NCBI RefSeq assembly: GCF_003205835.1
Contig: NZ_CP029773.1
Span: 900,501-964,500 of the forward strand
Direction of reading: 5' to 3'
DNA: 64,000 nucleotides
Origin: Stenotrophomonas maltophilia
GTDB taxonomy: Bacteria > Pseudomonadota > Gammaproteobacteria > Xanthomonadales > Xanthomonadaceae
The notes under the pieces are model-generated. The model made no database searches. It had not been told where the DNA came from and was given only the letters and a program-made list of their open reading frames with translations. The translations under genes were made by a program, and so were the position numbers. Positions within the stretch are counted from its first letter, which is position 1. Every line of letters starts with the position of its first letter. Positions 1-64,000 of the stretch are shown here, one piece after another.

Positions 1-1222
1 GCGCCGACGGCAGTTCCCAACCGGGAACATCGGCGGCGTTGGCGACCCATTGCACGCCTGCATCGATCGCATGCTGCTGCATCACCTGCAGCGCGATCAG
101 CTGGTAACGCCAGTCGATGCGCCGACGCAGCACCACGGCAGCGGTGACGTACAGCACGGGTGACAGCAGCACACTGCGGCTGCCGGCGCGACGCTGCTGC
201 TGCCACTGGTGCCAGACATCCACCCAGATCTCCTTTTCACCCACGCCCAGCTGCTGCCGCCAGCGTTCGGCGTCGGCCTGCGTTTCGGCGTAGGCCGTGG
301 TGGCCTGCAGCAACGCCAGTGGAGGGACCTGGTAGTCGGAAACCGCTGGGCGACGCAGCTGCTGCCGGCGTGGACGGCTGAGCAGCTTGGGCCCTTCTTC
401 CAGCTGGTTGTAGCCACCGCCGATGTTGGCGTGCACGCCGGGCAGGGCGATCTCGGTGAACGTTGGCGCGACGCTGGTCAATGGATAGTGTTGGCGATGC
501 TCGTCGCGCGCGGCCAGTTGCACGACGTGTGCCGCGATGCCACTGCGCAGGGCGAGCTGCGGGTGTTCATCGGCGCGGCCACCATTGACTGCAACCACGG
601 TGTCGAACAGTCCGATGAAGCGCAGCACCGGCGTGACGGCGGCGAAGTCCGCAGTGCAGGGCAGGCCGGCGCCCTGCAGCAGCTGGCGCCAGCGCGCGCT
701 GTCCCAGGCCTGCAGCTGGTTTGCGATATCACGTGCCGCGGCAGCACCGCGCGAATAGCCGAACAGATCCAGCTGCACGCCACGCAGCGGTCGCTGCCAG
801 CGCGCGGACAGCTCGGCCAGTGCCGCCGGCAGCAGCACCTGCATCGCGCGCTGCACTTTCGCGCGAACGCCACTGGCACCGATGCCGAAGGCCAGTCCGA
901 TCAGATCGTCATCGGCATCATCGCGGGTCCCCACGCCCTCGACATAGATCGACAGCGAAGGCGCGGCCATCGCATCGCGGCGGCTGTCCGGATACAGCTG
1001 CTGCAGGCGCGCGATGTTGGTCAGGCCGTTGTCGTAGCTGCTGGTCAGCCGGCTCTGGTAGGTCGAATCATCATCCGCGCGCAGCTGCGCCGGGCGTGGC
1101 TGCGGAACCTGTGGGCGACCGCGTGCCAGGTTGTGTGCGTTGTTGCGGGTGCCATCGAAGAACAGGCCGATCCGCAGCAAGCCGACATCTTCGTCCGTGT
1201 CCTGCGATGGTGCCATGTGCAT
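1..1222 (-). CDS. Tle1-like DUF2235 alpha/beta-hydrolase (partial, 3' end outside window)
   Basis: The minus-strand frame opens at ATG 1222 (an in-frame ATG also lies at 1216) and runs off the window after 407 codons. It reads LFFDGTRNN near residue 20, the usual DUF2235 opening. GYSRG near 155-159 gives a GxSxG nucleophile (about Ser157), and a GVHANIGGGYN block follows. This is the catalytic layout of DUF2235 and of Tle1 phospholipase effectors of type VI secretion. No signal peptide is visible, as expected for a T6SS cargo or cytoplasmic hydrolase. No VgrG or adaptor gene lies in the window, so a secretion role is inference. It diverges from the protease at 1442. Confidence 0.8.
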   Translation of the reverse strand, partial: MHMAPSQDTDEDVGLLRIGLFFDGTRNNAHNLARGRPQVPQPRPAQLRADDDSTYQSRLTSSYDNGLTNIARLQQLYPDSRRDAMAAPSLSIYVEGVGTRDDADDDLIGLAFGIGASGVRAKVQRAMQVLLPAALAELSARWQRPLRGVQLDLFGYSRGAAAARDIANQLQAWDSARWRQLLQGAGLPCTADFAAVTPVLRFIGLFDTVVAVNGGRADEHPQLALRSGIAAHVVQLAARDEHRQHYPLTSVAPTFTEIALPGVHANIGGGYNQLEEGPKLLSRPRRQQLRRPAVSDYQVPPLALLQATTAYAETQADAERWRQQLGVGEKEIWVDVWHQWQQQRRAGSRSVLLSPVLYVTAAVVLRRRIDWRYQLIALQVMQQHAIDAGVQWVANAADVPGWELPSA

Positions 1223-1441
1223 TCCCCGTCGTGGCTGCGTCACGGTAGCGCGAAAGCGGTGTATTGGCGAAGTGTAGTGACGCTTTTGACCTTACTTAAC
1301 GCAGATGCGGTCGATCACAGTTCCTGATTTTCATTCCCATCTTCTATTGAATTCACACGACCCGCGCAGGCCAGATGGCCAGACCCGGTAGACCCGGGCG
1401 TGCTGCATCAACGCTGTTCACATCATTCAAGGAGCGACGCA

Positions 1442-2695
1442 ATGTTGTCCAGATCGATTGGCAAAGCGGCAGGTGGCCTGGTGTTGGGTTTGTCGGTGGC
1501 AGCGGCCGCGCATGCGGCACCGTTGTTCGAGCCGGTGACGGTCATCAGCCGCGCATCGGCAAACAGTGAGCCCGCGCTGGGCAAGCTGCTGGCCACCCCG
1601 TCCACCGCGACGGTACAGGAAGTGCGTGTCGACGCTGCTGCCACTGCGCAGCCGCAGCTGGAGTTCGAACTGCTTGGCCAGCGCGTGCAGGCGGTACGCA
1701 GCAAGGTTGAAGCCCTGCCCGATGGCGGCAGCATCTGGTACGGCCAGTTGCGCTCGCCGTCCGATCGGCTGACTGCCGCCACTTCGAACGGCCAGGATGA
1801 TCCTGGTAATTCAGTGATCCTGGTGCGTTCGGGCAACACCCTCACCGGTTCGATCCGCAAGGACGGCAAGCTGTATCGCCTGCGCCCACTGGGCAACCGC
1901 CATGTACTGGTGGAAGTGGATGAATCGCGGATGCCGGCCGACCATCCGGCCGACTACAACCAGCTGCCGAAAATCCCGATGGGCAACAATGACCGCATCG
2001 GCATCGCGCAGGCCTCGTCCGGTACCCCGGCCACCATCCGCGTGCTGGTGGTGGCGACCAATGCCGCCGTCGCCGCCTATGGCGGCAACATGCAGTCGCT
2101 GGTGCAGCTGGCGGTGGCCGAATCCAACCAGGGCTACGTCAACAGCAACGTGGGCATCACCCTGCAGCTGGCCGGCTATGAAACCACCAGCTACACCGAA
2201 TCCGGCAACTTCACTACCGACCTGACCCGCTTCCGCAACACCAGCGACGGCTACATGGACAGCATCCACACCAGCCGCAACAACACTGCGGCCGATGTCG
2301 GCGTGCTGCTGATCAACAACACGAGCTACTGCGGGTTGGCCTCGGGCATCGGTTCGACGGCATCGACGGCGTTCGCGGCGGTGTACTGGGACTGCGCGAC
2401 CGGCTATTACTCCTTCGCGCATGAGATCGGCCACCTGCAGAGTGCGCGGCACGATATCGCCAGTGATCCCAGCACGTCGCCCTATGCCTATGGGCACGGT
2501 TATCGCTACGAGCCGTCCTCCGGTTCGCGCTGGCGCACGATCATGGCTTATGACTGCTCGGCCGGCTGCCCGCGCCTGAACTACTGGTCCAACCCGAACA
2601 TCAACTACAACGGCATCCCGATGGGCAATGCCAGCACCGCCGACAACCAGCGCGTGCTGGTCAATACCAAGGCCACCATCGCGGCCTTCCGCTGA
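1442..2695 (+). CDS. Secreted metzincin-like zinc metalloprotease (M12B/reprolysin type)
   Basis: 417 residues. The start at 1442 is chosen because AAGGAG lies 7 bases upstream and the product then begins with a clean Sec signal peptide ending near AHA-AP. Residues 327-337 read HEIGHLQSARH, the three-histidine zinc site of metzincins with the usual glycine of HExxHxxGxxH replaced by serine. An IMAY Met-turn candidate follows about 35 residues later. Paired cysteines in the catalytic half (SYCGL, DCSAGCPR) suggest an extracellular disulfide-bonded enzyme. The N-terminal 190 residues are probably a propeptide. The gene is monocistronic, and SMAG palindromes follow its stop. Confidence 0.85.
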   Translation: MLSRSIGKAAGGLVLGLSVAAAAHAAPLFEPVTVISRASANSEPALGKLLATPSTATVQEVRVDAAATAQPQLEFELLGQRVQAVRSKVEALPDGGSIWYGQLRSPSDRLTAATSNGQDDPGNSVILVRSGNTLTGSIRKDGKLYRLRPLGNRHVLVEVDESRMPADHPADYNQLPKIPMGNNDRIGIAQASSGTPATIRVLVVATNAAVAAYGGNMQSLVQLAVAESNQGYVNSNVGITLQLAGYETTSYTESGNFTTDLTRFRNTSDGYMDSIHTSRNNTAADVGVLLINNTSYCGLASGIGSTASTAFAAVYWDCATGYYSFAHEIGHLQSARHDIASDPSTSPYAYGHGYRYEPSSGSRWRTIMAYDCSAGCPRLNYWSNPNINYNGIPMGNASTADNQRVLVNTKATIAAFR

Positions 2696-2702
2696 GGCCA
2701 AA

Positions 2703-2772
2703 CGCCGACCGAGGTCGGCGTCTACCCGGGTGCGTTCACCTGCCCTGGTAGATGCCAACCTTGGTTGGCACC
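2703..2772. repeat. Pair of SMAG-type palindromes
   Basis: Two GTAG-headed imperfect palindromes in opposite orientation: minus strand 2703-2725 (GTAGACGCCGACC core) and plus strand 2748-2772 (GTAGATGCCAACC core). Each folds into a hairpin with a 2-base loop. This matches the Stenotrophomonas maltophilia GTAG (SMAG) REP-like family. They lie between convergent genes and may act as transcript ends. Confidence 0.8.
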
Positions 2773-2782
2773 CTGCGATCCA

Positions 2783-3529
2783 TCATTCGCGCGGCAGGGT
2801 ATCCAGCGTCCAGCCGCTGGCATCCACGCGCAGCACCGAACCCTGTTCGTACCAGTCACCCAGCACGATGCGGGTGCAGGCACGGCCACCGGCCTGCAGG
2901 CTGTGCACCGCCGGGCGGTGGGTGTGGCCATGGATCATGGTATCCACGCCATGGCGCACGAAGGTGGCATCGACTTCGGCCGGCGCCACATCGGTGACGG
3001 ACTCGAACTGCGCACGATCATCCTGCTTCATTTCCGACTGGCGGGCCTGGCTGGCGTCGCGCGCTTTCTGCGCGAAGGCGATGCGTGCGGCCAGCGGCTG
3101 CGACAGGAACTGGGCCTGGAACACCGGATCGCGCGTCTGTGCGCGGAACTGCTGGTAGGGAATGTCGTCGGTACACAGCAGGTCACCGTGCTGCAGCAGT
3201 ACCGGACGGCCGTACAGCTCGATCACGCAGGGGTCGGGCAGGATGCGCAGGCCGGCACGGCGCGCGTAGTCCTCACCGAGCAGGAAATCACGGTTGCCGC
3301 GGATGAAATACACCGGCACACCGCTGTCGGACAGTACCTTCAGCGCATCGGCCACCGCATCGGCAGCGGGCGAGGGCGTATCGTCGCCGATCCAGGCTTC
3401 GAACAGGTCGCCGAGGATGTACAGCGCGTCGGCGCCGGGCGCCTGCTCGCGCAGGAAGCGCAGGAACAGGTCGGTGATCTCCGGACGGCTGGGGTCCAGG
3501 TGCAGGTCGGAAATGAACAACGTGGTCAT
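2783..3529 (-). CDS. lpxH: UDP-2,3-diacylglucosamine diphosphatase LpxH
   Basis: 248 residues, normal length for LpxH. It hydrolyses UDP-2,3-diacylglucosamine to lipid X at the inner face of the inner membrane, the fourth step of lipid A synthesis. Calcineurin-like metallophosphoesterase motifs are all present: FISDLH with Asp8 and His10, [11 protein letters not shown] near 41, RGNRDFL, and HGHTHRP near the C-terminus. The neighbours on this strand are unrelated membrane-lipid or phosphatase genes with no overlap. Confidence 0.95.
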
Positions 3530-3595
3530 GCCCGCATTCTAGGCCATCAACGATGACGGTAGCGGCCCGGGCCGCGCCGTCAGGCCCGGCGGCGA

Positions 3596-4135
3596 TCACA
3601 CCGGCAGCGGCAACCAGGCCAGGCTGGCCGAGGCAAGCACGGTGGCGATGCCGGTGGCGGCAAGCACATCCGAGGGATAGTGCAGGCCGAGCACCACCCG
3701 CGACAGCGCGACGCCGGCGGTGAACGGCACCAGCAGCGGCGCCAGCCACGGGTAGTAGGCCAGCGCGACGATGGTGAACGACACCGCGTGCAGGGTGTGC
3801 CCGGAGGGGAAGCTGAATTCGTCCAGGGGTGCCACCCAGGCGCGGATACGCAGGTCCGCCGCGTACGGGCGCGGGCGCCGGGTCCAGCGCTTGAGGCCCT
3901 TGTACAGCAGCAGCGCGGCCAGGCCGGTGGCGGCCATGTGCACCGATGCGCGCAGGCCGTCGAAGCCATCAAGCAGCACCAGTGCCCCCATCAGCACATA
4001 CCAGAACACGCCATCGCCGAGCCGGCTGATGACCGAGAACAGGCGGCGCACACGGCGGCGCCGGCAGTAGTGGTTGGCCCGTCGGCACAGGCGTGCTTCG
4101 CGGTCGGCCAGCAGCTCAAGCCGCGTGGTGCGCAT
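3596..4135 (-). CDS. PAP2-family membrane phosphatase
   Basis: 179 residues from ATG 4135; an earlier in-frame start exists at 4177. The three PAP2 signature blocks are present: K-x6-RP as KGLKRWTRRPRP, PSGH, and SRVVLGLHYPSDV. They lie among five or six hydrophobic segments, so it is an integral membrane acid phosphatase acting on phosphatidate, undecaprenyl-pyrophosphate or a similar lipid phosphate; the substrate cannot be read from sequence. The start overlaps the 3' end of the upstream glycosyltransferase by 20 bases, which implies co-transcription and possible shared action on a glycolipid. Confidence 0.85.
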   Translation of the reverse strand: MRTTRLELLADREARLCRRANHYCRRRRVRRLFSVISRLGDGVFWYVLMGALVLLDGFDGLRASVHMAATGLAALLLYKGLKRWTRRPRPYAADLRIRAWVAPLDEFSFPSGHTLHAVSFTIVALAYYPWLAPLLVPFTAGVALSRVVLGLHYPSDVLAATGIATVLASASLAWLPLPV

Positions 4136-5261
4136 GGCCGCTCCTCCGCGACAGGGCCAGTTCGGCCAGCAGGGCATCGAACTCCGCCACCACCTGCTGT
4201 GGATGCAGGCGCTTCATCGCGCGCGCGGCGTTGCCGCCCAGCATCTGCCGCTGCGCGTCATCCGCCGCCAGTTGCACCGCGGCTTCGATGAACTGCTCGT
4301 CGCTGTCCACCGCTGCGCCATTCTCACCGCTGCGCAGGTACTCACGGGCGGCGCCATAGTCGAAGGCCACGGTGGCCACACCGCTGGCCATGCTTTCCAG
4401 AGTCACGTTGCCGAAGGTCTCGCTGCGGCTGGGGAACAGGAACAGATCGCCGCTGGCGAAATGCCGGGCAAGCGCGTCGCCGCGCTGGATGCCGCAGAAG
4501 ATGAAGTCGGGGTTTTCATGCGCCAGTTTTTCGCGGGCAGGGCCATCACCCACCCACACGAAGCGGGCCTTCGGACGGATCTGCTGCAACCGACGGAAGG
4601 CTTTCACGGCCAGACCGAGGTTCTTTTCCGCGGCGATGCGGCCAACATAGATCGCCACCAGGCCGTTGCCGTCCACGCCCCATTCCTCGCGCAGCGCAGG
4701 ATCACGCCGGTTCGGATCGAACTGCTGGCTGTCGACTGCACGTGCCAGCAGGCGTACGCGCTCGAAGCCCTGCTCGCCGAGGAACTGCTGCAGCTCGCGC
4801 GTGGGCACCAGGGTCGCATCGGCCTGGTTGTGGAAGCGGCGCATCCAGCGCATCGCGGCTGCCTGCAGCCAGGCCACGCCGTAGTCGGGCAGGTATTCGT
4901 CGAAGCGGGTGTGGAAGCCACTGGCGACCGGAATGCCGAGACGCCGTGCGGTGCGCACGGCCGACCAGCCCAACGGGCCTTCGGTGGCGACATACACGGC
5001 ATCCGGCCGTTGTTGCTGCCAATGGCGACCGAGACGGATCGGTGCCGGCAGGCCGAAGCGCAGCCCGGGGTAGCGTGGCAGGGCGGCGCCGGGAACCAGC
5101 AGGGTGCCCGGTGCGGAGTCCAGCGCTTCGCTGGACTGGCGCGGCCGGATCAGGTCGATCTCATGACCGGAATTGCGCAGTCCCTGTTCCAGGCCCTGCA
5201 CGGTGAGGGCAACGCCGTTCACTTCCGGCGGATAGGTCTCGGTGACGATGGCATAGCGCAT
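4116..5261 (-). CDS. GT4-family glycosyltransferase
   Basis: 381 residues. ATG 5261 is preferred over the longer frame (5318) because GGAGG lies 8 bases upstream and the product then begins MRYAIVTETYPPEVNG, the normal GT4 N-terminus. The C-terminal half has the GT-B donor-site pattern IYVGRIAAEKNLGLA followed by FPSRSETFGNVTLESMASG, containing the E-x7-E motif. Similar proteins transfer mannose or other hexoses to lipid acceptors; the sugar and acceptor here are not determinable. The downstream PAP2 gene overlaps it. Confidence 0.88.
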   Translation of the reverse strand: MRYAIVTETYPPEVNGVALTVQGLEQGLRNSGHEIDLIRPRQSSEALDSAPGTLLVPGAALPRYPGLRFGLPAPIRLGRHWQQQRPDAVYVATEGPLGWSAVRTARRLGIPVASGFHTRFDEYLPDYGVAWLQAAAMRWMRRFHNQADATLVPTRELQQFLGEQGFERVRLLARAVDSQQFDPNRRDPALREEWGVDGNGLVAIYVGRIAAEKNLGLAVKAFRRLQQIRPKARFVWVGDGPAREKLAHENPDFIFCGIQRGDALARHFASGDLFLFPSRSETFGNVTLESMASGVATVAFDYGAAREYLRSGENGAAVDSDEQFIEAAVQLAADDAQRQMLGGNAARAMKRLHPQQVVAEFDALLAELALSRRSGHAHHAA

Positions 5262-5355
5262 GGCGGGCCTCCGGTTTTCCGGCATGCTCGGGCCTGGCGA
5301 TGTAGCCGATATGACCACTTTGCGACCGCCAGATGACGCGGGTTGGGCCCGCGTG

Positions 5356-5383
5356 CCACCACGGCCCGGAAGGGCCGTGGTGG
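5356..5383. terminator. 12-bp perfect stem with GGAA loop
   Basis: CCACCACGGCCC pairs perfectly with GGGCCGTGGTGG around a GGAA tetraloop. It lies 21 bases beyond the stop of the receptor remnant on the minus strand, so it is probably that lost gene's terminator, although there is no T-run. Confidence 0.55.
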
Positions 5384-5404
5384 GTGACGCGTGCGGTGCG
5401 TGGA

Positions 5405-5484
5405 TCAGAAGCGCTGCTGGTATTTCATGTAGATGAAACGGCCGATGTCGAAGCCACCGTAGTAGGAGAACAACGAGTGCAGCC
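5405..5484 (-). pseudogene. C-terminal remnant of a TonB-dependent receptor
   Basis: Directly after the ppx stop, the minus strand in another frame encodes about 25 residues ending GGFDIGRFIYMKYQQRF and a stop. Alternating aromatic/polar residues and a terminal phenylalanine are the last beta-strand signature of outer-membrane TonB-dependent receptors. No start, plug or barrel remains. The simplest reading is a deletion that removed nearly all of a receptor gene once located downstream of ppx. The fragment is short, so chance resemblance is possible. Confidence 0.5.
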
Positions 5485-7011
5485 TCAGGCCACGAACGGC
5501 CGGAACTGGATGCCCAACCCGGCGATGCCGTCGGTCTCGCCGATCAGGTCGGCGCGCAGCAGCGGACGGGCGTCGATGAAGGCCTGCGGCACGATCAGCG
5601 ACAGGCGGTTGTCATCGGCGGTCAGTTCCAGCGCCGGCAGCGGGGCGTCCTCATGGGCACGGTTGAGCAGCACCGCCAGGCGCAGCAGGGCGGCCAACCG
5701 GCGTGCGGTCAGCAGCAGGCGCTCGGGCAGGGCGTCGAAGGCGGTCTTGGTCACGCTGCGGCGATGGCTGCGCACCAGGGCGGCCAGCATCTGCTGCTCC
5801 TGCCGCGAGAAGCCGGCGATGTCCGAGTGCTCCAGCACGTAGCTGCCATGCACGTGGTAGCCGCTGTGGGCGATCATCAGGCCCAGCTCGTGCAGGCGCG
5901 CTGCCCAGCCGAGCATGCGCGCATCGTCGGCATCGAGCCGCCAGCGTTCCTGCACCTGTTCCAGCAGTGACAGCGCGGTGTCCTGCACACGGTCGGCCTG
6001 CACGGTATCGATGCCGTAGCGCTGGCTGAGCGCGGACACCGATTCATCGCGCAGGTCGTTCTCGCCAGCGCGGCCAACGATGTCGTAAAGGATGCCTTCG
6101 CGCATCGCCGCCTTGCTGACCAGCAGCTTCTGCAGGCCAAGTGCCTGGAAGGCGGCCTCCAGCACCAGGATGCCGCCGGCGATGATCGGACGGCGGTCGC
6201 TGGACAGCCCGGGCAACTGGATGTCGTCGATCTTCTTGGCCTTCAGCAGTTCGTCGCGCAGCTGCGGCAGGGCCTCGGCGGTGATCGCCCCCTTGCTCAG
6301 CTTCATCGTCGCACAGATCTCGCTGATCGCTTTGTGCGTGCCTGACGAGCCCAGTGCTTCCTGCCAGCCCAGCGCACGGTACTTGCTGGCAAAGGGCTGG
6401 AACTCGCGACCGATCTCGGCCAGCGCGTCCTTCCAGCGCTTCTTGCTCAGCTTGCCGCCGGGGAAGAAACGGCGGGTGCTGGCAATGCAGCCGGCCTGCA
6501 GGCTTTCGCGCTCCAGGGTCTGCATGCCCATGCCGATGATGAATTCGGTGGAGCCGCCGCCGATGTCGATGACCAGCCGGCGCTGGCCGGGCTTGGGTGG
6601 CTGCGCGTGGGCTACGCCCAGGTAGATCAGGCGCGCTTCTTCGCGGCCGCTGACCACTTCGATGGCGTGCCCCAATGCGGTTTCGGCCGGGACCAGAAAC
6701 GACTGTGGCGAGCGCAGCTGGCGCACGGTGTTGGTGGCGAGGGCACGTACCCGGTGCGGCGGTACATTGCGGATGCGCTGGCCGAAGCGGGCCAGGCATT
6801 CCAGCGCGCGCTGCCGGGCAGCGGAGGAGAGTCCACCTTTGCCATCCAGGCCGTCGGCCATGCGCACCGTCTCGCGCAGGCGGTCGATTACCCGCAGTTG
6901 GCCGAGCGTGTAGCGCGCGATGACCATGTGGAAACTATTGGAGCCAAGGTCGATGGCGGCCAGCAGGTCGCCATCCTGCAATGCGGGCGGAGTCGTGGTG
7001 GTGTGCGGCAT
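5485..7011 (-). CDS. ppx: Exopolyphosphatase, Ppx/GppA family
   Basis: 508 residues, typical for Ppx. It hydrolyses terminal phosphates from polyphosphate, or pppGpp in the GppA branch, in the cytoplasm. The N-terminal ASKHA ATPase fold is clear: AAIDLGSNSFHMVIAR near residue 17 and VIDIGGGSTEFIIG near 145. The C-terminal HD-like region includes AARLHELGLMIAHSGYHVHG. Its position 324 bp downstream of ppk on the same strand favours Ppx over GppA. Confidence 0.93.
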   Translation of the reverse strand: MPHTTTTPPALQDGDLLAAIDLGSNSFHMVIARYTLGQLRVIDRLRETVRMADGLDGKGGLSSAARQRALECLARFGQRIRNVPPHRVRALATNTVRQLRSPQSFLVPAETALGHAIEVVSGREEARLIYLGVAHAQPPKPGQRRLVIDIGGGSTEFIIGMGMQTLERESLQAGCIASTRRFFPGGKLSKKRWKDALAEIGREFQPFASKYRALGWQEALGSSGTHKAISEICATMKLSKGAITAEALPQLRDELLKAKKIDDIQLPGLSSDRRPIIAGGILVLEAAFQALGLQKLLVSKAAMREGILYDIVGRAGENDLRDESVSALSQRYGIDTVQADRVQDTALSLLEQVQERWRLDADDARMLGWAARLHELGLMIAHSGYHVHGSYVLEHSDIAGFSRQEQQMLAALVRSHRRSVTKTAFDALPERLLLTARRLAALLRLAVLLNRAHEDAPLPALELTADDNRLSLIVPQAFIDARPLLRADLIGETDGIAGLGIQFRPFVA

Positions 7012-7111
7012 GGACGAATGTTAGCCGAAGGGGCGGTGTGCTCGTCACCGCGCGGCCTTCACATTTTGGAAGAGGGGAGTGCGGCAGGGCTGCGCCCTGC
7101 ACCTGCCGAAT

Positions 7112-7143
7112 CAACGGCAACGGCAACAGCAACAGCAACAGCG
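7112..7143. repeat. CAACGG/CAACAG short tandem repeat
   Basis: A run of hexamer units of the CAACGG and CAACAG type, about five units, lies between ppk and ppx. It is a candidate slippage site, but it is outside any supported coding region. Confidence 0.6.
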
Positions 7144-7158
7144 GGCTATCCGTGGGAT

Positions 7159-7260
7159 GGCGGGGTGGGTCCGGTTGAGGGGGACGCTGCAAGTACGTCC
7201 ATGTAAGCTCGGTCGCCGCATCCATGCGGCTCACGCCCCCTCAACCGGACCCACCCCGCC
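7159..7260. repeat. Long inverted repeat, 25-bp perfect arms
   Basis: Arms at 7159-7183 and 7236-7260 are perfect reverse complements (GGCGGGGTGGGTCCGGTTGA... and its complement). They surround a 52-base centre that has smaller symmetries (GCCGCATCCATGCGGC). The element fills most of the 324-bp gap between ppk and ppx. It could be a non-autonomous mobile element or a strong RNA hairpin that uncouples ppx from the pho operon. Confidence 0.75.
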
Positions 7261-7305
7261 TTCGACAGTTCTCTGCGACCTGATGGTGGGTGCCTACCGC
7301 TCCTG

Positions 7306-7332
7306 GTAGGTGTCGACCTTGGTCGACACACC
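7306..7332 (+). repeat. SMAG-type palindrome
   Basis: A GTAG head followed by GTGTCGACC-TT-GGTCGACAC. It ends 4 bases before the ppk stop codon complement and may serve as the 3' hairpin of the ppk transcript. Confidence 0.8.
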
Positions 7333-7335
7333 GGG

Positions 7336-9423
7336 TTACAGACCCTGCATCAGTGCCATCTGCGCAGAATGCGGTGCCTCGTCGTGGGCAGGCGCACGCT
7401 TGTGGTAGGTGCCGTCGGCATCCAGTTCCCAGGCGTTGAGGTTGTCGTCCAGGTAGTTCTGCAGGACCTCGCGGTAGACCCGCTTGGCCAGCTCCGGGTC
7501 GAGGATCGGGAAGCAGGTTTCGACCCGGCGCAGCAGGTTGCGTTCCAGCCAGTCGGCGCTGGCGCAGTACATCTCCGGTGCGCCGTCGTTGCCGAACCAG
7601 TAGACGCGGCTGTGCTCCAGGAAACGGCCGACGATCGAGCGTACCCGGATGTTGTCCGACACGCCCGGCACGCCCGGGCGCAGGGTGCAGGCACCGCGGA
7701 TGATCAGGTCGATCTGCACGCCGGCCTGCGAGGCGGCGTACAGCGCGCGCACCACCTGCGGTTCGTTCAGGGCGTTCATCTTGGCGATGATCCGCGCCGG
7801 GCGGCCGGCGGCGGCGATGCGCGTTTCGCGCTCGATGCGGCCGAGGATGCCGGTGTGCAGGGTGAAGGGTGACTGCAGCAGGCGCTTGAGCTTCATCTTC
7901 GAGGCCAGCCCGGACAGCTGCTGGAACAGCAGGTGCACATCGTTGCCGATGTCCGCATCGGCGGTGATCAGGCTGATGTCGGTGTACGCACGGGCGGTAC
8001 CGCTGTGGTAGTTGCCGGTACCAAGGTGCACATAGCGGCGCAGCTTGCGGCCCTCGCGGCGCACGATCAGCAGCATCTTGGCGTGGGTCTTGTAGCCGAC
8101 CACGCCATACACCACCTGCACGCCGGCCTCCTGCAGGCGATCAGCCAGGCCGAGGTTGGCTTCCTCGTCGAAGCGGGCGCGCAGTTCGACCACCACGGTC
8201 ACGTCCTTGCCGTTGCGTGCGGCCTGGATCAGTGCATCGACGATCAGCGAATCCTTGCCGGTGCGGTACAGGGTCTGCTTGATCGCCAGCACGTTGGGAT
8301 CGACCGCCGCCTGCCGGATCAGGTCCAGCACGGCGGTGAAGGCATCGAACGGGTGATGCAGCAGCAGGTCGTGGCGCGCCACTGTCTCGAAGATGCCGTC
8401 GCTGTCGCGCAGCGTGCGCGGGGTCATCGGCGGGTACTTCAGGTCTGGCTGTGCGATCAGGTCGTACAGCTGGATGATGCGGTTGAGGTTGACCGGGCCG
8501 TCGATGCGATACACCGCGTTCTCGGTCAGGCCGAAGTTCTGCAGCAGGGTCCGCACGATGTCGCGCGGCATGTCCTGCGCGATTTCCAGGCGCACTGCCG
8601 GCCGGTAGCCGCGGTCGACCAGTTCGTCGCGCAGTGCCAGCGCCAGGTTCTCCACTTCCTCCTCGTCCACCACCAGCTCGGAGTTGCGGGTAACGCGGAA
8701 CTGGTAGGCACCCTGGACTTCCATGCCCGGGAACAGTTCATCGACGAACGTGGACAGCACCGAGGACAGGAACACGAAGTTCTGCGGACCGCCGAGTTTC
8801 TCCGGCAGCTGGATGATGCGCGGCAGCGAGCGCGGCGCACGCACGATGGCCAGGTGGCCGGCGCGGCCGAACGCGTCGGTGCCCTTCAGCACCACCACGA
8901 TGTTCAGCGACTTGTTGAGGATCTTCGGGAACGGGTGCACCGGGTCCAGGCCCAGCGGCGACAGCACCGGCATGATCTCGTTGCGGAAGTACGCACGCAG
9001 CCAGCGCTTCTGGCGATCGGTCCAGGAATGGCGGCCGAGCACGCCGATGCCGGCCTCCATCAGCGCCGGGCGCAGCGTCTCGTTCCAGCAGCGGTACTGC
9101 TGGTCCACCAGTTCCGCGGCGCGGTCATGGATGGCGTTGAGGATGGCCTGCGGGCTCATCCCGTCCGGTGCCGGCGGCAGGCCGAATTCCTGCGCGTGGC
9201 GTACGGCAGCGGCGCGGATCTCGAAGAACTCGTCGAGGTTGGTGCAGGAGATGCACATGAAGCGCAGGCGCTCCAGCAGCGGCACCTGCGGGTCCATCGC
9301 CTGCGCCAGCACGCGGAAGTTGAAATCCAGCTGCGACAGCTCGCGGTTGATGTACAGCGCCGGGTCGCGCAACGGATCGTTGTCCGGGCTCACGGGGAGG
9401 GGGAGGGATCCGAGGCTGCTCAT
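7336..9423 (-). CDS. ppk: Polyphosphate kinase Ppk1
   Basis: 695 residues. It makes polyphosphate from ATP reversibly, in the cytoplasm or membrane-associated. The N domain begins YINRELSQLDFNFRVLAQA. The catalytic phospholipase-D-like half has HLGTGNYHSGTARAYTD, with the histidine expected to be autophosphorylated, and VVELRARFDEEANLGLA. The start lies 4 bases after the phoR stop, so translation is probably coupled to phoR in a phoB-phoR-ppk operon. That would place polyphosphate storage under phosphate-starvation control. Confidence 0.96.
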   Translation of the reverse strand: MSSLGSLPLPVSPDNDPLRDPALYINRELSQLDFNFRVLAQAMDPQVPLLERLRFMCISCTNLDEFFEIRAAAVRHAQEFGLPPAPDGMSPQAILNAIHDRAAELVDQQYRCWNETLRPALMEAGIGVLGRHSWTDRQKRWLRAYFRNEIMPVLSPLGLDPVHPFPKILNKSLNIVVVLKGTDAFGRAGHLAIVRAPRSLPRIIQLPEKLGGPQNFVFLSSVLSTFVDELFPGMEVQGAYQFRVTRNSELVVDEEEVENLALALRDELVDRGYRPAVRLEIAQDMPRDIVRTLLQNFGLTENAVYRIDGPVNLNRIIQLYDLIAQPDLKYPPMTPRTLRDSDGIFETVARHDLLLHHPFDAFTAVLDLIRQAAVDPNVLAIKQTLYRTGKDSLIVDALIQAARNGKDVTVVVELRARFDEEANLGLADRLQEAGVQVVYGVVGYKTHAKMLLIVRREGRKLRRYVHLGTGNYHSGTARAYTDISLITADADIGNDVHLLFQQLSGLASKMKLKRLLQSPFTLHTGILGRIERETRIAAAGRPARIIAKMNALNEPQVVRALYAASQAGVQIDLIIRGACTLRPGVPGVSDNIRVRSIVGRFLEHSRVYWFGNDGAPEMYCASADWLERNLLRRVETCFPILDPELAKRVYREVLQNYLDDNLNAWELDADGTYHKRAPAHDEAPHSAQMALMQGL

Positions 9424-9427
9424 GGCG

Positions 9428-10759
9428 TCATTCTTCGATGGAGGTCAGGGGGGCGGACTCGCGCGGGCGCACGTGGTCGGCATCGAAATGGCAGGAGAAC
9501 ACCGAGCCCTTGCCGACCTCGCTTTCAATCTCCAGCCGTGCGTGGTGCAGGCCGAGGATGTGCTTGACGATGGACAGGCCCAGGCCGGTACCGCCGCTTT
9601 CGCGGGAGCGGCTGCTGGAGACACGGTAGAAACGTTCGGTCAGGCGTGGCAGGTGGCTGGCCGGGATGCCGTAGCCGGAATCGCGTACCGACAGCACCGC
9701 GCCGTCGCCTTCGCGGTGGAACTCCACCGCGATGCGGCCACCGGCGGGGGTGTAGCGCACGGCGTTGGTGACCAGGTTGGAGAACGCGCTGTGCAGTTCC
9801 TTGGTCGAACCCTGCAGGTCCACACCCGCCAGATCGTCGATGCTGATCTGGTGGCGGCCCTGGCTGTGGGCCTCGGCCTCGCGGCGCAGGGTCGCCAGCA
9901 TTGGCTGCATGGCCACGGTCTCATCCTCGCTGTGTTCCTGCGATTCGAGGCGCGACAGCGTCAGCAGGTCTTCCACCAGCTGGGCCATGCGCTGGCTCTG
10001 CTTGCGCATTTCTTCCAGCATCGGTCCGGTTCCCGGGAAATCCTCCGGATCCATCATGTCCAGATAGCCGTGCACCACGGTGAGCGGCGTGCGCAGTTCG
10101 TGTGAAACATTGGCCACGAAGTCGCGACGCACCTGTTCCAGGCGCAGCAGTTTGCTGACGTCGCGGGCGATCAGCAGCCAGTAGTCCGACGAATACGGAA
10201 TCAGGCGCAGGTTCAGGCGGATCGCAGGGTCGACCGGCGAGGGCACGTCGAGGATCGGTTCGGCATTGCGGCCGCCGGCCAGCCAGTGCGCCAGCGGCAT
10301 CGGCTGCAGGCGTTCGACCAGGGCTTCGCCGAGGTCGCCGGGGTGATGCAGGCCGAGCAGGGCGGTGGCCGCTTCGTTGAACCACTGCACGCGCTGGCTG
10401 TTGCGATCCAGCACCACCACCGCATCGGGCAATGCGGCGGCCGCAGCGCGATAGCTGCGCAGCATGTCCAGCAGGCGGCGCTTGCGCACGCGCATTTCCA
10501 CCTGGTTGCGGTACAGCAGGCGGTCCAGCTCGTTCCAGACGCCGGTGCCTTCTTCGGCGGTATCCCAGCGCTGGCGCGCGGTCAGGCGCCGCAGCACGCT
10601 GCGCAGGCGCCAGTAATGCCATGCCAGCGTGGCCAGCGCGCCCAACGCGATGCACAACCACAGATGGCCCGTGAACCACCCCACCAGTCCGGCGAACAGC
10701 AGTACCGCGGCAACGGTGGCCAGGGTCTTCAACCAGGCAGAGCGGATGTGGCGGGGCAT
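9428..10759 (-). CDS. phoR: Phosphate regulon sensor histidine kinase PhoR
   Basis: 443 residues. Two hydrophobic helices lie at about 10-30 and 33-48, with no large periplasmic domain, as in other PhoR proteins. A linker and PAS-like region follow. The HisKA box is FVANVSHELRTPLTV with phospho-accepting His220, and the ATPase domain has NLVTNAVRYTP and GGTGLGLSIV. It phosphorylates PhoB when phosphate is low. It is separated from phoB by 106 bp on the same strand. Confidence 0.95.
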   Translation of the reverse strand: MPRHIRSAWLKTLATVAAVLLFAGLVGWFTGHLWLCIALGALATLAWHYWRLRSVLRRLTARQRWDTAEEGTGVWNELDRLLYRNQVEMRVRKRRLLDMLRSYRAAAAALPDAVVVLDRNSQRVQWFNEAATALLGLHHPGDLGEALVERLQPMPLAHWLAGGRNAEPILDVPSPVDPAIRLNLRLIPYSSDYWLLIARDVSKLLRLEQVRRDFVANVSHELRTPLTVVHGYLDMMDPEDFPGTGPMLEEMRKQSQRMAQLVEDLLTLSRLESQEHSEDETVAMQPMLATLRREAEAHSQGRHQISIDDLAGVDLQGSTKELHSAFSNLVTNAVRYTPAGGRIAVEFHREGDGAVLSVRDSGYGIPASHLPRLTERFYRVSSSRSRESGGTGLGLSIVKHILGLHHARLEIESEVGKGSVFSCHFDADHVRPRESAPLTSIEE

Positions 10760-10865
10760 TGCGATCTCGTCGTTGAGGTGCGGCGGTTCACTGGGGTGAA
10801 CCGAGGGTTATAGCAGAGTTGCCGGCGCCGGCACCCGCAGGTGCGCGGTGCCGGCACGACGAGGC

Positions 10866-11555
10866 TCAGGTAGCAGTGGAGAAGCGGTAGCCGGCGCCGC
10901 GCACGGTCTGCACCATGTTTTCGGCGTTGAACGGTTCCAGCGTCTTGCGCAGGCGGCGGATGTGCACGTCGATGGTGCGCTCCTCCACGTACACGCTGCC
11001 GCCCCACACATGGTCCAGCAGCTGGGCGCGGGTATAGACGCGCTCCGGGTGGGTCATGAAGAAGTGCAGCAGGCGGTATTCGGTCGGGCCGATCGGCACC
11101 GGCTGGTCGTTGGCGAACACGCGATGGGCGGCGCCGTCGATGCGGATCGGGCCGACCGCCACGCTGCCGTCCTCGTCGTCCTCGCGGGCGCGGCGCATCA
11201 CCGCACGGATGCGGGCCAGCAGTTCGCGCGCCGAGAACGGCTTGACCACATAGTCGTCGACGCCGGCTTCAAGGCCACCCACGCGGTCGTTCTCTTCGCC
11301 GCGGGCGGTCAGCATGATGATCGGCACTTCGCGGGTCAGGGTTTCCTTGCGCCAGCGCCGGGCCAGGTCCAGGCCGCTGGTGCCGGGCAGCATCCAGTCC
11401 AGCAGGATCAGATCGGGAACCCGGTCGGCGATCGCGGTCTGGGCCTCACGGGCGTCGCCGGCGTGGACCGGTTCGTAATCGCCCTTGCGAAGGGCGAAGG
11501 CGACCATTTCACGGATCGCGGGCTCGTCATCGACGATCAGGATGCGTTTCTGCAC
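10866..11555 (-). CDS. phoB: Phosphate regulon response regulator PhoB
   Basis: 229 residues. The receiver domain begins RILIVDDEPAIREM and carries the phospho-acceptor Asp53 in LLDWMLPG; K in MLTARGEE is replaced by the usual T/A pattern at the switch site. The C-terminal winged helix ends with RTIDVHIRRLRKTLEPF and VRGAGYRFS, the OmpR/PhoB DNA-binding signature. It activates pho genes including its own promoter, which here contains a Pho-box-like site about 50 bp upstream. Confidence 0.96.
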   Translation of the reverse strand: MQKRILIVDDEPAIREMVAFALRKGDYEPVHAGDAREAQTAIADRVPDLILLDWMLPGTSGLDLARRWRKETLTREVPIIMLTARGEENDRVGGLEAGVDDYVVKPFSARELLARIRAVMRRAREDDEDGSVAVGPIRIDGAAHRVFANDQPVPIGPTEYRLLHFFMTHPERVYTRAQLLDHVWGGSVYVEERTIDVHIRRLRKTLEPFNAENMVQTVRGAGYRFSTAT

Positions 11556-11602
11556 GAGGACACCGTAGGGCTCGGTTACTGGAGTGGTGCCAGTAGACTA
11601 CG

Positions 11603-11624
11603 GTTTGATGACATGTTTGTGACT
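11603..11624 (-). promoter_or_regulatory. Pho box upstream of phoB
   Basis: The minus strand reads two adjacent 11-mers, AGTCACAAACA and TGTCATCAAAC. The second differs from the classical PhoB repeat by one base and the first is recognisable. The site lies 48-69 bp before the phoB start, a position suited to autoregulation. Confidence 0.75.
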
Positions 11625-11671
11625 GCCTGGCCGGAACCGGTCGGGATTGCCATCGGCCGGTCATGCAGCGC

Positions 11672-13318
11672 TCAGCGGCGGTCCAGATCCGGGTCCTGCA
11701 CGCCCTGCCGGCGCAGCTCCAGCACGGTGGGGGTGATCGCTTCGATGCGCGCATCCACGCGGGCCCGGCCGACATAGTCCAGTGCCGGGTTGCGCTTGAG
11801 GGCCTGCAGCTGCATCAGTGACTGTTCGGGGCGGCCGCTGAGGAAGGCGGCCTCGGCATAGGCCTCGCTGGCCCGCACGCTGTCACCGGCCAACTCGCTG
11901 GCGCGGGCGTATCGCTGCTGGAAGACTGGATCGTTACCACTTTGCGACAGCAGCGGCCGCAGCATCGCCTGCGCGCGCTGGCCGGCCTCGCGGCTGCCTT
12001 GTTCGTTCAGGATTTCGGCATAGGTCAGCGCCACCGGACGGCTGTTGGGGTGCTCGCGCAGCAGTTGCTCGAAGCGGTTGTTGGCCTGGGCGGCCTGGCC
12101 GGCGCGTGATTCGGCCTCGCCCAGGCCCAGCGCCAGCCACAGGTTGTCCGGCCGGGTCTGCAGCAGGCCCGCCAGGGTCTGCCGGGCCTGGGTGGCGCCG
12201 GCGCGACCACTGCGCATCACCGCCAGCGCCTGGCCATAGCGCTGGGCGTCGTTCAGGCCGTCCTTCTGCCGCTTGGCCATGTCCGCATACTCGCGCTCCA
12301 GCTCGGGGGTGGAATCGGCGCTGAGCACGCGCAGGCGTTCACGCGCCCAGTCGAAGTCGCCACTGGCGCCGCGGCTGAGCTGGCCCATCGGGATGCGCAG
12401 CACGCTGCTGGGCAGCAGCGGGTTGGTTCCGCGCAACAGAGGTTCGGCCAGGCTGGGATCGGCCGGGTCCACGCGCTCCCTGCGCTCGCCGCTGGGGGTG
12501 CTGGTGGTCAGCAGCACCGTGTCCTTCTTCATCTGGTCGGCGCGGGCCTTCGCCTCGCTGATGCGGGTGATGTTGACCGGATGGGTGCGCAGGAACTCGG
12601 GCACGCTGTAGCCACCCTCGTTGCCGCGCATCGCCGATGCCATCCGCTCGAAGAAGCCGGCCATGGCGTCCACGTCGTAACCGCTGCGCGACAGGGTGCG
12701 GATGCCGAGGCGATCGGCCTCGGATTCGTTGGAGCGGGTGTAGTTGATCTGGCGCTGCTGCATCAGGCCCATGCCCGAGCTGATCGCGGCCATGGTCGCG
12801 TTGCCGGACGACGTGCTGTTGCTGGCCTGTGCGGCCACCACCGCCGCCAGCATGCCGAGCAGGATCGGGATCTGGTCGCGCTGGGCACGCTCGACCCCGC
12901 GCAGCACGTGCTGCTGGGTGACGTGCGCGATTTCGTGCGACAGCACCGCAGCCACCTCGTCTTCGCGCTCGGCGGTCAGCACCAGGCCGGCATTGACCCC
13001 GATGTAGCCGCCCAGCGTGGCGAAGGCGTTGATCTGGCGGTCCTTCATCACGAAGAAGGTGTACGGCTGGCGAGGCTGGTCGCTGTTGGAGCCGAGCCGG
13101 GTACCCATGGTCTGCAGCCAGTCGTTGACCAGCGGGTCATCCAGCAGGTAGCCGTAGTTGCGCAGCTCGCGCAGCATCATCGCGCCGTACTCGGCCTGGC
13201 GGGCCGGGGTCAGCAGCTCACCGGCCGAGGAGCCGATGTCGGGCAGCTTCTCCTGGGCCTGGGCCAGCGGCATGGCCAGGGCCAGGGTGACGGCGGTAGT
13301 CAGCAGCAGGGCTCGCAA
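11672..13318 (-). CDS. bepA: Periplasmic M48-family metalloprotease, BepA-like
   Basis: 548 residues from TTG 13318, which has GAGGA 8 bases upstream; the alternative ATG 13372 has no ribosome site. A Sec signal peptide ends AQAQ. The protease domain carries HEIAH at about residues 128-132 and ESEADRLG as third-ligand motif. The C-terminal half is rich in Ala/Arg helices and reads as TPR-like repeats (for example LGLGEAESRAGQAAQANNRFEQLL). This is the domain order of BepA (YfgC), which degrades stalled outer-membrane proteins and helps LptD assembly. It diverges from grxC. Confidence 0.88.
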   Translation of the reverse strand: MRALLLTTAVTLALAMPLAQAQEKLPDIGSSAGELLTPARQAEYGAMMLRELRNYGYLLDDPLVNDWLQTMGTRLGSNSDQPRQPYTFFVMKDRQINAFATLGGYIGVNAGLVLTAEREDEVAAVLSHEIAHVTQQHVLRGVERAQRDQIPILLGMLAAVVAAQASNSTSSGNATMAAISSGMGLMQQRQINYTRSNESEADRLGIRTLSRSGYDVDAMAGFFERMASAMRGNEGGYSVPEFLRTHPVNITRISEAKARADQMKKDTVLLTTSTPSGERRERVDPADPSLAEPLLRGTNPLLPSSVLRIPMGQLSRGASGDFDWARERLRVLSADSTPELEREYADMAKRQKDGLNDAQRYGQALAVMRSGRAGATQARQTLAGLLQTRPDNLWLALGLGEAESRAGQAAQANNRFEQLLREHPNSRPVALTYAEILNEQGSREAGQRAQAMLRPLLSQSGNDPVFQQRYARASELAGDSVRASEAYAEAAFLSGRPEQSLMQLQALKRNPALDYVGRARVDARIEAITPTVLELRRQGVQDPDLDRR

Positions 13319-13460
13319 GCAGGAGGTCCTCGGGCAGGGCGCGCCAAGCGTGGCAGGGTGGGGGGCAACCATTCGTTAATCCACAGTGTTGCGGCCGTGG
13401 CGTGGAAATTCCAGCGCACCGGTACCATATGTAGACCGTCGATCCATCGTGGAGTTTCCC

Positions 13461-13751
13461 GTGACAGCCCAGACCGCCGGCGGTGCCCCCGCCATCACCA
13501 TCTATTCCACCGCCGTCTGCCCGTACTGCGTGGCCGCCAAGAACTTCCTGAAGAGCAAGGGCCAGCAGTGGACCGAGGTCCGGATCGACCTGGACCCGGC
13601 CGAGCGCGAGAAGATGATGGCGCTGACCCGCCGCACCAGCGTGCCGCAGATCTTCGTCGGTGACGTCCACGTGGGCGGCTACGACGACATGATGGCCCTG
13701 CACCGTGAAGGCAAGCTCGAGCCGCTGCTGGCCGGGCAGGGCCAGGCATGA
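13461..13751 (+). CDS. grxC: Glutaredoxin 3
   Basis: 96 residues from GTG 13461, with GGAG 7 bases upstream; a longer frame starts at 13386 but lacks a ribosome site. The dithiol active site CPYC is at residues 20-23, and the glutathione-binding TSVPQIFVGDVHVGGYDD block follows the family pattern. It reduces protein disulfides with glutathione in the cytoplasm. The stop overlaps the next start by 4 bases (ATGA). Confidence 0.94.
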   Translation: MTAQTAGGAPAITIYSTAVCPYCVAAKNFLKSKGQQWTEVRIDLDPAEREKMMALTRRTSVPQIFVGDVHVGGYDDMMALHREGKLEPLLAGQGQA

Positions 13752-14140
13752 GCGCGGCCGACGACGGCAGCAAGGACCGCATCGCCGAGTTCACCGAGTT
13801 CCGCAAGCGCATGAACGAGCGGATCCTGGGCGAGCCGAACCAGGTGGTGCGCCGCTTCTTCGCGCTGGACACGCAGACTTACCAGGCCGGCGCGCTGGAT
13901 GTGAAGACCAAGGAACTGCTGGGCCTGGTGGCCTCGATGGTGCTGCGCTGCGACGACTGCATCAGCTACCACGTCGCCCAGTGCAAGGACGCCGGGGTGA
14001 CCCGAGAAGAGTTCTTCGAGACCTTCTCGGTCGGCCTGGTGGTCGGCGGTTCCATCGTGATCCCGCACCTGCGCCGCGCGGTCGACTTCCTCGACCAGCT
14101 CGAAGGCGGCGCTGCCGCCCCGGAAGCGCACGCGCACTGA
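13748..14140 (+). CDS. Carboxymuconolactone decarboxylase / AhpD-fold protein
   Basis: 130 residues, all helical. LRCDDCISYHV gives the AhpD-type redox centre C68-x2-C71-x3-H75. Such proteins are small alkylhydroperoxidase-like or carboxymuconolactone decarboxylase-like enzymes. The 4-base overlap with grxC points to a shared redox role, perhaps reduction of hydroperoxides, but the substrate is unknown. Confidence 0.85.
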   Translation: MSAADDGSKDRIAEFTEFRKRMNERILGEPNQVVRRFFALDTQTYQAGALDVKTKELLGLVASMVLRCDDCISYHVAQCKDAGVTREEFFETFSVGLVVGGSIVIPHLRRAVDFLDQLEGGAAAPEAHAH

Positions 14141-14142
14141 GG

Positions 14143-14214
14143 GTAGTGCCGGCCGCTGGCCGGCATACCCTGAATCCGGAATGGCCGAGGTTGCCGGCCA
14201 GCGGCCGGCACTAC
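14143..14214. repeat. Facing pair of SMAG-type palindromes
   Basis: Plus-strand GTAGTGCCGGCCGCTGGCCGGCA at 14143-14167 and its minus-strand counterpart at 14191-14214. The two copies are near-complementary and can form one long hairpin, a common dimeric SMAG arrangement. They follow the AhpD-fold gene. Confidence 0.8.
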
Positions 14215-14314
14215 CCGGCCTGCGAGGGGCCTTCCCCGCAATCCAACAGCCCAGAAGCCCCCTTGTTGTTCAAGGGGGCGCGCCGACAGGCGCGGGGATA
14301 AGGTGGGATGCGCG

Positions 14315-14388
14315 GGCAATTCTGCCTGAGCCGGGCACTGGGACCATGGTCTATTTGGGACCTCGGCCCCGGCTCAGGCATAATTGCC
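14315..14388. repeat. Inverted repeat upstream of isocitrate dehydrogenase gene
   Basis: Arms at 14315-14335 and 14368-14388 are complementary over 21 bases with one mismatch. The 32-base centre holds a further 10-bp palindrome GACCATGGTC. The element ends 75 bases before the icd start and includes CATAAT, a plausible -10 hexamer, within its right arm. It may be a 5' UTR hairpin or a promoter-overlapping control element. Confidence 0.65.
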
Positions 14389-14463
14389 GGTGAAACTTCC
14401 TTTGCGCCGGCGTTTCCGGGCACGTCCGGACGGCGTTTTTCCCCCTGTTCGGAACATCGATCA

Positions 14464-15468
14464 ATGACGCAGAAAATTACGGTCATCCGCGGCGACGGCA
14501 TTGGCCCGGAAATCATGGACGCCACCCTGTTCGTGCTCGACCAGCTCAAGACTGGCCTGGAGTACGAAGACGCCGACGCCGGCCTGGTGGCCCTGGAAAA
14601 GCACGGCGACCTGATGCCGGCGGTGACCCTGGAATCGATCGCGCGCAACAAGGTCGCGCTGAAGAGCCCGCTGACCACCCCGGTCGGTGGTGGCTTCACC
14701 TCGATCAACGTCAGCCTGCGCCGTCACTTCGACCTGTACGCCAACGTGCGTCCGGCCCACACCTTCCCGAACACCAAGTCGCGTTTCGACAACGTCGACC
14801 TGATCACCGTGCGTGAGAACACCGAAGGTGCCTACCTGGCCGAAGGCCAGGAAGTGTCGGCCGACGGCGAGACCGCCTTCTCCGGCACCCGCATCACCCG
14901 CAAGGGCTCCGAGCGCATCGTGCGCTACGCCTTCGAGCTGGCCAAGAGCACCGGCCGCAAGAAGGTCACCGCCGTGCACAAGGCCAACATCATCAAGTCG
15001 ACCTCGGGCCTGTTCCTGAATGTCGCCCGTGAAGTCGCCGCGCAGTACCCGGAGATCGAGTTCCAGGAAATGATCGTCGACAACTGCTGCATGCAGCTGG
15101 TGATGCGTCCGGAACAGTTCGATGTGATCGTCACCACCAACCTGTTCGGCGACATCATCTCCGACCTGTGCGCCGGCCTCGTCGGCGGCCTGGGCCTGGC
15201 CCCGGGTGCCAACATCGGCAAGGACGCGGCAATCTTCGAAGCCGTGCACGGCACCGCGCCGGACATCGCCGGCCAGGGCAAGGCCAATCCGTGCGCGCTG
15301 CTGCTGGCAGCGGCGCAGATGCTGGACCATGTCGGCCAGCCGGAAAACGCCGAGCGCCTGCGCAAGGCCATCGTGGCGACCATGGAAGCCAAGGATTCGC
15401 TGACCGGCGACCTGGGCGGCACCGGCACCACCATGAGCTTTGCCCAGGCCATCGCCAGCCGCCTGTAA
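14464..15468 (+). CDS. icd: NAD-dependent isocitrate dehydrogenase
   Basis: 334 residues from ATG 14464, the start that gives the family N-terminus MTQKITVIRGDGIGPEI. It oxidatively decarboxylates isocitrate to 2-oxoglutarate in the TCA cycle. It belongs to the short NAD-type branch of the IDH/isopropylmalate dehydrogenase family; the roughly 420-residue E. coli NADP enzyme is different. Substrate motifs are LRRHFDLYANVRPA, VRENTEGAY, and NLFGDIISDLCAGLVGGLGLAPGANIG. A homoisocitrate or tartrate specificity cannot be wholly excluded. A TTCG-loop terminator follows. Confidence 0.9.
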   Translation: MTQKITVIRGDGIGPEIMDATLFVLDQLKTGLEYEDADAGLVALEKHGDLMPAVTLESIARNKVALKSPLTTPVGGGFTSINVSLRRHFDLYANVRPAHTFPNTKSRFDNVDLITVRENTEGAYLAEGQEVSADGETAFSGTRITRKGSERIVRYAFELAKSTGRKKVTAVHKANIIKSTSGLFLNVAREVAAQYPEIEFQEMIVDNCCMQLVMRPEQFDVIVTTNLFGDIISDLCAGLVGGLGLAPGANIGKDAAIFEAVHGTAPDIAGQGKANPCALLLAAAQMLDHVGQPENAERLRKAIVATMEAKDSLTGDLGGTGTTMSFAQAIASRL

Positions 15469-15499
15469 GCGGCCGGACGATTTCGCTTGGATCCACAGC

Positions 15500-15528
15500 G
15501 GGGCGCCTTCGGGCGCCCCGTTGCGTTT
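15500..15528 (+). terminator. Rho-independent terminator after icd
   Basis: GGGGCGCC, loop TTCG, GGCGCCCC, then GTTGCGTTTT. It starts 32 bases after the icd stop. Confidence 0.8.
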
Positions 15529-15538
15529 TCCCGCGCTT

Positions 15539-15614
15539 GTAGCGTCGAGCCATGCTCGACGGCTCTTCGATCGGGGCACCCGTGGAAAGCCGTCGAGCAT
15601 GGCTCGACCCTACC
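15539..15614. repeat. Facing pair of SMAG-type palindromes
   Basis: GTAGCGTCGAGCCATGCTCGACGG on the plus strand at 15539-15563 and the same element on the minus strand at 15590-15614. Together they can pair along their length. Confidence 0.8.
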
Positions 15615-15722
15615 ATGCCAGTCTGTGCACGATTCGCACAGATCATGTGCTGATACACGGCTGGTTCGTGCGCCATGCGATCGGCATCCTGTGCCCACTT
15701 TCCACCGCACAGGAGCTTGAAC

Positions 15723-16466
15723 ATGAACCTCACCGCCTTTGGTCTGGCCAGCCTGATCGGCATGGCCACCGTTACCCCCGTCACCGCTGCCGAACCGGCC
15801 CATCCCACCATCCGCCACATGGCTGGCGCACCCGTTGTGGCTTCGCTGGATGCGGCGAAGACCGCCGTGCTGGTGATCGACTTCCAGAACGAATACTTCG
15901 ACGGCAGCGCTGCGCCGGGCTTCGCCGGTGGCCGCATGGTGATCCCCGATGGCGTGGCCGCACTGCGGCAGGCCAAGCGGGTGGTCGAGTTCGCCGATGC
16001 CCACGGCATCCGCGTGATCCATGTACAGCACGTGTTGCCGGCGGGTGCGCCGCTGTTCGCGCAGGGCAGCGTCAATGCCGCCTTCCACCGCGATCTGCAG
16101 CCGCGCAAGGGCGAGACCGTGGTGCAGAAGGACAACGTCAGCGTGTTCGCCGGTGACTCGGCCGCAGTGCTCGACCAGGTGCTGAAGGATGCCGGCATCG
16201 ACACCCTGATCGTCACCGGCCTGCAGACCCATGCCTGCGTGGCAGGTGCCGCCCGCGATGCCGCAGCGGCACCGCGTGGCTACCGCGTCATCGTGTCGTC
16301 CGATGCAACTGCCAGCCGTGATCTGGATCTTGCCGGAGGCCAGCGCATCGGTCATCGCGCGCTGCATGACGCCTCGCTGGCGCAGATCGAAGACACCTTT
16401 GGTGACGTTCTGGGCACCGATGCAATCCTGGCGCTGCCGGTACGCAAGGCCGGCGACGGCGCTTGA
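15723..16466 (+). CDS. Isochorismatase-fold cysteine hydrolase with signal peptide
   Basis: 247 residues from ATG 15723, with AGGAG 8 bases upstream. The N-terminus is a likely Sec signal ending VTAAEP. The catalytic Asp-Lys-Cys set of the family is visible: Asp in VIDFQNEYF, Lys in VVQKDN and Cys in THACVAGAARDAA, preceded by the non-proline loop GLQ. Relatives hydrolyse isochorismate, nicotinamide or other amides, but an exported form is unusual and its substrate is unknown. The LysR gene 54 bp downstream on the same strand may regulate it. Confidence 0.82.
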   Translation: MNLTAFGLASLIGMATVTPVTAAEPAHPTIRHMAGAPVVASLDAAKTAVLVIDFQNEYFDGSAAPGFAGGRMVIPDGVAALRQAKRVVEFADAHGIRVIHVQHVLPAGAPLFAQGSVNAAFHRDLQPRKGETVVQKDNVSVFAGDSAAVLDQVLKDAGIDTLIVTGLQTHACVAGAARDAAAAPRGYRVIVSSDATASRDLDLAGGQRIGHRALHDASLAQIEDTFGDVLGTDAILALPVRKAGDGA

Positions 16467-16474
16467 TAAGCTGA

Positions 16475-16499
16475 CGGGGCCCGCATGCCGCGGGCCCCG
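16475..16499. terminator. 10-bp GC-rich hairpin after the hydrolase gene
   Basis: CGGGGCCCGC and its complement around ATGCC, 8 bases after the stop at 16466. No T-run follows, so it may be a pause or mRNA-stability hairpin rather than a full terminator. Confidence 0.5.
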
Positions 16500-16519
16500 C
16501 CACCTGGAGCTGCCCGCCG

Positions 16520-17428
16520 ATGGATCATTTCGCTGCCCTGCGTGCGCTGCGCGCCATCGTCGATGCGGGCAGTTTCACTGCCGCCGCCGAACGACTGGGT
16601 ACCACCCATTCGGCGATGTCACGGCAACTGCGGCAGCTGGAAGAGCACCTGCAGGTTCGACTGCTCGATCGCAACAGCCGTCGGCTGTCACTGACGGAAG
16701 CCGGTCGCGACTACTACCGCGAGGCGGCAGCGCTGCTGGATCGCCTGCAGGAAGCGGATGACCGCGCGCGCGCAGGGCAGGCACAGCCCAGCGGCACCGT
16801 GCGGATCAGCGTGCCGCAGGTGGTCGCCAGCCAGGAGCTGCCGCATTGGTTGCCGTCGTTCCTGCAGCGCTACCCACAGGTCACGCTGGATCTTTCCGCC
16901 GACGACCAGCTGGTTGATGTGGTCGGGGGTGGCTTCGATCTGGCCCTGCGCATCGCGCCTTCCTTGCCGGACAGCCAGCTGGTCGCCCGCGAGCTGGCCA
17001 GCTGCCCACGCATCCTGGTCGCCGCACCGGCCTATCTGGCGCGGCACGGTCTGCCCCGGCAGGCTTCGGACCTCGCACAGCACACGCTGCTGGGCTTCAG
17101 TCCCACAGCGGCGATGTCGCCCTGGCAGCTGCAGGGGCCACGCGGTGCCGCCGCGAGCATCGAGGCGGGGCAGCGCCTGCGGGTGGATGCGACGCCAGCG
17201 TTGTATGCCGCTGCGCTGGCTGGCATGGGCATCAGCCTGTTCACTGCACTGACCGTGCAGGAGGATCTGCGCGCCGGTCGTTTGATCCGCGTGCTGCCGG
17301 CCTGGCACGCCGGACAGCGGCGCTACTTCGCGCTGTATCCGCACGCGCGGGCGCTGGCGCCGAAGGTGCGTGCGCTGGTCGAGCACCTTGCGGCGCACTA
17401 CGCTGCACAGGTGGGCGCGGCGGGGTAG
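16520..17428 (+). CDS. LysR-family transcriptional regulator
   Basis: 302 residues, the normal LysR length. An N-terminal winged helix reads FTAAAERLGTTHSAMSRQLRQLEEHL and RRLSLTEAGRDYY; a two-lobed periplasmic-binding-like effector domain begins near residue 92 (GTVRISVPQVVA). Target genes cannot be deduced, but the flanking isochorismatase-like and TauE-like genes on the same strand are the obvious candidates. Confidence 0.92.
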   Translation: MDHFAALRALRAIVDAGSFTAAAERLGTTHSAMSRQLRQLEEHLQVRLLDRNSRRLSLTEAGRDYYREAAALLDRLQEADDRARAGQAQPSGTVRISVPQVVASQELPHWLPSFLQRYPQVTLDLSADDQLVDVVGGGFDLALRIAPSLPDSQLVARELASCPRILVAAPAYLARHGLPRQASDLAQHTLLGFSPTAAMSPWQLQGPRGAAASIEAGQRLRVDATPALYAAALAGMGISLFTALTVQEDLRAGRLIRVLPAWHAGQRRYFALYPHARALAPKVRALVEHLAAHYAAQVGAAG

Positions 17429-17453
17429 TCGCGCGGCAGCAACCGAGGTGGTG

Positions 17454-18203
17454 ATGGAGTCGGTGTATCTGCTGGTCGCGCTGGGCGCGATCGTCGCCGG
17501 ATTCGTGCAGGGCCTGTCCGGCTTCGCCTTTGGCATGGTGGCGATGTCGTTCTGGGCATGGGGACTGGAGCCGCGGCTGGCGGCGACGCTGTCGGTGTTT
17601 GGTGCGCTGGTCGGGCAGCTGGTCGCGGTGTTCACCGTGCGCCGCGGTTTCAATCTGCGCCTGCTGCTGCCGTTCGTGCTGGGTGGGCTGGCCGGCATTC
17701 CGCTGGGCGTGATGGTGTTGCCGCAGCTGGATATGGACTGGTTCAAGGCACTGCTGGGCGGCTTCCTGGCGCTATGGTGCCCGGGGATGCTGATGGCGCG
17801 CTCGTTGCCCCCGGTCCGCGTCGGCGGCCGTATCGGTGATGCGATCGCTGGCATGGCCGGTGGCGTGCTCAGCGGCATCGGCGGTTTCGCCGGACCGGTA
17901 CCTACGCTGTGGAGCACCCTGCGTGGCTTCGGCAAGGACGAGCAACGTGCGGTCATCCAGAACTTCAACCTGGCAATGCTGGCGGTGACCATGGCCACTT
18001 ATGTCGGCAGTGGCCTGGTGAGCCGGCAGATGCTGCCGTACTTCGCCATCGTGGCACCGGCAATGCTGGTGCCGGCCCTGCTGGGCGCGCGGGTCTACAT
18101 CGGCATCAGCGAGGCGCGCTTCCGGCAGCTCGTACTGAGCCTGTTGACCGCTTCGGGCATCGCACTGCTGGCCTCGTCGTTGCCTGTGCTGCTGGCACGC
18201 TGA
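17454..18203 (+). CDS. TauE/SafE (TSUP)-family membrane permease
   Basis: 249 residues from ATG 17454, where a short GAGGTG ribosome site precedes it; the open frame extends to 17370 inside the LysR gene. About eight hydrophobic helices are present and the family repeat GFVQGLSGFAFGMVAMSFW appears near residue 15, echoed by GVLSGIGGFAGPVPTLW in the second half. TSUP proteins export sulfite, sulfoacetate or other small anions. It follows the LysR gene by 25 bases and is likely co-transcribed. Confidence 0.87.
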   Translation: MESVYLLVALGAIVAGFVQGLSGFAFGMVAMSFWAWGLEPRLAATLSVFGALVGQLVAVFTVRRGFNLRLLLPFVLGGLAGIPLGVMVLPQLDMDWFKALLGGFLALWCPGMLMARSLPPVRVGGRIGDAIAGMAGGVLSGIGGFAGPVPTLWSTLRGFGKDEQRAVIQNFNLAMLAVTMATYVGSGLVSRQMLPYFAIVAPAMLVPALLGARVYIGISEARFRQLVLSLLTASGIALLASSLPVLLAR

Positions 18204-18215
18204 CGGAAGAAAGGC

Positions 18216-18240
18216 AAAGGGCGCCATCAGGGCGCCCTTT
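18216..18240. terminator. Bidirectional terminator
   Basis: AAAGGGCGCC, loop ATCAG, GGCGCCCTTT lies between the convergent permease and Bax-inhibitor genes, with A and T tracts on the outer sides. Confidence 0.8.
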
Positions 18241-18262
18241 GTCGTCTACGGCATGTTTCGGC

Positions 18263-19021
18263 TCAGCGCTGCTGGATTTTCGACAGCAGGCGCAGGAATT
18301 CAACGTACAGCCAGACCAGGGTCACCATCAGGCCGAATGCGCCATACCACTCCATGTACTTCGGCGCGCGCTGGGCCACGCCGGTCTCGATGAAGTCGAA
18401 GTCCAGTACCAGGTTCAGTGCGGCCACGACCACCACGAACAGGCTGAAAGCGATGCCCAGCCAGCTGGAGTCATGGATCACCGGCACGTTGATGTTGAAA
18501 AAGCCCAGCACGAACGATGCCAGGTAGAGCAGGGCGATGCCGCCGGTGGCTGCGACCACGCCCATCTTGAAGTTCTCGGTGGCCTTGATCACGCCGCTGC
18601 GGTACGCGACCAGCAGTGCGGCCAGCGTGCCGAAGGTCAGCAGCACGGCCTGGAACACGATGCCCGGGTACTTCATGTTGAACAGCGCCGAGACGGCGCC
18701 CAGGAACAGGCCCTCGACCAGTGCGTACATCGGTGCGGTGACCGGCGACCATTCCTTCTTGAAAATGGTGACCAGCGCCAGCACCAGGCCGCCGATCGCG
18801 CCGCCCATGGCATACAGCTTGGCCCCGGCCATGACCTGGCCGTACTCGTCCACGGACTGGTTCCAGGCGAAGGCCGCGGTCAGGACGGTCAACAACAGCA
18901 GGATGCCGGTCTTGTTGGCGGTGCCGTTGAGGGTCATCACCTGGTCGGGGCTGGTCACCACCGAGCCGCTGGCGAGGTCGAGGAAGGTCGACTCGGAAAG
19001 AGCCGGGTTGCCGCTGCGCAT
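18263..19021 (-). CDS. Bax inhibitor-1/YccA-family membrane protein
   Basis: 252 residues from ATG 19021; the longer frame to 19096 adds a basic unrelated leader. Seven hydrophobic segments fill residues 35-250, ending in WLYVEFLRLLSKIQQR. Conserved acidic residues occur in the last loop, as in the BI-1 calcium-leak fold. Family members in bacteria are inner-membrane proteins of poorly defined function, often linked to stress or FtsH. Confidence 0.85.
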   Translation of the reverse strand: MRSGNPALSESTFLDLASGSVVTSPDQVMTLNGTANKTGILLLLTVLTAAFAWNQSVDEYGQVMAGAKLYAMGGAIGGLVLALVTIFKKEWSPVTAPMYALVEGLFLGAVSALFNMKYPGIVFQAVLLTFGTLAALLVAYRSGVIKATENFKMGVVAATGGIALLYLASFVLGFFNINVPVIHDSSWLGIAFSLFVVVVAALNLVLDFDFIETGVAQRAPKYMEWYGAFGLMVTLVWLYVEFLRLLSKIQQR

Positions 19022-19201
19022 GCGAGTTCTCCGTGCGAATGAAGGTCGGGACGGCCATCCGGCCGATGACCGCGAGCATAGCCGATGACCACGCATGGCG
19101 CCGTGGCAGGTTCATGACCGGTCTCGCCTGCGTTGACAGTTCGCGATGTGCTTGGCCACAATGAACGACTCCCCGGGCCCGGCCCGAGGGGATTGCAAGA
19201 C

Positions 19202-19278
19202 CGGGGTATAGCGCAGTCTGGTAGCGCGCCTGCTTTGGGAGCAGGATGTCGGGGGTTCGAATCCCTCTACCCCGACCA
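19202..19278 (+). tRNA. tRNA-Pro (anticodon TGG)
   Basis: 77 nt with encoded CCA. Acceptor CGGGGTA pairs with TACCCCG, and the anticodon stem CCTGC/GCAGG carries loop TTTGGGA, giving TGG for CCA codons. It is the first gene of a tRNA cluster. Confidence 0.96.
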
Positions 19279-19317
19279 ATCCCACGCCACGTCGGATTGG
19301 ACACCGTTCCGGTTCGG

Positions 19318-19394
19318 GCGCCCGTAGCTCAACTGGATAGAGCACCGGCCTTCTAAGCCGGCGGTTACAGGTTCGATTCCTGTCGGGCGCGCCA
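19318..19394 (+). tRNA. tRNA-Arg (anticodon TCT)
   Basis: 77 nt with encoded CCA. Acceptor GCGCCCG/CGGGCGC; anticodon stem CCGGC/GCCGG with loop CTTCTAA, giving TCT for AGA codons. Confidence 0.96.
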
Positions 19395-19567
19395 TTGGCG
19401 AGCACCGGGATCGCATCGGCGGATGTGAAGAAGTGCTTGCAAAAGGGTAAAGACTCCACCAGAATATCGGACTCGCTTCGGCGGACCGGAACTTCGGTGA
19501 CAGTCTCCAGGCAATGGTTTGAGGTTCCAGCGTCAGCGGTATCGGCGATGGAGCAAAAGTTTCAGTG

Positions 19568-19644
19568 GTGGCTGTAGCTCAGTTGGTTAGAGTACCGGAT
19601 TGTGATTCCGGTGGTCGGGGGTTCGAATCCCCTCAGCCACCCCA
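19568..19644 (+). tRNA. tRNA-His (anticodon GTG)
   Basis: 77 nt with encoded CCA. Acceptor GTGGCTG/CAGCCAC with the cytosine discriminator typical of tRNA-His; loop TTGTGAT gives GTG. Confidence 0.96.
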
Positions 19645-19723
19645 CTGATTCAACCGCATCGGCGCAGCCGAAACGGTATTGCAATAAACAGAAAGCACGC
19701 TACAATGTGCGTCTGAGTTTCAC

Positions 19724-19799
19724 GGGCCGTTAGCTCAGTTGGTAGAGCAGTTGACTCTTAATCAATAGGTCCAAGGTTCGAATCCTTGACGGCCCACCA
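19724..19799 (+). tRNA. tRNA-Lys (anticodon CTT), copy 1
   Basis: 76 nt with encoded CCA. Acceptor GGGCCGT/ACGGCCC; loop CTCTTAA gives CTT for AAG codons. A strong terminator follows. Confidence 0.95.
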
Positions 19800-19805
19800 A
19801 GACAG

Positions 19806-19837
19806 AAGCCACCTGGTACGCCAGGTGGCTTTTTTCT
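19806..19837 (+). terminator. Terminator after tRNA-Lys copy 1
   Basis: GCCACCTGG, loop TACG, CCAGGTGGC, then TTTTTTC. Confidence 0.9.
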
Positions 19838-19995
19838 TATTAGTGTGACCCTTTCGTTTCGATGGATCACAGGTTGCAGAGCTCCGCCTGGCGTGGATCT
19901 GCAACGCAGTGGGATCGCAGTGCTGGTTTCAACGATGTTGAAGAAAGTGCTTGCACCCTCCGAGCGGATCGGGTCATAATTCGCGCCCCGATTTC

Positions 19996-20071
19996 GGGCT
20001 GTTAGCTCAGTTGGTAGAGCAGTTGACTCTTAATCAATAGGTCCAAGGTTCGAATCCTTGACAGCCCACCA
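19996..20071 (+). tRNA. tRNA-Lys (anticodon CTT), copy 2
   Basis: 76 nt with encoded CCA. It differs from copy 1 only in one compensated acceptor pair (GGGCTGT/ACAGCCC). It is followed by a terminator that is the first unit of a tandem repeat. Confidence 0.95.
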
Positions 20072-20076
20072 GACGA

Positions 20077-20106
20077 AAGCCACTTGGTTCGCCAAGTGGC
20101 TTTTTT
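20077..20106 (+). terminator. Terminator after tRNA-Lys copy 2
   Basis: AAGCCACTTGG, loop TTCG, CCAAGTGGC, then TTTTTTC. Two further copies recur at 196-bp spacing (20273 and 20469) inside the tandem repeat. Confidence 0.9.
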
Positions 20107-20510
20107 CTTGCCTGTGCGCCGGGTTGAGCGTGCGGATGCCAGTGCGCTGGCTGGTGTGGAGCCCCCTTGAGTCAAGGGGGCGCGGCGAAGCCGCGGGGAT
20201 GTGGGGGCTGATGAAGTGGGGCCCGCGCTTTGCCGCGCAAAGCGTGGGGCTGCGGCGCGAATGCGCGGCAGCTTCCCACTTGGTTCGCCAAGTGGCTTTT
20301 TTCTTGCCTGCGCGCCGGGTTGAGCGTGCGGAAGTCAGTGCGCTGGCTGGTGTGGAGCCCCCTTGAGTCAAGGGGGCGCGGCGAAGCCGCGGGGATGTCG
20401 GGGCTGATGAAGTGGGGCCCGCGCTTTGCCGCGCAAAGCGTGGGGCTGCGGCGCGAATGCGCGGCAGCTTCCCACTGGGTTCGCCAAGTGGCTTTTTTCT
20501 TGCCTGTACG
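20081..20510. repeat. 196-bp tandem repeat, about 2.2 copies
   Basis: The terminator sequence and the following 170 bases recur with a period of exactly 196 bp (20081, 20277, 20473) and few differences. Each unit holds three hairpins: the terminator, GCCCCCTTGA/TCAAGGGGGC, and CGCTTTGC/GCAAAGCG. The ORFs crossing it are repeat artefacts. With flanking sequence it fills most of the 612-bp gap before the lipoprotein gene; a SMAG-like palindrome without the GTAG head lies at 20524-20549. Confidence 0.9.
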
Positions 20511-20683
20511 CCGGGTTGCGCGTCATCCACGCATGGCGTGGATCTGCTGAAGCGATGCTGAAATCAGGGGCATACGCGTCATCAGTGTTTTCAATGCTGT
20601 GCGCTGCTTCTCAGCGCATCGCGTCCTGCATCGCACCCAATGGATCTTCCGCGTCGATGGCGCATGCACGAAGGAAGATGTTG

Positions 20684-21052
20684 ATGACTGGTATCAATCG
20701 ATTGCACCGCACGCTGTGGGTTCCCTTCGCGCTGATGGCGCTGGCTGCCTGCACGCCGGGCAATGATCCCGCGCGGACCGTCGAACGCGATGCTGGCACG
20801 GAGAGCACTCCGGCGCGCCCGGTGGGTGACGCCATGCAGATGCAGCCGGCTCAGCCTGCGGAAGGGGAGGTCCTGCCCGACGCGGTGGACGTGCAGCGCA
20901 ATGCGGAGGGTTCGGTGGATGTGCGCAAGGCCGCGCCGGAGTCGGTGGCCCTGCGCCGTACCGACGACGGGGGCGTGGAGATCCGCAAGGTGGATCCTGC
21001 GGCCGGGCAGGGGGCCGATGCGGCGCCTGCCGAGGCCAGGCCGCAGCACTGA
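20684..21052 (+). CDS. Small putative lipoprotein
   Basis: 122 residues from ATG 20684, preceded at 7 bases by AAGGAA; the ATG at 20678 is too close to that site. A lipobox ALMALAAC places the acylated cysteine at residue 23, after a basic and hydrophobic signal. The mature part is low-complexity and rich in Pro, Ala, Glu and Val, with a repeated VDV-like pattern (VDVQRNAEGSVDVRKAAPESVALRR). No family is recognised; it could be a periplasmic or outer-membrane anchored structural peptide. Confidence 0.7.
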   Translation: MTGINRLHRTLWVPFALMALAACTPGNDPARTVERDAGTESTPARPVGDAMQMQPAQPAEGEVLPDAVDVQRNAEGSVDVRKAAPESVALRRTDDGGVEIRKVDPAAGQGADAAPAEARPQH

Positions 21053-21191
21053 GCCACCGCCGCCCCGGCTGAGCGGGCGCTCGCCGGGGCGGTCCCAGCG
21101 CGCCAGTCGCGCGCGGATGACCATGTTCAGTTTTGTGCAGGTCTTCCGCTTCCAGCCCCTGCCTGCGACAATGAACGCCTGTGCCGGCCAC

Positions 21192-21276
<85 letters not shown>

Positions 21277-21465
21277 GTGCCGGCCTGTCCCCGCCCTGAT
21301 CGGGCCATCTGCGCCCACTTGACCGGCACGCGCTGGCAGTGCAGGCCGAATTGGGCGAAACTAAAGGGCTGCGGCAAGCAGGCGCGTCCCAGACGTCGTG
21401 TCCTTACAACCGTTTCATCCCAATCATCGAGCCGGGGGCCTGGGCCACCGGTGGCAGGAGTCAAC

Positions 21466-22761
21466 ATGCAAGCTTCGATCGAATCCACCGGCAACCTGGA
21501 ACGCCGCCTGAGCTTCTCGCTGCCGGAAGAGCGTCTGCAGAGCCACATCGTCGGCCGCCTGGGCGAAATCGCCCGTACCACCCGCATCAAGGGTTTCCGT
21601 CCGGGCAAGGTGCCGGCCAAGGTGATCGAGCAGCGCTTCGGCGCGCAGGTCCGTGGCGAGGCGCTGGACGGCCTGCTGCGCGAAACCTTCGATGCCGCCG
21701 TGCGCGAGCACGACCTGCGCATCGTCGGCAGCCCGCGCATCGACAAGGGCGACGAGGGTGAATTCTCCTTCGTGGCCACCGTGGAAGTGGTGCCGGACTT
21801 CGGCGATATCGACGTCAGCAAGCTGACCGTCGTGCGCCACAGCGCCGAGATCACCGACGCCGACATCGACCAGATGATCGAGAACCTGCAGAACCAGCGT
21901 CGTACCTGGGCCCCGGTCAGCCGTGGCGCGCAGGACGGTGACCTGGTCGCGGTGGAAACCTGGTCGCAGGCCGGCGAAGAGCGCCTGCCGGCCGAAGGCA
22001 CCGAGAAGGGTTCGATCGTGCTCGGCCAGGGCATGATGTTCGACACCATCGAAAAGGGCCTGGTCGGCCTGGCCAAGGGTGAAGAGAAGACCCTGGACGT
22101 CGAGTTCCCGGCTGACTGGCGCGTGCCGGTGCTGGCGGGCAAGACCGTGCAGGTCACCGTCAAGGTCGCTGAAGTGTCCGAGCCGGTCGTGCCGGCGGTC
22201 GACGAAGCCTTCATCAAGAGCTTCGGTGTGAAGGGCGGCGACGTCGAGCAGTTCCGCAGTGACATCCGTGCCAACCTGGAGCGCGAGCTGAAGGGGGCCC
22301 TGATGAACCGCCTGCGCCGCGAAGTGGGCGAGCAGCTGATCGCCGCCTATTCGTCGGTGGAAATGCCGCCGCGCCTGGTCGAAAACGAAGCCCGCGCCAT
22401 GCTGGCCCAGCAGGTCGAGCAGATCCGCCGCAACGGCCAGAACGTCGGCGAGATCCCGGCCGATGCCCATGAAGGCTTCAAGGAAGCGGCCGCCAAGCGC
22501 GTGCTGGTCGGCCTGCTGGTCGGTGAAGTGGCCCGCATCAACGACCTGCGCCTGGAAGCCAAGCGCCTGAACGAAACGATGCGCCTGATCGCTTCGACCT
22601 ACGAAGAGCCGGAACAGGTCATTGAGATGTACCGCAACGACCCCCAGCTGATGTCTGGCCTGCAGAACCGCGTGATGGAAGAGCAGGTGATCGACTGGAT
22701 CGCCGAGCGTGCCCAGCACACCGAAGAGAAGCTGTCGTTCCAGGACGCGATCCGCCAGTAA
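21466..22761 (+). CDS. tig: Trigger factor
   Basis: 431 residues from ATG 21466, with CAGGAG 5 bases upstream. An open frame reaching back to 21235 would include tRNA-Leu and is rejected. The ribosome-binding signature [17 protein letters not shown] lies near residue 44, a PPIase (FKBP-like) domain spans about 160-250, and a helical C-terminal arm ends the protein. It binds nascent chains at the ribosome exit. It heads the tig-clpP-clpX-lon order conserved in proteobacteria. Confidence 0.97.
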
Positions 22762-22782
22762 TCCCGGGCGGATCACCGGATG

Positions 22783-22806
22783 CCCCGCGCCTTTGCCGGC
22801 GCGGGG
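22783..22806 (+). terminator. Hairpin between tig and clpP
   Basis: CCCCGCGCC, loop, GGCGCGGGG followed by TTGTTG. It may only attenuate read-through into clpP, 32 bp downstream. Confidence 0.6.
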
Positions 22807-22837
22807 TTGTTGCCCCCCAAGATAGGTACCTCACGTA

Positions 22838-23464
22838 ATGGACAACCGAACCAAAGCCCTGAACCTGGTTCCGATGGTGGTCGAGCAGACCAGCCGCGGC
22901 GAGCGTGCCTACGACATCTATTCGCGCCTGTTGAAGGAGCGCCTGATCTTCCTCGTGGGCCCGATCGACGATCACATGGCCAACGTGGTGGTGGCGCAGT
23001 TGCTGTTCCTGGAATCGGAGAACCCGGAAAAGGACATCAACATCTACATCAACTCGCCGGGTGGCGTGGTCACCGCCGGCATGGCGATCTACGACACCAT
23101 GCAGTACATCAAGCCGAATGTGAGCACCACCTGCATCGGCCAGGCCGCCTCGATGGGCGCCCTGCTGCTGGCCGCGGGCGAAGCCGGCAAGCGCTATGCG
23201 CTGCCGAACTCGCGCGTGATGATCCACCAGCCGCTGGGTGGCTACCAGGGCCAGGCCACCGACATCGACATCCACGCGCGTGAGATCCTGACCCTGCGTT
23301 CGCGCCTGAACGAGGTGCTGGCCAAGCACACCGGCCAGTCGCTGGAGACGATCGCCCGCGACACCGAGCGCGACAACTTCAAGAGCGCCTTCGAGGCGCA
23401 GGCCTACGGTCTGGTCGACCAGGTCCTGGAGCGTCGTCCGGATGAGTCGATCCAGGCCGGCTGA
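22838..23464 (+). CDS. clpP: ATP-dependent Clp protease proteolytic subunit
   Basis: 208 residues. The catalytic triad is Ser105 (GQAASMGA), His130 (MIHQPLGG) and Asp179 (RDTERDN), at the same spacing as E. coli ClpP. It forms the tetradecameric chamber fed by ClpX or ClpA. It is followed after 126 bp by clpX. Confidence 0.98.
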
Positions 23465-23590
23465 CCGGCCTTCACGGGGCCAGGGAGGCCCCGTTCCTGC
23501 AGGGTCGGGCGGGACTGGTGTCCCCTCGGCCCTGTGCTATTCTCGAATCGAACCCCCGTTCAGCGGGTGGGGTAACTGGGTAAGCGAAGC

Positions 23591-24880
<1,290 letters not shown>

Positions 24881-24933
24881 TCCTTCCAGGTTGTTGATTG
24901 GAAAGGATTTTCAAGGAATGCCTTGCATCTGAA

Positions 24934-24970
24934 AGCCGATGGCCCCATAACGGGGCCATCGGCTTTTTTT
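24934..24970 (+). terminator. Rho-independent terminator between clpX and lon
   Basis: AGCCGATGGCCCC, loop ATAAC, GGGGCCATCGGCT and a T7 tract. It ends 52 bases before the lon start, so lon should have its own promoter or depend on read-through. Confidence 0.9.
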
Positions 24971-25022
24971 GTCTCCGGAAGATGCCCTCCCGGAGGCGGT
25001 TTTCCCCTTCCCTGGAGCCCCC

Positions 25023-27473
25023 ATGGCCCGTTCCCCAAGTGAAACCCTCGACCTGCCGGTCCTGCCGCTGCGCGACGTAGTGGTGTTCCCGCACATGGTC
25101 ATCCCGCTGTTCGTCGGCCGTGACAAGTCCATGCACGCGCTCGAACAGGCAATGGAAGCGGACAAGCGCATCCTGCTGCTGGCGCAGAAGTCGGCCGAGA
25201 CCGACGACCCGCATGCGGCCGACCTCTACCAGGTCGGTACGCTGGCGCAGGTGCTGCAGCTGCTGAAGCTGCCCGACGGCACCATCAAGGTACTGGTCGA
25301 AGGCCTGTCGCGCGTGCAGGTCACCCACGTCGACGAGCGCAACGGCTCGCTGCATGGCCAGGCCGTGGAGATCGACGCCACCGACGAGCGCGAAGCACGC
25401 GAGGTGGAGGCGATCGCCCGCTCGCTGATGTCGCTGTTCGAGCAGTACGTGAAGACCAACCGCAAGCTGCCGCCGGAGCTGCTGCAGACGCTGTCGGGCA
25501 TCGATGAGCCGGCCCGCCTGGCCGACACCATCGCCGCGCACATCAGCGTGCGCCTGGCCGACAAGCAGCGCCTGCTGGAAACGCTGGCCGTCGGTGACCG
25601 CCTGGAGATGCTGGTCGGCCTGGTCGACGGCGAGATCGACGTGCAGCAGATGGAAAAGCGCATCCGTGGCCGCGTGAAGTCGCAGATGGAGAAGAGCCAG
25701 CGCGAGTACTACCTCAACGAACAGATGAAGGCCATCCAGAAGGAACTGGGTGACCTGGACGATGCACCGGGCGAGCTGGAAGAGCTGGCCCGCAAGATCG
25801 CCGAAGCCGGCATGCCGAAGGCGGTTGAAGCCAAGGCACGCAATGAACTGAACAAGCTCAAGCAGATGTCGCCGATGTCGGCCGAAGCGGCGGTCGTGCG
25901 CAACTACCTGGAGTGGTTGCTGGGCGTGCCGTGGAAGAAGCGCAGCAAGGTGCGCAAGGACCTGAAGGCCGCGCAGGACACCCTCGATGCCGACCACTAC
26001 GGCCTGGAGAAGGTCAAGGAACGCATCCTTGAGTACCTGGCGGTGCAGTCGCGCGTGAAGCAGATGAAGGGCCCGATCCTGTGCCTGGTCGGGCCGCCGG
26101 GCGTGGGCAAGACCTCGCTCGGCCAGTCCATCGCCAAGGCCACCAACCGCAAGTTCGTGCGCATGTCGCTGGGCGGCGTACGCGATGAGGCCGAGATCCG
26201 TGGCCACCGTCGTACCTACGTCGGTTCGATGCCGGGCCGCATCGTGCAGAACCTCAACAAGGTCGGCAGCAAGAACCCGCTGTTCGTGCTCGACGAGATC
26301 GACAAGATGTCGATGGACTTCCGTGGCGATCCGTCGTCGGCGCTGCTGGAGGTGCTCGACCCGGAGCAGAACAACGCGTTCAACGACCACTACCTGGAAG
26401 TGGACCTGGACCTGTCCGAAGTGATGTTCGTGGCCACCTCGAACTCGCTCAACATTCCGGGCCCGCTGCTGGACCGCATGGAAGTGATCCGCATCCCCGG
26501 CTACACCGAGGATGAGAAGCTCAACATCGCCACCCGCTACCTGGTGCCGAAGCAGATCAAGGCCAACGGCCTGCAGCCGGAAGAGCTGGAGATCGGCAGT
26601 GATGCGATCCAGGACATCGTGCGCTACTACACGCGCGAATCGGGCGTGCGCAACCTGGAACGCGAGATCGCCAAGATCTGCCGCAAGGTGGTGAAGGAGA
26701 TCGCGCTGGCTGGCCCGCAGCCGGTGAAGGCGAAGAAGGGGGCGAAGAAGTCCAAGGCGCTGGTCAGTGTGTCCAGCAAGAACCTGGACAAGTACCTGGG
26801 CGTGCGTCGCTTCGACTTCGGCCGCGCCGAGGAAGAAAACGAGATCGGCCTGGTCACCGGACTGGCCTGGACCGAAGTCGGTGGCGATCTGCTGCAGATC
26901 GAATCGACGCTGGTGCCGGGCAAGGGCCAGCTGATCCTGACCGGCCAGCTCGGCAACGTGATGAAGGAATCGGCGTCGGCGGCACTGTCGGTGGTACGTT
27001 CGCGCGCCGTGGGCTTTGGCATCGACAGCGACTTCCTGCAGAAGCACGACGTGCACCTGCACGTGCCCGATGGCGCCACTCCGAAGGACGGCCCGAGTGC
27101 CGGCGCGGCGATGGTCACCTCGCTGGTGTCGATGCTGACCAAGGTGCCGGTGCGCGCCGATGTGGCGATGACCGGCGAGATCACCCTGCGTGGTCGCGTC
27201 ACCGCCATCGGCGGGTTGAAGGAGAAGCTGCTGGCCGCACTGCGTGGCGGCATCCGCACGGTCATCATCCCGGAAGAGAACCGCAAGGACCTGGCCGACA
27301 TTCCGGCCAACGTCACGCGCGATCTGGAGATCGTGCCGGTGAAGTACATCGAAGAAGTCCTGGACCTGGCGCTGGAGCGTCCGCTGGCACCGAAGAAGGC
27401 GCGCAAGAGTGCGCAACGTGTCACGGTGCGCAGCAAGGCCAAACCGAGTGGAAGCGCGCGCGTCAAGCATTGA
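25023..27473 (+). CDS. lon: ATP-dependent protease La
   Basis: 816 residues from ATG 25023; the ORF extends 54 bases upstream without need. The N-domain begins [23 protein letters not shown]. The AAA module has Walker [10 protein letters not shown] near residue 356 and [10 protein letters not shown]. The protease domain has catalytic Ser692 in PKDGPSAGA and a lysine near 735, the Ser-Lys spacing of 43 known from E. coli Lon. It degrades misfolded and regulatory proteins. hupB follows. Confidence 0.98.
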
Positions 27474-27568
27474 CGCGCGCTGTCCAATGGCCCGAAACCC
27501 GCGTCGTTGCTGGCTTTTCACCTTGCGTGGGGGTAGGGCCGCTGGTATAAAAGCAGCACTCGCGAATG

Positions 27569-27591
27569 AGTGATCGCTGTCAGCGATCACT
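27569..27591. promoter_or_regulatory. 23-bp perfect palindrome upstream of hupB
   Basis: AGTGATCGCTG, one central T, CAGCGATCACT. It lies 100-122 bases before hupB and just after a TATAA-like hexamer (27546), so it may be an operator or an early hairpin of the hupB leader. No known regulator site is recognised. Confidence 0.5.
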
Positions 27592-27690
27592 GAATCGGCG
27601 AACCGTTTCCACATGGCGGCCGCATGCAGAGCGCGTGCGGTTGCTTCCCTGTCGAATAAGCGGAACCCACCGCCAAAGGAGTTGTAGAGA

Positions 27691-27963
27691 ATGAACAAGA
27701 CCGAATTGATCGATGCCGTTGCTGAAGCTGCCGACCTGACCAAGGCCGAGTCCAGCCGCGCTGTCGATGCCGTCGTTGCTGCCGTCACCAAGGCGCTGAA
27801 GGACGGCGATGCGGTCACCCTGGTTGGCTTCGGTACCTTCCAGGTCCGCGACCGTGCTGCCCGCACCGGCCGCAACCCGAAGACCGGCGACACCATCAAG
27901 ATCGCTGCTTCGAAGAATCCGTCGTTCAAGGCTGGCAAGGCCCTGAAGGATGCTGTAAACTAA
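27691..27963 (+). CDS. hupB: DNA-binding protein HU-beta
   Basis: 90 residues. The N-terminus [21 protein letters not shown] and the DNA-wrapping arm [21 protein letters not shown] with the intercalating-proline context are standard HU. An AAAGGAG ribosome site precedes the start. It compacts DNA and bends it at repair and recombination sites. tRNA-Val begins 11 bases after its stop. Confidence 0.97.
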
Positions 27964-27974
27964 GCGGCTCGCTG

Positions 27975-28049
27975 GGGTGCTTAGCTCAGCGGTAGAGCGT
28001 CTCCTTTACACGGAGAGGGTCGGGGGTTCGAAACCCTCAGCACCCACCA
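27975..28049 (+). tRNA. tRNA-Val (anticodon TAC)
   Basis: 75 nt with encoded CCA. Acceptor GGGTGCT/AGCACCC; stem TCTCC/GGAGA with loop TTTACAC gives TAC. Confidence 0.96.
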
Positions 28050-28075
28050 CAGCACCGCGGTAAAAGTTTGAGTGT

Positions 28076-28152
28076 GGAGCGGTAGTTCAGCTGGTTAGAA
28101 TGCTGGCCTGTCACGCCGGAGGTCGCGGGTTCGAGTCCCGTCCGCTCCGCCA
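28076..28152 (+). tRNA. tRNA-Asp (anticodon GTC), copy 1 of 4
   Basis: 77 nt with encoded CCA. Acceptor GGAGCGG/CCGCTCC; loop CTGTCAC gives GTC. A GC-rich hairpin and T-tract follow in the spacer. Confidence 0.96.
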
Positions 28153-28235
28153 TTCAACGAGGCCTCCGGCCAAAAGCTGGAGGCTTTGTTTTCTTCCCGG
28201 TCCAGGCCGGTGGAAAACAAGCAAGGTAACAATGC

Positions 28236-28312
28236 GGAGCGGTAGTTCAGCTGGTTAGAATGCTGGCCTGTCACGCCGGAGGTCGCGGGTTCGAGTCCCG
28301 TCCGCTCCGCCA
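28236..28312 (+). tRNA. tRNA-Asp (anticodon GTC), copy 2 of 4
   Basis: Identical to copy 1. The downstream hairpin spacer also resembles that of copy 1, so the duplicated unit is the gene plus its terminator. Confidence 0.96.
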
Positions 28313-28399
28313 TTACATCGAGGCCCCCGGCCTAAAGCTGGGGGCCTTGTCTTCTCACCGACAGGCTCGGGAAGAAGACGAAAGGGTTTTTGCAAGAAC

Positions 28400-28476
28400 G
28401 GAGCGGTAGTTCAGCTGGTTAGAATGCTGGCCTGTCACGCCGGAGGTCGCGGGTTCGAGTCCCGTCCGCTCCGCCA
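28400..28476 (+). tRNA. tRNA-Asp (anticodon GTC), copy 3 of 4
   Basis: Identical to copy 1. The spacer after it differs and lacks the GC hairpin. Confidence 0.96.
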
Positions 28477-28582
28477 TTGCAGAATTCTTAAGTCCCTGTG
28501 AAAAAACTTTGAAAAAAGTGTTCATCGGGCTGGGTTTCCAGGAAGTCTTCGGATATACTGGGCGCCTGCAAAGTTTCAGCGC

Positions 28583-28659
28583 GGAGCGGTAGTTCAGCTG
28601 GTTAGAATGCTGGCCTGTCACGCCGGAGGTCGCGGGTTCGAGTCCCGTCCGCTCCGCCA
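28583..28659 (+). tRNA. tRNA-Asp (anticodon GTC), copy 4 of 4
   Basis: Identical to copy 1, followed by AGCCCTCGGCGCAAGCCGGGGGCTTTTTC, written here as a terminator hairpin with stem GCCC/GGGC and a T-run ending near 28697. Confidence 0.96.
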
Positions 28660-28852
28660 ACTTTAAAAGCCCTCGGCGCAAGCCGGGGGCTTTTTCTTTG
28701 TGTCGTTCGCGCGGTCGGACGTGAGGCATGCATCTACCAGTGACGCGTTGCTGCAAGGATGCGGCGCAGGCCGCGCCGGCGCTGCTTTTGGTCCCTGCGG
28801 CGAAGCGGGTTACACTGCCGGGCTCGCCAATCAGGCCTTGTGATTCCTCACC

Positions 28853-30808
28853 ATGCTGCAGAAACTCCGCGACAAGACCTCAGGCTGGATCGTCACCGTG
28901 ATCCTGGGGCTGCTGATGATTCCGTTCCTGTTCGTGATCGACAACAGCTACCTCGGTGGCGTTGGCGCACAGAACGTGGCCAAGGTTTCCGCGCCTCCGA
29001 CCTGGTGGCGTTCGGCACCGTCGTGGTGGCCGGTGCGCATGCTGTGGCAGCACCACGAGATCAGCGCGCAGGATTTCCGCACGCGTTTCGAGCAGGAGCG
29101 CATGCGTGAGCGCCAGCAGCAGGGCGAGAACTTCGACCCGCGCGCGTTCGAAAGCACTGAGAACAAGCTGGCCGTGCTCGATCAGCTGATCGACGAGCAG
29201 GTCGTGCGCCTGGTCGGTGAACAGGCGGGCGTGGTGATCGGCGACGGCGCGGTGCGCGAGTACATCGCGACCATGCCGGCGTTCCTCGATTCGAACGGCA
29301 AGTTCAACGAGAACAACTACCGCCTGGCCCTGGCCGGTGGCAATCCGCCGCGCACCCCGACCCAGTTCCAGGAGCTGGTGCGCGAGAGCCTGCAGCAGTC
29401 GGTGATCCCGTCGGGCCTGCAGAACTCCGGCTTCGTCACCCAGTCCGAGACCGAGCGTCTGCTGAAGCTGCTGGGCGAAACCCGTGACGTCGAGCTGGCC
29501 GCGCTGCCGGAAGTGCCGGCCGATACTGCGCCGGTCACCGATGCGCAGATCAAGCAGTGGTACGACGGCCACGGCAAGGACTTCCGCCAGGCCGAGAGCG
29601 TGTCGCTGGAATACGTCGAGATCAACGGCGCCAACCTGCCGGCACCGACCGCGGCTGACGAAGCGACCCTGCGCAAGCGCTATGAAGACGAGAAGGCGAA
29701 GTTCACCTCGCCGGAACAGCGCCAGGCTGCCCATATCCTGATCACCGGTGACGGTGCCGAAGCCAAGGCGAACAAGCTCGCTGCCGAAGCCAAGGCGGCG
29801 GGTGCCGACTTCGCGGCGCTGGCCAAGGCCAACTCGGAAGACCCGGGTTCGAAGGACCAGGGCGGTGATCTGGGCTGGGTCGAGCGTGGCGCGATGGTCA
29901 AGCCGTTCGAAGACGCCCTGTTCGCCGCCAAGGCGGGTGACGTGATCGGCCCGGTGAAGACCGACTTCGGCTACCACATCATCAAGGTCGCCGCGGTGCG
30001 TGGTGGCCAGGGCAAGTCGTTCGAGGAAGTGCGTGACACGCTGGCCGCCGAGCAGCTGAAGGCCGATGGCGAGCGCGGCTTCAACGAGCTGGCCGGCCAC
30101 CTGGTCGATGCCATCAACAAGAGCCCGAGCGACCTGGCCGCTGCCGCCAAGGAAGTGAACCTGCCGCTGCAGACCCTGGGCCCGATCACCCGCGCGACCG
30201 CCAGTGGCATCGCCGCTGATCCGGCCGTGCTGCGCGCCGCCTTCTCCGAAGTGCTGGTGCAGGACGGTACCGCCAGCGATCCGATCGCCCTGGGCGGTGC
30301 CACCAACCACAGCGTGGTCATCCGCGTTGCCGCGCATACCCCGGAACAGGCGATGCCGCTGGACAAGGCCCGCGAGCAGGTGATCGCCGCGATCCGCGCC
30401 GACCGCCAGCGCCAGGCCAGCGACAAGGCCGCTGACGCCGTGCTGGCCAAGCTGAAGGCGGGCGCCACCCTGCAGTCGCTGGCTGCCAGCGAGAAGCTGC
30501 AGCTGAGCCCGATGCCGGGCCTGCCGCGCAGCCAGCCGGTGCCGACCCCGGAAATCAACCGCGCGATCTTCAGCGCGCCGGTGCCGGCCGAGGGCAAGCC
30601 GAGCTACGGCAAGGTCGACGTCAATGGCCACGCGCTGCTGTTCGCGGTGAACAAGGTGAACCCGGGCGACGTGAAGGAAGTGACCGCCGAGCAGCAGAAG
30701 CAGCTGAAGGACCAGCTGAGCCAGATCGACGGCATGGCCGCGGCCAAGGCCTACATCGAGGCGATGCGCAAGAAGTTCGTGGTCCAGACCACCGAAGCGA
30801 ACCTGTAA
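28853..30808 (+). CDS. ppiD: Periplasmic chaperone/PPIase PpiD
   Basis: 651 residues. A single N-terminal membrane helix (about 13-32, [16 protein letters not shown]) anchors it to the inner membrane with the rest in the periplasm. A SurA-like N-terminal chaperone region follows, then a parvulin domain from about residue 290 ([42 protein letters not shown]). PpiD assists outer-membrane protein folding near the Sec translocon. The position after hupB is conserved. Confidence 0.95.
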
Positions 30809-30830
30809 GCCCACCGGCTGCAGGTACGAA

Positions 30831-30860
30831 AGGGCCCGGCAATGCCGGGCCTTTTTTTTG
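30831..30860 (+). terminator. Terminator after ppiD
   Basis: GGCCCGGC, loop AAT, GCCGGGCC, then an 8-base T tract. Confidence 0.92.
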
Positions 30861-30895
30861 TGCCTTCGCCTCGTTTGTGGCGCGCTTGAGCTCTG

Positions 30896-30948
30896 GTAGT
30901 GGTCGAGCTTGCTCGACCGCCTTTTGTAGAGTCGAGCCGGGCTCGACT
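30896..30948 (+). repeat. Two SMAG-type palindromes in tandem
   Basis: GTAGTGGTCGAGCTTGCTCG (30896-30920) and GTAGAGTCGAGCCGGGCTCG (30926-30948), same orientation, between the convergent ppiD and transglycosylase genes. Confidence 0.8.
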
Positions 30949-30970
30949 GCATCTGCCGGGCGCAGGCATG

Positions 30971-30996
30971 AAAAAGCCGAGCATGGGCTCGGCTTT
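30971..30996 (-). terminator. Terminator of the transglycosylase gene
   Basis: On the minus strand: AAAGCCGAGC, loop CCAT, GCTCGGCTTTTT, beginning 24 bases after the stop at 31020. Confidence 0.85.
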
Positions 30997-31019
30997 ACAG
31001 GGAGGGCCTGGCTGGCGCG

Positions 31020-32219
31020 TCAGTCCTCGACGCGCAGTACCGCACCAGGCTTCAGCACGCTGCTGCCACTCAGGCCGTTCAGCGACAGCAGGGCCTTCAC
31101 CGGCATGCCGTAGCGGCGGGCGATGGTCCAGGCCGATTCGCCATCACGCACCGTGTGGCGTCGGCTGCGCGGACGATCGGCGATCGCGGCGACGGTCTTG
31201 GCCACCTGCGGCGTCGGTGCGGCGGTGGCGACCGGCGCAGCGCTGGCGACCAGGGCCGTTGCGGTGTCCGCCACCGTCGCATTGGCGGCCGAGACCGGGG
31301 CCAGCACGCGGGTGGTGCCAGAGGCACGGCTGCCAGAGGCCAGCGCTGGGTTCAGGCGGGCGATCTTCGCCGGGTCCAAGGCGCGCTGTGCGGCCCACTG
31401 CTGGACGCTGGTGCCGGCCGGCAGGGTGTGGTCCTTCAGTACCGGCACGGTGCGGTCCAGCGAGGCCATCACGCCGGGCTGGTCTTCCACGTCTTCCAGC
31501 ACGCAGGCCAGGGCATGCAGCTTCTCGACGTAGGCATGGGTCACCGGCGACAGGCCGGGCAGAGCCGACGGCTTGGCGTTCTGCGCGTTCATGCCGGCCT
31601 TGCGCATGGACTGCAGCACCCGGTATTCGCCGGCGTTGTAGGCCATGGTGGCCAGGCGCCAGTCGCCGCCGAACATGCCGTGCAGGGTCTTCAGGTAACG
31701 CACCGCGGCCTGGGTCGAATCGACCGCCGACAGGCGGCCGTCATAGCCGTTGGCCATCGGCACGCGGTGGTTGCGCGCCGTGGTGGCGATGAACTGCCAC
31801 AGGCCGGTCGGGCCACTGCCGTTGCGGGCATTGGGCCGATAGCCGCTTTCCACGAACGGAATCAGCGCGAATTCGGTGGGCAGGTGGGCTTTGCGCAGCT
31901 CTTCGACCACGTAGCCGAACAGCACCAGCGCATCGTCATCCTGGTTGGCCAGGCGCGAGGGGGCATGGGCGAACTGCTTCTGCCAGCGCGGGCTGGTGGC
32001 CTCGGCGTCGCAGCTGGGCTCGGCCAGGCCGTCGCGGAAGCTGGTGAAGATCTCCTGGCCGTTGCGCACCGAAGCGGCGGGCAGCGCAGCCGGATCCAGC
32101 GGCAAGGCCGCAGCGGCGGTCAGGTTCTGGCTGATGCCGGCGCCCAGCGACTGCGCGCCCGCGGTTCCGGCCAACCCCAGGACAAGGCCCAGGGCCAGCG
32201 GCAGACTTCGGCGCATCAT
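31020..32219 (-). CDS. MltD-like lytic transglycosylase with LysM domain
   Basis: 399 residues from ATG 32219, which overlaps the gloB stop as ATGA. A Sec signal peptide ends TAGAQS. The lysozyme-like SLT domain has the catalytic glutamate in [12 protein letters not shown], then [13 protein letters not shown] and [10 protein letters not shown] second degenerate LysM-like segment ([13 protein letters not shown]) precedes the clear C-terminal LysM ([18 protein letters not shown] ... LKPGAVLRV). It cleaves peptidoglycan in the periplasm. The gloB-mltD pair is also adjacent in E. coli. Confidence 0.92.
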
Positions 32220-32980
32220 GCGCGGAAGCCGTCTTTCCAATGCCGGAGACCGGCCATCACGTCGACGTCGTCCACGACGTCACGGCCCAGGTGTGCAGAC
32301 ACCGACGCACGGATCGGCGCCGCGTGCACACGCAGGAAGGGATTGCAGTCGAATTCGTTGGCCAGGGTTACCGGCAGGGTGGAACGGTCATCGCGGCGCA
32401 TGGCCAAAGCCTCCTCTTGGCGCTGCCACAGGGCAGCGTTGGCGGGGTCGACATGCCGCGCGAAGACGGCATTTGACACGGTGTACTCATGAGCGCAACA
32501 AAGCAGCAGTTGCGCGGGCAAGGTACCCAGCTTGCGCATCGATGCCAGCAGCTGGGACGGCGTACCTTCGAACAGACGTCCACAGCCCAGGCTGAACAAC
32601 GAATCTCCGCTGAAAAGATGTTCAGCAGTGTGAAACGCGATGTGGCTGCGGGTATGCCCGGGCACGGATAGTACGTGGAACGTCCGGCCCAGTGCCTGAA
32701 CGCGTTCACCTTCGCCGACCCGCTCGGTGGCCGTGGGGATGCGCTCTTCGACCGGCGCGATGACCCGTACACCGGGAAAACGTGCCTGCAGTGCGGGCAC
32801 GCCACCGATGTGGTCGTCGTGGTGGTGGGTGAGCAGGATCGTGTCCACGCGCAGGCCCTGATCGGCCAGTGCGAGCACTGGCGCGGCATCGCCGGGGTCG
32901 ACGACCACGGCAGTGCCATCGTCGGCGATCAGCGTCCAGATGTAGTTATCCGCAAATGCGGGCAGGGCAGTCAGTCGCAT
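32216..32980 (-). CDS. gloB: Hydroxyacylglutathione hydrolase (glyoxalase II)
   Basis: 254 residues from ATG 32980, the start giving [15 protein letters not shown]. The metallo-beta-lactamase zinc motif [10 protein letters not shown], the [13 protein letters not shown] block and the [13 protein letters not shown] segment define GloB. It hydrolyses S-lactoylglutathione to lactate in methylglyoxal detoxification. The open frame continues far upstream inside the divergent gene, but that part is a shadow. Confidence 0.96.
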
Positions 32981-32991
32981 AGAATTGGACC

Positions 32992-33636
32992 ATGCCCGCG
33001 CTGCAGAGCACCCGTCAAGCGAGCCAGACCCCGTGGTTCGACAGTGAACCGGCGGCAGCCTTGCGCGTGCTGGAGCGGCAATTGCTGCTGCCGCAGTTGT
33101 CATTGCTGCCAGCGCAGCCCTGGTTGTGGATCGCGCCGAGTGCGGCCTGGCTGGATGACGCGCAGCTGGGTGGACGCGGTCTGCGCCTGTATCGGCAGGG
33201 GCAGGGCTATGCCGGCGATACCCGCTGTGCACTGCCGCTGCCGCTGGCCAATGAGAGTGTCAATGCGATCGTGCTGCAGCATGTCACTGCGGCCGACGCT
33301 GATCGGCTGCTCGACGAGTGCGAGCGCGTACTGATGCCGGGCGGCCATCTGTGGCTGAGCAGCCTCAATCCGTTCAGCCCGTATCGCACGCGCTGGCGCC
33401 AGCATGGACTGGTGGTGCGTACGCCGCAGCGGATCCGTCTGCTGCTCGGCTGGCATGGGCTGGAGTGCGACGATATGCGTTACCTCGGTCCACTCTGGCG
33501 CGGGGCTGGCAGCCGCCGTGCCGATGGCTGGGCGCCACTGCGCGCGGCCTGCCTGTTCCATGCGGAAAAACGCACGCTGGCCCTGCCCGGGCCGAAACCG
33601 TTGCCGGTGCGTTGGCACGGCACCGTTGCTACCTGA
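32992..33636 (+). CDS. Methyltransferase-like protein (SAM-dependent, class I fold)
   Basis: 214 residues, divergent from gloB with only 11 bp between starts. Residues 85-140 keep the second half of a Rossmann methyltransferase ([16 protein letters not shown], then [24 protein letters not shown]). The first glycine-rich SAM loop is poorly preserved, so binding is uncertain. Proteins of this type sit next to gloB and rnhA in many gammaproteobacteria. The substrate is unknown. Confidence 0.75.
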
Positions 33637-33648
33637 TCTGGAGTTGTA

Positions 33649-34101
33649 TTGAAAACCATCGAAATCCACACCGACGGATCCTGCCTCGGCAATCCCGGCC
33701 CCGGCGGCTGGGCTGCGTTGCTGCGTTACAAGGGGCATGAGCGCGAACTGAGCGGTGGCGAAGCGCACACCACCAACAACCGGATGGAGCTGATGGCGGC
33801 CATTTCGGGGCTGGAGACGCTGACCGAGCCGTGCAACATCGTGCTCTACACCGATTCGCAGTACGTGCGGCAGGGCCTGACCCAGTGGATGCCGGGTTGG
33901 ATCCGCAAGAACTGGAAAACCGCTGGCGGTGATCCGGTGAAGAACCGTGAGCTTTGGGAGCGGTTGCACGCGGCCACGCTGCGGCACCAGATCGACTGGC
34001 GCTGGGTGAAGGGCCATTCCGGCGACCCCGACAACGAACGAGTGGATACCCTGGCGCGCAACGCGGCGATCCAGATCCGCGACGCCAGCCCGGTAAACTG
34101 A
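33649..34101 (+). CDS. rnhA: Ribonuclease HI
   Basis: 150 residues. The start is TTG 33649, supported by CTGGAG 6 bases upstream and by the family N-terminus [20 protein letters not shown]. The catalytic carboxylates fit Asp8/Glu46/Asp68-type positions ([21 protein letters not shown]), with the basic handle [17 protein letters not shown]. It removes RNA from RNA-DNA hybrids. dnaQ follows 4 bases after the stop, as in many gammaproteobacteria. Confidence 0.96.
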
Positions 34102-34105
34102 GCCC

Positions 34106-34837
34106 ATGCGTCAGATCATCCTCGATACCGAAACCACCGGCCTGGAGTGGAAGAAGGGCAACCGCATCGTCGAAATCGGCTGCGTGGAGCTGTTCAAGCG
34201 GCGCCCGACCGGCAACAACTACCACCAGTACATCAAGCCGGACTGCGAGTTCGAACAGGGCGCGCAGGAAGTCACCGGCCTGACCCTGGAGTTCCTGGCT
34301 GACAAGCCGGACTTCGCACAGATCGCCGACGAGTTCCTGGCGTTCATCGACGGCGCCGAGCTGATCATCCACAACGCGGCGTTCGACCTGGGCTTCCTCG
34401 ACAACGAGCTGTCGCTGCTTGGGCCACAGTACGGCAGGATCACCGACCGCTGCACGGTGATCGATACCCTGGTGATGGCGCGCGAGCGCTTCCCGGGCCA
34501 GCGCAATTCGCTGGATGCGCTGTGCAAGCGACTGGGCGTGGACAACTCGCACCGTGCACTGCACGGCGGCCTGCTCGATGCGCAGATCCTGGGCGACGTC
34601 TACATCGCACTGACCTCGGGTCAGGAAGAGATCGGCTTCGGATTGGGTGACGAAGAGGGGGGCGGGGCCGGTGCGGCGCTGCAGGCCTTCGACACCAGCA
34701 AGCTGCTGCCACGCCCGCGTGTGGTCGCCACTCCGTCGGAGCTGGAAGCGCATGCCGCGCGCCTGGAGCGGCTGCGCAAGAAGGCCGGCCATGCGCTGTG
34801 GGATGGCCCGAAGGTGGAAGAGCCCGCCAGCGCGTAA
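34106..34837 (+). CDS. dnaQ: DNA polymerase III epsilon subunit (proofreading exonuclease)
   Basis: 243 residues. The DEDDh exonuclease motifs are LDTETTGLEW (I), HNAAFDLGFLDNEL (II) and HRALHGGLLDAQILGDVY (III). The C-terminal tail would bind the alpha subunit. It is tightly coupled to rnhA (4 bp gap). Confidence 0.96.
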   Translation: MRQIILDTETTGLEWKKGNRIVEIGCVELFKRRPTGNNYHQYIKPDCEFEQGAQEVTGLTLEFLADKPDFAQIADEFLAFIDGAELIIHNAAFDLGFLDNELSLLGPQYGRITDRCTVIDTLVMARERFPGQRNSLDALCKRLGVDNSHRALHGGLLDAQILGDVYIALTSGQEEIGFGLGDEEGGGAGAALQAFDTSKLLPRPRVVATPSELEAHAARLERLRKKAGHALWDGPKVEEPASA

Positions 34838-34851
34838 TGCCTGGGATGGGG

Positions 34852-34903
34852 GAGTGCCGGCCGCTGGCCGGCAGCGCCGCATCCACGCATGGCGTGGATC
34901 TAC
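34852..34903. repeat. Palindrome plus SMAG element
   Basis: A GTAG-less hairpin GTGCCGGCCGCTGGCCGGCA at about 34854 is followed by a minus-strand SMAG element (34880-34903, GTAGATCCACGCCATGCGTGG core). They lie between the convergent dnaQ and phosphatase genes. Confidence 0.75.
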
Positions 34904-34906
34904 GGG

Positions 34907-35611
34907 TTAATGGCAGCGCACCAGGATCACGCTGATGTTGTCGCGGCCACCGCCGTCGAGCGCGGCCGCGACCAGCGTGTCCACGCATTCCTGTGCGCTG
35001 GCATCCTCAAAGGCGAGGGTGCGGGCAATGCCGCGGTCGTCCACTTCCTCGGTGAGGCCGTCACTGCACAGCAGCAGCTGCATGCCCGGGCGCAGCTCAC
35101 CACTGGTGGTGGCCACGTTCAGATGCGCCGGATCGGTCACGCCCAGTGCCTGGGTGACCACGTTGCGATGCGGATGCGCGCGTGCCTGTTCGGCAGTCAG
35201 GTTGCCCTGGGCGACCAGCTCCTGCACCACGCTGTGGTCCTGGCTGAGCTGCGCCAGCTGGCCATCGCGCCACAGGTAGGCGCGGCTGTCGCCGACCCAC
35301 GCCACTTCATAACGGTTGCCCTGTACCCGTGCGGCGACCACGGTGGTGCCCATCGGCAGCGTGTCGTTGCGCCGGCGCGAGGCGCGGATGATCTCTTCGT
35401 CGGCGGTGCGGATGGCCTGCGCCAGCGGCGCGCCACGGCGGATCTCGCGCACGATGGTTTCGCGCGCCAGCGCGCTGGCCACTTCGCCGCAGGCGTGCCC
35501 GCCCATGCCATCGGCCACCAGCCACAGGGCCAGCTCACTGTCACCGTAGTAGGTGTCCTCGTTGAGCTCGCGGCGCATGCCGGGGTGGGTGAGGTGTCCG
35601 AATTCGATCAT
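34907..35611 (-). CDS. PP2C-family serine/threonine phosphatase
   Basis: 234 residues, a bare PP2C domain. Metal-binding motifs are RRELNEDTYY, LVADGMGGHACGE, AWVGDSRAYLWRDG, CSDGLTEEV and GGRDNISVILVR. Such Stp/PrpC proteins usually counter a Hanks-type kinase or act in T6SS control; no kinase gene is in the window. Confidence 0.93.
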   Translation of the reverse strand: MIEFGHLTHPGMRRELNEDTYYGDSELALWLVADGMGGHACGEVASALARETIVREIRRGAPLAQAIRTADEEIIRASRRRNDTLPMGTTVVAARVQGNRYEVAWVGDSRAYLWRDGQLAQLSQDHSVVQELVAQGNLTAEQARAHPHRNVVTQALGVTDPAHLNVATTSGELRPGMQLLLCSDGLTEEVDDRGIARTLAFEDASAQECVDTLVAAALDGGGRDNISVILVRCH

Positions 35612-35775
35612 GGAGGCTGGGGCGGGGTATTGCTGGGGAGATAGGCATCATCGGGTGGCTGCAGGCATCCGGCAAGGCATGCGCTCAGGAAATTTTCACT
35701 TCGTTGGCCGGAATGACTTGTCGTCGGCCCCACTTCCTCGTATGATGCGCGTCCCCGGTCCGCCGGGGACCACCC

Positions 35776-35866
35776 GGAGAGGTGGCAGAGTGGTTGAATG
35801 TACCTGACTCGAAATCAGGCAGGCGTTTATAGCGCCTCGGGGGTTCGAATCCCCCCCTCTCCGCCA
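35776..35866 (+). tRNA. tRNA-Ser (anticodon CGA)
   Basis: 91 nt class II tRNA with long variable arm and encoded CCA. Acceptor GGAGAGG/CCTCTCC; loop CTCGAAA gives CGA for TCG codons. This intact gene is distinct from the tRNA-Ser 3' fragment at 54174. Confidence 0.96.
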
Positions 35867-35870
35867 GATT

Positions 35871-35908
35871 AAAGAAAAAGGGCTGCCGAAAGGCAGCCCT
35901 TTTTCTTT
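35871..35908 (+). terminator. Terminator after tRNA-Ser
   Basis: AAAGAAAAAGGGCTGCC, loop GAAA, then the perfect complement ending TTTTTCTTT. Confidence 0.93.
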
Positions 35909-36019
35909 ATCTGGCGTGGGACGCGCCGCGCGTTGCGCGCCGCCCCACACGTTGCTGCGCAACCTGTGGGCCCCTCCCTTTGCCGGCCTCTCCCCGCCCC
36001 TGTCGGGGCAGGTGCATCA

Positions 36020-36087
36020 GTAGATCCACGCCATGCGTGGATGCTGTTCCTGCCGAGCTGAACCATCCACGCATGGCGTGGATCTAC
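36020..36087. repeat. Facing pair of SMAG-type palindromes
   Basis: GTAGATCCACGCCATGCGTGG on the plus strand (36020-36042) and the same element on the minus strand (36064-36087), just upstream of the DUF6165 gene. Confidence 0.82.
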
Positions 36088-36144
36088 CCATTCCATCGTG
36101 AGCTGCGGGTTAAACTGCCTGCATCACCTGCTGGAGCTTTCCCC

Positions 36145-36549
36145 ATGACCGCTGAAATCCTCGTCCCCGTTTCTTTCGGCGAGTTGCTGGACAAGATCTC
36201 GATCCTGCAGATCAAGTCCGAGCGCATCAGTGACGAAGGGAAGCTGGCCAACGTTCGCAAGGAGCTGTCGGCGCTGGAGCAGACCTGGATGGCACACCCG
36301 GCGGCGGTGAAGGACATCGCCAAGCTGCGGGCCGAGCTGAAGACGGTCAACGAGCAGCTGTGGGACATCGAAGACGACATCCGCCTGAAGGAAAAGGCGC
36401 AGGCATTCGACCAGGGCTTCATCGACCTGGCGCGCAGCGTCTACCTGCGCAACGACGAGCGCGCGCGCATCAAGAAGGCAATCAACCTGGCGCTCGGTTC
36501 GGCGTACGTGGAAGAGAAGTCGTACCAGGATTACGCGCAGCGCGCGTAA
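36145..36549 (+). CDS. DUF6165-family protein
   Basis: 134 residues from ATG 36145; the frame is open back to 35980 across SMAG elements, which is not coding. The sequence is helical and charged (VSFGELLDKISILQIKSERI, then KDIAKLRAELKTVNEQLWDIEDDIR), predicting a coiled-coil hairpin, with YLRNDERARIKKAINLALGS near the end. The family has no assigned function. It converges on an LPS heptosyltransferase gene; in relatives such proteins are often found beside LPS or glycan genes, so a role there is a guess. Confidence 0.75.
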   Translation: MTAEILVPVSFGELLDKISILQIKSERISDEGKLANVRKELSALEQTWMAHPAAVKDIAKLRAELKTVNEQLWDIEDDIRLKEKAQAFDQGFIDLARSVYLRNDERARIKKAINLALGSAYVEEKSYQDYAQRA

Positions 36550-36562
36550 TCCCGGCCAAGGG

Positions 36563-36586
36563 GTTGATCCACGCCATGCGTGGATG
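36563..36586 (+). repeat. SMAG-like palindrome
   Basis: GTTG head (variant of GTAG) followed by ATCCACGCCATGCGTGGAT. It lies between convergent genes. Confidence 0.65.
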
Positions 36587-36597
36587 GGGGCTGCCGC

Positions 36598-37644
36598 TCA
36601 CCCCAGGTGGTCGGCCACGTAACGCTCGAACGCTGCGATACCGTCTTCCACGGTGATCAGTTCCATCACGTCGTCGAACTCGATCTTGGTCCCCCACTTC
36701 AGATCGGTGGCCTGTTTGGCCAGATACTTGCGCGCGGCATCGTCATAGCGGTCCACGCAGTAACGGCGGTCCGAGTACGGGCCACTGCGGTTCGGATTGC
36801 TGGCCGCATGCAGGCCCAGCACCTTGGCACCCATTGCATTGGCGATGTGCATCGGGCCCGAGTCCGGCGTCATCACCAGATTGGCGCGGGCCAGCAGCGC
36901 GGGCAGTTGCTTCAAGGTGTCCTTGCCGACCAGATCCAGTGCCGGGGTACGCAACTGCGCCTGGATGGCGTCGGCCATGCTGCGTTCGAGTTCACTGCGG
37001 CCACCGCACAGCACCACCCGCCAGCCACGCGTGAGCGCGTGGTTGGCCACGGCGGCATAGCGGTCGGCGTACCAGTTGCGGCGTACATGGCTGGAGCACG
37101 GCGAGATCATCAGCACCGGGCGGCCATCGTCCTGCCACTGCGCGGCGGCCCACTCATACGCAGACGGTGGCACCGCCAGATCCCAGCTGACCTCGGTCTG
37201 GCGCAGGCCCAGCGGCTCGCAGAAGCTGCCGATGGCATCAAGCACGTGGATGCCGGGACGATCTGGGATGCGCTCGTTGATGAAGAGACCGTGCAGGTCC
37301 TTCGATCGGCTGCGGTCGTAGCCGATGCGACGCTCTGCGGGAATGAAGGCCGACAGCAGGTTGGCACGGAACGCCACCTGCATCTGCAGCAGCGCTTCGA
37401 AGCGCCCCGGTGGCAGCTGCCGGCGCAGCTCCTTGACCCCGGCCATGCCGCTCTTCTTGTCGTAGGCATGGAAGGTGACACCGGGCAGGCCGTCGAGCAG
37501 CTTGTGGCCGGCCTTGTCGATGATCCAGTGGATCGGCGTATCCGGGCGCGCAGCCTGCAGGGTGCGCACCAGGGGCACCACATGGGTGACATCGCCGAGT
37601 GCGGACAGGCGCAGGAGGCACAAGGAGGAGGACGCTGATGCCAT
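36598..37644 (-). CDS. GT9-family heptosyltransferase-like protein (OpsX/WaaC type)
   Basis: 348 residues. GT9 signatures are [19 protein letters not shown] at the N-terminus, the donor loop [20 protein letters not shown], and the C-terminal [34 protein letters not shown]. Family members add heptose to Kdo in the LPS inner core at the cytoplasmic face. The adjacent, divergently placed Kdo kinase gene supports a core-LPS role. An aspartate in TPDSGPMH and lysine/arginine positions expected for activity are present. Confidence 0.88.
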
Positions 37645-37664
37645 GTGTTGTTAGACTCAATGAA

Positions 37665-38414
37665 ATGGTCGCATTCGACGCCAATGAAGCGCTGACGCCA
37701 TGCCGCGAGGGTCGCGGCATCGGGGCCATTCTGTTCGACCGCGAGCGGCTGCGGCAAGCCGAGATCGGCCTGTTCTCGCCCCAGCACTGGGGCAGCAGGG
37801 CCCGGCCGGTAGGGGACGGTGGTCGTGGCAGCGCCTGGTTCATCGATGCGCCGTTCGGCGCCAGCGTGCTGCGCCACTACCTGCGCGGCGGCATGGCGGC
37901 CAGGATCAGCCACGACCAGTACCTCTGGCGCGGCGCGGACCGGACCCGCAGTTTCGCCGAATTCCGGCTGATGCGCGCCCTGCGCGAGAAAAAGCTGCCG
38001 GTGCCCCGGCCACTGGCGGCGTTCTACATGCGCGAGGGCCTGCGCTACCGGGCCGCGATCCTGATGGAGCGGATCGAGGGTGTCCGTTCGCTGGCCGACC
38101 GCGCGCTGGTCGCCGGCCGCGGCGCGCCCTGGGAGGAGACCGGACGGCTGATCGCCCGCTTCCACCGTGCCGGCCTGGACCATGCCGACCTCAACGCGCA
38201 CAACATCCTGTTCGATGGCAACGGCCACGGCTGGCTGATCGACTTCGACCGCGGGGTGATCCGCATTCCGGCGACCGCCTGGCGCGAACGCAACCTCAAG
38301 CGCCTGCTGCGCTCGCTGGTCAAGCTGCGCGGCGAGCGCAGCGTGGAAGACGTGCAGAAGGACTACGCGCGGCTGCGCCGCGCCTATGACATGGCCTGGA
38401 ACCGGGGCACCTGA
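37665..38414 (+). CDS. kdkA: 3-deoxy-D-manno-octulosonic acid kinase
   Basis: 249 residues from ATG 37665, the length expected for KdkA; ATG 37638 has a stronger AAGGAGGAGG site and would add nine residues and overlap the divergent GT9 start. The kinase-like fold shows [15 protein letters not shown] (catalytic loop) and WLIDFDRGV (metal-binding Asp). It phosphorylates Kdo in the LPS inner core, replacing the second Kdo of enterobacteria. The stop overlaps the next start (TGATG). Confidence 0.9.
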
Positions 38415-39181
38415 TGGACTGGTCGTTGCGTTTCCTCGGCGTCGGCAATGCGTCGGCGGTCGAGCTGGGGTCGCCGATGTCGGTGATCGAACGGGACGGT
38501 CGGCCGTGGCTGACCATCGACTGTGGCGGCGAAGGCCTGACCGCGTTCAAGGCGCACTACGGGCACATGCCGCAGGCGCTGTTCGTCACCCATGTGCACC
38601 TGGACCACGTGGCCGGCTTCGAGCGCCTGTTCGTGGACACCTTCTTCAATGCGCACCGGCGCGGCAAGGTACGCCTGTACGTGCCCGCCACGGTGGTGCC
38701 GCTGCTGCACAAGCGCATCGGTGATTATCCGAACGTGCTGGCCGAGGGCGGTGCCAACTTCTGGGATGCGTTCCAGCTGGTCGTGGTGGGCGAGGCGTTC
38801 TGGCACGAGGGCGTGCGCCTGGAAGTGTTCCCGGTGCGCCACCACTGGCCGGAGACGGCCTATGGCCTGCGCCTGCAGGGCGCGCTGACCTGGAGCGGCG
38901 ATACCCGGCCGATTCCGGAGATGCTGGCCCGCTTCGCCAACGACAATGAACTGATCGCCCACGACTGCGGCCTGCACGGCAACCCGTCGCACACCGGCGT
39001 GGACGACCTGGAACGTGAGTACAGTGCCGAACTGCAGGCGCGGATGATGCTCTACCACTACGCCAGCGAGGCCGACGGCCAGGCGCTGGCCGCGCGTGGG
39101 CACCGCGTGGCGCAGCCGGGGCAGTGCGTGCCGTTGGCTGACCCGACCGCGCCGCACGTACTGGCGCAGGATCCACCGTGA
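38414..39181 (+). CDS. Metallo-beta-lactamase-fold hydrolase
   Basis: 255 residues starting within the kdkA stop. The zinc motif THVHLDHVAGFERLF and later VRHHWPETAY, WSGDTRPIPE and AHDCGLHG resemble the RNase Z/phosphodiesterase branch of the MBL fold. The substrate is unknown; co-transcription with kdkA suggests an envelope or LPS-related ester. Translation of the next gene is coupled by a GTGA overlap. Confidence 0.82.
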   Translation: MDWSLRFLGVGNASAVELGSPMSVIERDGRPWLTIDCGGEGLTAFKAHYGHMPQALFVTHVHLDHVAGFERLFVDTFFNAHRRGKVRLYVPATVVPLLHKRIGDYPNVLAEGGANFWDAFQLVVVGEAFWHEGVRLEVFPVRHHWPETAYGLRLQGALTWSGDTRPIPEMLARFANDNELIAHDCGLHGNPSHTGVDDLEREYSAELQARMMLYHYASEADGQALAARGHRVAQPGQCVPLADPTAPHVLAQDPP

Positions 39182-39567
39182 GCGGAGCCGGCCGGCCCGT
39201 CGATACGGCGCTGGCCGCCGAGCTGGAAACGCTGGAGCGCGCGCTGCATGCATCACCGGTGCGTGTCGACCGTGAGCGTCTTGCTGCATTGCTGGATGAG
39301 GATTTCAGCGAGATCGGAAGTTCCGGCCAGTGCTATGGCCGTGATGCGGCGTTGCAGGAGATCCCGCTGGAGCGCGCGCAGGTGCTGATCGAGTCCGATC
39401 AGTACGCGGTATGGCTGTTGGCCGAGGGTCTGGCCCAGGTGCGCTACCGCAGCCGCCATCACCTCGATGGCCATGCGCAACGCTGGGTGCTGCGCAGCTC
39501 GCTGTGGCGCCGTCACGGGGACGAATGGCGTATGGTGTTCCACCAGGGCACGCCGGAAGCGCAGTAG
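39178..39567 (+). CDS. DUF4440 / NTF2-like small protein
   Basis: 129 residues from GTG 39178, overlapping the previous stop by 4 bases. The pattern ELETLERALHAS, then LLDEDFSEIGSSGQCYGRDA and RYRSRHHLDGHAQRWVLRSSLWRRHGDEWRMVFHQGTP is the SnoaL/NTF2 cone fold of DUF4440. No catalytic role is evident. It ends the kdkA operon. Confidence 0.8.
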   Translation: MSGAGRPVDTALAAELETLERALHASPVRVDRERLAALLDEDFSEIGSSGQCYGRDAALQEIPLERAQVLIESDQYAVWLLAEGLAQVRYRSRHHLDGHAQRWVLRSSLWRRHGDEWRMVFHQGTPEAQ

Positions 39568-39595
39568 CTTGGGGCCATGTCCGGTGCGAACGGCA

Positions 39596-39637
39596 TAAGG
39601 GTCAGAGCCCTTTGCCGGGCAACGGGATCTGACCCCA
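39596..39637. repeat. Imperfect inverted repeat, GGGTCAGA type
   Basis: GGGTCAGAGCCC and GGGATCTGACCCC face each other around TTTGCCGGGCAAC. It lies between the DUF4440 gene and the 3' end of the SRP RNA gene and may be a dispersed repeat or convergent terminator. Confidence 0.55.
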
Positions 39638-39648
39638 GTGCAGAAAAG

Positions 39649-39758
39649 GCGGTGGCCCCGCCGGCTGGCCTCGGCGCCCGCGTCGATCGATACCGTTGCT
39701 GCCTTCCGGCCCTGGCGGGGTTTTCGACCTAGCGTCGCGAGGGGCCGACGGGGCCACC
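39649..39758 (-). ncRNA. ffs: Signal recognition particle RNA (4.5S)
   Basis: The minus strand contains the conserved SRP domain: GGCCGGAAGGCAGCAACGG with a GGAA tetraloop and the asymmetric GCAGCA side. The ends pair as GGTGGCCCCG and CGGGGCCACC, giving one long hairpin of about 107-110 nt, followed by TTTT at 39644-39647. It binds Ffh for co-translational membrane targeting. Confidence 0.93.
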
Positions 39759-39966
39759 ATAGAGACGTTGGCCGCCCATGGGGCGGCCAGTTCACGGATC
39801 AGGGGAAGCAGCGCGTGTCGCGCCGGAGACCACAGCCGGACTGCACATCGGCTGGCCGATGGCAGACCGCAACTATAGCGCAGGCAGGTACATCGACGCC
39901 AGCTTCGTGCACTGAATCGGCTGTAACCCGCGTCTCCCGACAACGCCCCGCGCCGACCGGCGTTGC

Positions 39967-39972
39967 TAGAAT
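39967..39972 (+). promoter_or_regulatory. Probable -10 box of gdx
   Basis: TAGAAT lies 7 bases before the riboswitch, so the transcript would start right at the first aptamer hairpin. No good -35 box is seen. Confidence 0.45.
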
Positions 39973-39978
39973 GCCGGC

Positions 39979-40033
39979 CAGGAGGAACGACCTCCCCCAC
40001 ATCGGGAATCAATGACCAGGACGGCTTGGCCCT
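39979..40033 (+). promoter_or_regulatory. Guanidine-II (mini-ykkC) riboswitch
   Basis: Two small hairpins with ACGR loops: GGAGG-AACGA-CCTCC at 39981-39995 and CCAG-GACGG-CTTGG at about 40016-40029. Paired ACGR stem-loops 20 bases apart are the definition of the guanidine-II aptamer. The gdx ribosome site GAGGAGG (about 40040) follows directly. Guanidinium binding would be expected to free the ribosome site and switch on export. Confidence 0.85.
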
Positions 40034-40053
40034 ACCAAGAGGAGGGCCGTGCC

Positions 40054-40371
40054 ATGGCCTGGATCTATCTGTTGTTTGCCGGCCTGCTGGAAATCGTCTG
40101 GGCCGTGTCCATGAAGCAGTCCGAAGGCTTCACCAGGCTCACCCCCACCGTGGTCACCATCATCGGCATGATCGCCAGCTTCTGGCTGCTGGCGGTGGCC
40201 ATGCGCAGCCTGCCACTGGGCACCGCCTATACGATCTGGACCGGCATCGGTGCGGTTGGCGCGTTCGTGGTCGGCATTGTGTTCCTCGGTGAGCAGGTCA
40301 GCCCGATGCGGATCGGTGCGGCGGTGCTGATCGTTTCCGGCCTGGTGCTGATGAAACTCTCCAGCAGCTGA
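40054..40371 (+). CDS. gdx: Guanidinium exporter Gdx (SugE, SMR family)
   Basis: 105 residues from ATG 40054, with GAGGAGG 8 bases upstream. Four hydrophobic helices; the Gdx signature G10-x2-E13-x2-W16 (AGLLEIVW) gives the proton/guanidinium-coupling Glu13, which separates Gdx from EmrE drug pumps, together with the SugE-type AYTIWTGIGAVG block. It exports guanidinium as an antiparallel dimer. The upstream riboswitch supports this identity. Confidence 0.95.
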   Translation: MAWIYLLFAGLLEIVWAVSMKQSEGFTRLTPTVVTIIGMIASFWLLAVAMRSLPLGTAYTIWTGIGAVGAFVVGIVFLGEQVSPMRIGAAVLIVSGLVLMKLSSS

Positions 40372-40727
40372 ATGCATTTAGTTGAGCGGGGAATGGATTC
40401 CCCGCGTCCTGCAGGTATATGCATTTTCGGCAAAACCATTTTGTCCGCCCGTTTTATTTGACGCACGTCATGAAAATAACGAGCGTGATTCACATGCCGC
40501 TGGCGCCATCGGTCGCACAGTGCCGCCATTCGTCATGCGAAACCGGGGAGTTTTCGCCTTGACGGACACGCTGGCGCACCTTTTCCACGGGCGTCGCGTG
40601 AAGATGTGAAGATTTTCAGGAGTTAATGCCGCCAGGCCTTGTTTCCGTATCGGGAGCCGGGATGGGCCGCATCGTCTTCAAAAAACCTGCCCGCAGTGCC
40701 ATCCGGTCTTTTCATGGAGATTCACCG
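40372..40727 (+). other. Intergenic leader of the autotransporter gene
   Basis: 356 bases without a supported gene. A 9-bp perfect hairpin GCGGGGAAT-GG-ATTCCCCGC at 40386-40405 probably ends gdx. The rest is less GC-rich and should hold the autotransporter promoter, but no clear -35/-10 pair stands out. An in-frame ATG at 40626 would only add a non-signal-like leader. Confidence 0.6.
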
Positions 40728-43700
40728 ATGAACCGCATTTACCGTCTGGTTTTCAATCGCGCCCTCGGCGTAATGCAGGTTGCATCGGAGGTCGCCCAGA
40801 ATCCTGGCGGAAGTGCGATTACCGCGAAGCGGCCACCGCGATTGCGGGCGCATCAGCTGGCGGTTGCACTGGCGGCCACCCTGGCCAGCGGTTCGGCGTT
40901 CGCAGCGTGCACTACCGCAGGCACCACGGTGACCTGCGCGACTGGCTCCAATACCAATTCGCTGGCCAACAGCATCAATGGCGTGACGCTGGATATCCAG
41001 ACCGGCGCTGTGCTCAGCGTGCCGCCGATCGTTGGCGGAAGTGCCGTGAATTTGAGCGGTAACGGCATCACCGTGAACAACCAGGGCACGATCGATCCCA
41101 CCCTCAACGGTGGCCTGAGCCTGGCGGCGTCGGGCATGGTGCTGGGTAACAACTCCGTCGGTGGAAACACGATCAACGTCAACAACCAGGCGGGCGGGGC
41201 GATCAAAGGCCTGGTCAATATCGGCTCCATCCTCGGTTTCGGTGGACAGGCGCTGGTGGTGCAGAACGCTTCCGGCGGTGTCAGCAACATCGTCAACGCC
41301 GGCAATGTGGACATGTCGATTCTTGGCGCAGGCCTGTTGACCACGGCCGATGCGGCATCGATCGTCAGCTACGGTGGTGCGCAGACCAATCTCAACAACA
41401 CCGGCACCATTACCGGCCGCATAGGGTTCCAGGGTTCGGCCACGGCGGGGGCCGGCAATACCTTCCTCAATGCGGGAACCATCAACGGCAGCGTGAACCT
41501 GGGCAGTTCGGTCACCGGCAACACCTTCACCGCCGTGTCTGGTTCCAGCGTCAATACCGCCGGTATCGGCGTGGCTGGGCAGGTCGGCGCGCTTGCGGTG
41601 AATCTGGCCGCGGCCGGCATCGTCGACGGTGGTTCGGCGTCCAACAACAGCCTGGTGCTGCAGAACAGCCCAACCGGCCCGGGCAGCGGTACCGGTGGGG
41701 CGGTGACCACGCTGGGCTGGAACCAGTACATCAACTTCCAGAAGCTCACCGTCAACAGCGGTACCTGGAACCTGCAGGGTGCGTGGGCTGGCGCAGGTAC
41801 GACCACGCTCAATGATGGTCTGATCAATTTCAACAATGCCGGTTCCTTCGGCACAGGACTGTTCACCGCCAATGGCGGTGCCATCGCCTCCTCCACGGCC
41901 GGTCTGAACCTGGCCAACGCTTTCAGCCTCGGTGGCAATCTATCCTTGGCAGGGACCAATGCGTTCGGCCTGGGCGGCGTGCTGTCCGGTACTGGCGGGC
42001 TGACGGTCAACAACACCGGCATCGTTACTCTCGGCGGCGCAAACCTGTTCTCCGGCGGCGTCAACCTCAATGCCGGCGGCCTGGTACTGGGCGATGCCGG
42101 TGCACTGGGCAGCGGCAACCTGACCGTCGGTGGCAGCGCTTCGCTGGATACGACGGCGGGCTTCACCCTGGGCAACAATCTGGTGATCAATGGCGGGGGC
42201 TCGCTGAACCTCGTGGGCAGCAACGCGTTGTCATTGAACGGTTCGATCTCCGGTGCCGGCAACCTGACCAAGAACGGCGCCGGCACGCTGACCTTGAACG
42301 GCGCCAATTCGCTGACCGGCAATTTCAACCTGGCCGGAGGCGCGCTGGCGCTGGGCGCGGGCGGCAGCCTGTCGCCCACCGGTGCGATCACGGTCGGCGT
42401 CGGTACCACCCTGAACCTGTCGGCGGCCGCCGACCAGACCATCGGTTCGCTGGCGGGCCTCGGCGGTTCGGTCGACCTTGGCAGCCATACGCTCACTCTC
42501 GCCGGGCTGGGCGATACCAGCTACAGCGGCACGTTCGCCGCAGGCACGGGTGGCCTGGTCAAGCTGGGCACCGGCGTGCAGACCTTGTCGGGCGTGAACA
42601 ATCTCAGTGGCGGCGTGGCACTCAACGCCGGTGGCCTGCTGCTGGGCAATGCTGCTGCGCTGGGCAGCGGTACGCTCTCTGTTGGGGGCAGCACCACACT
42701 CGACGGCACGACGGCGCTGGCGCTGACCAATACAGTCAACCTCGGTTCGAGTGCCAGCCTCAATCTGCTCGGCAACCAGGCGCTGACGTTCAACGGCGTG
42801 ATCGGTGGCACCGGCAGCCTCGCCAAGAATGGTGCGAGCACGCTGACACTCAACGGTGCAAATACCTTTGGTGGTGGGCTGGCGCTCAATGCCGGTGGCC
42901 TGGTCCTGGGCAATGCCGGCGCGCTCGGAACCGGCGCGTTGACTGTTGGCGGTGTGACAACGCTCGATGCCAGCGCGGCGCTGAGCGTGGGCAATGGCAT
43001 CAACCTCGGTGCAGGTGGCCTGCTCAATGTATTGGGCAGCAATGCACTGACGCTGGGCGGCGCCATCGGCGGCACCGGCAGCCTGGTCAAGAACGGTGCC
43101 GCCACGCTGACGCTGGGTGGCGCGAATACCTTCACCGGCGGCCTGGCGATCAATGCCGGCAAGGTTGCGGTGAGCAGCGGTGGAAGCCTGTCGGCCGGCG
43201 GTGCGGTCAACCTGGCCGGCGCTGGCGCGGACCTGGACATCTCGCTCGGCGGCAACCAGACCATCGGCGCGCTGTCCGGTATCGCCAGCAGCACGGTGAC
43301 GCTGGGCAGCAGCACGCTCACCTTCGGTGATGCCACCAACCAGACGTTCGCGGGCGTGATCGGTGGTACCGGCGGCCTGGTCAAGCAGGGCACGGGCATC
43401 CAGACGCTGAGCGGCGCCAGCACCTTCAGTGGCGGCGTGAATCTGACAGCGGGCGGCCTGCTGCTGGGCAACAACAGTGCGATCGGCAGCGGGGCGCTGA
43501 CGATCAGCGGCAACAGTTCGCTTGATGGCAGCGCTGCACTGAACCTGGCCAATGCCATCAATCTGGGCGCGGCGTTGACCTTGCCGGGCAGCCAGAACCT
43601 CACCCTCGGCGGCAACATCACCGGCACCGGCAGCCTGACCAAGAACGGTGCCTCGCTGCTGACCCTGAATGGCACCAACACCTTCAGCGGAGGACTGAAT

Positions 43701-46700
43701 CTCAACGCGGGCGGGTTGCTGCTTGGCAATGGCGGCGCGCTTGGCACTGGTGCCCTGAACGTGAGCGGCAGTGCGTCGCTCGATGGCAGCGCGGCGCTGA
43801 GCCTGGCCAACAATGTGACCCTGGGCAGTGGGGCCGTGTTGTCGCTGCCGGGTTCGCAGGCGATCACGCTCGGCGGTGTGGTTTCCGGCGCGGGCGGCCT
43901 GGTCAAGAACGGTGCCAGCACGCTCACGCTCAACGGTGCCAACGCATTCACCGGAGGCCTGGTACTCAATGGTGGCGGCCTGATGCTGGGCAATGCCGGC
44001 GCGCTGGGAACCGGACTGCTTGCAGTCGGTGCAAACGCCACCCTCGACAGTTCGGTGGCATTGAACCTGGGCAACGCCATCGATCTCGACACCGGTGCGC
44101 AGCTGAGCCTGGTGAGCAACCAGAACGTCACGCTGGGCGGACTGATCACCGGCACCGGTGGCCTGATCAAGACCGGTAGCGGTGTTCTGTCATTGAACAA
44201 CAGCAATACCTTCAGTGGTGGCCTTGCGTTGAACGCGGGCAGTGTGTCGGTGGGCGCCAACGGTGCGCTCGGTACGGGGGCGCTGAACATCGGCAGCAAT
44301 GTTTCGCTCGATGCGGGCGCAGCGGTTTCGCTGTTCAATGCGGTGAACCTGGGCGCCAACACGCTGACCCTGCCGGGCAGCAACAACCTCACCCTGACCG
44401 GTGTGGTGGGAGGAACCGGTGGCCTGATCAAGAACGGCGCCTCGACGCTGACGCTGTCCGGTGCGAACACCTTCCTGGGCGGTGCCACGGTCAATGCCGG
44501 CACGCTCGCGCTTGGCGCCGGTGGCAGCCTTGCCGCAACCGGTGCGGTGGACCTCGCCGGTGCCGGCGCGACGCTGGACATCTCCGCGGCGGGGGCCGGG
44601 CAGACCATCGGTGCATTGAACGGCATCGCCGGCAGCCATGTGGCGCTGGGTACGCAGACGCTGACCTTCGGCGGCGCCGGCAACGGCAGCTTTGCCGGCC
44701 TCATCGATGGCAGTGGTGGATTGATCAAGGCTGGCGCGGGCGTGCAGACGCTGTCCGGAGCCAATACCTTCAGTGGCGGCGTCGCGCTCAATGCCGGCGG
44801 CCTGATCCTCGGCAATGCCGGGGCGTTGGGTACGGGGGCGCTGGGCATTGGCGGCAACGTCAGCCTGGACACGACGGCTGCGCTGGATCTGGCCAATGCG
44901 GTGAACTTCGGCGCGGGTTCGCAGCTGACGCTGGGCGGCAGCAATGACCTCAGCCTGGCGGGCGTGCTGGCCGGTGGCGGCGGCCTGGTCAAGAATGGTA
45001 CGGGCCTGCTGACCCTCAACAACACCAATACCTTCGGTGGCGGCCTGACCTTGAACGGTGGTGGCCTGGTGGTCGGCGCCAATGGTGCGCTCGGTACCGG
45101 CTCGCTGGCGGTGAATGCCAGCACCACGCTGGACGCGAGTGCTGGAGTGACGCTCGGCAATGCGGTCACGCTGGGCTCGGGCGTTGCACTGACGTTGCCG
45201 GGCAGCAACGCGCTGACGCTGTCGGGTCCGATCACTGGCAACGGCAGCCTGATCAAGAATGGTGCGACGACGCTGACGCTGTCCGGTGCCAATCTCTACA
45301 ACGGTGGCACCACCATCAATGCCGGTACGCTGGCACTCGGTGCGGGTGGCAGCCTTGCCGCAGCGGGTGATGTCACTCTCGCCAACGCTGGTGCGGTCTT
45401 CGATATCTCCGCTGCAGGCGGCAGCCAGACCATCGGCGCGCTCAACGGCGTGGGTGGCACCACACTGGCCCTGGGCGGAAACTCGCTGACCTTCGGCACA
45501 GCGACGAACGCCGCGTTCGACGGCGTGATCAGTGGCGGCGGCGGTCTGGTCAAAGTGGGCGCGGGCGTGCAGACGTTGTCCGGTGCCAACACGTTTGGCG
45601 GCGGCGTGACGCTCAACGCAGGCGGGCTGGTGCTCGGCAATGACTCGGCGCTGGGCACGGGTGCATTGACCGTCGGCGGTGCCGCCACGCTGGATACCAC
45701 CGGCCTGGCAACGCTGGCCAACAACATCGCGCTCAATGCCGGGCTGACCGTGCTCGGCAGCAATGCGCTGACACTCAACGGTGTCCTTTCCGGGGCTGGA
45801 AGCCTGACCAAGAATGGCGGCGCGACGCTGACCTTGAACGGGATCAACACCTACACCGGTGGCACCAACATCAACGCCGGCACGCTGGCGCTGGGTGCCG
45901 GTGCCAGCCTGGCGGCGAGCGGTACCGTGAACCTCGCCACCGGCGCCACCCTGGATCTGACTGCCGGCAGCGGCACGCAGGTGTTCGGCACCCTGGTCGG
46001 CAACGGTACGGTGAACCTCGGTGCCAACTCGATCGCAGTCGGCGGGGCCACCAATGGCACGTTCAGTGGCTCGATCGCAGGCACGGGTGGCCTGACCAAG
46101 GTCGGTTCGGGCATTGAAACGCTGACCGGCACCAATACCTATACCGGCGGCACCTTCATCAACGCCGGCACGCTGGCGATTGGTCCGGGTGGCAGCCTTG
46201 CCGCGGACGGGGCGGTGACGCTCACTGCGGCGGGAACCGGCTTCGACATCTCGGCGTCCGGCGCCAGCCAGACGATTGGTTCGCTAGCCGGCGTGAGCGG
46301 CTCCACGGTCAGCCTGGGCGCGCAGTCGCTGATCCTCGGCGGCAGCGGCAACAGCGTGTTCGACGGTGCGATTTCCGGCACCGGTGGCCTGGTCAAGAAC
46401 GGTGCCGGCATCCTGACCCTGGGTGGCGCCAATCTGTTCAGTGGTGGCGTTGCACTCAACGGCGGTGGCCTGGTGGTCGGCAACAACGCTGCGCTCGGCA
46501 GCGGTGCGCTGACGGTGGGCGGCAACGCGACGCTGGATGCATCGACAGGCGTCAACCTGGCCAACAACATCGGGCTTGCAGCGGGTGCCAATCTCGACCT
46601 GCTGGGCAGCCAGGCGCTGACACTGGGTGGCGTGATTTCCGGTGCCGGCGGCTTGATCAAGGACGGTGCGGCCACCGTTACCCTGAGCGGTGCCAACACC

Positions 46701-49700
46701 TACACCGGTGGTACCACCATCAACAACGGCACGCTGGCGATCGGCGCCGGTGGCAGCCTGGCGTCGACCGGCGCGGTGAACCTGGCAGGTGCCGGTACCC
46801 TCGATATCTCCGCGGGCAACCAGGCCATCGGTTCGCTGGCCGGCGTGGTCGGCAGCACGGTGGCACTCGGTGGCAGCACGCTGACCCTGGGCGGTACGGT
46901 GGACAGCAGCTTCAACGGTGCGATCAGCGGCAACGGCGGCCTGATCAAGAACGGCGCCGGCGTGCAGACGCTCAATGGCGCCAGTACCTTCAGTGGTGGC
47001 GTAACGCTCAATGCCGGTGGCCTGGTGGTCGGCAACAATGCTGCACTGGGCACCGGCGCGGTAACGGTGGGGGGCAATGCCACGCTCGATTCGAACACCG
47101 CGGTGACGCTGGCCAACAACTTCATCCTCAACAACGGGTTGACTGTACTCGGCAGCAACAACCTCACCCTCAACGGCAGCCTGAGTGGCACCGGCAGCTT
47201 GACCAAGGAGGGGGCCGCAACGCTGACCTTGAACGGCGTCAACACCTATACCGGTGGCACCAACATCAACGCCGGCACGTTGGCATTGGGCGCGGGCGCG
47301 AGCCTGCACGCCAGCGGCGTCGTCAACCTGGCTTCGGGGGCGACCTTCGACCTGTCGGCGGGCAGCGGCACGCAGCAGTTCGGCACCCTGATCGGCAACG
47401 GTACGGTGAACCTGGGCGCCAACACGCTGACGATCGGTGATGCCAGCAACGGCACGTTCAGTGGTTCGGTGGCCGGCTCCGGCGGCCTGGTCAAGGAAGG
47501 ATCGGGGACCCAGACGCTGACCGGCACCAACACGTTCACCGGGGGTACCACCATCAATGCCGGTACGCTGGCGATCGGTGCAGGCGGCAGCCTGGCGGCA
47601 ACCGGCGCGGTGAACCTGGCCAATGCCGGTACCGCCTTCGACATCAGCGCGGGCGGCGCGCAGACGATCGGCTCACTGGAGGGCGTGGCCGGCTCGGCCG
47701 TGGCGCTGGGCACCAGCACGCTCACCCTCGGCGGCGTCGGCAACACGACGTTCGCCGGCACCATCGGGGGGACCGGTGGCCTGGTGAAGAACGGTGCAGG
47801 TGTGCAGACCCTGAGTGGCAGCAATACCTTCAGCGGCGGCGTGGCACTCAACGCCGGTGGCCTTGCCCTGGGCGACAACGCTGCACTGGGCACCGGCACG
47901 CTGACCGTGGGCGGCGACGCCAGCCTGGACGCCACCACCGCGCTGACGCTGGCCAACACCGTGCAGTTGAGCAGCGGCACGCTGACCCTGGCGGGCAGCA
48001 ATCCGCTGACGTTGAATGGTGCAATCAGCGGTGCCGGCGGCCTGCTCAAGGACGGTCCGGCGACGGTTAGCCTGGGCGGTGCCAGCACGTATACCGGCAC
48101 CACCACCATCAACAGCGGCACATTGGCGGTGGCGGCCGGTGGCAGCCTGTCCGCTGCCAGCACGGTCAACCTGACCGGTGCCAGTACGCTGGATATCAGC
48201 GCAGGTGGCAGCCAGAGCATCGGCGGCCTGGCCGGTGTGACCGGATCCAGCGTGGTGCTGGGCGGTGCAACCCTGACCACCGGCGGCAACAATGGCAACA
48301 CCGTCTTCGGCGGCGTGCTCAGTGGCACCGGCGGCCTGGTGCAGAGCGGTACCGGCACGCTGACCCTGAGCGGCGACAACGTCTATACCGGCGGCACCAC
48401 CATCAACGGTGGCAGCACGCTGCAGATCGGCAACGGTGGCAGCACCGGTTCGGTGCTGGGCGACATCACCAACAACGGCAGCCTGGTCTACAACCTCGGC
48501 ACCACGGCAACCGTGGGCGGCGTGGTCAGTGGCAGCGGTGGCCTGACCCAGGCCGGCAGCGGCACGCTGGTGCTGACCGGCAACAACACCTATACCGGCG
48601 GCACCACCATCAATGCCGGCGGTACGCTGCAGATCGGCAATGGCGGTGCGACCGGTGCGATCGTTGGCGACATCACCAACAATGGCGCGCTGGTATCCAG
48701 CGTGGCCGGCAGCACCACGCTGGGTGGCACCATCAGCGGCAGCGGTGGCCTGACCCAGGCCGGCGCCGGCACGCTGACCCTGACCGGCAACAACACCTAT
48801 ACCGGCGGCACCACCATCAACGCCGGCGGCACGCTGCAGGTCGGCAATGGCGGCGCCACCGGTGCCATCACCGGCAACGTCGCCAACAACGGCAGCCTGG
48901 TCTTCGACGTGGCGGGCAACACCACTGTCGGTGGCGCGATCAGTGGCAGTGGTGGCCTGACCCAGGCGGGCAGCGGCGTGCTGACCCTGGTCGGCAACAA
49001 CAGCTACACCGGCGGTACCACCATCAATGCCGGCGGCACGCTGCAGGTCGGCAACGGCGGGGCAACCGGCGCCATCGCCGGCGACATCACCAACAATGGT
49101 GCGTTGATTTCCAACGTGGCCGGCAACACCGCGCTGGGCGGCACCATCAGCGGCACTGGCGGCCTGACCCAGGCCGGTAGCGGTACGCTGCTGCTGACCG
49201 GCACCAACACCTATACCGGCGGTACCACCATCAATGCCGGCGGCACGCTGCAGCTGGGCAACGGCGGTGCGACGGGCTCGATCGTTGGCGATGTCACCAA
49301 CAATGGCACGTTGCTGTCCAACGTGGCCGGCAACACCACGCTGGGCGGCACCATCAGCGGCAGTGGCGGCCTGACCCAGGCCGGCAGCGGCACGCTGACC
49401 GTGACCGGCAACAACACCTATACCGGCCCGACCACCATCAACGCCGGCGGTACCCTGCAGGTCGGCAATGGCGGCGCCACCGGTGCGATCGGCGGCAGTG
49501 TGACCAACAACGGCAGCCTGGTGTTCAACGTGGGTGGCAACACCACCGTCGGCGGCGCCATCAGTGGCAGCGGCGGCCTGACCCAGGCCGGCAGCGGCAC
49601 GCTGATCCTGGGCGGCAACAACACCTACACCGGCGGCACCACCATCAACACCGGCGGCACGCTGCAGGTCGGCAACGGCGGCGCGAGCGGATCGATCGCC

Positions 49701-51632
49701 GGCAACGTCAGCAACAACGGCAGCCTTGTGTTCAATGTGGGTGGCAACACCACCGTGGGTGGCACCATCAGTGGCAGCGGTGGCCTGACCCAGGCTGGCA
49801 ACGGCACCATTACGCTTACCGGAAACAACACCTATACCGGTGGCACGACCATCAATGCGGGCGGCACCGTGCAGGTGGGCAACGGTGGGGCCAGCGGTTC
49901 CATCACCGGCAACATCACCAACAACGGTGGCCTGATCATCAACACCGGCGGCACCACCACGCTGGGCGGCACCATCAGCGGTGGCGGCAGCATCGTGCAG
50001 GCAGGTCCGGGCGGGCTGAATCTCGGCGGCAACAGCGGTGGTTTCAGCGGCACCGGCCAGGTCACCGGCGGTGGTCTGAATGTCACCGGCACTATCGGCG
50101 GCCAGTGGACCATCGGCAGCGGAACCACGCTGTCCGGCACCGGCACCATTGGTGGCACAGGCGGCGGGGTGACGGTGTCCAGCGGCGGCGTGCTGTCGCC
50201 GGGCAATGGCCCAGGCAACGGCAGTGGTGCGGGCAACGGCACCGGTACGATCACCGTGGGTGGCAATCTCACCTTGTCGCCGGGCAGCACGCTGGGCATC
50301 GATCTGGGCGCCACCGGCAGCGACACGGTGCAAGTGGGGGGCAGTGCCAACGTGGGTGGCAGCACCGTGCAGGTGAACACCATTTCGCCGAGTACCAGCT
50401 ACCAGCAGGGCCAGCAGTACACCGTGGTCAATGCGGGTGGTGGCGTCAGCGGGCAGTTCGCCTCGGCGACCTCGCCGTCGGCCTTCCTGACCATTACCCC
50501 GGTCTACACCGCCAACACCGCCAACCTGCAGATCGACGTGGCGCAGACGGCGGCGTTCACCACGGTGGCCAACACGCGCAACCAGTACAACACCGCTGCA
50601 GCGCTGGACAGCCTGCCGCAGAGTGGTCCGGCGCTGGGCCTGTACAACACGGTGCTGATGTATGACGCCGGCACCGCGCGCAGCGCATTCGACCAGCTGT
50701 CCGGTGAAGTGCATGCGGCCAGCCGCGCGGTGCTGCTGTACGACAACTACCTGGAAGAGGGCATCCGCCAGCGCCTGGGCAGTGAGCTGCCGACCGTGCG
50801 TGGTGAGCGCGCCTCGGTCTGGTTGGCCGGCAGCGGCAAGGTGTTCAAGCAGGATGGCGATGGCAACGGCGATGAGATCCGCTCCAACCGCAATGCGCTG
50901 ATGGCCGGCGTGGACTGGCAGCTGGGCGAGCACGTGGTGCTGGGTGCAGCGGCCGGCAATGAACGGCTGGATACGCGCCTGTACGATCGCAGCTCGCGGG
51001 CGCGCCTGCGTGGCAACACCTTCGGTGTCTACGCACAGGGCCAGTGGAACAACGGCTTTGCGGTCGGTGGCAGCGTATCGCGCGGTGACTACCGCACGCG
51101 CACCACGCGAGAGGTGCCGCTGCTGGGCCAGACCCTGTACAGCCGCCAGGATTCGGATGTGACCATCGCGCAGGTGGAGGGCAGCTGGACCTGGACCCAC
51201 GGCAGGACCCAACTGCAGCCGTACGTGCAGTTCACCAAGCACTGGGTCGACAGCGATCGCGCTGTGGAGCAGGGCGGCACTGCTGCGCTGGAGCTGGAAG
51301 GCGGCAAGGACACGCTCAATGTCAGCACCGTGGGCGTTCGCGGGCGCTGGGACGTGGGCAGCGGCGAGCGCTTCCCGGCACAACTGACCGTCGGCCTCGG
51401 CTGGCAGCATGCTTCGGGTGACACCGATGTGGCCAGCCGCAACCGCTTCGCGGTCGGCGGCAATGCCTTCGACGTCTACAGTGCAGTGATGGCACGCAAT
51501 GCACTGGTCAGCCAGGTGGGCGTGGCAGTGGGACTTGGCCGCAACAGCCAGCTGTCGATGTTCGTGCAGGGCCAGCACGGCGATGGTCGCCGCGATGTCG
51601 GTGGCCAGATCAATCTGCGCGTGGGCTTCTGA
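40728..51632 (+). CDS. Giant type Va autotransporter adhesin (3,634 residues)
   Basis: ATG 40728 has GGAGA 7 bases upstream and gives MNRIYRLVFNRALGVMQVAS, an extended signal peptide (ESPR), with the hydrophobic core and AFA cleavage site near residue 58. Residues of about 60-430 are a less regular beta region. The passenger then consists of autotransporter-associated repeats of the form GTLTLxGxNTYTGGTxINAG. From 48330 to 49985 eight 69-residue units follow in exact tandem. A GSG-rich linker leads to the C-terminal beta-barrel, from about nt 50800 to the last residues NLRVGF ending in Phe. No protease triad is seen in the passenger. The likely role is adhesion or biofilm formation at the cell surface. 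Confidence 0.93.
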   Translation: MNRIYRLVFNRALGVMQVASEVAQNPGGSAITAKRPPRLRAHQLAVALAATLASGSAFAACTTAGTTVTCATGSNTNSLANSINGVTLDIQTGAVLSVPPIVGGSAVNLSGNGITVNNQGTIDPTLNGGLSLAASGMVLGNNSVGGNTINVNNQAGGAIKGLVNIGSILGFGGQALVVQNASGGVSNIVNAGNVDMSILGAGLLTTADAASIVSYGGAQTNLNNTGTITGRIGFQGSATAGAGNTFLNAGTINGSVNLGSSVTGNTFTAVSGSSVNTAGIGVAGQVGALAVNLAAAGIVDGGSASNNSLVLQNSPTGPGSGTGGAVTTLGWNQYINFQKLTVNSGTWNLQGAWAGAGTTTLNDGLINFNNAGSFGTGLFTANGGAIASSTAGLNLANAFSLGGNLSLAGTNAFGLGGVLSGTGGLTVNNTGIVTLGGANLFSGGVNLNAGGLVLGDAGALGSGNLTVGGSASLDTTAGFTLGNNLVINGGGSLNLVGSNALSLNGSISGAGNLTKNGAGTLTLNGANSLTGNFNLAGGALALGAGGSLSPTGAITVGVGTTLNLSAAADQTIGSLAGLGGSVDLGSHTLTLAGLGDTSYSGTFAAGTGGLVKLGTGVQTLSGVNNLSGGVALNAGGLLLGNAAALGSGTLSVGGSTTLDGTTALALTNTVNLGSSASLNLLGNQALTFNGVIGGTGSLAKNGASTLTLNGANTFGGGLALNAGGLVLGNAGALGTGALTVGGVTTLDASAALSVGNGINLGAGGLLNVLGSNALTLGGAIGGTGSLVKNGAATLTLGGANTFTGGLAINAGKVAVSSGGSLSAGGAVNLAGAGADLDISLGGNQTIGALSGIASSTVTLGSSTLTFGDATNQTFAGVIGGTGGLVKQGTGIQTLSGASTFSGGVNLTAGGLLLGNNSAIGSGALTISGNSSLDGSAALNLANAINLGAALTLPGSQNLTLGGNITGTGSLTKNGASLLTLNGTNTFSGGLNLNAGGLLLGNGGALGTGALNVSGSASLDGSAALSLANNVTLGSGAVLSLPGSQAITLGGVVSGAGGLVKNGASTLTLNGANAFTGGLVLNGGGLMLGNAGALGTGLLAVGANATLDSSVALNLGNAIDLDTGAQLSLVSNQNVTLGGLITGTGGLIKTGSGVLSLNNSNTFSGGLALNAGSVSVGANGALGTGALNIGSNVSLDAGAAVSLFNAVNLGANTLTLPGSNNLTLTGVVGGTGGLIKNGASTLTLSGANTFLGGATVNAGTLALGAGGSLAATGAVDLAGAGATLDISAAGAGQTIGALNGIAGSHVALGTQTLTFGGAGNGSFAGLIDGSGGLIKAGAGVQTLSGANTFSGGVALNAGGLILGNAGALGTGALGIGGNVSLDTTAALDLANAVNFGAGSQLTLGGSNDLSLAGVLAGGGGLVKNGTGLLTLNNTNTFGGGLTLNGGGLVVGANGALGTGSLAVNASTTLDASAGVTLGNAVTLGSGVALTLPGSNALTLSGPITGNGSLIKNGATTLTLSGANLYNGGTTINAGTLALGAGGSLAAAGDVTLANAGAVFDISAAGGSQTIGALNGVGGTTLALGGNSLTFGTATNAAFDGVISGGGGLVKVGAGVQTLSGANTFGGGVTLNAGGLVLGNDSALGTGALTVGGAATLDTTGLATLANNIALNAGLTVLGSNALTLNGVLSGAGSLTKNGGATLTLNGINTYTGGTNINAGTLALGAGASLAASGTVNLATGATLDLTAGSGTQVFGTLVGNGTVNLGANSIAVGGATNGTFSGSIAGTGGLTKVGSGIETLTGTNTYTGGTFINAGTLAIGPGGSLAADGAVTLTAAGTGFDISASGASQTIGSLAGVSGSTVSLGAQSLILGGSGNSVFDGAISGTGGLVKNGAGILTLGGANLFSGGVALNGGGLVVGNNAALGSGALTVGGNATLDASTGVNLANNIGLAAGANLDLLGSQALTLGGVISGAGGLIKDGAATVTLSGANTYTGGTTINNGTLAIGAGGSLASTGAVNLAGAGTLDISAGNQAIGSLAGVVGSTVALGGSTLTLGGTVDSSFNGAISGNGGLIKNGAGVQTLNGASTFSGGVTLNAGGLVVGNNAALGTGAVTVGGNATLDSNTAVTLANNFILNNGLTVLGSNNLTLNGSLSGTGSLTKEGAATLTLNGVNTYTGGTNINAGTLALGAGASLHASGVVNLASGATFDLSAGSGTQQFGTLIGNGTVNLGANTLTIGDASNGTFSGSVAGSGGLVKEGSGTQTLTGTNTFTGGTTINAGTLAIGAGGSLAATGAVNLANAGTAFDISAGGAQTIGSLEGVAGSAVALGTSTLTLGGVGNTTFAGTIGGTGGLVKNGAGVQTLSGSNTFSGGVALNAGGLALGDNAALGTGTLTVGGDASLDATTALTLANTVQLSSGTLTLAGSNPLTLNGAISGAGGLLKDGPATVSLGGASTYTGTTTINSGTLAVAAGGSLSAASTVNLTGASTLDISAGGSQSIGGLAGVTGSSVVLGGATLTTGGNNGNTVFGGVLSGTGGLVQSGTGTLTLSGDNVYTGGTTINGGSTLQIGNGGSTGSVLGDITNNGSLVYNLGTTATVGGVVSGSGGLTQAGSGTLVLTGNNTYTGGTTINAGGTLQIGNGGATGAIVGDITNNGALVSSVAGSTTLGGTISGSGGLTQAGAGTLTLTGNNTYTGGTTINAGGTLQVGNGGATGAITGNVANNGSLVFDVAGNTTVGGAISGSGGLTQAGSGVLTLVGNNSYTGGTTINAGGTLQVGNGGATGAIAGDITNNGALISNVAGNTALGGTISGTGGLTQAGSGTLLLTGTNTYTGGTTINAGGTLQLGNGGATGSIVGDVTNNGTLLSNVAGNTTLGGTISGSGGLTQAGSGTLTVTGNNTYTGPTTINAGGTLQVGNGGATGAIGGSVTNNGSLVFNVGGNTTVGGAISGSGGLTQAGSGTLILGGNNTYTGGTTINTGGTLQVGNGGASGSIAGNVSNNGSLVFNVGGNTTVGGTISGSGGLTQAGNGTITLTGNNTYTGGTTINAGGTVQVGNGGASGSITGNITNNGGLIINTGGTTTLGGTISGGGSIVQAGPGGLNLGGNSGGFSGTGQVTGGGLNVTGTIGGQWTIGSGTTLSGTGTIGGTGGGVTVSSGGVLSPGNGPGNGSGAGNGTGTITVGGNLTLSPGSTLGIDLGATGSDTVQVGGSANVGGSTVQVNTISPSTSYQQGQQYTVVNAGGGVSGQFASATSPSAFLTITPVYTANTANLQIDVAQTAAFTTVANTRNQYNTAAALDSLPQSGPALGLYNTVLMYDAGTARSAFDQLSGEVHAASRAVLLYDNYLEEGIRQRLGSELPTVRGERASVWLAGSGKVFKQDGDGNGDEIRSNRNALMAGVDWQLGEHVVLGAAAGNERLDTRLYDRSSRARLRGNTFGVYAQGQWNNGFAVGGSVSRGDYRTRTTREVPLLGQTLYSRQDSDVTIAQVEGSWTWTHGRTQLQPYVQFTKHWVDSDRAVEQGGTAALELEGGKDTLNVSTVGVRGRWDVGSGERFPAQLTVGLGWQHASGDTDVASRNRFAVGGNAFDVYSAVMARNALVSQVGVAVGLGRNSQLSMFVQGQHGDGRRDVGGQINLRVGF
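48330..49985 (+). repeat. 207-bp coding tandem repeat, 8 copies
   Basis: Units start at 48330, 48537, 48744 and so on, each 69 codons from GGLTQAGSGTL to the next GGL. Copies 2-7 are nearly identical in DNA and copies 1 and 8 are more diverged, as expected for central amplification. It lies in the membrane-proximal passenger. Confidence 0.9.
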
Positions 51633-51648
51633 GCAGGGGAGGCCAGCG

Positions 51649-51675
51649 GTAGATCCACGCCCCGCGTGGATCTAC
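51649..51675. repeat. SMAG-type palindrome with GTAG at both ends
   Basis: GTAGATCCACGCCCCGCGTGGATCTAC, a symmetric form 17 bases after the autotransporter stop; it may act as transcript end. Confidence 0.8.
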
Positions 51676-51688
51676 CTGCTGCGCGAGG

Positions 51689-52132
51689 CTACAGCACCCG
51701 TTCCATGTCCACGGCGTCGATTCCGGCGCCATGGCCATCGGTCACCACGCGTGTCACCTGGAAGCCCAGGCCGGCATAGAAGCCCTGGGTGTGCTGGCTG
51801 GTACTGAGCGTGACGCGATCGATCGATGGATCGCCTTCAGCCTGGCGCAGGCGCGCCAGCGCCAGTTCGCGTCCCAGACCGTGCCGGTGCAGCGCGCGCT
51901 GCACCATGCCCCAACAGAAGCCGGCGCTGCCGTCGCCACGGCGCGACAGGCCGCCGCAGGCCACGACGCGGTGATCGCGCTCGATCACCTGGAAGGCGCA
52001 GTCCATGGCCTGCTCGCGCAGGAAGCGTTCGAAGTCGTTGCGTTCTTCAGGCGCGAAGTAGGTGGGCACGTTGCTGTCGAAGATCGACAGGCAGGCGGGT
52101 GCGTCGGCGGGCTGGTAAACGCGAAGGCTCAT
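51689..52132 (-). CDS. GNAT-family N-acetyltransferase
   Basis: 147 residues from ATG 52132. The GNAT pattern is clear: MSLRVYQPADAPACLSIFDSN opening, then the acetyl-CoA loop WGMVQRALHRHGLGRELALARLRQAE (Q/R-x2-G-x-G/A type) and TSQHTQGFYAGLGFQ. The acceptor is unknown. The frame is open further upstream but with no sensible start. Confidence 0.85.
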   Translation of the reverse strand: MSLRVYQPADAPACLSIFDSNVPTYFAPEERNDFERFLREQAMDCAFQVIERDHRVVACGGLSRRGDGSAGFCWGMVQRALHRHGLGRELALARLRQAEGDPSIDRVTLSTSQHTQGFYAGLGFQVTRVVTDGHGAGIDAVDMERVL

Positions 52133-52256
52133 GCGATCACCATAGCGTGCTGCGGGACCTGGTTGCATCTGGGCTATGCTGTCGGGCGACGGGAGTGACC
52201 GTGCGGGAGGACCCCGCCGCCCCCGTTTGTCTTGCCCTACGCAAAGGAGTTGGCCA

Positions 52257-52670
52257 GTGGTACCGGAAATTCCCCTGTCCCGGACCGGTGAGATCGTGCG
52301 CGGTCTGCTGTTCGGCATGGTCGGTGTACTGATGCTCGTCGTTGTCGCCTTCGAGTTGAACCATCGTCTTGAATTCCTGCAGGTCGCGCAGAGTGCCGAT
52401 GGCCATGTCGAGCGCTTGAACGCGGGTGGCTCACATCCGGAGGTGGCGTTCACCACCGACAAGGGCGAACAGGTCTCCTATCCGCAAGGGGGCATGATCT
52501 TCGGATACAAGCCCGGGCAGGCGGTACGCGTGTTGTATCGACCTGCGCAACCGGCTCTGGAGCCGGTGATCGATACCTTCGGCGCGCTGTGGGGGATGAC
52601 GCTCATGGTGGCGGTGATCGGGCTGACGTTTGTCTGTATATGCGTGCGGGCACTGATCAAGCGCAGGTGA
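52257..52670 (+). CDS. DUF3592-type membrane protein
   Basis: 137 residues from GTG 52257, with AAAGGAG 7 bases upstream. Two membrane helices (about 15-36 and 108-130) flank an extracytoplasmic beta domain with HPEVAFTTDKGEQVSYPQGG and VRVLYRPAQP, the DUF3592 pattern. Function unknown. Confidence 0.75.
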   Translation: MVPEIPLSRTGEIVRGLLFGMVGVLMLVVVAFELNHRLEFLQVAQSADGHVERLNAGGSHPEVAFTTDKGEQVSYPQGGMIFGYKPGQAVRVLYRPAQPALEPVIDTFGALWGMTLMVAVIGLTFVCICVRALIKRR

Positions 52671-52729
52671 TCGGTACCCGGCTGAGTGCTGCCACCCGAC
52701 GGGGCGGTCATTGGCGACAGGCCCCGCAC

Positions 52730-53836
52730 TCAGGCTGAAATGCCCGCCAACACCGCATACATCACCACGAAGCTCACCAGGAACAGATAGACGCCGCCGA
52801 TGGCGAGGTAGCGCAGCACCGTCAGTGCCTTGTTGTCGCCGTACACGCGTTGCTGCATCCACAGCAGGTAGACCGGAACCGCCAACCACAGCAGTGCATA
52901 CAGCCATTGGCTGGCGGCGGCGAAGGCGGGAGATGCGAGCGCGCTGTTGATGCCCGCGACGAGAAAGGTTGCCAGCAGCACCATCATCAGCCAGCAATGG
53001 CTGTACAGCGCCACCACCAGATGTTCCAGATAGCCCATTGGCCGCGGGACGTAGGCGATGCGCAGCACCAGCGCGAACACCGGCATCAGGAAGAACAGGG
53101 CACCCGGCAGTGCAGTCAGGATCGCCTGCATGTACAGGTCGGTCTTGCCGCCCATGCGCTGGATGTTGGCGTTGCCGTTCTGCAGGCGCTTGTTGAGCCA
53201 GTTGTTGGCGAACTGTGGCCAGCCGTTGAGGACGATGGGATTGCTGTTCGCGTCCCACGGCTTGCCGTTGACGGTGTGGCTGAAGAAGGTGCCGGGCTCG
53301 ATTGCGGTGGCGTCCTTGCGGGTGCCGGTGAGCTCGGCCCTGCGCTGTGCTGCCGCCGCGTTCACCGCAGCCCTGGCCATCGCGAAGCCGGCGTTGCCGG
53401 TGGCGGGTGAGCTGGCCTGCTGTTGGTCGATCATCATCAGCTGTTGCGTGCGTGCGGCTTCGACCTGTTCAACCGTCGTGGCCTTGGCGTACAGCGAATC
53501 GCCGCCGCCCATGCGGATGTCGTCGACGTGCACGAACAGCTTGCCGATGAAGAACGTAAACAGGGTGAGGATGACGAACAGCCGCAAGGGCTGCACGTAT
53601 CCGACCCGGCGGCCCTTGAGGTAGTTCTGCGTGATGCGGCCGGGCACCCAGAGATCGCGCAGCGTGCGGAAGATGCGCCCATCCAGATGCCAGAACGATT
53701 CGAACACTTCCTCGATGGCGTGGCCCACGTGCTTGAGCGGGTTGTGCGCCGATTGCCCGCAGCGATGGCAGTAGTGGCCCTGCAGGGCGGTGTTGCAGTT
53801 CTCGCAGTCGGCGTGAGCGCTGTCGGTCGAGCTCAT
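52730..53836 (-). CDS. DUF3667-family zinc-ribbon membrane protein
   Basis: 368 residues from ATG 53836. An N-terminal zinc ribbon uses Cys11, Cys14, Cys23 and Cys26 (CENC...CHRCG). It is followed by the DUF3667 core HLDGRIFRTLRDLWVPGRITQNYLKGRRVGYVQPLRLFVILTL, cited here in two parts: the HLDG segment and the VQPLRLFV membrane segment. Five membrane helices lie in the C-terminal half. Function unknown. Confidence 0.82.
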   Translation of the reverse strand: MSSTDSAHADCENCNTALQGHYCHRCGQSAHNPLKHVGHAIEEVFESFWHLDGRIFRTLRDLWVPGRITQNYLKGRRVGYVQPLRLFVILTLFTFFIGKLFVHVDDIRMGGGDSLYAKATTVEQVEAARTQQLMMIDQQQASSPATGNAGFAMARAAVNAAAAQRRAELTGTRKDATAIEPGTFFSHTVNGKPWDANSNPIVLNGWPQFANNWLNKRLQNGNANIQRMGGKTDLYMQAILTALPGALFFLMPVFALVLRIAYVPRPMGYLEHLVVALYSHCWLMMVLLATFLVAGINSALASPAFAAASQWLYALLWLAVPVYLLWMQQRVYGDNKALTVLRYLAIGGVYLFLVSFVVMYAVLAGISA

Positions 53837-53941
53837 GGGCAATGGGCCAGGCGTCGGTTGAAGGCGCCTACCATAGCGAATTTTCAGGTTTCGTTCAGTT
53901 TTGTTTTGGGGTGCCTGGAGCGTGCGGAAGCCGATCAAAAG

Positions 53942-53965
53942 CATCCCCGCGTGGCGTGGGTCTAC
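53942..53965 (-). repeat. SMAG-type palindrome
   Basis: Minus strand GTAGACCCACGCCACGCGGGG, the last repeat of the family before the accessory region. Confidence 0.75.
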
Positions 53966-54119
53966 TGATCGGTCTGCGACAGCGTCGAAGGGGGGATTGT
54001 CGGGCGCATCCATGCACCCGATCCCGGCGCGCGTTGCACCCCGGGATCCGCCTGCGGCGGTCCGGTTCTGCTCCTGCAGAACCGTCGAACCCCGGCGGGG
54101 CTTCTCACCACCCATCCCA

Positions 54120-54180
54120 TCCGCCAGACAAACGCAAAAGGGCCACCCTACGGGCGGCCCTTTTGCGTTTGTCTGGCGGA
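54120..54180. terminator. 25-bp perfect inverted repeat, probable tRNA-Ser terminator
   Basis: TCCGCCAGACAAACGCAAAA plus GGGCC pairs perfectly with its complement around an 11-base loop. On the minus strand it directly follows the tRNA-Ser 3' fragment, so it is most simply the terminator of a former tRNA-Ser gene at this site. Confidence 0.75.
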
Positions 54181-54191
54181 GAGAGGGGGAT
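54174..54191 (-). other. tRNA-Ser 3'-end fragment, candidate island attachment site
   Basis: The minus strand reads ATCCCCCTCTCTCCGCCA, the T-arm 3' strand, acceptor 3' strand, discriminator G and CCA of a serine tRNA. The remaining tRNA body is absent; unrelated sequence replaces it to the right. Integrases that use tRNA 3' ends leave exactly such a fragment at the far end of an island. The intact tRNA would lie beyond position 64000. Confidence 0.7.
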
Positions 54192-54239
54192 CCAGTTGAG
54201 ACCGACCCAACCCCTTGAACCGCTTGGCATTCACAAATC

Positions 54240-54278
54240 GGGAGTGTGCCCTGTTTTGTGCCCCGGGCATTGTAGCCG
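54240..54278 (+). repeat. 39-bp direct repeat, left copy
   Basis: GGGAGTGTGCCCTGTTTTGT... ending CATTGTAGCCG. It matches 56134-56172 at 36 of 39 positions, in the same orientation, and the flanks differ. The pair brackets the first mini-Rhs locus. Confidence 0.85.
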
Positions 54279-54443
54279 TTCGCTCTGCCGGATGGCACCT
54301 TGAGTTCTGTGTCCTACGGCGGCAGTGAATCTTTGAGGGCGTCCAGGTCGGACGGGCTTGTCGAGGTGCGCAGGGAACTCTGATAACGGCCGTGCCATCA
54401 GTGGTCCAGCGATACCTGACCAGCCCATTCCAGTGCTATCAAT

Positions 54444-54485
54444 GCAAAGCCTTGCTGGAAGGCTCTTTCAGGGAGTGGAAGGATG
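54444..54485 (+). promoter_or_regulatory. Conserved leader of mini-Rhs locus 1
   Basis: GCAA[A/G]GCCTTGCTGGAAGGC and the following CTCTTTCAGGGA[G/T]TGGAAGGATG recur upstream of locus 2 (63449-63490, minus) with two mismatches. It contains the hairpin GCCTT-GCTGG-AAGGC and ends in the shared start codon with a GGAG-like ribosome site. Confidence 0.75.
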
Positions 54486-55444
54486 CGCAGGTTTGGAGCG
54501 GCAGGTGGGGGGCTTACCCACGTCAGGGAATGGAAGAAGTATTTTCGGCAGCTGACGGCCCTAGGTGCCTGGCTTTGCTGTGTGCTGTTGGTGGGGCTGT
54601 CCATCGTGCCGCCCGTAAGCGCGCAGACCGTCACTTACATTCATACCGATGCGCTTGGTTCTGTTGTTGCAGAGACCGATGCCAATGGCAAGGTGATCAA
54701 GCGCTATGACTATGAGCCCTATGGGGCGGTGGTCGGTGGCCACGTCACGGATGGGCCTGGATACACAGGACATGTGAGTTATGCGGCTACCGGGCTAAGT
54801 TACATGCAGCAGCGGTATATGGATCCGCAGTTGGGTGTCTTCCTGTCCGTAGACCCGGTGACGGCGTATGAGCAGCCTGTGGGGCAGTTCAATCGGTATC
54901 GGTATGCGAACGGAAATCCATAAAAATTCAAAGATCCGGACGGTCGCATCGTCGAAACCGTGTGGGATGTTGCGAACATAACCTTGGGGGCAACCAGCGC
55001 CTACTCAAACTTTAGCGAAGGCAATATTGGTGCAGGTGTCGTTGATTCGATTGGCGTGGCCGTGGATTCTCTGGCGGCTGCTGTCCCATTTGTGCCAGGA
55101 GGCGCCGGGGCAACGATTAAAGCCGTCAGGATGGCCGAGAACGCGGCGCAAGGCGCTCGGGCTGAAAAGGTTGTAGCCCAGCGCTTGGTGAAAAGGTGGC
55201 AGGGCAGCGCGTTACACTGGAAGCATCTACCGGTCAACGAAGCGTGGCGGACATCGTGACGAAGGATAAGGGCGTTGTGGAAGTAAAGAGCGGTGGTGCT
55301 CAACTAAGTTCGGGGCAAAAGGCCATCAAGGCTGATGTCGATGCAGGTCGTCCGGTGACGCCTAGGGGAGCGAACGCGGAAAAAGCGGGGCTTGAGCCAG
55401 GAAAGCCGACGCAAATGAAGTGCTATGACGTGAAGCGTTGCTGA
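54483..55444 (+). pseudogene. Broken secreted mini-Rhs toxin, PD-(D/E)xK-like tip
   Basis: Codons 1-146 encode a signal peptide (cleavage near VSAQT) and then a bare RHS core: TVTYIHTDALGS, YMQQRYMDPQLG, FNRYRYANGNP. There TAA at 54921 replaces the tyrosine codon normal in NPYxFxDPDG. The same frame continues KFKDPDGR, a Gly/Ala linker VPFVPGGAGATIKAVR, and at about 55186 one A is missing from a run, shifting into the frame of VAGQRVTLEASTGQRSVADI and VVEVKSGGAQLSSGQ. The D...ExK pattern there resembles a restriction-type nuclease fold. Both lesions look like recent point events on an otherwise intact gene. Confidence 0.8.
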
Positions 55445-56049
55445 TGAGTGCTACTGGACATTGCGATGCGGCCTTCAGGAAGGCTGTTCTACTCAAGTGC
55501 TATGAGGCGCTTGAGGTGGAAGGATTTACGCGCTATCGAATGCAGGATGTGGACTGGCCGATGGAACATGGCTTCCATTGCTGGGTTGGGCTCAATACTG
55601 GCTTGGAAAGAGAGTATCTCGATATCAATCCATTCGTCGGCGTTCATGTGGTGCCGATCATGAAACTTTATACCTCCCTTGAGGGGCGGAAATACAGCCG
55701 AAGCACATCCACTTATGCGGTTCACATGGGAGAGCTGGCACCCAAGGAGCAGGCTTTTCGTTTTACTCGGGAAACTGATGTTGCAGCGCAAGCGGCTCGG
55801 CTGGCGCGTTTATATTCGGATGCCGGCTTGTCGTATGCGTTGTCCATCGGCACCTATGAGCGGCTACTTCCCTTGTTGCAAGAACGCGTGCCGATGCTCG
55901 GTGCCTATCCGGAACGGGTGGCATCTTGCCTGTATCTGATGGGCCGTAAGGAAGAAGCGAGGTTGTTCGCTGAAGAGTTCTTGCAGGATCATCGAGATTA
56001 CTTTGAAGGCTTTGCAGTTCCGTTCTTGAGGATTTTGAACGGCCAATGA
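55444..56049 (+). CDS. Candidate immunity protein of mini-Rhs locus 1
   Basis: 201 residues. ATG 55444 overlaps the toxin stop as TGATG, so translation is coupled to the toxin frame. The N-terminal half (FRKAVLLKCYEALEVEGFTR, HCWVGLNTG, YLDINPFVGVHVVPIM) and helical C-terminal half (LARLYSDAGLSYALSIGTYE, GRKEEARLFAEEFLQDHR) match no family I recognise. The composition is AT-richer than the core genome. Immunity is inferred from position only; here it would persist as an orphan beside a dead toxin. Confidence 0.65.
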   Translation: MSATGHCDAAFRKAVLLKCYEALEVEGFTRYRMQDVDWPMEHGFHCWVGLNTGLEREYLDINPFVGVHVVPIMKLYTSLEGRKYSRSTSTYAVHMGELAPKEQAFRFTRETDVAAQAARLARLYSDAGLSYALSIGTYERLLPLLQERVPMLGAYPERVASCLYLMGRKEEARLFAEEFLQDHRDYFEGFAVPFLRILNGQ

Positions 56050-56133
56050 CAGCCAGGTCGGGTCGGGCAAACGCGGGCCGCACGCCTGCAAGTCCGACAG
56101 AGCGCAATTTGAGGTGCACTGGAGTGAAGCGCC

Positions 56134-56172
56134 GGGGGTGTGCCCTGTATTGTGCCCCGGACATTGTAGCCG
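56134..56172 (+). repeat. 39-bp direct repeat, right copy
   Basis: Same sequence as 54240-54278 with three substitutions, 84 bases after the immunity stop. Repeat-to-repeat distance is 1,894 bp. Confidence 0.85.
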
Positions 56173-56210
56173 GTGGCTGCGTTGGGCAGCTACTGCAACG
56201 GTTGGAAAGC

Positions 56211-56236
56211 GAGGCCCCTGCGAATGCAGGGGCCTC
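56211..56236. terminator. Perfect 11-bp hairpin
   Basis: GAGGCCCCTGC, loop GAAT, GCAGGGGCCTC. No T-run; it may end the immunity transcript. Confidence 0.55.
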
Positions 56237-56330
56237 AGTATGTCGGCGGGAAAAACAGCTCTTTCTAAGCCACCCGTAGGGCGGTGAACACCCGGCTGAC
56301 GCTCCCAACTTAAAACAGCACAACGCGTTG

Positions 56331-56519
56331 TCAACCCATTGATCGGCGGGCAAGGCTGCCGCGCATCTTCCCCGTTTTCTTACCTTCCTTAGCTGCATTG
56401 GCGGATTTGCGCTTTTTCTTCATGGTTCGGCGGAGGCTTCTGCCACTTGTGTCGTAACCGGCGGCTTTCAGCAGCTTGTCGGCAGCGCGTTCCACTGCAA
56501 AGCGAGTGAGTTTGTCCAT
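56331..56519 (-). CDS. Small basic hypothetical protein
   Basis: 62 residues, strongly basic (MDKLTRFAVERAADKLLKAA, then KKKRKSANAAKEGKKTGK). The ribosome site GGGG directly abuts the start and is weak. The composition suggests a nucleic-acid-binding peptide, but it could be non-coding. Confidence 0.35.
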   Translation of the reverse strand: MDKLTRFAVERAADKLLKAAGYDTSGRSLRRTMKKKRKSANAAKEGKKTGKMRGSLARRSMG

Positions 56520-57459
56520 CCCCAGTGTTTAACGCGTTTTCGCCGGTGCGCAAGCCCGGCGGCGCTCCTGCGCCGCCTCTTGCCTTTCCCCTCCAAGGGT
56601 AGCCGAGCGGTAGCGAGGCCAGAAGGGCGGCGGAGCCGCCCGTGGTTTTGCTGTTGAACCCAGGCGCAGCCCGCCCAGCGACGAAGCCCGTGCGCGTGTT
56701 TTCCTGGTAGTGTCCCCTCGGCCGCGAAAGGCGCCAACGGCGGTCTTGAGCAACGGGGGGGCGCTGGCAGCGCGCCCCCCTGCGACCCCCCGGCTGCCGA
56801 GGACCGTCGCCGGAGGCGTCGGCCTCGGCCTTGGGTTCGCCTGTTCAAAACGCTTGGCGTTTTGGGTGGGCAACCCGCATTGCGGGTCGCAGGGGCACGA
56901 GCCCCCCACCCGTGAGGGCCAGGAACAACGAGATGGTCGGCCCGCGGTTGAAGTGCCTTGCGGCTGCAGGTGTGCCGGCGAGGAACGACCCCGTAACGGC
57001 CCAGCGTGGTTCACAGCGTCGCCGCTGCTGCCCCCGGTCCACGCCGCCCACGGTCTGCTGTAGGCGTCTCTCTCGGGCTGCGGCTGAGCCAGCGTTCGCC
57101 TACGGTCTCACGTAGACCCAAGTTACGCGGGTGCTTTACTCCTTGCCCGCAGTCCTCGGTTGCCGCGCGTTTGCCCAATGATGGGCTGACCAGCAGAACC
57201 GTTTGATGGCTACGAACCACCCCCGCCTAGTGCTGATCACGCAGGCCGTCCAAGCGGGAGCGAAGGGAGGGCGAGAGGGAGGGCTTGCCAGATGGCCGAG
57301 GCTTGTTACGCTGACCTCAAGGGGTCATTGCCTGGGCTTGTGTAGCTGCCTTCTACCTTGCTCGCCTCCGCGCCGGTCAAGCTCGGGGGCCATGAATTCA
57401 AACTATGGCACCCTTGGCCGTTGTCAAGCCAAGGGTGTCTTTGTATCCAAGGAGGACGC
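56520..57459. other. Gene-poor GC-rich region with many small hairpins
   Basis: 940 bases. Open frames here have translated compositions typical of GC-rich non-coding DNA (Arg, Pro, Gly, Ala runs) and none has a convincing start. Visible structures include AAAACGC-TTGG-GCGTTTT (about 56856), ACCCGCATTGCGGGT (about 56874) and GGGGGCGCTGGCAGCGCGCCCCC (about 56757). The 3' 90 bases, before the protease, are AT-richer and contain its ribosome site. Confidence 0.5.
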
Positions 57460-58347
57460 GTGAACCCAGCAACCTACATCTCTATGTCGACTGTCCGGCT
57501 ACTGTGTGGGAGCAACGGTGTGTCAGTGTCGGTGGGCACCGGATTCTTCTATCTAGTCGAAATTGATACGCCGGAAGGGAAAGGGAACTTCCCCCTAGTT
57601 TTCACGAATAAGCATGTCGTAAACGGGCACAACGAGATCCGTATAACTGTGACAACCCGTAGTTCATCGGACGATGTTAGCGAGCTGGTGGTTGCGCCGG
57701 GCGATGTGCACCGGACATTCCTCATTCCAAACTGCCAGCAACGAATAGTGTTCCACCCAGATGCAGGCGTCGATCTGTGTGCATTTTATGTCGGTGATGT
57801 CTTCGAGGCCGTACAGAATAGTGGGTTATTCATCAGGAATACATTTCTGCACAAGAATTTCCTTGTTCCGCATGATGAAAGGAAAAACGTTCGCGCAATC
57901 GAGCCCATTATGATGATTGGCTACCCTAACGGACTTTGGGATGAGCATAACAATCGCCCGCTAGCGAGGCGAGGAAGTACGGCGTCACATCCATTTTTGA
58001 AATGGAATGGAAGGCAAGAGTTTGTTATTGATGCGGCCTGCTTTCCAGGATCGAGCGGGTCGCCCGTTTTTCTTTTCGAAGACATAATGTTCAGAACAAA
58101 AGACAATTCATACACGCCTGGGACGCGCGCTCAGTTGCTCGGCGTATTGGCCTCAGGACCGCTCTTTACCAACGAGGGCACACTCGTTCAACGGGACATC
58201 CCTACGGCGACGGCAATAGTTCCAGTGGTTCCGTCGATGATGAATTTGGGTAACGTAGTGCATGCGGATGCACTCCAGAAAGTTATTGATTTGGCTTCCG
58301 CGGCCTCAGTGGAAGGTCGGACCTTTGCGCGGGCCATCAGTGTTTAG
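57460..58347 (+). CDS. Trypsin-like (S1-fold) serine protease, intracellular, accessory
   Basis: 295 residues from GTG 57460, with AAGGAGG 4 bases upstream. The chymotrypsin-fold triad is readable: His in FTNKHVVNGH, Asp in GVDLCAFYVGD and Ser in CFPGSSGSPVFLF. There is no signal peptide or propeptide, so it acts in the cytoplasm unless the start is wrong. Base composition is clearly AT-richer than the chromosome, with codons rare elsewhere in the window. Lone trypsin-like domains of this kind occur in conflict and defence loci, but no partner domain is fused here. Confidence 0.82.
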   Translation: MNPATYISMSTVRLLCGSNGVSVSVGTGFFYLVEIDTPEGKGNFPLVFTNKHVVNGHNEIRITVTTRSSSDDVSELVVAPGDVHRTFLIPNCQQRIVFHPDAGVDLCAFYVGDVFEAVQNSGLFIRNTFLHKNFLVPHDERKNVRAIEPIMMIGYPNGLWDEHNNRPLARRGSTASHPFLKWNGRQEFVIDAACFPGSSGSPVFLFEDIMFRTKDNSYTPGTRAQLLGVLASGPLFTNEGTLVQRDIPTATAIVPVVPSMMNLGNVVHADALQKVIDLASAASVEGRTFARAISV

Positions 58348-58747
58348 GGTTAGTTCTTCCCGCCCTCGGAATTCTGGTCGAGCGAACAAAATGGTAGGCG
58401 CACCCACCTAAAACAGGAAAAACCACGTGAACGGGCAAAAGCAACAGCCCTACCACCGCTGCCAGGCCCCGGACTTGCGTGGGATTGGGAAGCACATCGG
58501 CAAAGCCAGCGACTAAAAACACCAGCACTTGGGCCGCGATGACCGCAGCCCAAGTCCAAAGGAAGCCCCTCCAGAAGCCCCCGCGGGGGAGGCCCTGTTC
58601 AGCGTAGTGGGGGAAGGGCTGGCGGTTGATCCACGTCCGTCGTCGGTTGGCCCGATGGGTGATCCAGGAAAGGAAGGCCAGCACCAGCCAGGTGCCAATG
58701 CCTCCCAAGACCGCCAGCCACCCAAATGAGCTTCCGTTCTGGAGCAT
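58337..58747 (-). CDS. Hypothetical small membrane protein
   Basis: 136 residues from ATG 58747, or 143 from TTG 58768. Three hydrophobic helices (WLAVLGGIGTWLVLAFLSWI, WTWAAVIAAQVLVFLVAGF, GLAAVVGLLLLPVHVVFPVL). Its 3' end overlaps the protease 3' end by 11 bases in convergent orientation. No family recognised. Confidence 0.6.
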   Translation of the reverse strand: MLQNGSSFGWLAVLGGIGTWLVLAFLSWITHRANRRRTWINRQPFPHYAEQGLPRGGFWRGFLWTWAAVIAAQVLVFLVAGFADVLPNPTQVRGLAAVVGLLLLPVHVVFPVLGGCAYHFVRSTRIPRAGRTNPKH

Positions 58748-58840
58748 CTCCAAGCCGCCACCGAGCAAGACGAGACCTGATCTGGCTCCCCGTCAGCGGA
58801 CGCCAAGAAGCGATACTTTGATCGCACTTGGAGGTCCTTT

Positions 58841-59134
58841 ATGTCCCGTATTACCCGCCGTAGCTATACCGATGAGTTCAAGCACCAGGCCGTGGAGTTG
58901 GCCGAATCGCTTGGCCCAGCCGCAGCGGCCCGCCAGCTGGAAATGTCCGTCAAGACGCTGGCAAATTGGATTGACGCGGTCCGTGCTGGGCGCTCGTTGA
59001 CGTCTGAGGCTCGCAGGCCGGCCACTGACCTGGAAAGCGAGATCAGCCGCCTTCGGGCCGAGAACGCCAATCTGAGGATGGAGCGAGAAATCCTAAAAAA
59101 AGCGGCGGCGTTCTTTGCCAAAGAGTCCAAGTGA
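58841..59134 (+). CDS. IS3-family transposase OrfA
   Basis: 97 residues: helix-turn-helix RRSYTDEFKHQAVELAESLG and LEMSVKTLANWIDA, then a leucine-zipper segment LESEISRLRAENANLRMERE and ILKKAAAFFAKES. This is standard IS3 OrfA. CTAAAAAAAG at 59092-59102 offers an A7 slippery run for -1 frameshifting into orfB. A ribosome site GGAGG lies 9 bases before the start. Confidence 0.93.
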   Translation: MSRITRRSYTDEFKHQAVELAESLGPAAAARQLEMSVKTLANWIDAVRAGRSLTSEARRPATDLESEISRLRAENANLRMEREILKKAAAFFAKESK

Positions 59135-59240
59135 GGTACGCCTTCGTCGCCCGTCATAGGACTCGTTACCCGACTCGGGTGCTGTGTCGTGTTCTCGGCG
59201 TATCGGTCTCTGGTTTCCATGATTATCTGCACCGACAGTC
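59131..59240 (+). pseudogene. IS3-family OrfB, N-terminal fragment
   Basis: In the -1 frame from GTG 59131: RYAFVARHRTRYPTRVLC, then GVSVSGFHDYLHRQSARA, the OrfB N-terminal helix-turn-helix. It then runs into DUF927 sequence and a stop. No integrase core remains, so the IS cannot move itself. Confidence 0.8.
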
Positions 59241-60134
59241 CGCCCGAGCCGCGCCAACCGAGCCGGTGAGGCCCGTGCAGCAGCACGCTGGCGGGTGCTG
59301 ATCCTCTCAGCGGGCGAGGTCGGATTGGCGCAGCACATGGCCGAGGTCGGCAAGCAGGCACGGGCGGGGCAGTCCGTGCGCCTGGCCGACGTACCGGCCG
59401 AGGCCGAGGGCGGGCATGGTGTGTTTGAGCGCCTGCACGATGCCAGCGACGGTGCCGCGCTGTCGGCCCTGCTCAAGGACGCCGCCGCGCGCACCTATGG
59501 AGCACCGTGGCCGCTGTGGATGGGTTACCTCACCCAGCAGGACAGCCCGACGCTGACCGCCCAGCTGCGCGAATCCACGGACCGATTCCTGGCCACCTAC
59601 GTACCCGAAGATGCCTCCGGCGAGGTGCGCCGCGTGGCTGAGCGCTTTGCTGTTGTCGCCTTTGCCGGGGAGTTGGCCAGCAGCTGCCGCCATCGCATCA
59701 CCGGCTGGCCCAAGGGTGAGGCCACACGCGGTGTCGCCGCGTGCTTCCAGGCTTGGCTGCAACGTCGGGGCGGTTCCGGTAGTGCCGACACCGATGCGCT
59801 GCTGTCGCGCGTGCGTGCGTTCTTTGAAGCGCACGGCGAAAGCCGTCTGGAGCCGTTGCGCTACGGCCAGGAAGCGCCACCGGTCCGTGATCGGGCCGGC
59901 TTCCGGCGTTTCGATGAGGTGGGGGTCACCGAGTACCTGGTGCTGCCCGAGGCGCTGAAACGGGAGTTGTGTGCAGGCTTCGATCCTCGCCAGGCCACCC
60001 GTGAGCTGATCGCAGCGGGTTGGCTCAAACCCAGCACCGATGGCAAGTCCTCCCAATCAGTGCGTGTCCCAAGCCTCGGCTCCATGCGCCTGTATGTCTT
60101 TGACAGCCGCAAGGTTCATGACAGCGCGCTGTAG
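59241..60134 (+). pseudogene. DUF927-domain helicase/primase-like gene, 5' part lost
   Basis: From about 59241 the frame reads SRANRAGEARAAARWRVLIL, then SAGEVGLAQHMAEVGKQARA, the internal sensor region of DUF927 phage/plasmid helicases. It runs intact to TAA-type stop at 60134 through EVGVTEYLVLPEALKREL and a C-terminal wing GWLKPSTDGKS. The N-terminal half with the Walker motifs is missing at the IS3 junction. GTG 59295 could start a 279-residue product, but it would lack ATPase motifs. Confidence 0.82.
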
Positions 60135-60155
60135 GTCGCGCCGTCTTTCCCATAG

Positions 60156-60178
60156 CTCGCCGACACAGTGTCGGCGAG
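60156..60178. promoter_or_regulatory. 23-bp perfect palindrome
   Basis: CTCGCCGACAC, central A, GTGTCGGCGAG, between the DUF927 remnant and the next gene. It can be a terminator without T-run or an operator site. Confidence 0.5.
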
Positions 60179-60207
60179 TCCCCCAATCGTTTTAACGGAG
60201 ATTCAAC

Positions 60208-60936
60208 ATGAGCGACATCCAGACCATCACCACCACTACCTCCGAACCGGCTATTCAACCCGTCGACGGGGCCGAGGTTGCGGCGGTGTCGGAGAATAGG
60301 CGGCGGCTGAACGAGCTGGCGCAGCAGTTGGCCAGCGTGATGCAGCGCAAGCGCGCCCTGGTGGGCAAGGTCGATACGATGCAGCGCGCCAAACAGGCTG
60401 CACAGGGTGATGCCGCCGCTGCCCGTCAGCAGTGGGGGGCGAAGCTGCGCGAGAGCGATGGCACGCTGACCCGTGACATTCAGAAGCTACGCGCTAACGA
60501 GCGCTCGGCACTGTCTCTGGCCGAGGAGTATGAGGCGATGCAGGGCGAGATTGCGGCCGAGCTGCCGCGCCTGGAGCTGGAATTGGCCGAGGTGGCGGGC
60601 TACTGTCTGAACGCAAGAAGCACCGTCACTTGGGAATTGGCCGATCAGGCCTACGAGCAGTTGCTGGCACAGGCCGGGGATAGCCTGGCCTTCGCATTTG
60701 CGTTGTTCTCGAGAGCGACAAACTCCGACGATGCAGATGCACTGGCCAGCCGATTCTTTGGTCGCCTCGGCAATGCGGTGCGCCGTCGCCTGGACGATGC
60801 CGCAGTGACGGAACAGGTGACGGAAGTGTTGGCGCTGCCGTCGATGGACCTGAGCGCGGTGGATATGCAGCTGGTGCGTAGCCCGATTCGTCTTTCACAG
60901 TTGCGAGAGAAGATCAGTGCTGGGGAGGCAGCGTGA
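60208..60936 (+). CDS. Coiled-coil phage/satellite protein
   Basis: 242 residues; GGAG 8 bases before ATG. A low-complexity head (ITTTTSEPAIQPVDGAE) is followed by a long alpha-helical coiled coil (about 28-130) and a compact C-terminal part with ALPSMDLSAVDMQLVRSPIR. The stop overlaps the portal start (TGATG), so the two are translated together. The helical layout is loosely like capsid-decoration or polarity-suppression proteins of P4-type satellites, but I cannot show homology. Confidence 0.6.
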   Translation: MSDIQTITTTTSEPAIQPVDGAEVAAVSENRRRLNELAQQLASVMQRKRALVGKVDTMQRAKQAAQGDAAAARQQWGAKLRESDGTLTRDIQKLRANERSALSLAEEYEAMQGEIAAELPRLELELAEVAGYCLNARSTVTWELADQAYEQLLAQAGDSLAFAFALFSRATNSDDADALASRFFGRLGNAVRRRLDDAAVTEQVTEVLALPSMDLSAVDMQLVRSPIRLSQLREKISAGEAA

Positions 60937-61973
60937 TGCATTCCCCTGCCGATGCTGCTATCGGTGAGGTCGTGCCCGCGCGTAGCGTGGGCACTGCCGG
61001 AGCTGTCACAAGCTTTTCCTTTGGCGATCCAACGCCCGTGTTGGACTCGCGCGGGTTGTTCGACTACCTGGAATGCTGGCGCAACGGTCGCTATTACGAG
61101 CCGCCGATCACCCTCAGTGGTCTGTCGCGCACAACGCGTTCCAATCCGTTCCTGCACAGTGGTTTGATCTTCAAGCGCAACATGCTGGTGCGCACCTTTG
61201 TGCCGCATCGACTGCTGGACCGCACCGCGTTCTCGCAGTTGGCGCTGGATTACCTGGTCTTCGGCATGGCATACCTGGGGCGGCAAGTCTCGCACTCCGG
61301 GCGGCTGTTGCAGCTACACCCATTGATGGCGCAGTACATGCGTCGTGGTGTGCAACCTGGTGAGTTCTTTCAGGTCCGAGCTGGCAGGGCCGAACACGAG
61401 TTTGCCCCCGGTTCGGTGCACCAGCTCCGTGAGGCCGATACCGATCAGGAAATCTACGGCATGCCGGAGTGGCTGGCCGTCGTGCAGTCGGCGTTGCTTA
61501 ATGAATCGGCGACGTTGTTCCGCCGCAGGTACTACACCAACGGTTCGCATGCGGGCTTTATTCTTTACATGACCGACCCGCAACCGGAGGGCATGGACGT
61601 GGACGCCTTGCGTGAAGCCCTGCGAGACTCGCGCGGGCCGGGCAATTTCCGCAACCTGTTCGTGCATTCGCCCAATGGCAAGAAGGATGGGTTGCAGCTG
61701 ATCCCGATCAGCGAAGTGGCCGCCAAGGATGAATTCACCGGTATCAAGCGCGTGACTCGCGATGACATTCTGGCCGCGCTGCGCATACCGCCGCAGCTGC
61801 TCGGCATCGTGCCTCAGAATGCTGGCGGCTTCGGCTCGATTCGGGATGCGGCTACCGTGTGGGCGTCGATGGAACTGGCACCACTGCAATCGCGGCTGGC
61901 CATGGTCAACGAATGGATCGGGGAACAGGTCATCACTTTTGCCCCCTTCGAAATAGAACGTTCAGCGAACTGA
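60936..61973 (+). CDS. Phage portal protein (P2 gpQ/PBSX type)
   Basis: 345 residues from ATG 60936 (GTG 60933 also possible), with GGGGAGG upstream. Family landmarks: FSFGDPTPVLD, YYEPPITLSGLSRTTRSNPF, LLNESATLFRRRYYTNGSHA, GFILYMTDPQ, KRVTRDDILAALRIPPQLLG and GGFGSIRDAATVW. Portals form the dodecameric DNA gate of the phage head. No terminase or capsid gene follows, so the phage or satellite is incomplete here. A hairpin terminator follows. Confidence 0.92.
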   Translation: MHSPADAAIGEVVPARSVGTAGAVTSFSFGDPTPVLDSRGLFDYLECWRNGRYYEPPITLSGLSRTTRSNPFLHSGLIFKRNMLVRTFVPHRLLDRTAFSQLALDYLVFGMAYLGRQVSHSGRLLQLHPLMAQYMRRGVQPGEFFQVRAGRAEHEFAPGSVHQLREADTDQEIYGMPEWLAVVQSALLNESATLFRRRYYTNGSHAGFILYMTDPQPEGMDVDALREALRDSRGPGNFRNLFVHSPNGKKDGLQLIPISEVAAKDEFTGIKRVTRDDILAALRIPPQLLGIVPQNAGGFGSIRDAATVWASMELAPLQSRLAMVNEWIGEQVITFAPFEIERSAN

Positions 61974-62023
61974 GTGCCTATCCCTGAAAGGGCGAGGTCA
62001 AGCTACTGCTTCAGTCGAAACAG

Positions 62024-62056
62024 GGGCGACAGGGACAAGGTCAATACCTGTCGCCC
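62024..62056. terminator. Hairpin between convergent portal and immunity genes
   Basis: GGGCGACAGG and CCTGTCGCCC around a 13-base loop, 50 bases after the portal stop and 43 after the immunity stop on the other strand. Confidence 0.65.
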
Positions 62057-62099
62057 TTGGGGGGCGATCCCAGTGTGAGTAGCCGCGGCTGGATCGAAC

Positions 62100-62432
62100 T
62101 TAATTCCAGATCACGATGGTTCCATCTGGACTATTCAACTGCATCGCCTCTGGACCAGAGTAGCCGTCGTCACTTAAGTCGACCGTGAGTGAGGCCCCGC
62201 TAGAAAACTGCGCAACCATTGTCTGGCGATCGAACCGGCAATCCTGCAGCACCAAGCTCAGCGTTGAGGGCGGGGGGGGCTCCGCAATGCCATCGCAGTG
62301 AAGGCTGAAGGAGTTGTAGATATGCAGTTCCCAGCCATCGTCCGTACCGATGGTGGCCATGCCGTCTTCCATTCGCAGTTTCACATTTTTCCCGATCAAT
62401 GGCCGGAGGGTTTCCGCCTGGTGGTCGATCAT
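62100..62432 (-). CDS. Candidate immunity protein of mini-Rhs locus 2
   Basis: 110 residues, starting 8 bases after the toxin stop on the same strand. It is small, acidic and beta-rich (KLRMEDGMATIGTDDGWELH, TLSLVLQDCRFDRQTMVAQF, PDGTIVIWN), with no signal peptide or membrane helix. Size, acidity and position are those of cytoplasmic immunity proteins of polymorphic toxins; the sequence alone does not name a family I can be sure of. Confidence 0.7.
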   Translation of the reverse strand: MIDHQAETLRPLIGKNVKLRMEDGMATIGTDDGWELHIYNSFSLHCDGIAEPPPPSTLSLVLQDCRFDRQTMVAQFSSGASLTVDLSDDGYSGPEAMQLNSPDGTIVIWN

Positions 62433-62440
62433 GTTCAGGC

Positions 62441-63451
62441 CTATCTGACTGGGAAGTGAGACTTCGAATTAGGGAGCGTTTTCCCGGAGAGCGGATCTAC
62501 GCCTTGCTTTCCAGCATTCTCGTACTTGATATAGCCAGCTGGATATCCAGGACTGTTTCCCCTGGGAGGGGTTGGGTCCATCATCCGCATGGTGGCTACT
62601 TGCCCATTACTGCCTCCGGCACCCCCAGTAAATGCGACGCCGGTCTGTTTTCCTGCGGGGTTGATGACCGGAGTTGGTCCGCTCGCCCCTGTGGGCACCG
62701 GAAATGCTGTCCCGTTCGACGAGATGACGTAGCTCGGGCCAGAAGGTGTCGTCGGGGCAGCGGCAGGAGTTGGCGCAGAGGGCGCTGCTGGTGCTGGTGC
62801 TGGCAGGGCCAGTGGTTGCGCCGAATTAATGGAGCCAGATATTGCTGATGCAGCAGCAGGCCCAACAACTGGCGTCGCGCGCACAATCGCTGTTGTTACG
62901 GCAAGTGCTGCGGGGCCGAACGTATCATATGCCGAGGGTGTGTTCGCCACCGAGTCGGCATGTCTTTCCGCCGCCCGTTCCTGGCGACCATCAGGATCGA
63001 CGAACCTATAGGGATTGCCCGCAGCGTAACGATAGCGGTTGAAGGCGGAGCCCGGTTTGTCGTTTGGTGAGACGGGATCTACAGAGAGAAAGAGTCCTAG
63101 TTGGGGGTCGTAGTAGCGCTGCTGCATGTAGCTCAGCCCCGTGGCAGCATCGCTCACGTGCCCCGTGTAGCCAGGCCCATCCGTAACCGGTCCGTCCACG
63201 ACGCCCCCGTAGGGCTCGTAGTCATACCGTTTGATCACGTTGCCACTTTCATCGGTTTCGGCAACGACCGAGCCAAGTGCATCAGTGTGGATGTAGGTGA
63301 CCGTCTGAGCAGTTGCGATTGGCGGCAGTGCCAAGCCCACCAACAGCAGCCAGCAGAGCCAGACGCCCAAGGCGCTCAGCTTGCCGAAATGCGTTCTCAT
63401 CCCCTTTCGGCGGGCCGACGCGCGGCACGCAATTCTCTCAAGCCGTTCCAT
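62441..63451 (-). CDS. Secreted mini-Rhs toxin, locus 2 (intact)
   Basis: 336 residues from ATG 63451, the start at the conserved leader; MRTHFG at 63400 is an alternative. A signal peptide (KLSALGVWLCWLLLVGLALP, cleavage near ATAQT) leads at once into the RHS core: TVTYIHTDALGSVVAETDES, KRYDYEPYG, YMQQRYYDPQLGLFLSVDP, NRYRYAAGNPYRFVDPDGR. An Ala/Pro-rich linker (about 200-255) follows, then a C-terminal tip with VATMRMMDPTPP, GYPAGYIKYEN and TLPNSKSHFPVR, likely the toxin. There is no PAAR domain, YD-repeat cocoon or transmembrane anchor. Tip activity is unknown. Confidence 0.85.
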   Translation of the reverse strand: MERLERIACRASARRKGMRTHFGKLSALGVWLCWLLLVGLALPPIATAQTVTYIHTDALGSVVAETDESGNVIKRYDYEPYGGVVDGPVTDGPGYTGHVSDAATGLSYMQQRYYDPQLGLFLSVDPVSPNDKPGSAFNRYRYAAGNPYRFVDPDGRQERAAERHADSVANTPSAYDTFGPAALAVTTAIVRATPVVGPAAASAISGSINSAQPLALPAPAPAAPSAPTPAAAPTTPSGPSYVISSNGTAFPVPTGASGPTPVINPAGKQTGVAFTGGAGGSNGQVATMRMMDPTPPRGNSPGYPAGYIKYENAGKQGVDPLSGKTLPNSKSHFPVR

Positions 63452-63490
63452 CCTTCCAATCCCTGAAAGAGCCTTCCAGCAAGGCCTTGC
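63449..63490 (-). promoter_or_regulatory. Conserved leader of mini-Rhs locus 2
   Basis: Minus-strand counterpart of 54444-54485 with two mismatches, including the GCCTT/AAGGC hairpin and the start codon. Confidence 0.75.
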
Positions 63491-63496
63491 CTTCAT

Positions 63497-64000
63497 ATCA
63501 CAGTCCCCGTCGGCGTGACGACCGAAGTCGGCGCCAAGGGTGGGTGGGCAGGTCTTCAGGGTTCGTCGCGGCGGGTAGGCTGTAACACCGGTAACACTTG
63601 TGCTACACCTTGGTCGAGATCGGTGGTGGTGGCATAACCATTTGATTTAAATGGAATGTTCGGCTGGCGTAACACCTGTCACACTTGTAACACTGAAAAA
63701 TATCAATGTCGGAAACTGTTGCTGGAATGTGGGTGTCAATCTGACGGCAGAGATGGCGGGAAAGCGCTGTGCCACAAGGCATTCCAAGGAAATCGTTGGA
63801 AAATCTGCTGGTGCGATGCCTGATACACGTTTTCTGTTACAGACCCTCAATTCATAGCGTTCCTGAAACATTGTAAGTAGTGGGTGTTTTCTTCTTGGAC
63901 ACTATTGGATGCCTCGTTTTCGCCACTACCTGTCCACTGCAAATCTGGCCTCCATCTGGCCGCTCAGTGCTCCGTCAAATACCCCCTTTGGTGCAGGGAT
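63497..64000. other. Region upstream of mini-Rhs locus 2, no confident gene
   Basis: About 500 bases, AT-richer toward the right edge. It has repeats of the GTAACACTTGT / GTAACACC type at about 63589-63694. An open frame at 63651-63857 translates to GVTPVTLVTLKNINVGNCC, a composition I associate with linker regions of phage primase/helicase genes, so it may be a decayed relic. The frame on the other strand (63647-63871) is equally open; neither has a good ribosome site. Confidence 0.4.

Follow-up and report, generated by a model that had tools for sequence, protein, structure and literature searches.

An island at tRNA-Ser(GGA) of Stenotrophomonas maltophilia displaces a conserved, tRNA-linked hairpin element

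Islands and satellites that carry tyrosine integrases and occupy the 3′ ends of tRNA genes are a known kind of mobile DNA, as is their tandem accretion at such genes. P4-like satellites carry an integrase, a full alpha primase, Psu and capsid-size genes. RtT RNA, a product of the DNA behind a tRNA gene, is released from the tRNA transcript.

Hairpins exposing ANGGA are described as the preferred target of CsrA (PMC7366521), and ACARGGAUGU as the site in a high-affinity RsmA ligand (PMC3937308), according to the available parts of these papers. The accessible text of a further study describes the Escherichia coli RNAs rrA, rrB and rrF, which lie behind rRNA operons between dual terminators, carry two GGA loops and bind CsrA in vitro (PMC8144298). 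For Xanthomonas campestris, the part of the report at hand describes RsmU, an RsmA-sequestering RNA from an mRNA 3′ end, and states that the CsrB/RsmB, CsrC and RsmV–Z families were not found by BLAST (PMC7694677). Islands near tRNA-Ser(gct) and others are mentioned in an excerpt on an isolate of the S. maltophilia complex (PMC13310844). We found no description of the tRNA-Ser(GGA) hotspot in the open-licence literature, and no literature on tRNA-trailer elements of the kind reported below. The island described here is evidence of an integration hotspot, with defence cargo, at the tRNA-Ser(GGA) gene of Stenotrophomonas, and we consider the flank that it displaces more interesting than the island itself.

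A displaced tRNA-Ser(GGA) end and its empty site

The window analysed is a stretch of 64,000 nucleotides (C1:900501–964500) from the 4.89-Mb genome of S. maltophilia G000, which is a single contig (C1). At 54120–54191 the first-pass annotation had recognized one end of an integrated element, with the last 18 bases of a minus-strand serine tRNA, a terminator with a 25-bp stem, and no tRNA body. The following features lie at this junction.

52730..53836, minus strand: DUF3667 gene, the native far-side flank (Pfam PF12412, E 9.7e-15)
53995..54114, minus strand: conserved multi-hairpin, tRNA-trailer (RtT-like) element with two GGA loops (alignment A1, RNAalifold; model R1, 132.2 bits)
54111..54188, minus strand: long terminator-type hairpin, its far arm mirroring the tRNA-Ser 3′ end (z -11.45)
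54173..54191, minus strand: 3′ end of tRNA-Ser(GGA), the island's distal att copy (19 bases identical to the intact tRNA end)

Minus-strand bases 54191–54173 read ATCCCCCTCTCTCCGCCAG, the tRNA's last 18 bases plus one base after CCA; the tRNA end is thus as annotated, but counts 19 bases once the position past CCA is included. ARAGORN called no tRNA at 54173–54191. The tRNA body is indeed missing there, and the intact tRNA-Ser(GGA) lies 19.9 kb from the fragment, at C1:974538–974630 on the minus strand, adjoining an ORF that looks like the start of dnaX. The island therefore continues past position 64000, as had been proposed, and both genes expected beyond that point, an intact minus-strand tRNA-Ser and an integrase, are present. 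The 14-mer CCCTCTCTCCGCCA has three copies in the 4.89-Mb genome, every one of them at the tRNA-Ser(GGA) island locus; the reversed 14-mer, used as a control, has none in this genome and none across 91 genomes.

The terminator hairpin folds at -70.8 kcal/mol, compared with -31.0 ± 3.5 kcal/mol for shuffled sequences (z = -11.45; 0 of 200 as low). The annotated hairpin is therefore real, but its stem is predicted to be longer than 25 bp because it reaches into the end of the tRNA. Where the mirroring of the local isoacceptor by the far arm is best, it spans 16 bases (G005, G006 and G070), and at locus L172 the arm mirrors a CGA-type tRNA-Ser.

To one side of the junction stands the DUF3667 gene, whose 17 named relatives are all from Stenotrophomonas; the best of them, from S. 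maltophilia PC315 and an uncultured Stenotrophomonas, are 91% identical. When the two G000 flanks are joined, they align gap-free to G025 across the joint at 462, with 98.0% identity along 645 bases; they match G035 at 96.5% over 635 bases with one gap, and G065 at 95.0% over 646 bases with one gap. In these three genomes DUF3667, the terminator and the complete tRNA-Ser are contiguous, as anticipated for island-free strains, and the reproduction of the G025 empty site by the joined flanks confirms an island end at 54120–54191.

The end of the SMAG repeats had been read as a further sign of the junction. For one SMAG consensus this end is real: with up to 3 mismatches there are seven matches in the window, the last at 53942–53965, and none in L011, the stretch that holds the middle att copy described below. 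It fails as an island marker, because the 60 kb beyond the island (L012–L014) also lack copies, even with 4 mismatches allowed.

Also in the window, at 40626–51632, is a 3668-aa ORF of repeated sequence that looks autotransporter-like by eye. Its counterpart in G017, of 3667 aa, lies near tRNA-Ser (L141, 4179–15182); G017 has no DUF3667 match at E ≤ 1e-100, and DNA resembling the island's element A (see below) ends less than 0.5 kb from the 3667-aa ORF.

The displaced flank, a conserved structured element

Alignment A1 comprises 21 sequences, taken from sites that hold GGGTTCGAC and a recognizable end; the invariance of its two ends thus reflects how the sites were chosen. Five of 26 sequences had been dropped beforehand (G010, G052, G056 and G087 as another type, G011 as shorter), together with seven instances lacking a recognizable end. 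RNAalifold predicts four hairpins and a weaker first helix. Two-sided changes occur in 9 of 35 pairs, and the covariation score is 0.247, compared with 0.114 ± 0.009 for shuffles and at most 0.053 when the structure is slid along the alignment. Two of the five pair measures do not stand out: the nine pairs with two-sided change (7.1 in shuffles) were reached by 20 of 500 shuffles, and the 15 further pair types (16.9 in shuffles) by 499 of 500. We do not rely on a strand test that gave 30 GU and 1 AC cells, because two columns supply 27 of the 30 GU cells and it was on that strand that the structure had been selected. The covariation score of alignment A2 (0.389, compared with 0.120) leans toward the model, to which this alignment had been fitted.

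The covariance model R1 was scanned across the genus with fast filters at E ≤ 0.01. It matched in 55 of 91 genomes and left 36 without a match; in G000, 53995–54114 is the only one. Among 53 strong matches (at least 60 bits), placed by coordinates, ARAGORN and fragment scans, 51 stand behind serine tRNAs or displaced fragments, two are at contig edges and none lies elsewhere. By type, 27 are behind tRNA-Ser(GGA), five of them displaced by islands, including that of G000; 18 are behind tRNA-Ser(CGA) and three behind tRNA-Ser(UGA), and the last three follow tRNA-Ser ends that are displaced or decayed (L160, L164 and, across a masked run, L159). Weak matches at L166–L169, with 38.8–47.1 bits at best, had no tRNA in the stretch examined. 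The G000 unit body has no tRNA copy at its far end and sits behind the displaced tRNA end. At eight CGA loci with a far repeat, the repeat is without the GGA-type marker T, and the number of Cs varies. The 19 trailer units compared, with one mismatch allowed, are related in sequence, those of G082 and G088 in part. Serine-tRNA loci seem to swap trailer units with one another.

Several neighbouring arrangements were seen along the way. About 18 kb from the junction, at 35866–36050 (L134, L009), tRNA-Ser(CGA) has a second shared trailer unit, which occurs at tRNA-Ser(GGA) in other strains; in G025 an insertion, IS-like by eye, separates this second unit from tRNA-Ser(CGA). In G087 (L060, 1–3000), a 2.6-kb stretch with a DndB-like gene (PADLOC DndB, E 2.6e-10) lies between trailer units behind tRNA-Ser.

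To look beyond the genus, R1 was run at E ≤ 0.001 on 217 genomes taken from the family, of which 53 had a match (six of them from Stenotrophomonas), and on 274 taken from the class, of which 58 had one, counting G000. We examined 20 family stretches among the best 23 outside-genus matches (G228:C226 and G206:C40 were left out, and one more lies inside L196). In 17 of these 20 the match is directly behind a Ser, Glu or Gln tRNA, 16 at a spacing of 41–55 bases and one overlapping the tRNA end; the exceptions are L187 and L192, with the tRNA on the other side, and L196, without a tRNA. At class level, 15 of 19 loci hold a tRNA or tmRNA (L210, L211, L214 and L223 hold none). By coordinates, seven matches start 42–60 bases behind such a gene, tmRNA among them, and three more lie farther behind, two of these being second units of tandems. 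In L209, L215, L219, L220 and L225 the annotated tRNA does not precede the match on its own strand.

At eight loci (Ser, Glu, Gln and Arg), the far end reproduces 18 bases of the local tRNA's 3′ end exactly. Testing for far-end repeats gave a clear result in the family (8 of 20, control 1 of 60) but not in the class (6 of 19, control 7 of 56), where tandem units probably inflate the control. The element tends to have one half of a tRNA T-arm at its start (GGTTCGA) and the other at its end (ATCC). Both GTTCGA and ATC are present in 20 of 20 family and 12 of 19 class matches outside the genus; within the genus, these words were used for picking sequences.

The repeats at E. coli tyrTV are laid out in the same way: in L226, the last 19 bases of tyrV occur six times, two of them as tRNA ends, and Rfam places RtT four times. 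RF00391 has no match in the window or in six genus loci, and in three diverged Stenotrophomonas flanks it scores 28–34 bits (best 34.2), under the 45-bit cut-off. Conversely, R1 does not match E. coli tyrTV at E ≤ 0.001, and we therefore call the element RtT-like rather than RtT. We also rejected sX4 and RsmW as the identity of the Stenotrophomonas flanks, as their Rfam scores are below cut-off; RsmW reaches 25.1 bits in the window and 28.1 in one of the six loci (cut-off 52). One outside locus, L202, has sX4 above its cut-off. No known family of CsrA/RsmA-sequestering sRNAs matched the window or the six loci at its cut-off.

Judged by its loops, the displaced flank is a candidate CsrA/RsmA-binding tRNA-trailer RNA. 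GGA is kept in both loops in 21 of 21 genus sequences, and the stems covary. The last hairpin reads GCANGGATGC in 18 of the 21 and CCATGGATGG in two, and is one base shorter in one; by eye it fits ANGGA in 20 of 21, while the other loop mostly does not, reading CAGGA or similar. At least two GGA loops are found in all 20 family and all 19 class matches, a count that is biased by the model. The best genus match to ACARGGATGT is 8 of 10 bases, in 4 of 21 sequences. Outside the genus, the full 10 of 10 occurs in 4 of 20 family and 5 of 19 class matches, and in none of the dinucleotide shuffles (2000 and 1900, respectively). R1 does not contain ACA...TGT, and therefore the full word is not the model's choice, although GGA partly is.

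We tentatively raise a wider possibility, less likely than not, namely that these sequences are members of an uncatalogued RNA family, widespread in Gammaproteobacteria, that trails tRNA and tmRNA genes: terminator read-through RNAs whose GGA hairpins would sequester CsrA/RsmA and thereby link the regulator to stable-RNA transcription. RsmU and the ANGGA count led us to grade this sequestration reading slightly lower. An even chance goes to the alternative in which the element does nothing as an RNA: it would be a passive repeat of the RtT-like kind, or palindromic DNA, that arose as tRNA flanks were duplicated, and its GGA loops would reflect descent only. A passive repeat would accommodate the strong hairpin between tRNA and element, the 36 of 91 genus genomes without an R1 match, the related units without GGA loops in G010, G052 and G087 (and their absence from the predicted fold of E. 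coli RtT), and the fit of the last hairpin alone to ANGGA. R1 moreover selects for GGA, so that the 39 of 39 outside matches are partly circular. However, descent accounts less readily for GGA in both loops of all 21 sequences despite compensatory stem pairs, or for an exact ACARGGATGT in four family and five class matches outside the genus when the word is absent from the sequences that built the model.

If the CsrA/RsmA-binding reading is true, the element would be a new kind of RsmA antagonist in Xanthomonadaceae, beside RsmU, and the island would sever G000's only R1 copy from its tRNA promoter. The candidate, cheaply testable in this family, is tRNA-linked and has conserved GGA hairpins and, in some relatives, the high-affinity RsmA ligand sequence.

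Island architecture and use of the site

A third exact copy of the 14-mer, TGGCGGAGAGAGGG, lies at L011:10063–10076 (C1:965062–965075) and splits the 19.9-kb island; it shares 14 bases, compared with 19 at the distal copy. The features on its two sides are as follows.

54192..64000, onward to the middle att at C1:965062–965075: element A (the middle att being the third exact 14-bp copy)
54483..54923, plus strand: RHS-core fragment with an in-frame stop at its end (TIGR03696, E 1.9e-14)
57358..58347, plus strand: Trypsin_2 protein, PADLOC defence candidate PDC-S45 (E 6.3e-93)
58841..59134, plus strand: IS3-type orfA (PF01527, E 5e-13; NF033516 below cut-off)
59295..60134, plus strand: C-terminal part of a DNA primase (PHROG 1139, positions 652–891 of 895, E 1.1e-31)
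60208..60936, plus strand: Psu-like (polarity suppression) protein (PHROG 6165, E 3.2e-11)
60933..61973, plus strand: P2-type portal protein (TIGR01540, E 5.2e-61)
62441..63496 (L011:7942–8997), minus strand: second RHS-core ORF (TIGR03696, E 1.6e-20)
C1:965062–974538, wholly beyond the window: element B, between the middle att and the intact tRNA

Most likely, the island is two elements in tandem with the third att copy between them, and these very probably integrated successively at the 3′ end of tRNA-Ser(GGA) by site-specific recombination. At each integration, the tRNA would be rebuilt with an element-borne 3′ end and the older 3′ end moved outward. The final order would then be intact tRNA, B (9.5 kb), att copy, A (10.4 kb), original 19-bp end with the native terminator, hairpin element and DUF3667. 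The att copies, the intact tRNA, the empty site, the integrase position and the use of this site in other genomes are direct observations, from which we infer the order of events, the recombination chemistry and present mobility; the order of arrival of A and B is not proven.

Element B carries a tyrosine integrase (C1:965161–966528) with Arm-DNA-bind_3, Phage_int_M and Phage_integrase domains, which starts 85 bases from the middle att, just inside B's distal att. It also holds a large terminase, with no close phage relative (288 of 288 records under 60% identity), and a resolvase, whose match leaves the first 30 positions of the profile uncovered. Nearer the tRNA lies a predicted methyltransferase and restriction-enzyme pair (PADLOC MTase_II 6.3e-66, REase_II 2.3e-46), adjacent as in a type II restriction-modification system; the restriction enzyme has no PDB match. 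A relative of B in G051 has an integrase 97% identical, adjoining its own distal att, and a terminase segment 93% identical over 4.0 kb. Where B has the restriction pair, it carries NADAR, PRTase-CE and PDC-S13 proteins, and it has a primase where B has other DNA. With the core shared and the cargo different, B looks like a conserved core with swapped defence-type cargo. B's tRNA-side end recurs in G014, G051 and G052. In G052 (L139), a B-type remnant sits at a second tRNA 3′-end copy, with the tRNA's own terminator left in place. Several element classes have, by eye at their tRNA-side ends, a terminator-like hairpin of their own right after the rebuilt tRNA 3′ end.

By its gene matches, element A looks like decayed phage or satellite DNA, P4/P2-like debris. 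Its portal shares 77% identity with Q of Stenotrophomonas phage Smp131 over 90% of the length. None of the 10 ORFs tested is an integrase, and neither a comparison of 12 genomes nor the listed matches (9 of 16 in G000) showed one in A, which likely has none. A falls short of a P4-like satellite: it has a primase C-terminus and a Psu-like gene, but no integrase among those ORFs and matches. One end of A resembles one class of element and the other end another, and a 46-base stretch of the distal end is found again, at 89%, about 1.9 kb further in; such ends and recurrence suggest that A is itself probably composite, and it may be a fusion. The tRNA-side end of A recurs in G017 (L141) and G042 (L140), where relatives of A lie at tRNA-Ser in genomes without a DUF3667 match, which suggests deletions from the island into the chromosome. 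Elsewhere in G000, the 3′ flank of tRNA-Ser(UGA) at C1:3040524 (L010) resembles an element end by eye and may be occupied too, and C1:3016829–3016919, 23.7 kb from that tRNA, matches A's distal end at 77%.

It is improbable that the 19.9 kb are one single element, with a middle 14-bp copy that arose by chance or is an internal site that has decayed. The middle repeat is admittedly just 14 bp and no integrase was found in A, but the 14-mer is exact, its reversed control is absent from 91 genomes, and it stands 85 bases from the integrase start. A strong counter-argument is G051, which carries B's two ends and core, 12.7 kb, without A; in addition, an A-type tRNA-side end lies directly at tRNA-Ser in G017. 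Scarcely credible is a local tandem duplication of the tRNA 3′ flank with no island at all: a second exact 14-mer does follow the intact tRNA at 167–272 bp in 14 of 91 genomes, and a displaced copy in G090, with related sequence between, but the G000 copies are 19.9 kb apart with an integrase and phage genes between them, and the match of the joined flanks to the G025 empty site refutes it. Because such second 14-mers exist without an island, a tRNA fragment alone is insufficient proof of one, and the proof lies in the empty-site comparison.

Two successive integrations also agree with the use of this site in other genomes. A DUF3667 search at E ≤ 1e-100 was positive in 29 of 91 genomes, and in 15 of the 29 the gene lies beside tRNA-Ser on one contig. 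The spacing is 14–55 kb in six (G000, G066, G078, G084, G086 and G090) and 0.27–1.15 kb in nine; the remaining 14, with flanks on different contigs or far apart, are uninformative. Six integrases adjoin a distal att (that of B in G000, and those in G001, G051, G078 and, twice, G090). Among the 12 genomes compared, B-related integrases by the distal att are found in G001, G078 and G090 (two). The rule has an exception, because a second integrase match in G078 (C101:140414–140905) lies 5.3 kb from the distal att, inside the island, and the islands of G066, G084 and G086 have no integrase among the matches listed. We conclude that tRNA-Ser(GGA) is a defence-carrying integration hotspot in Stenotrophomonas.

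Comparison with known systems

The island is an ordinary member of the tRNA-3′-end islands. It has an intact tRNA with a direct repeat of its 3′ end, an integrase by the att of B, and an empty site. Like other islands of this kind, it shows a restored tRNA at one end, a short tRNA copy at the other, tandem arrangement and exchanged defence-type cargo. There is no fundamental difference; one element is decayed, and B has a terminase with no capsid gene among the ORFs tested.

The displaced element has GGA motifs in a putative structured RNA, like CsrB and RsmX/Y/Z/W, with a weak resemblance to RsmW, but each unit has only two conserved GGA loops. As described in the part of the report at hand, RsmU differs in being an mRNA 3′ end, whereas our element is a tRNA flank (PMC7694677). 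The layout resembles that of rrA, rrB and rrF, as far as the accessible text of that study describes it, and these RNAs are a precedent: a short putative RNA behind a stable-RNA gene and a first terminator, with two GGA loops (PMC8144298). Those RNAs are rRNA-linked and their binding was measured, whereas the Stenotrophomonas element is tRNA-linked and a candidate.

E. coli RtT (RF00391) lies directly behind tyrT/tyrV, and many relatives of the element likewise follow a tRNA directly, whereas in G000 the element stands behind a displaced tRNA end. RtT units close with the local tRNA's last 19 bases, and some units of the element's relatives have a copy of the local tRNA end there too; the G000 unit has none. 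By eye, both follow a common frame, GATGAGAA...GGTTCGAC...AATCC. They differ in that a strong hairpin precedes the Stenotrophomonas element and that it has two GGA loops, whereas the RtT unit has no GGA loop in its predicted fold. The element may link the E. coli RtT repeats to a much wider family.
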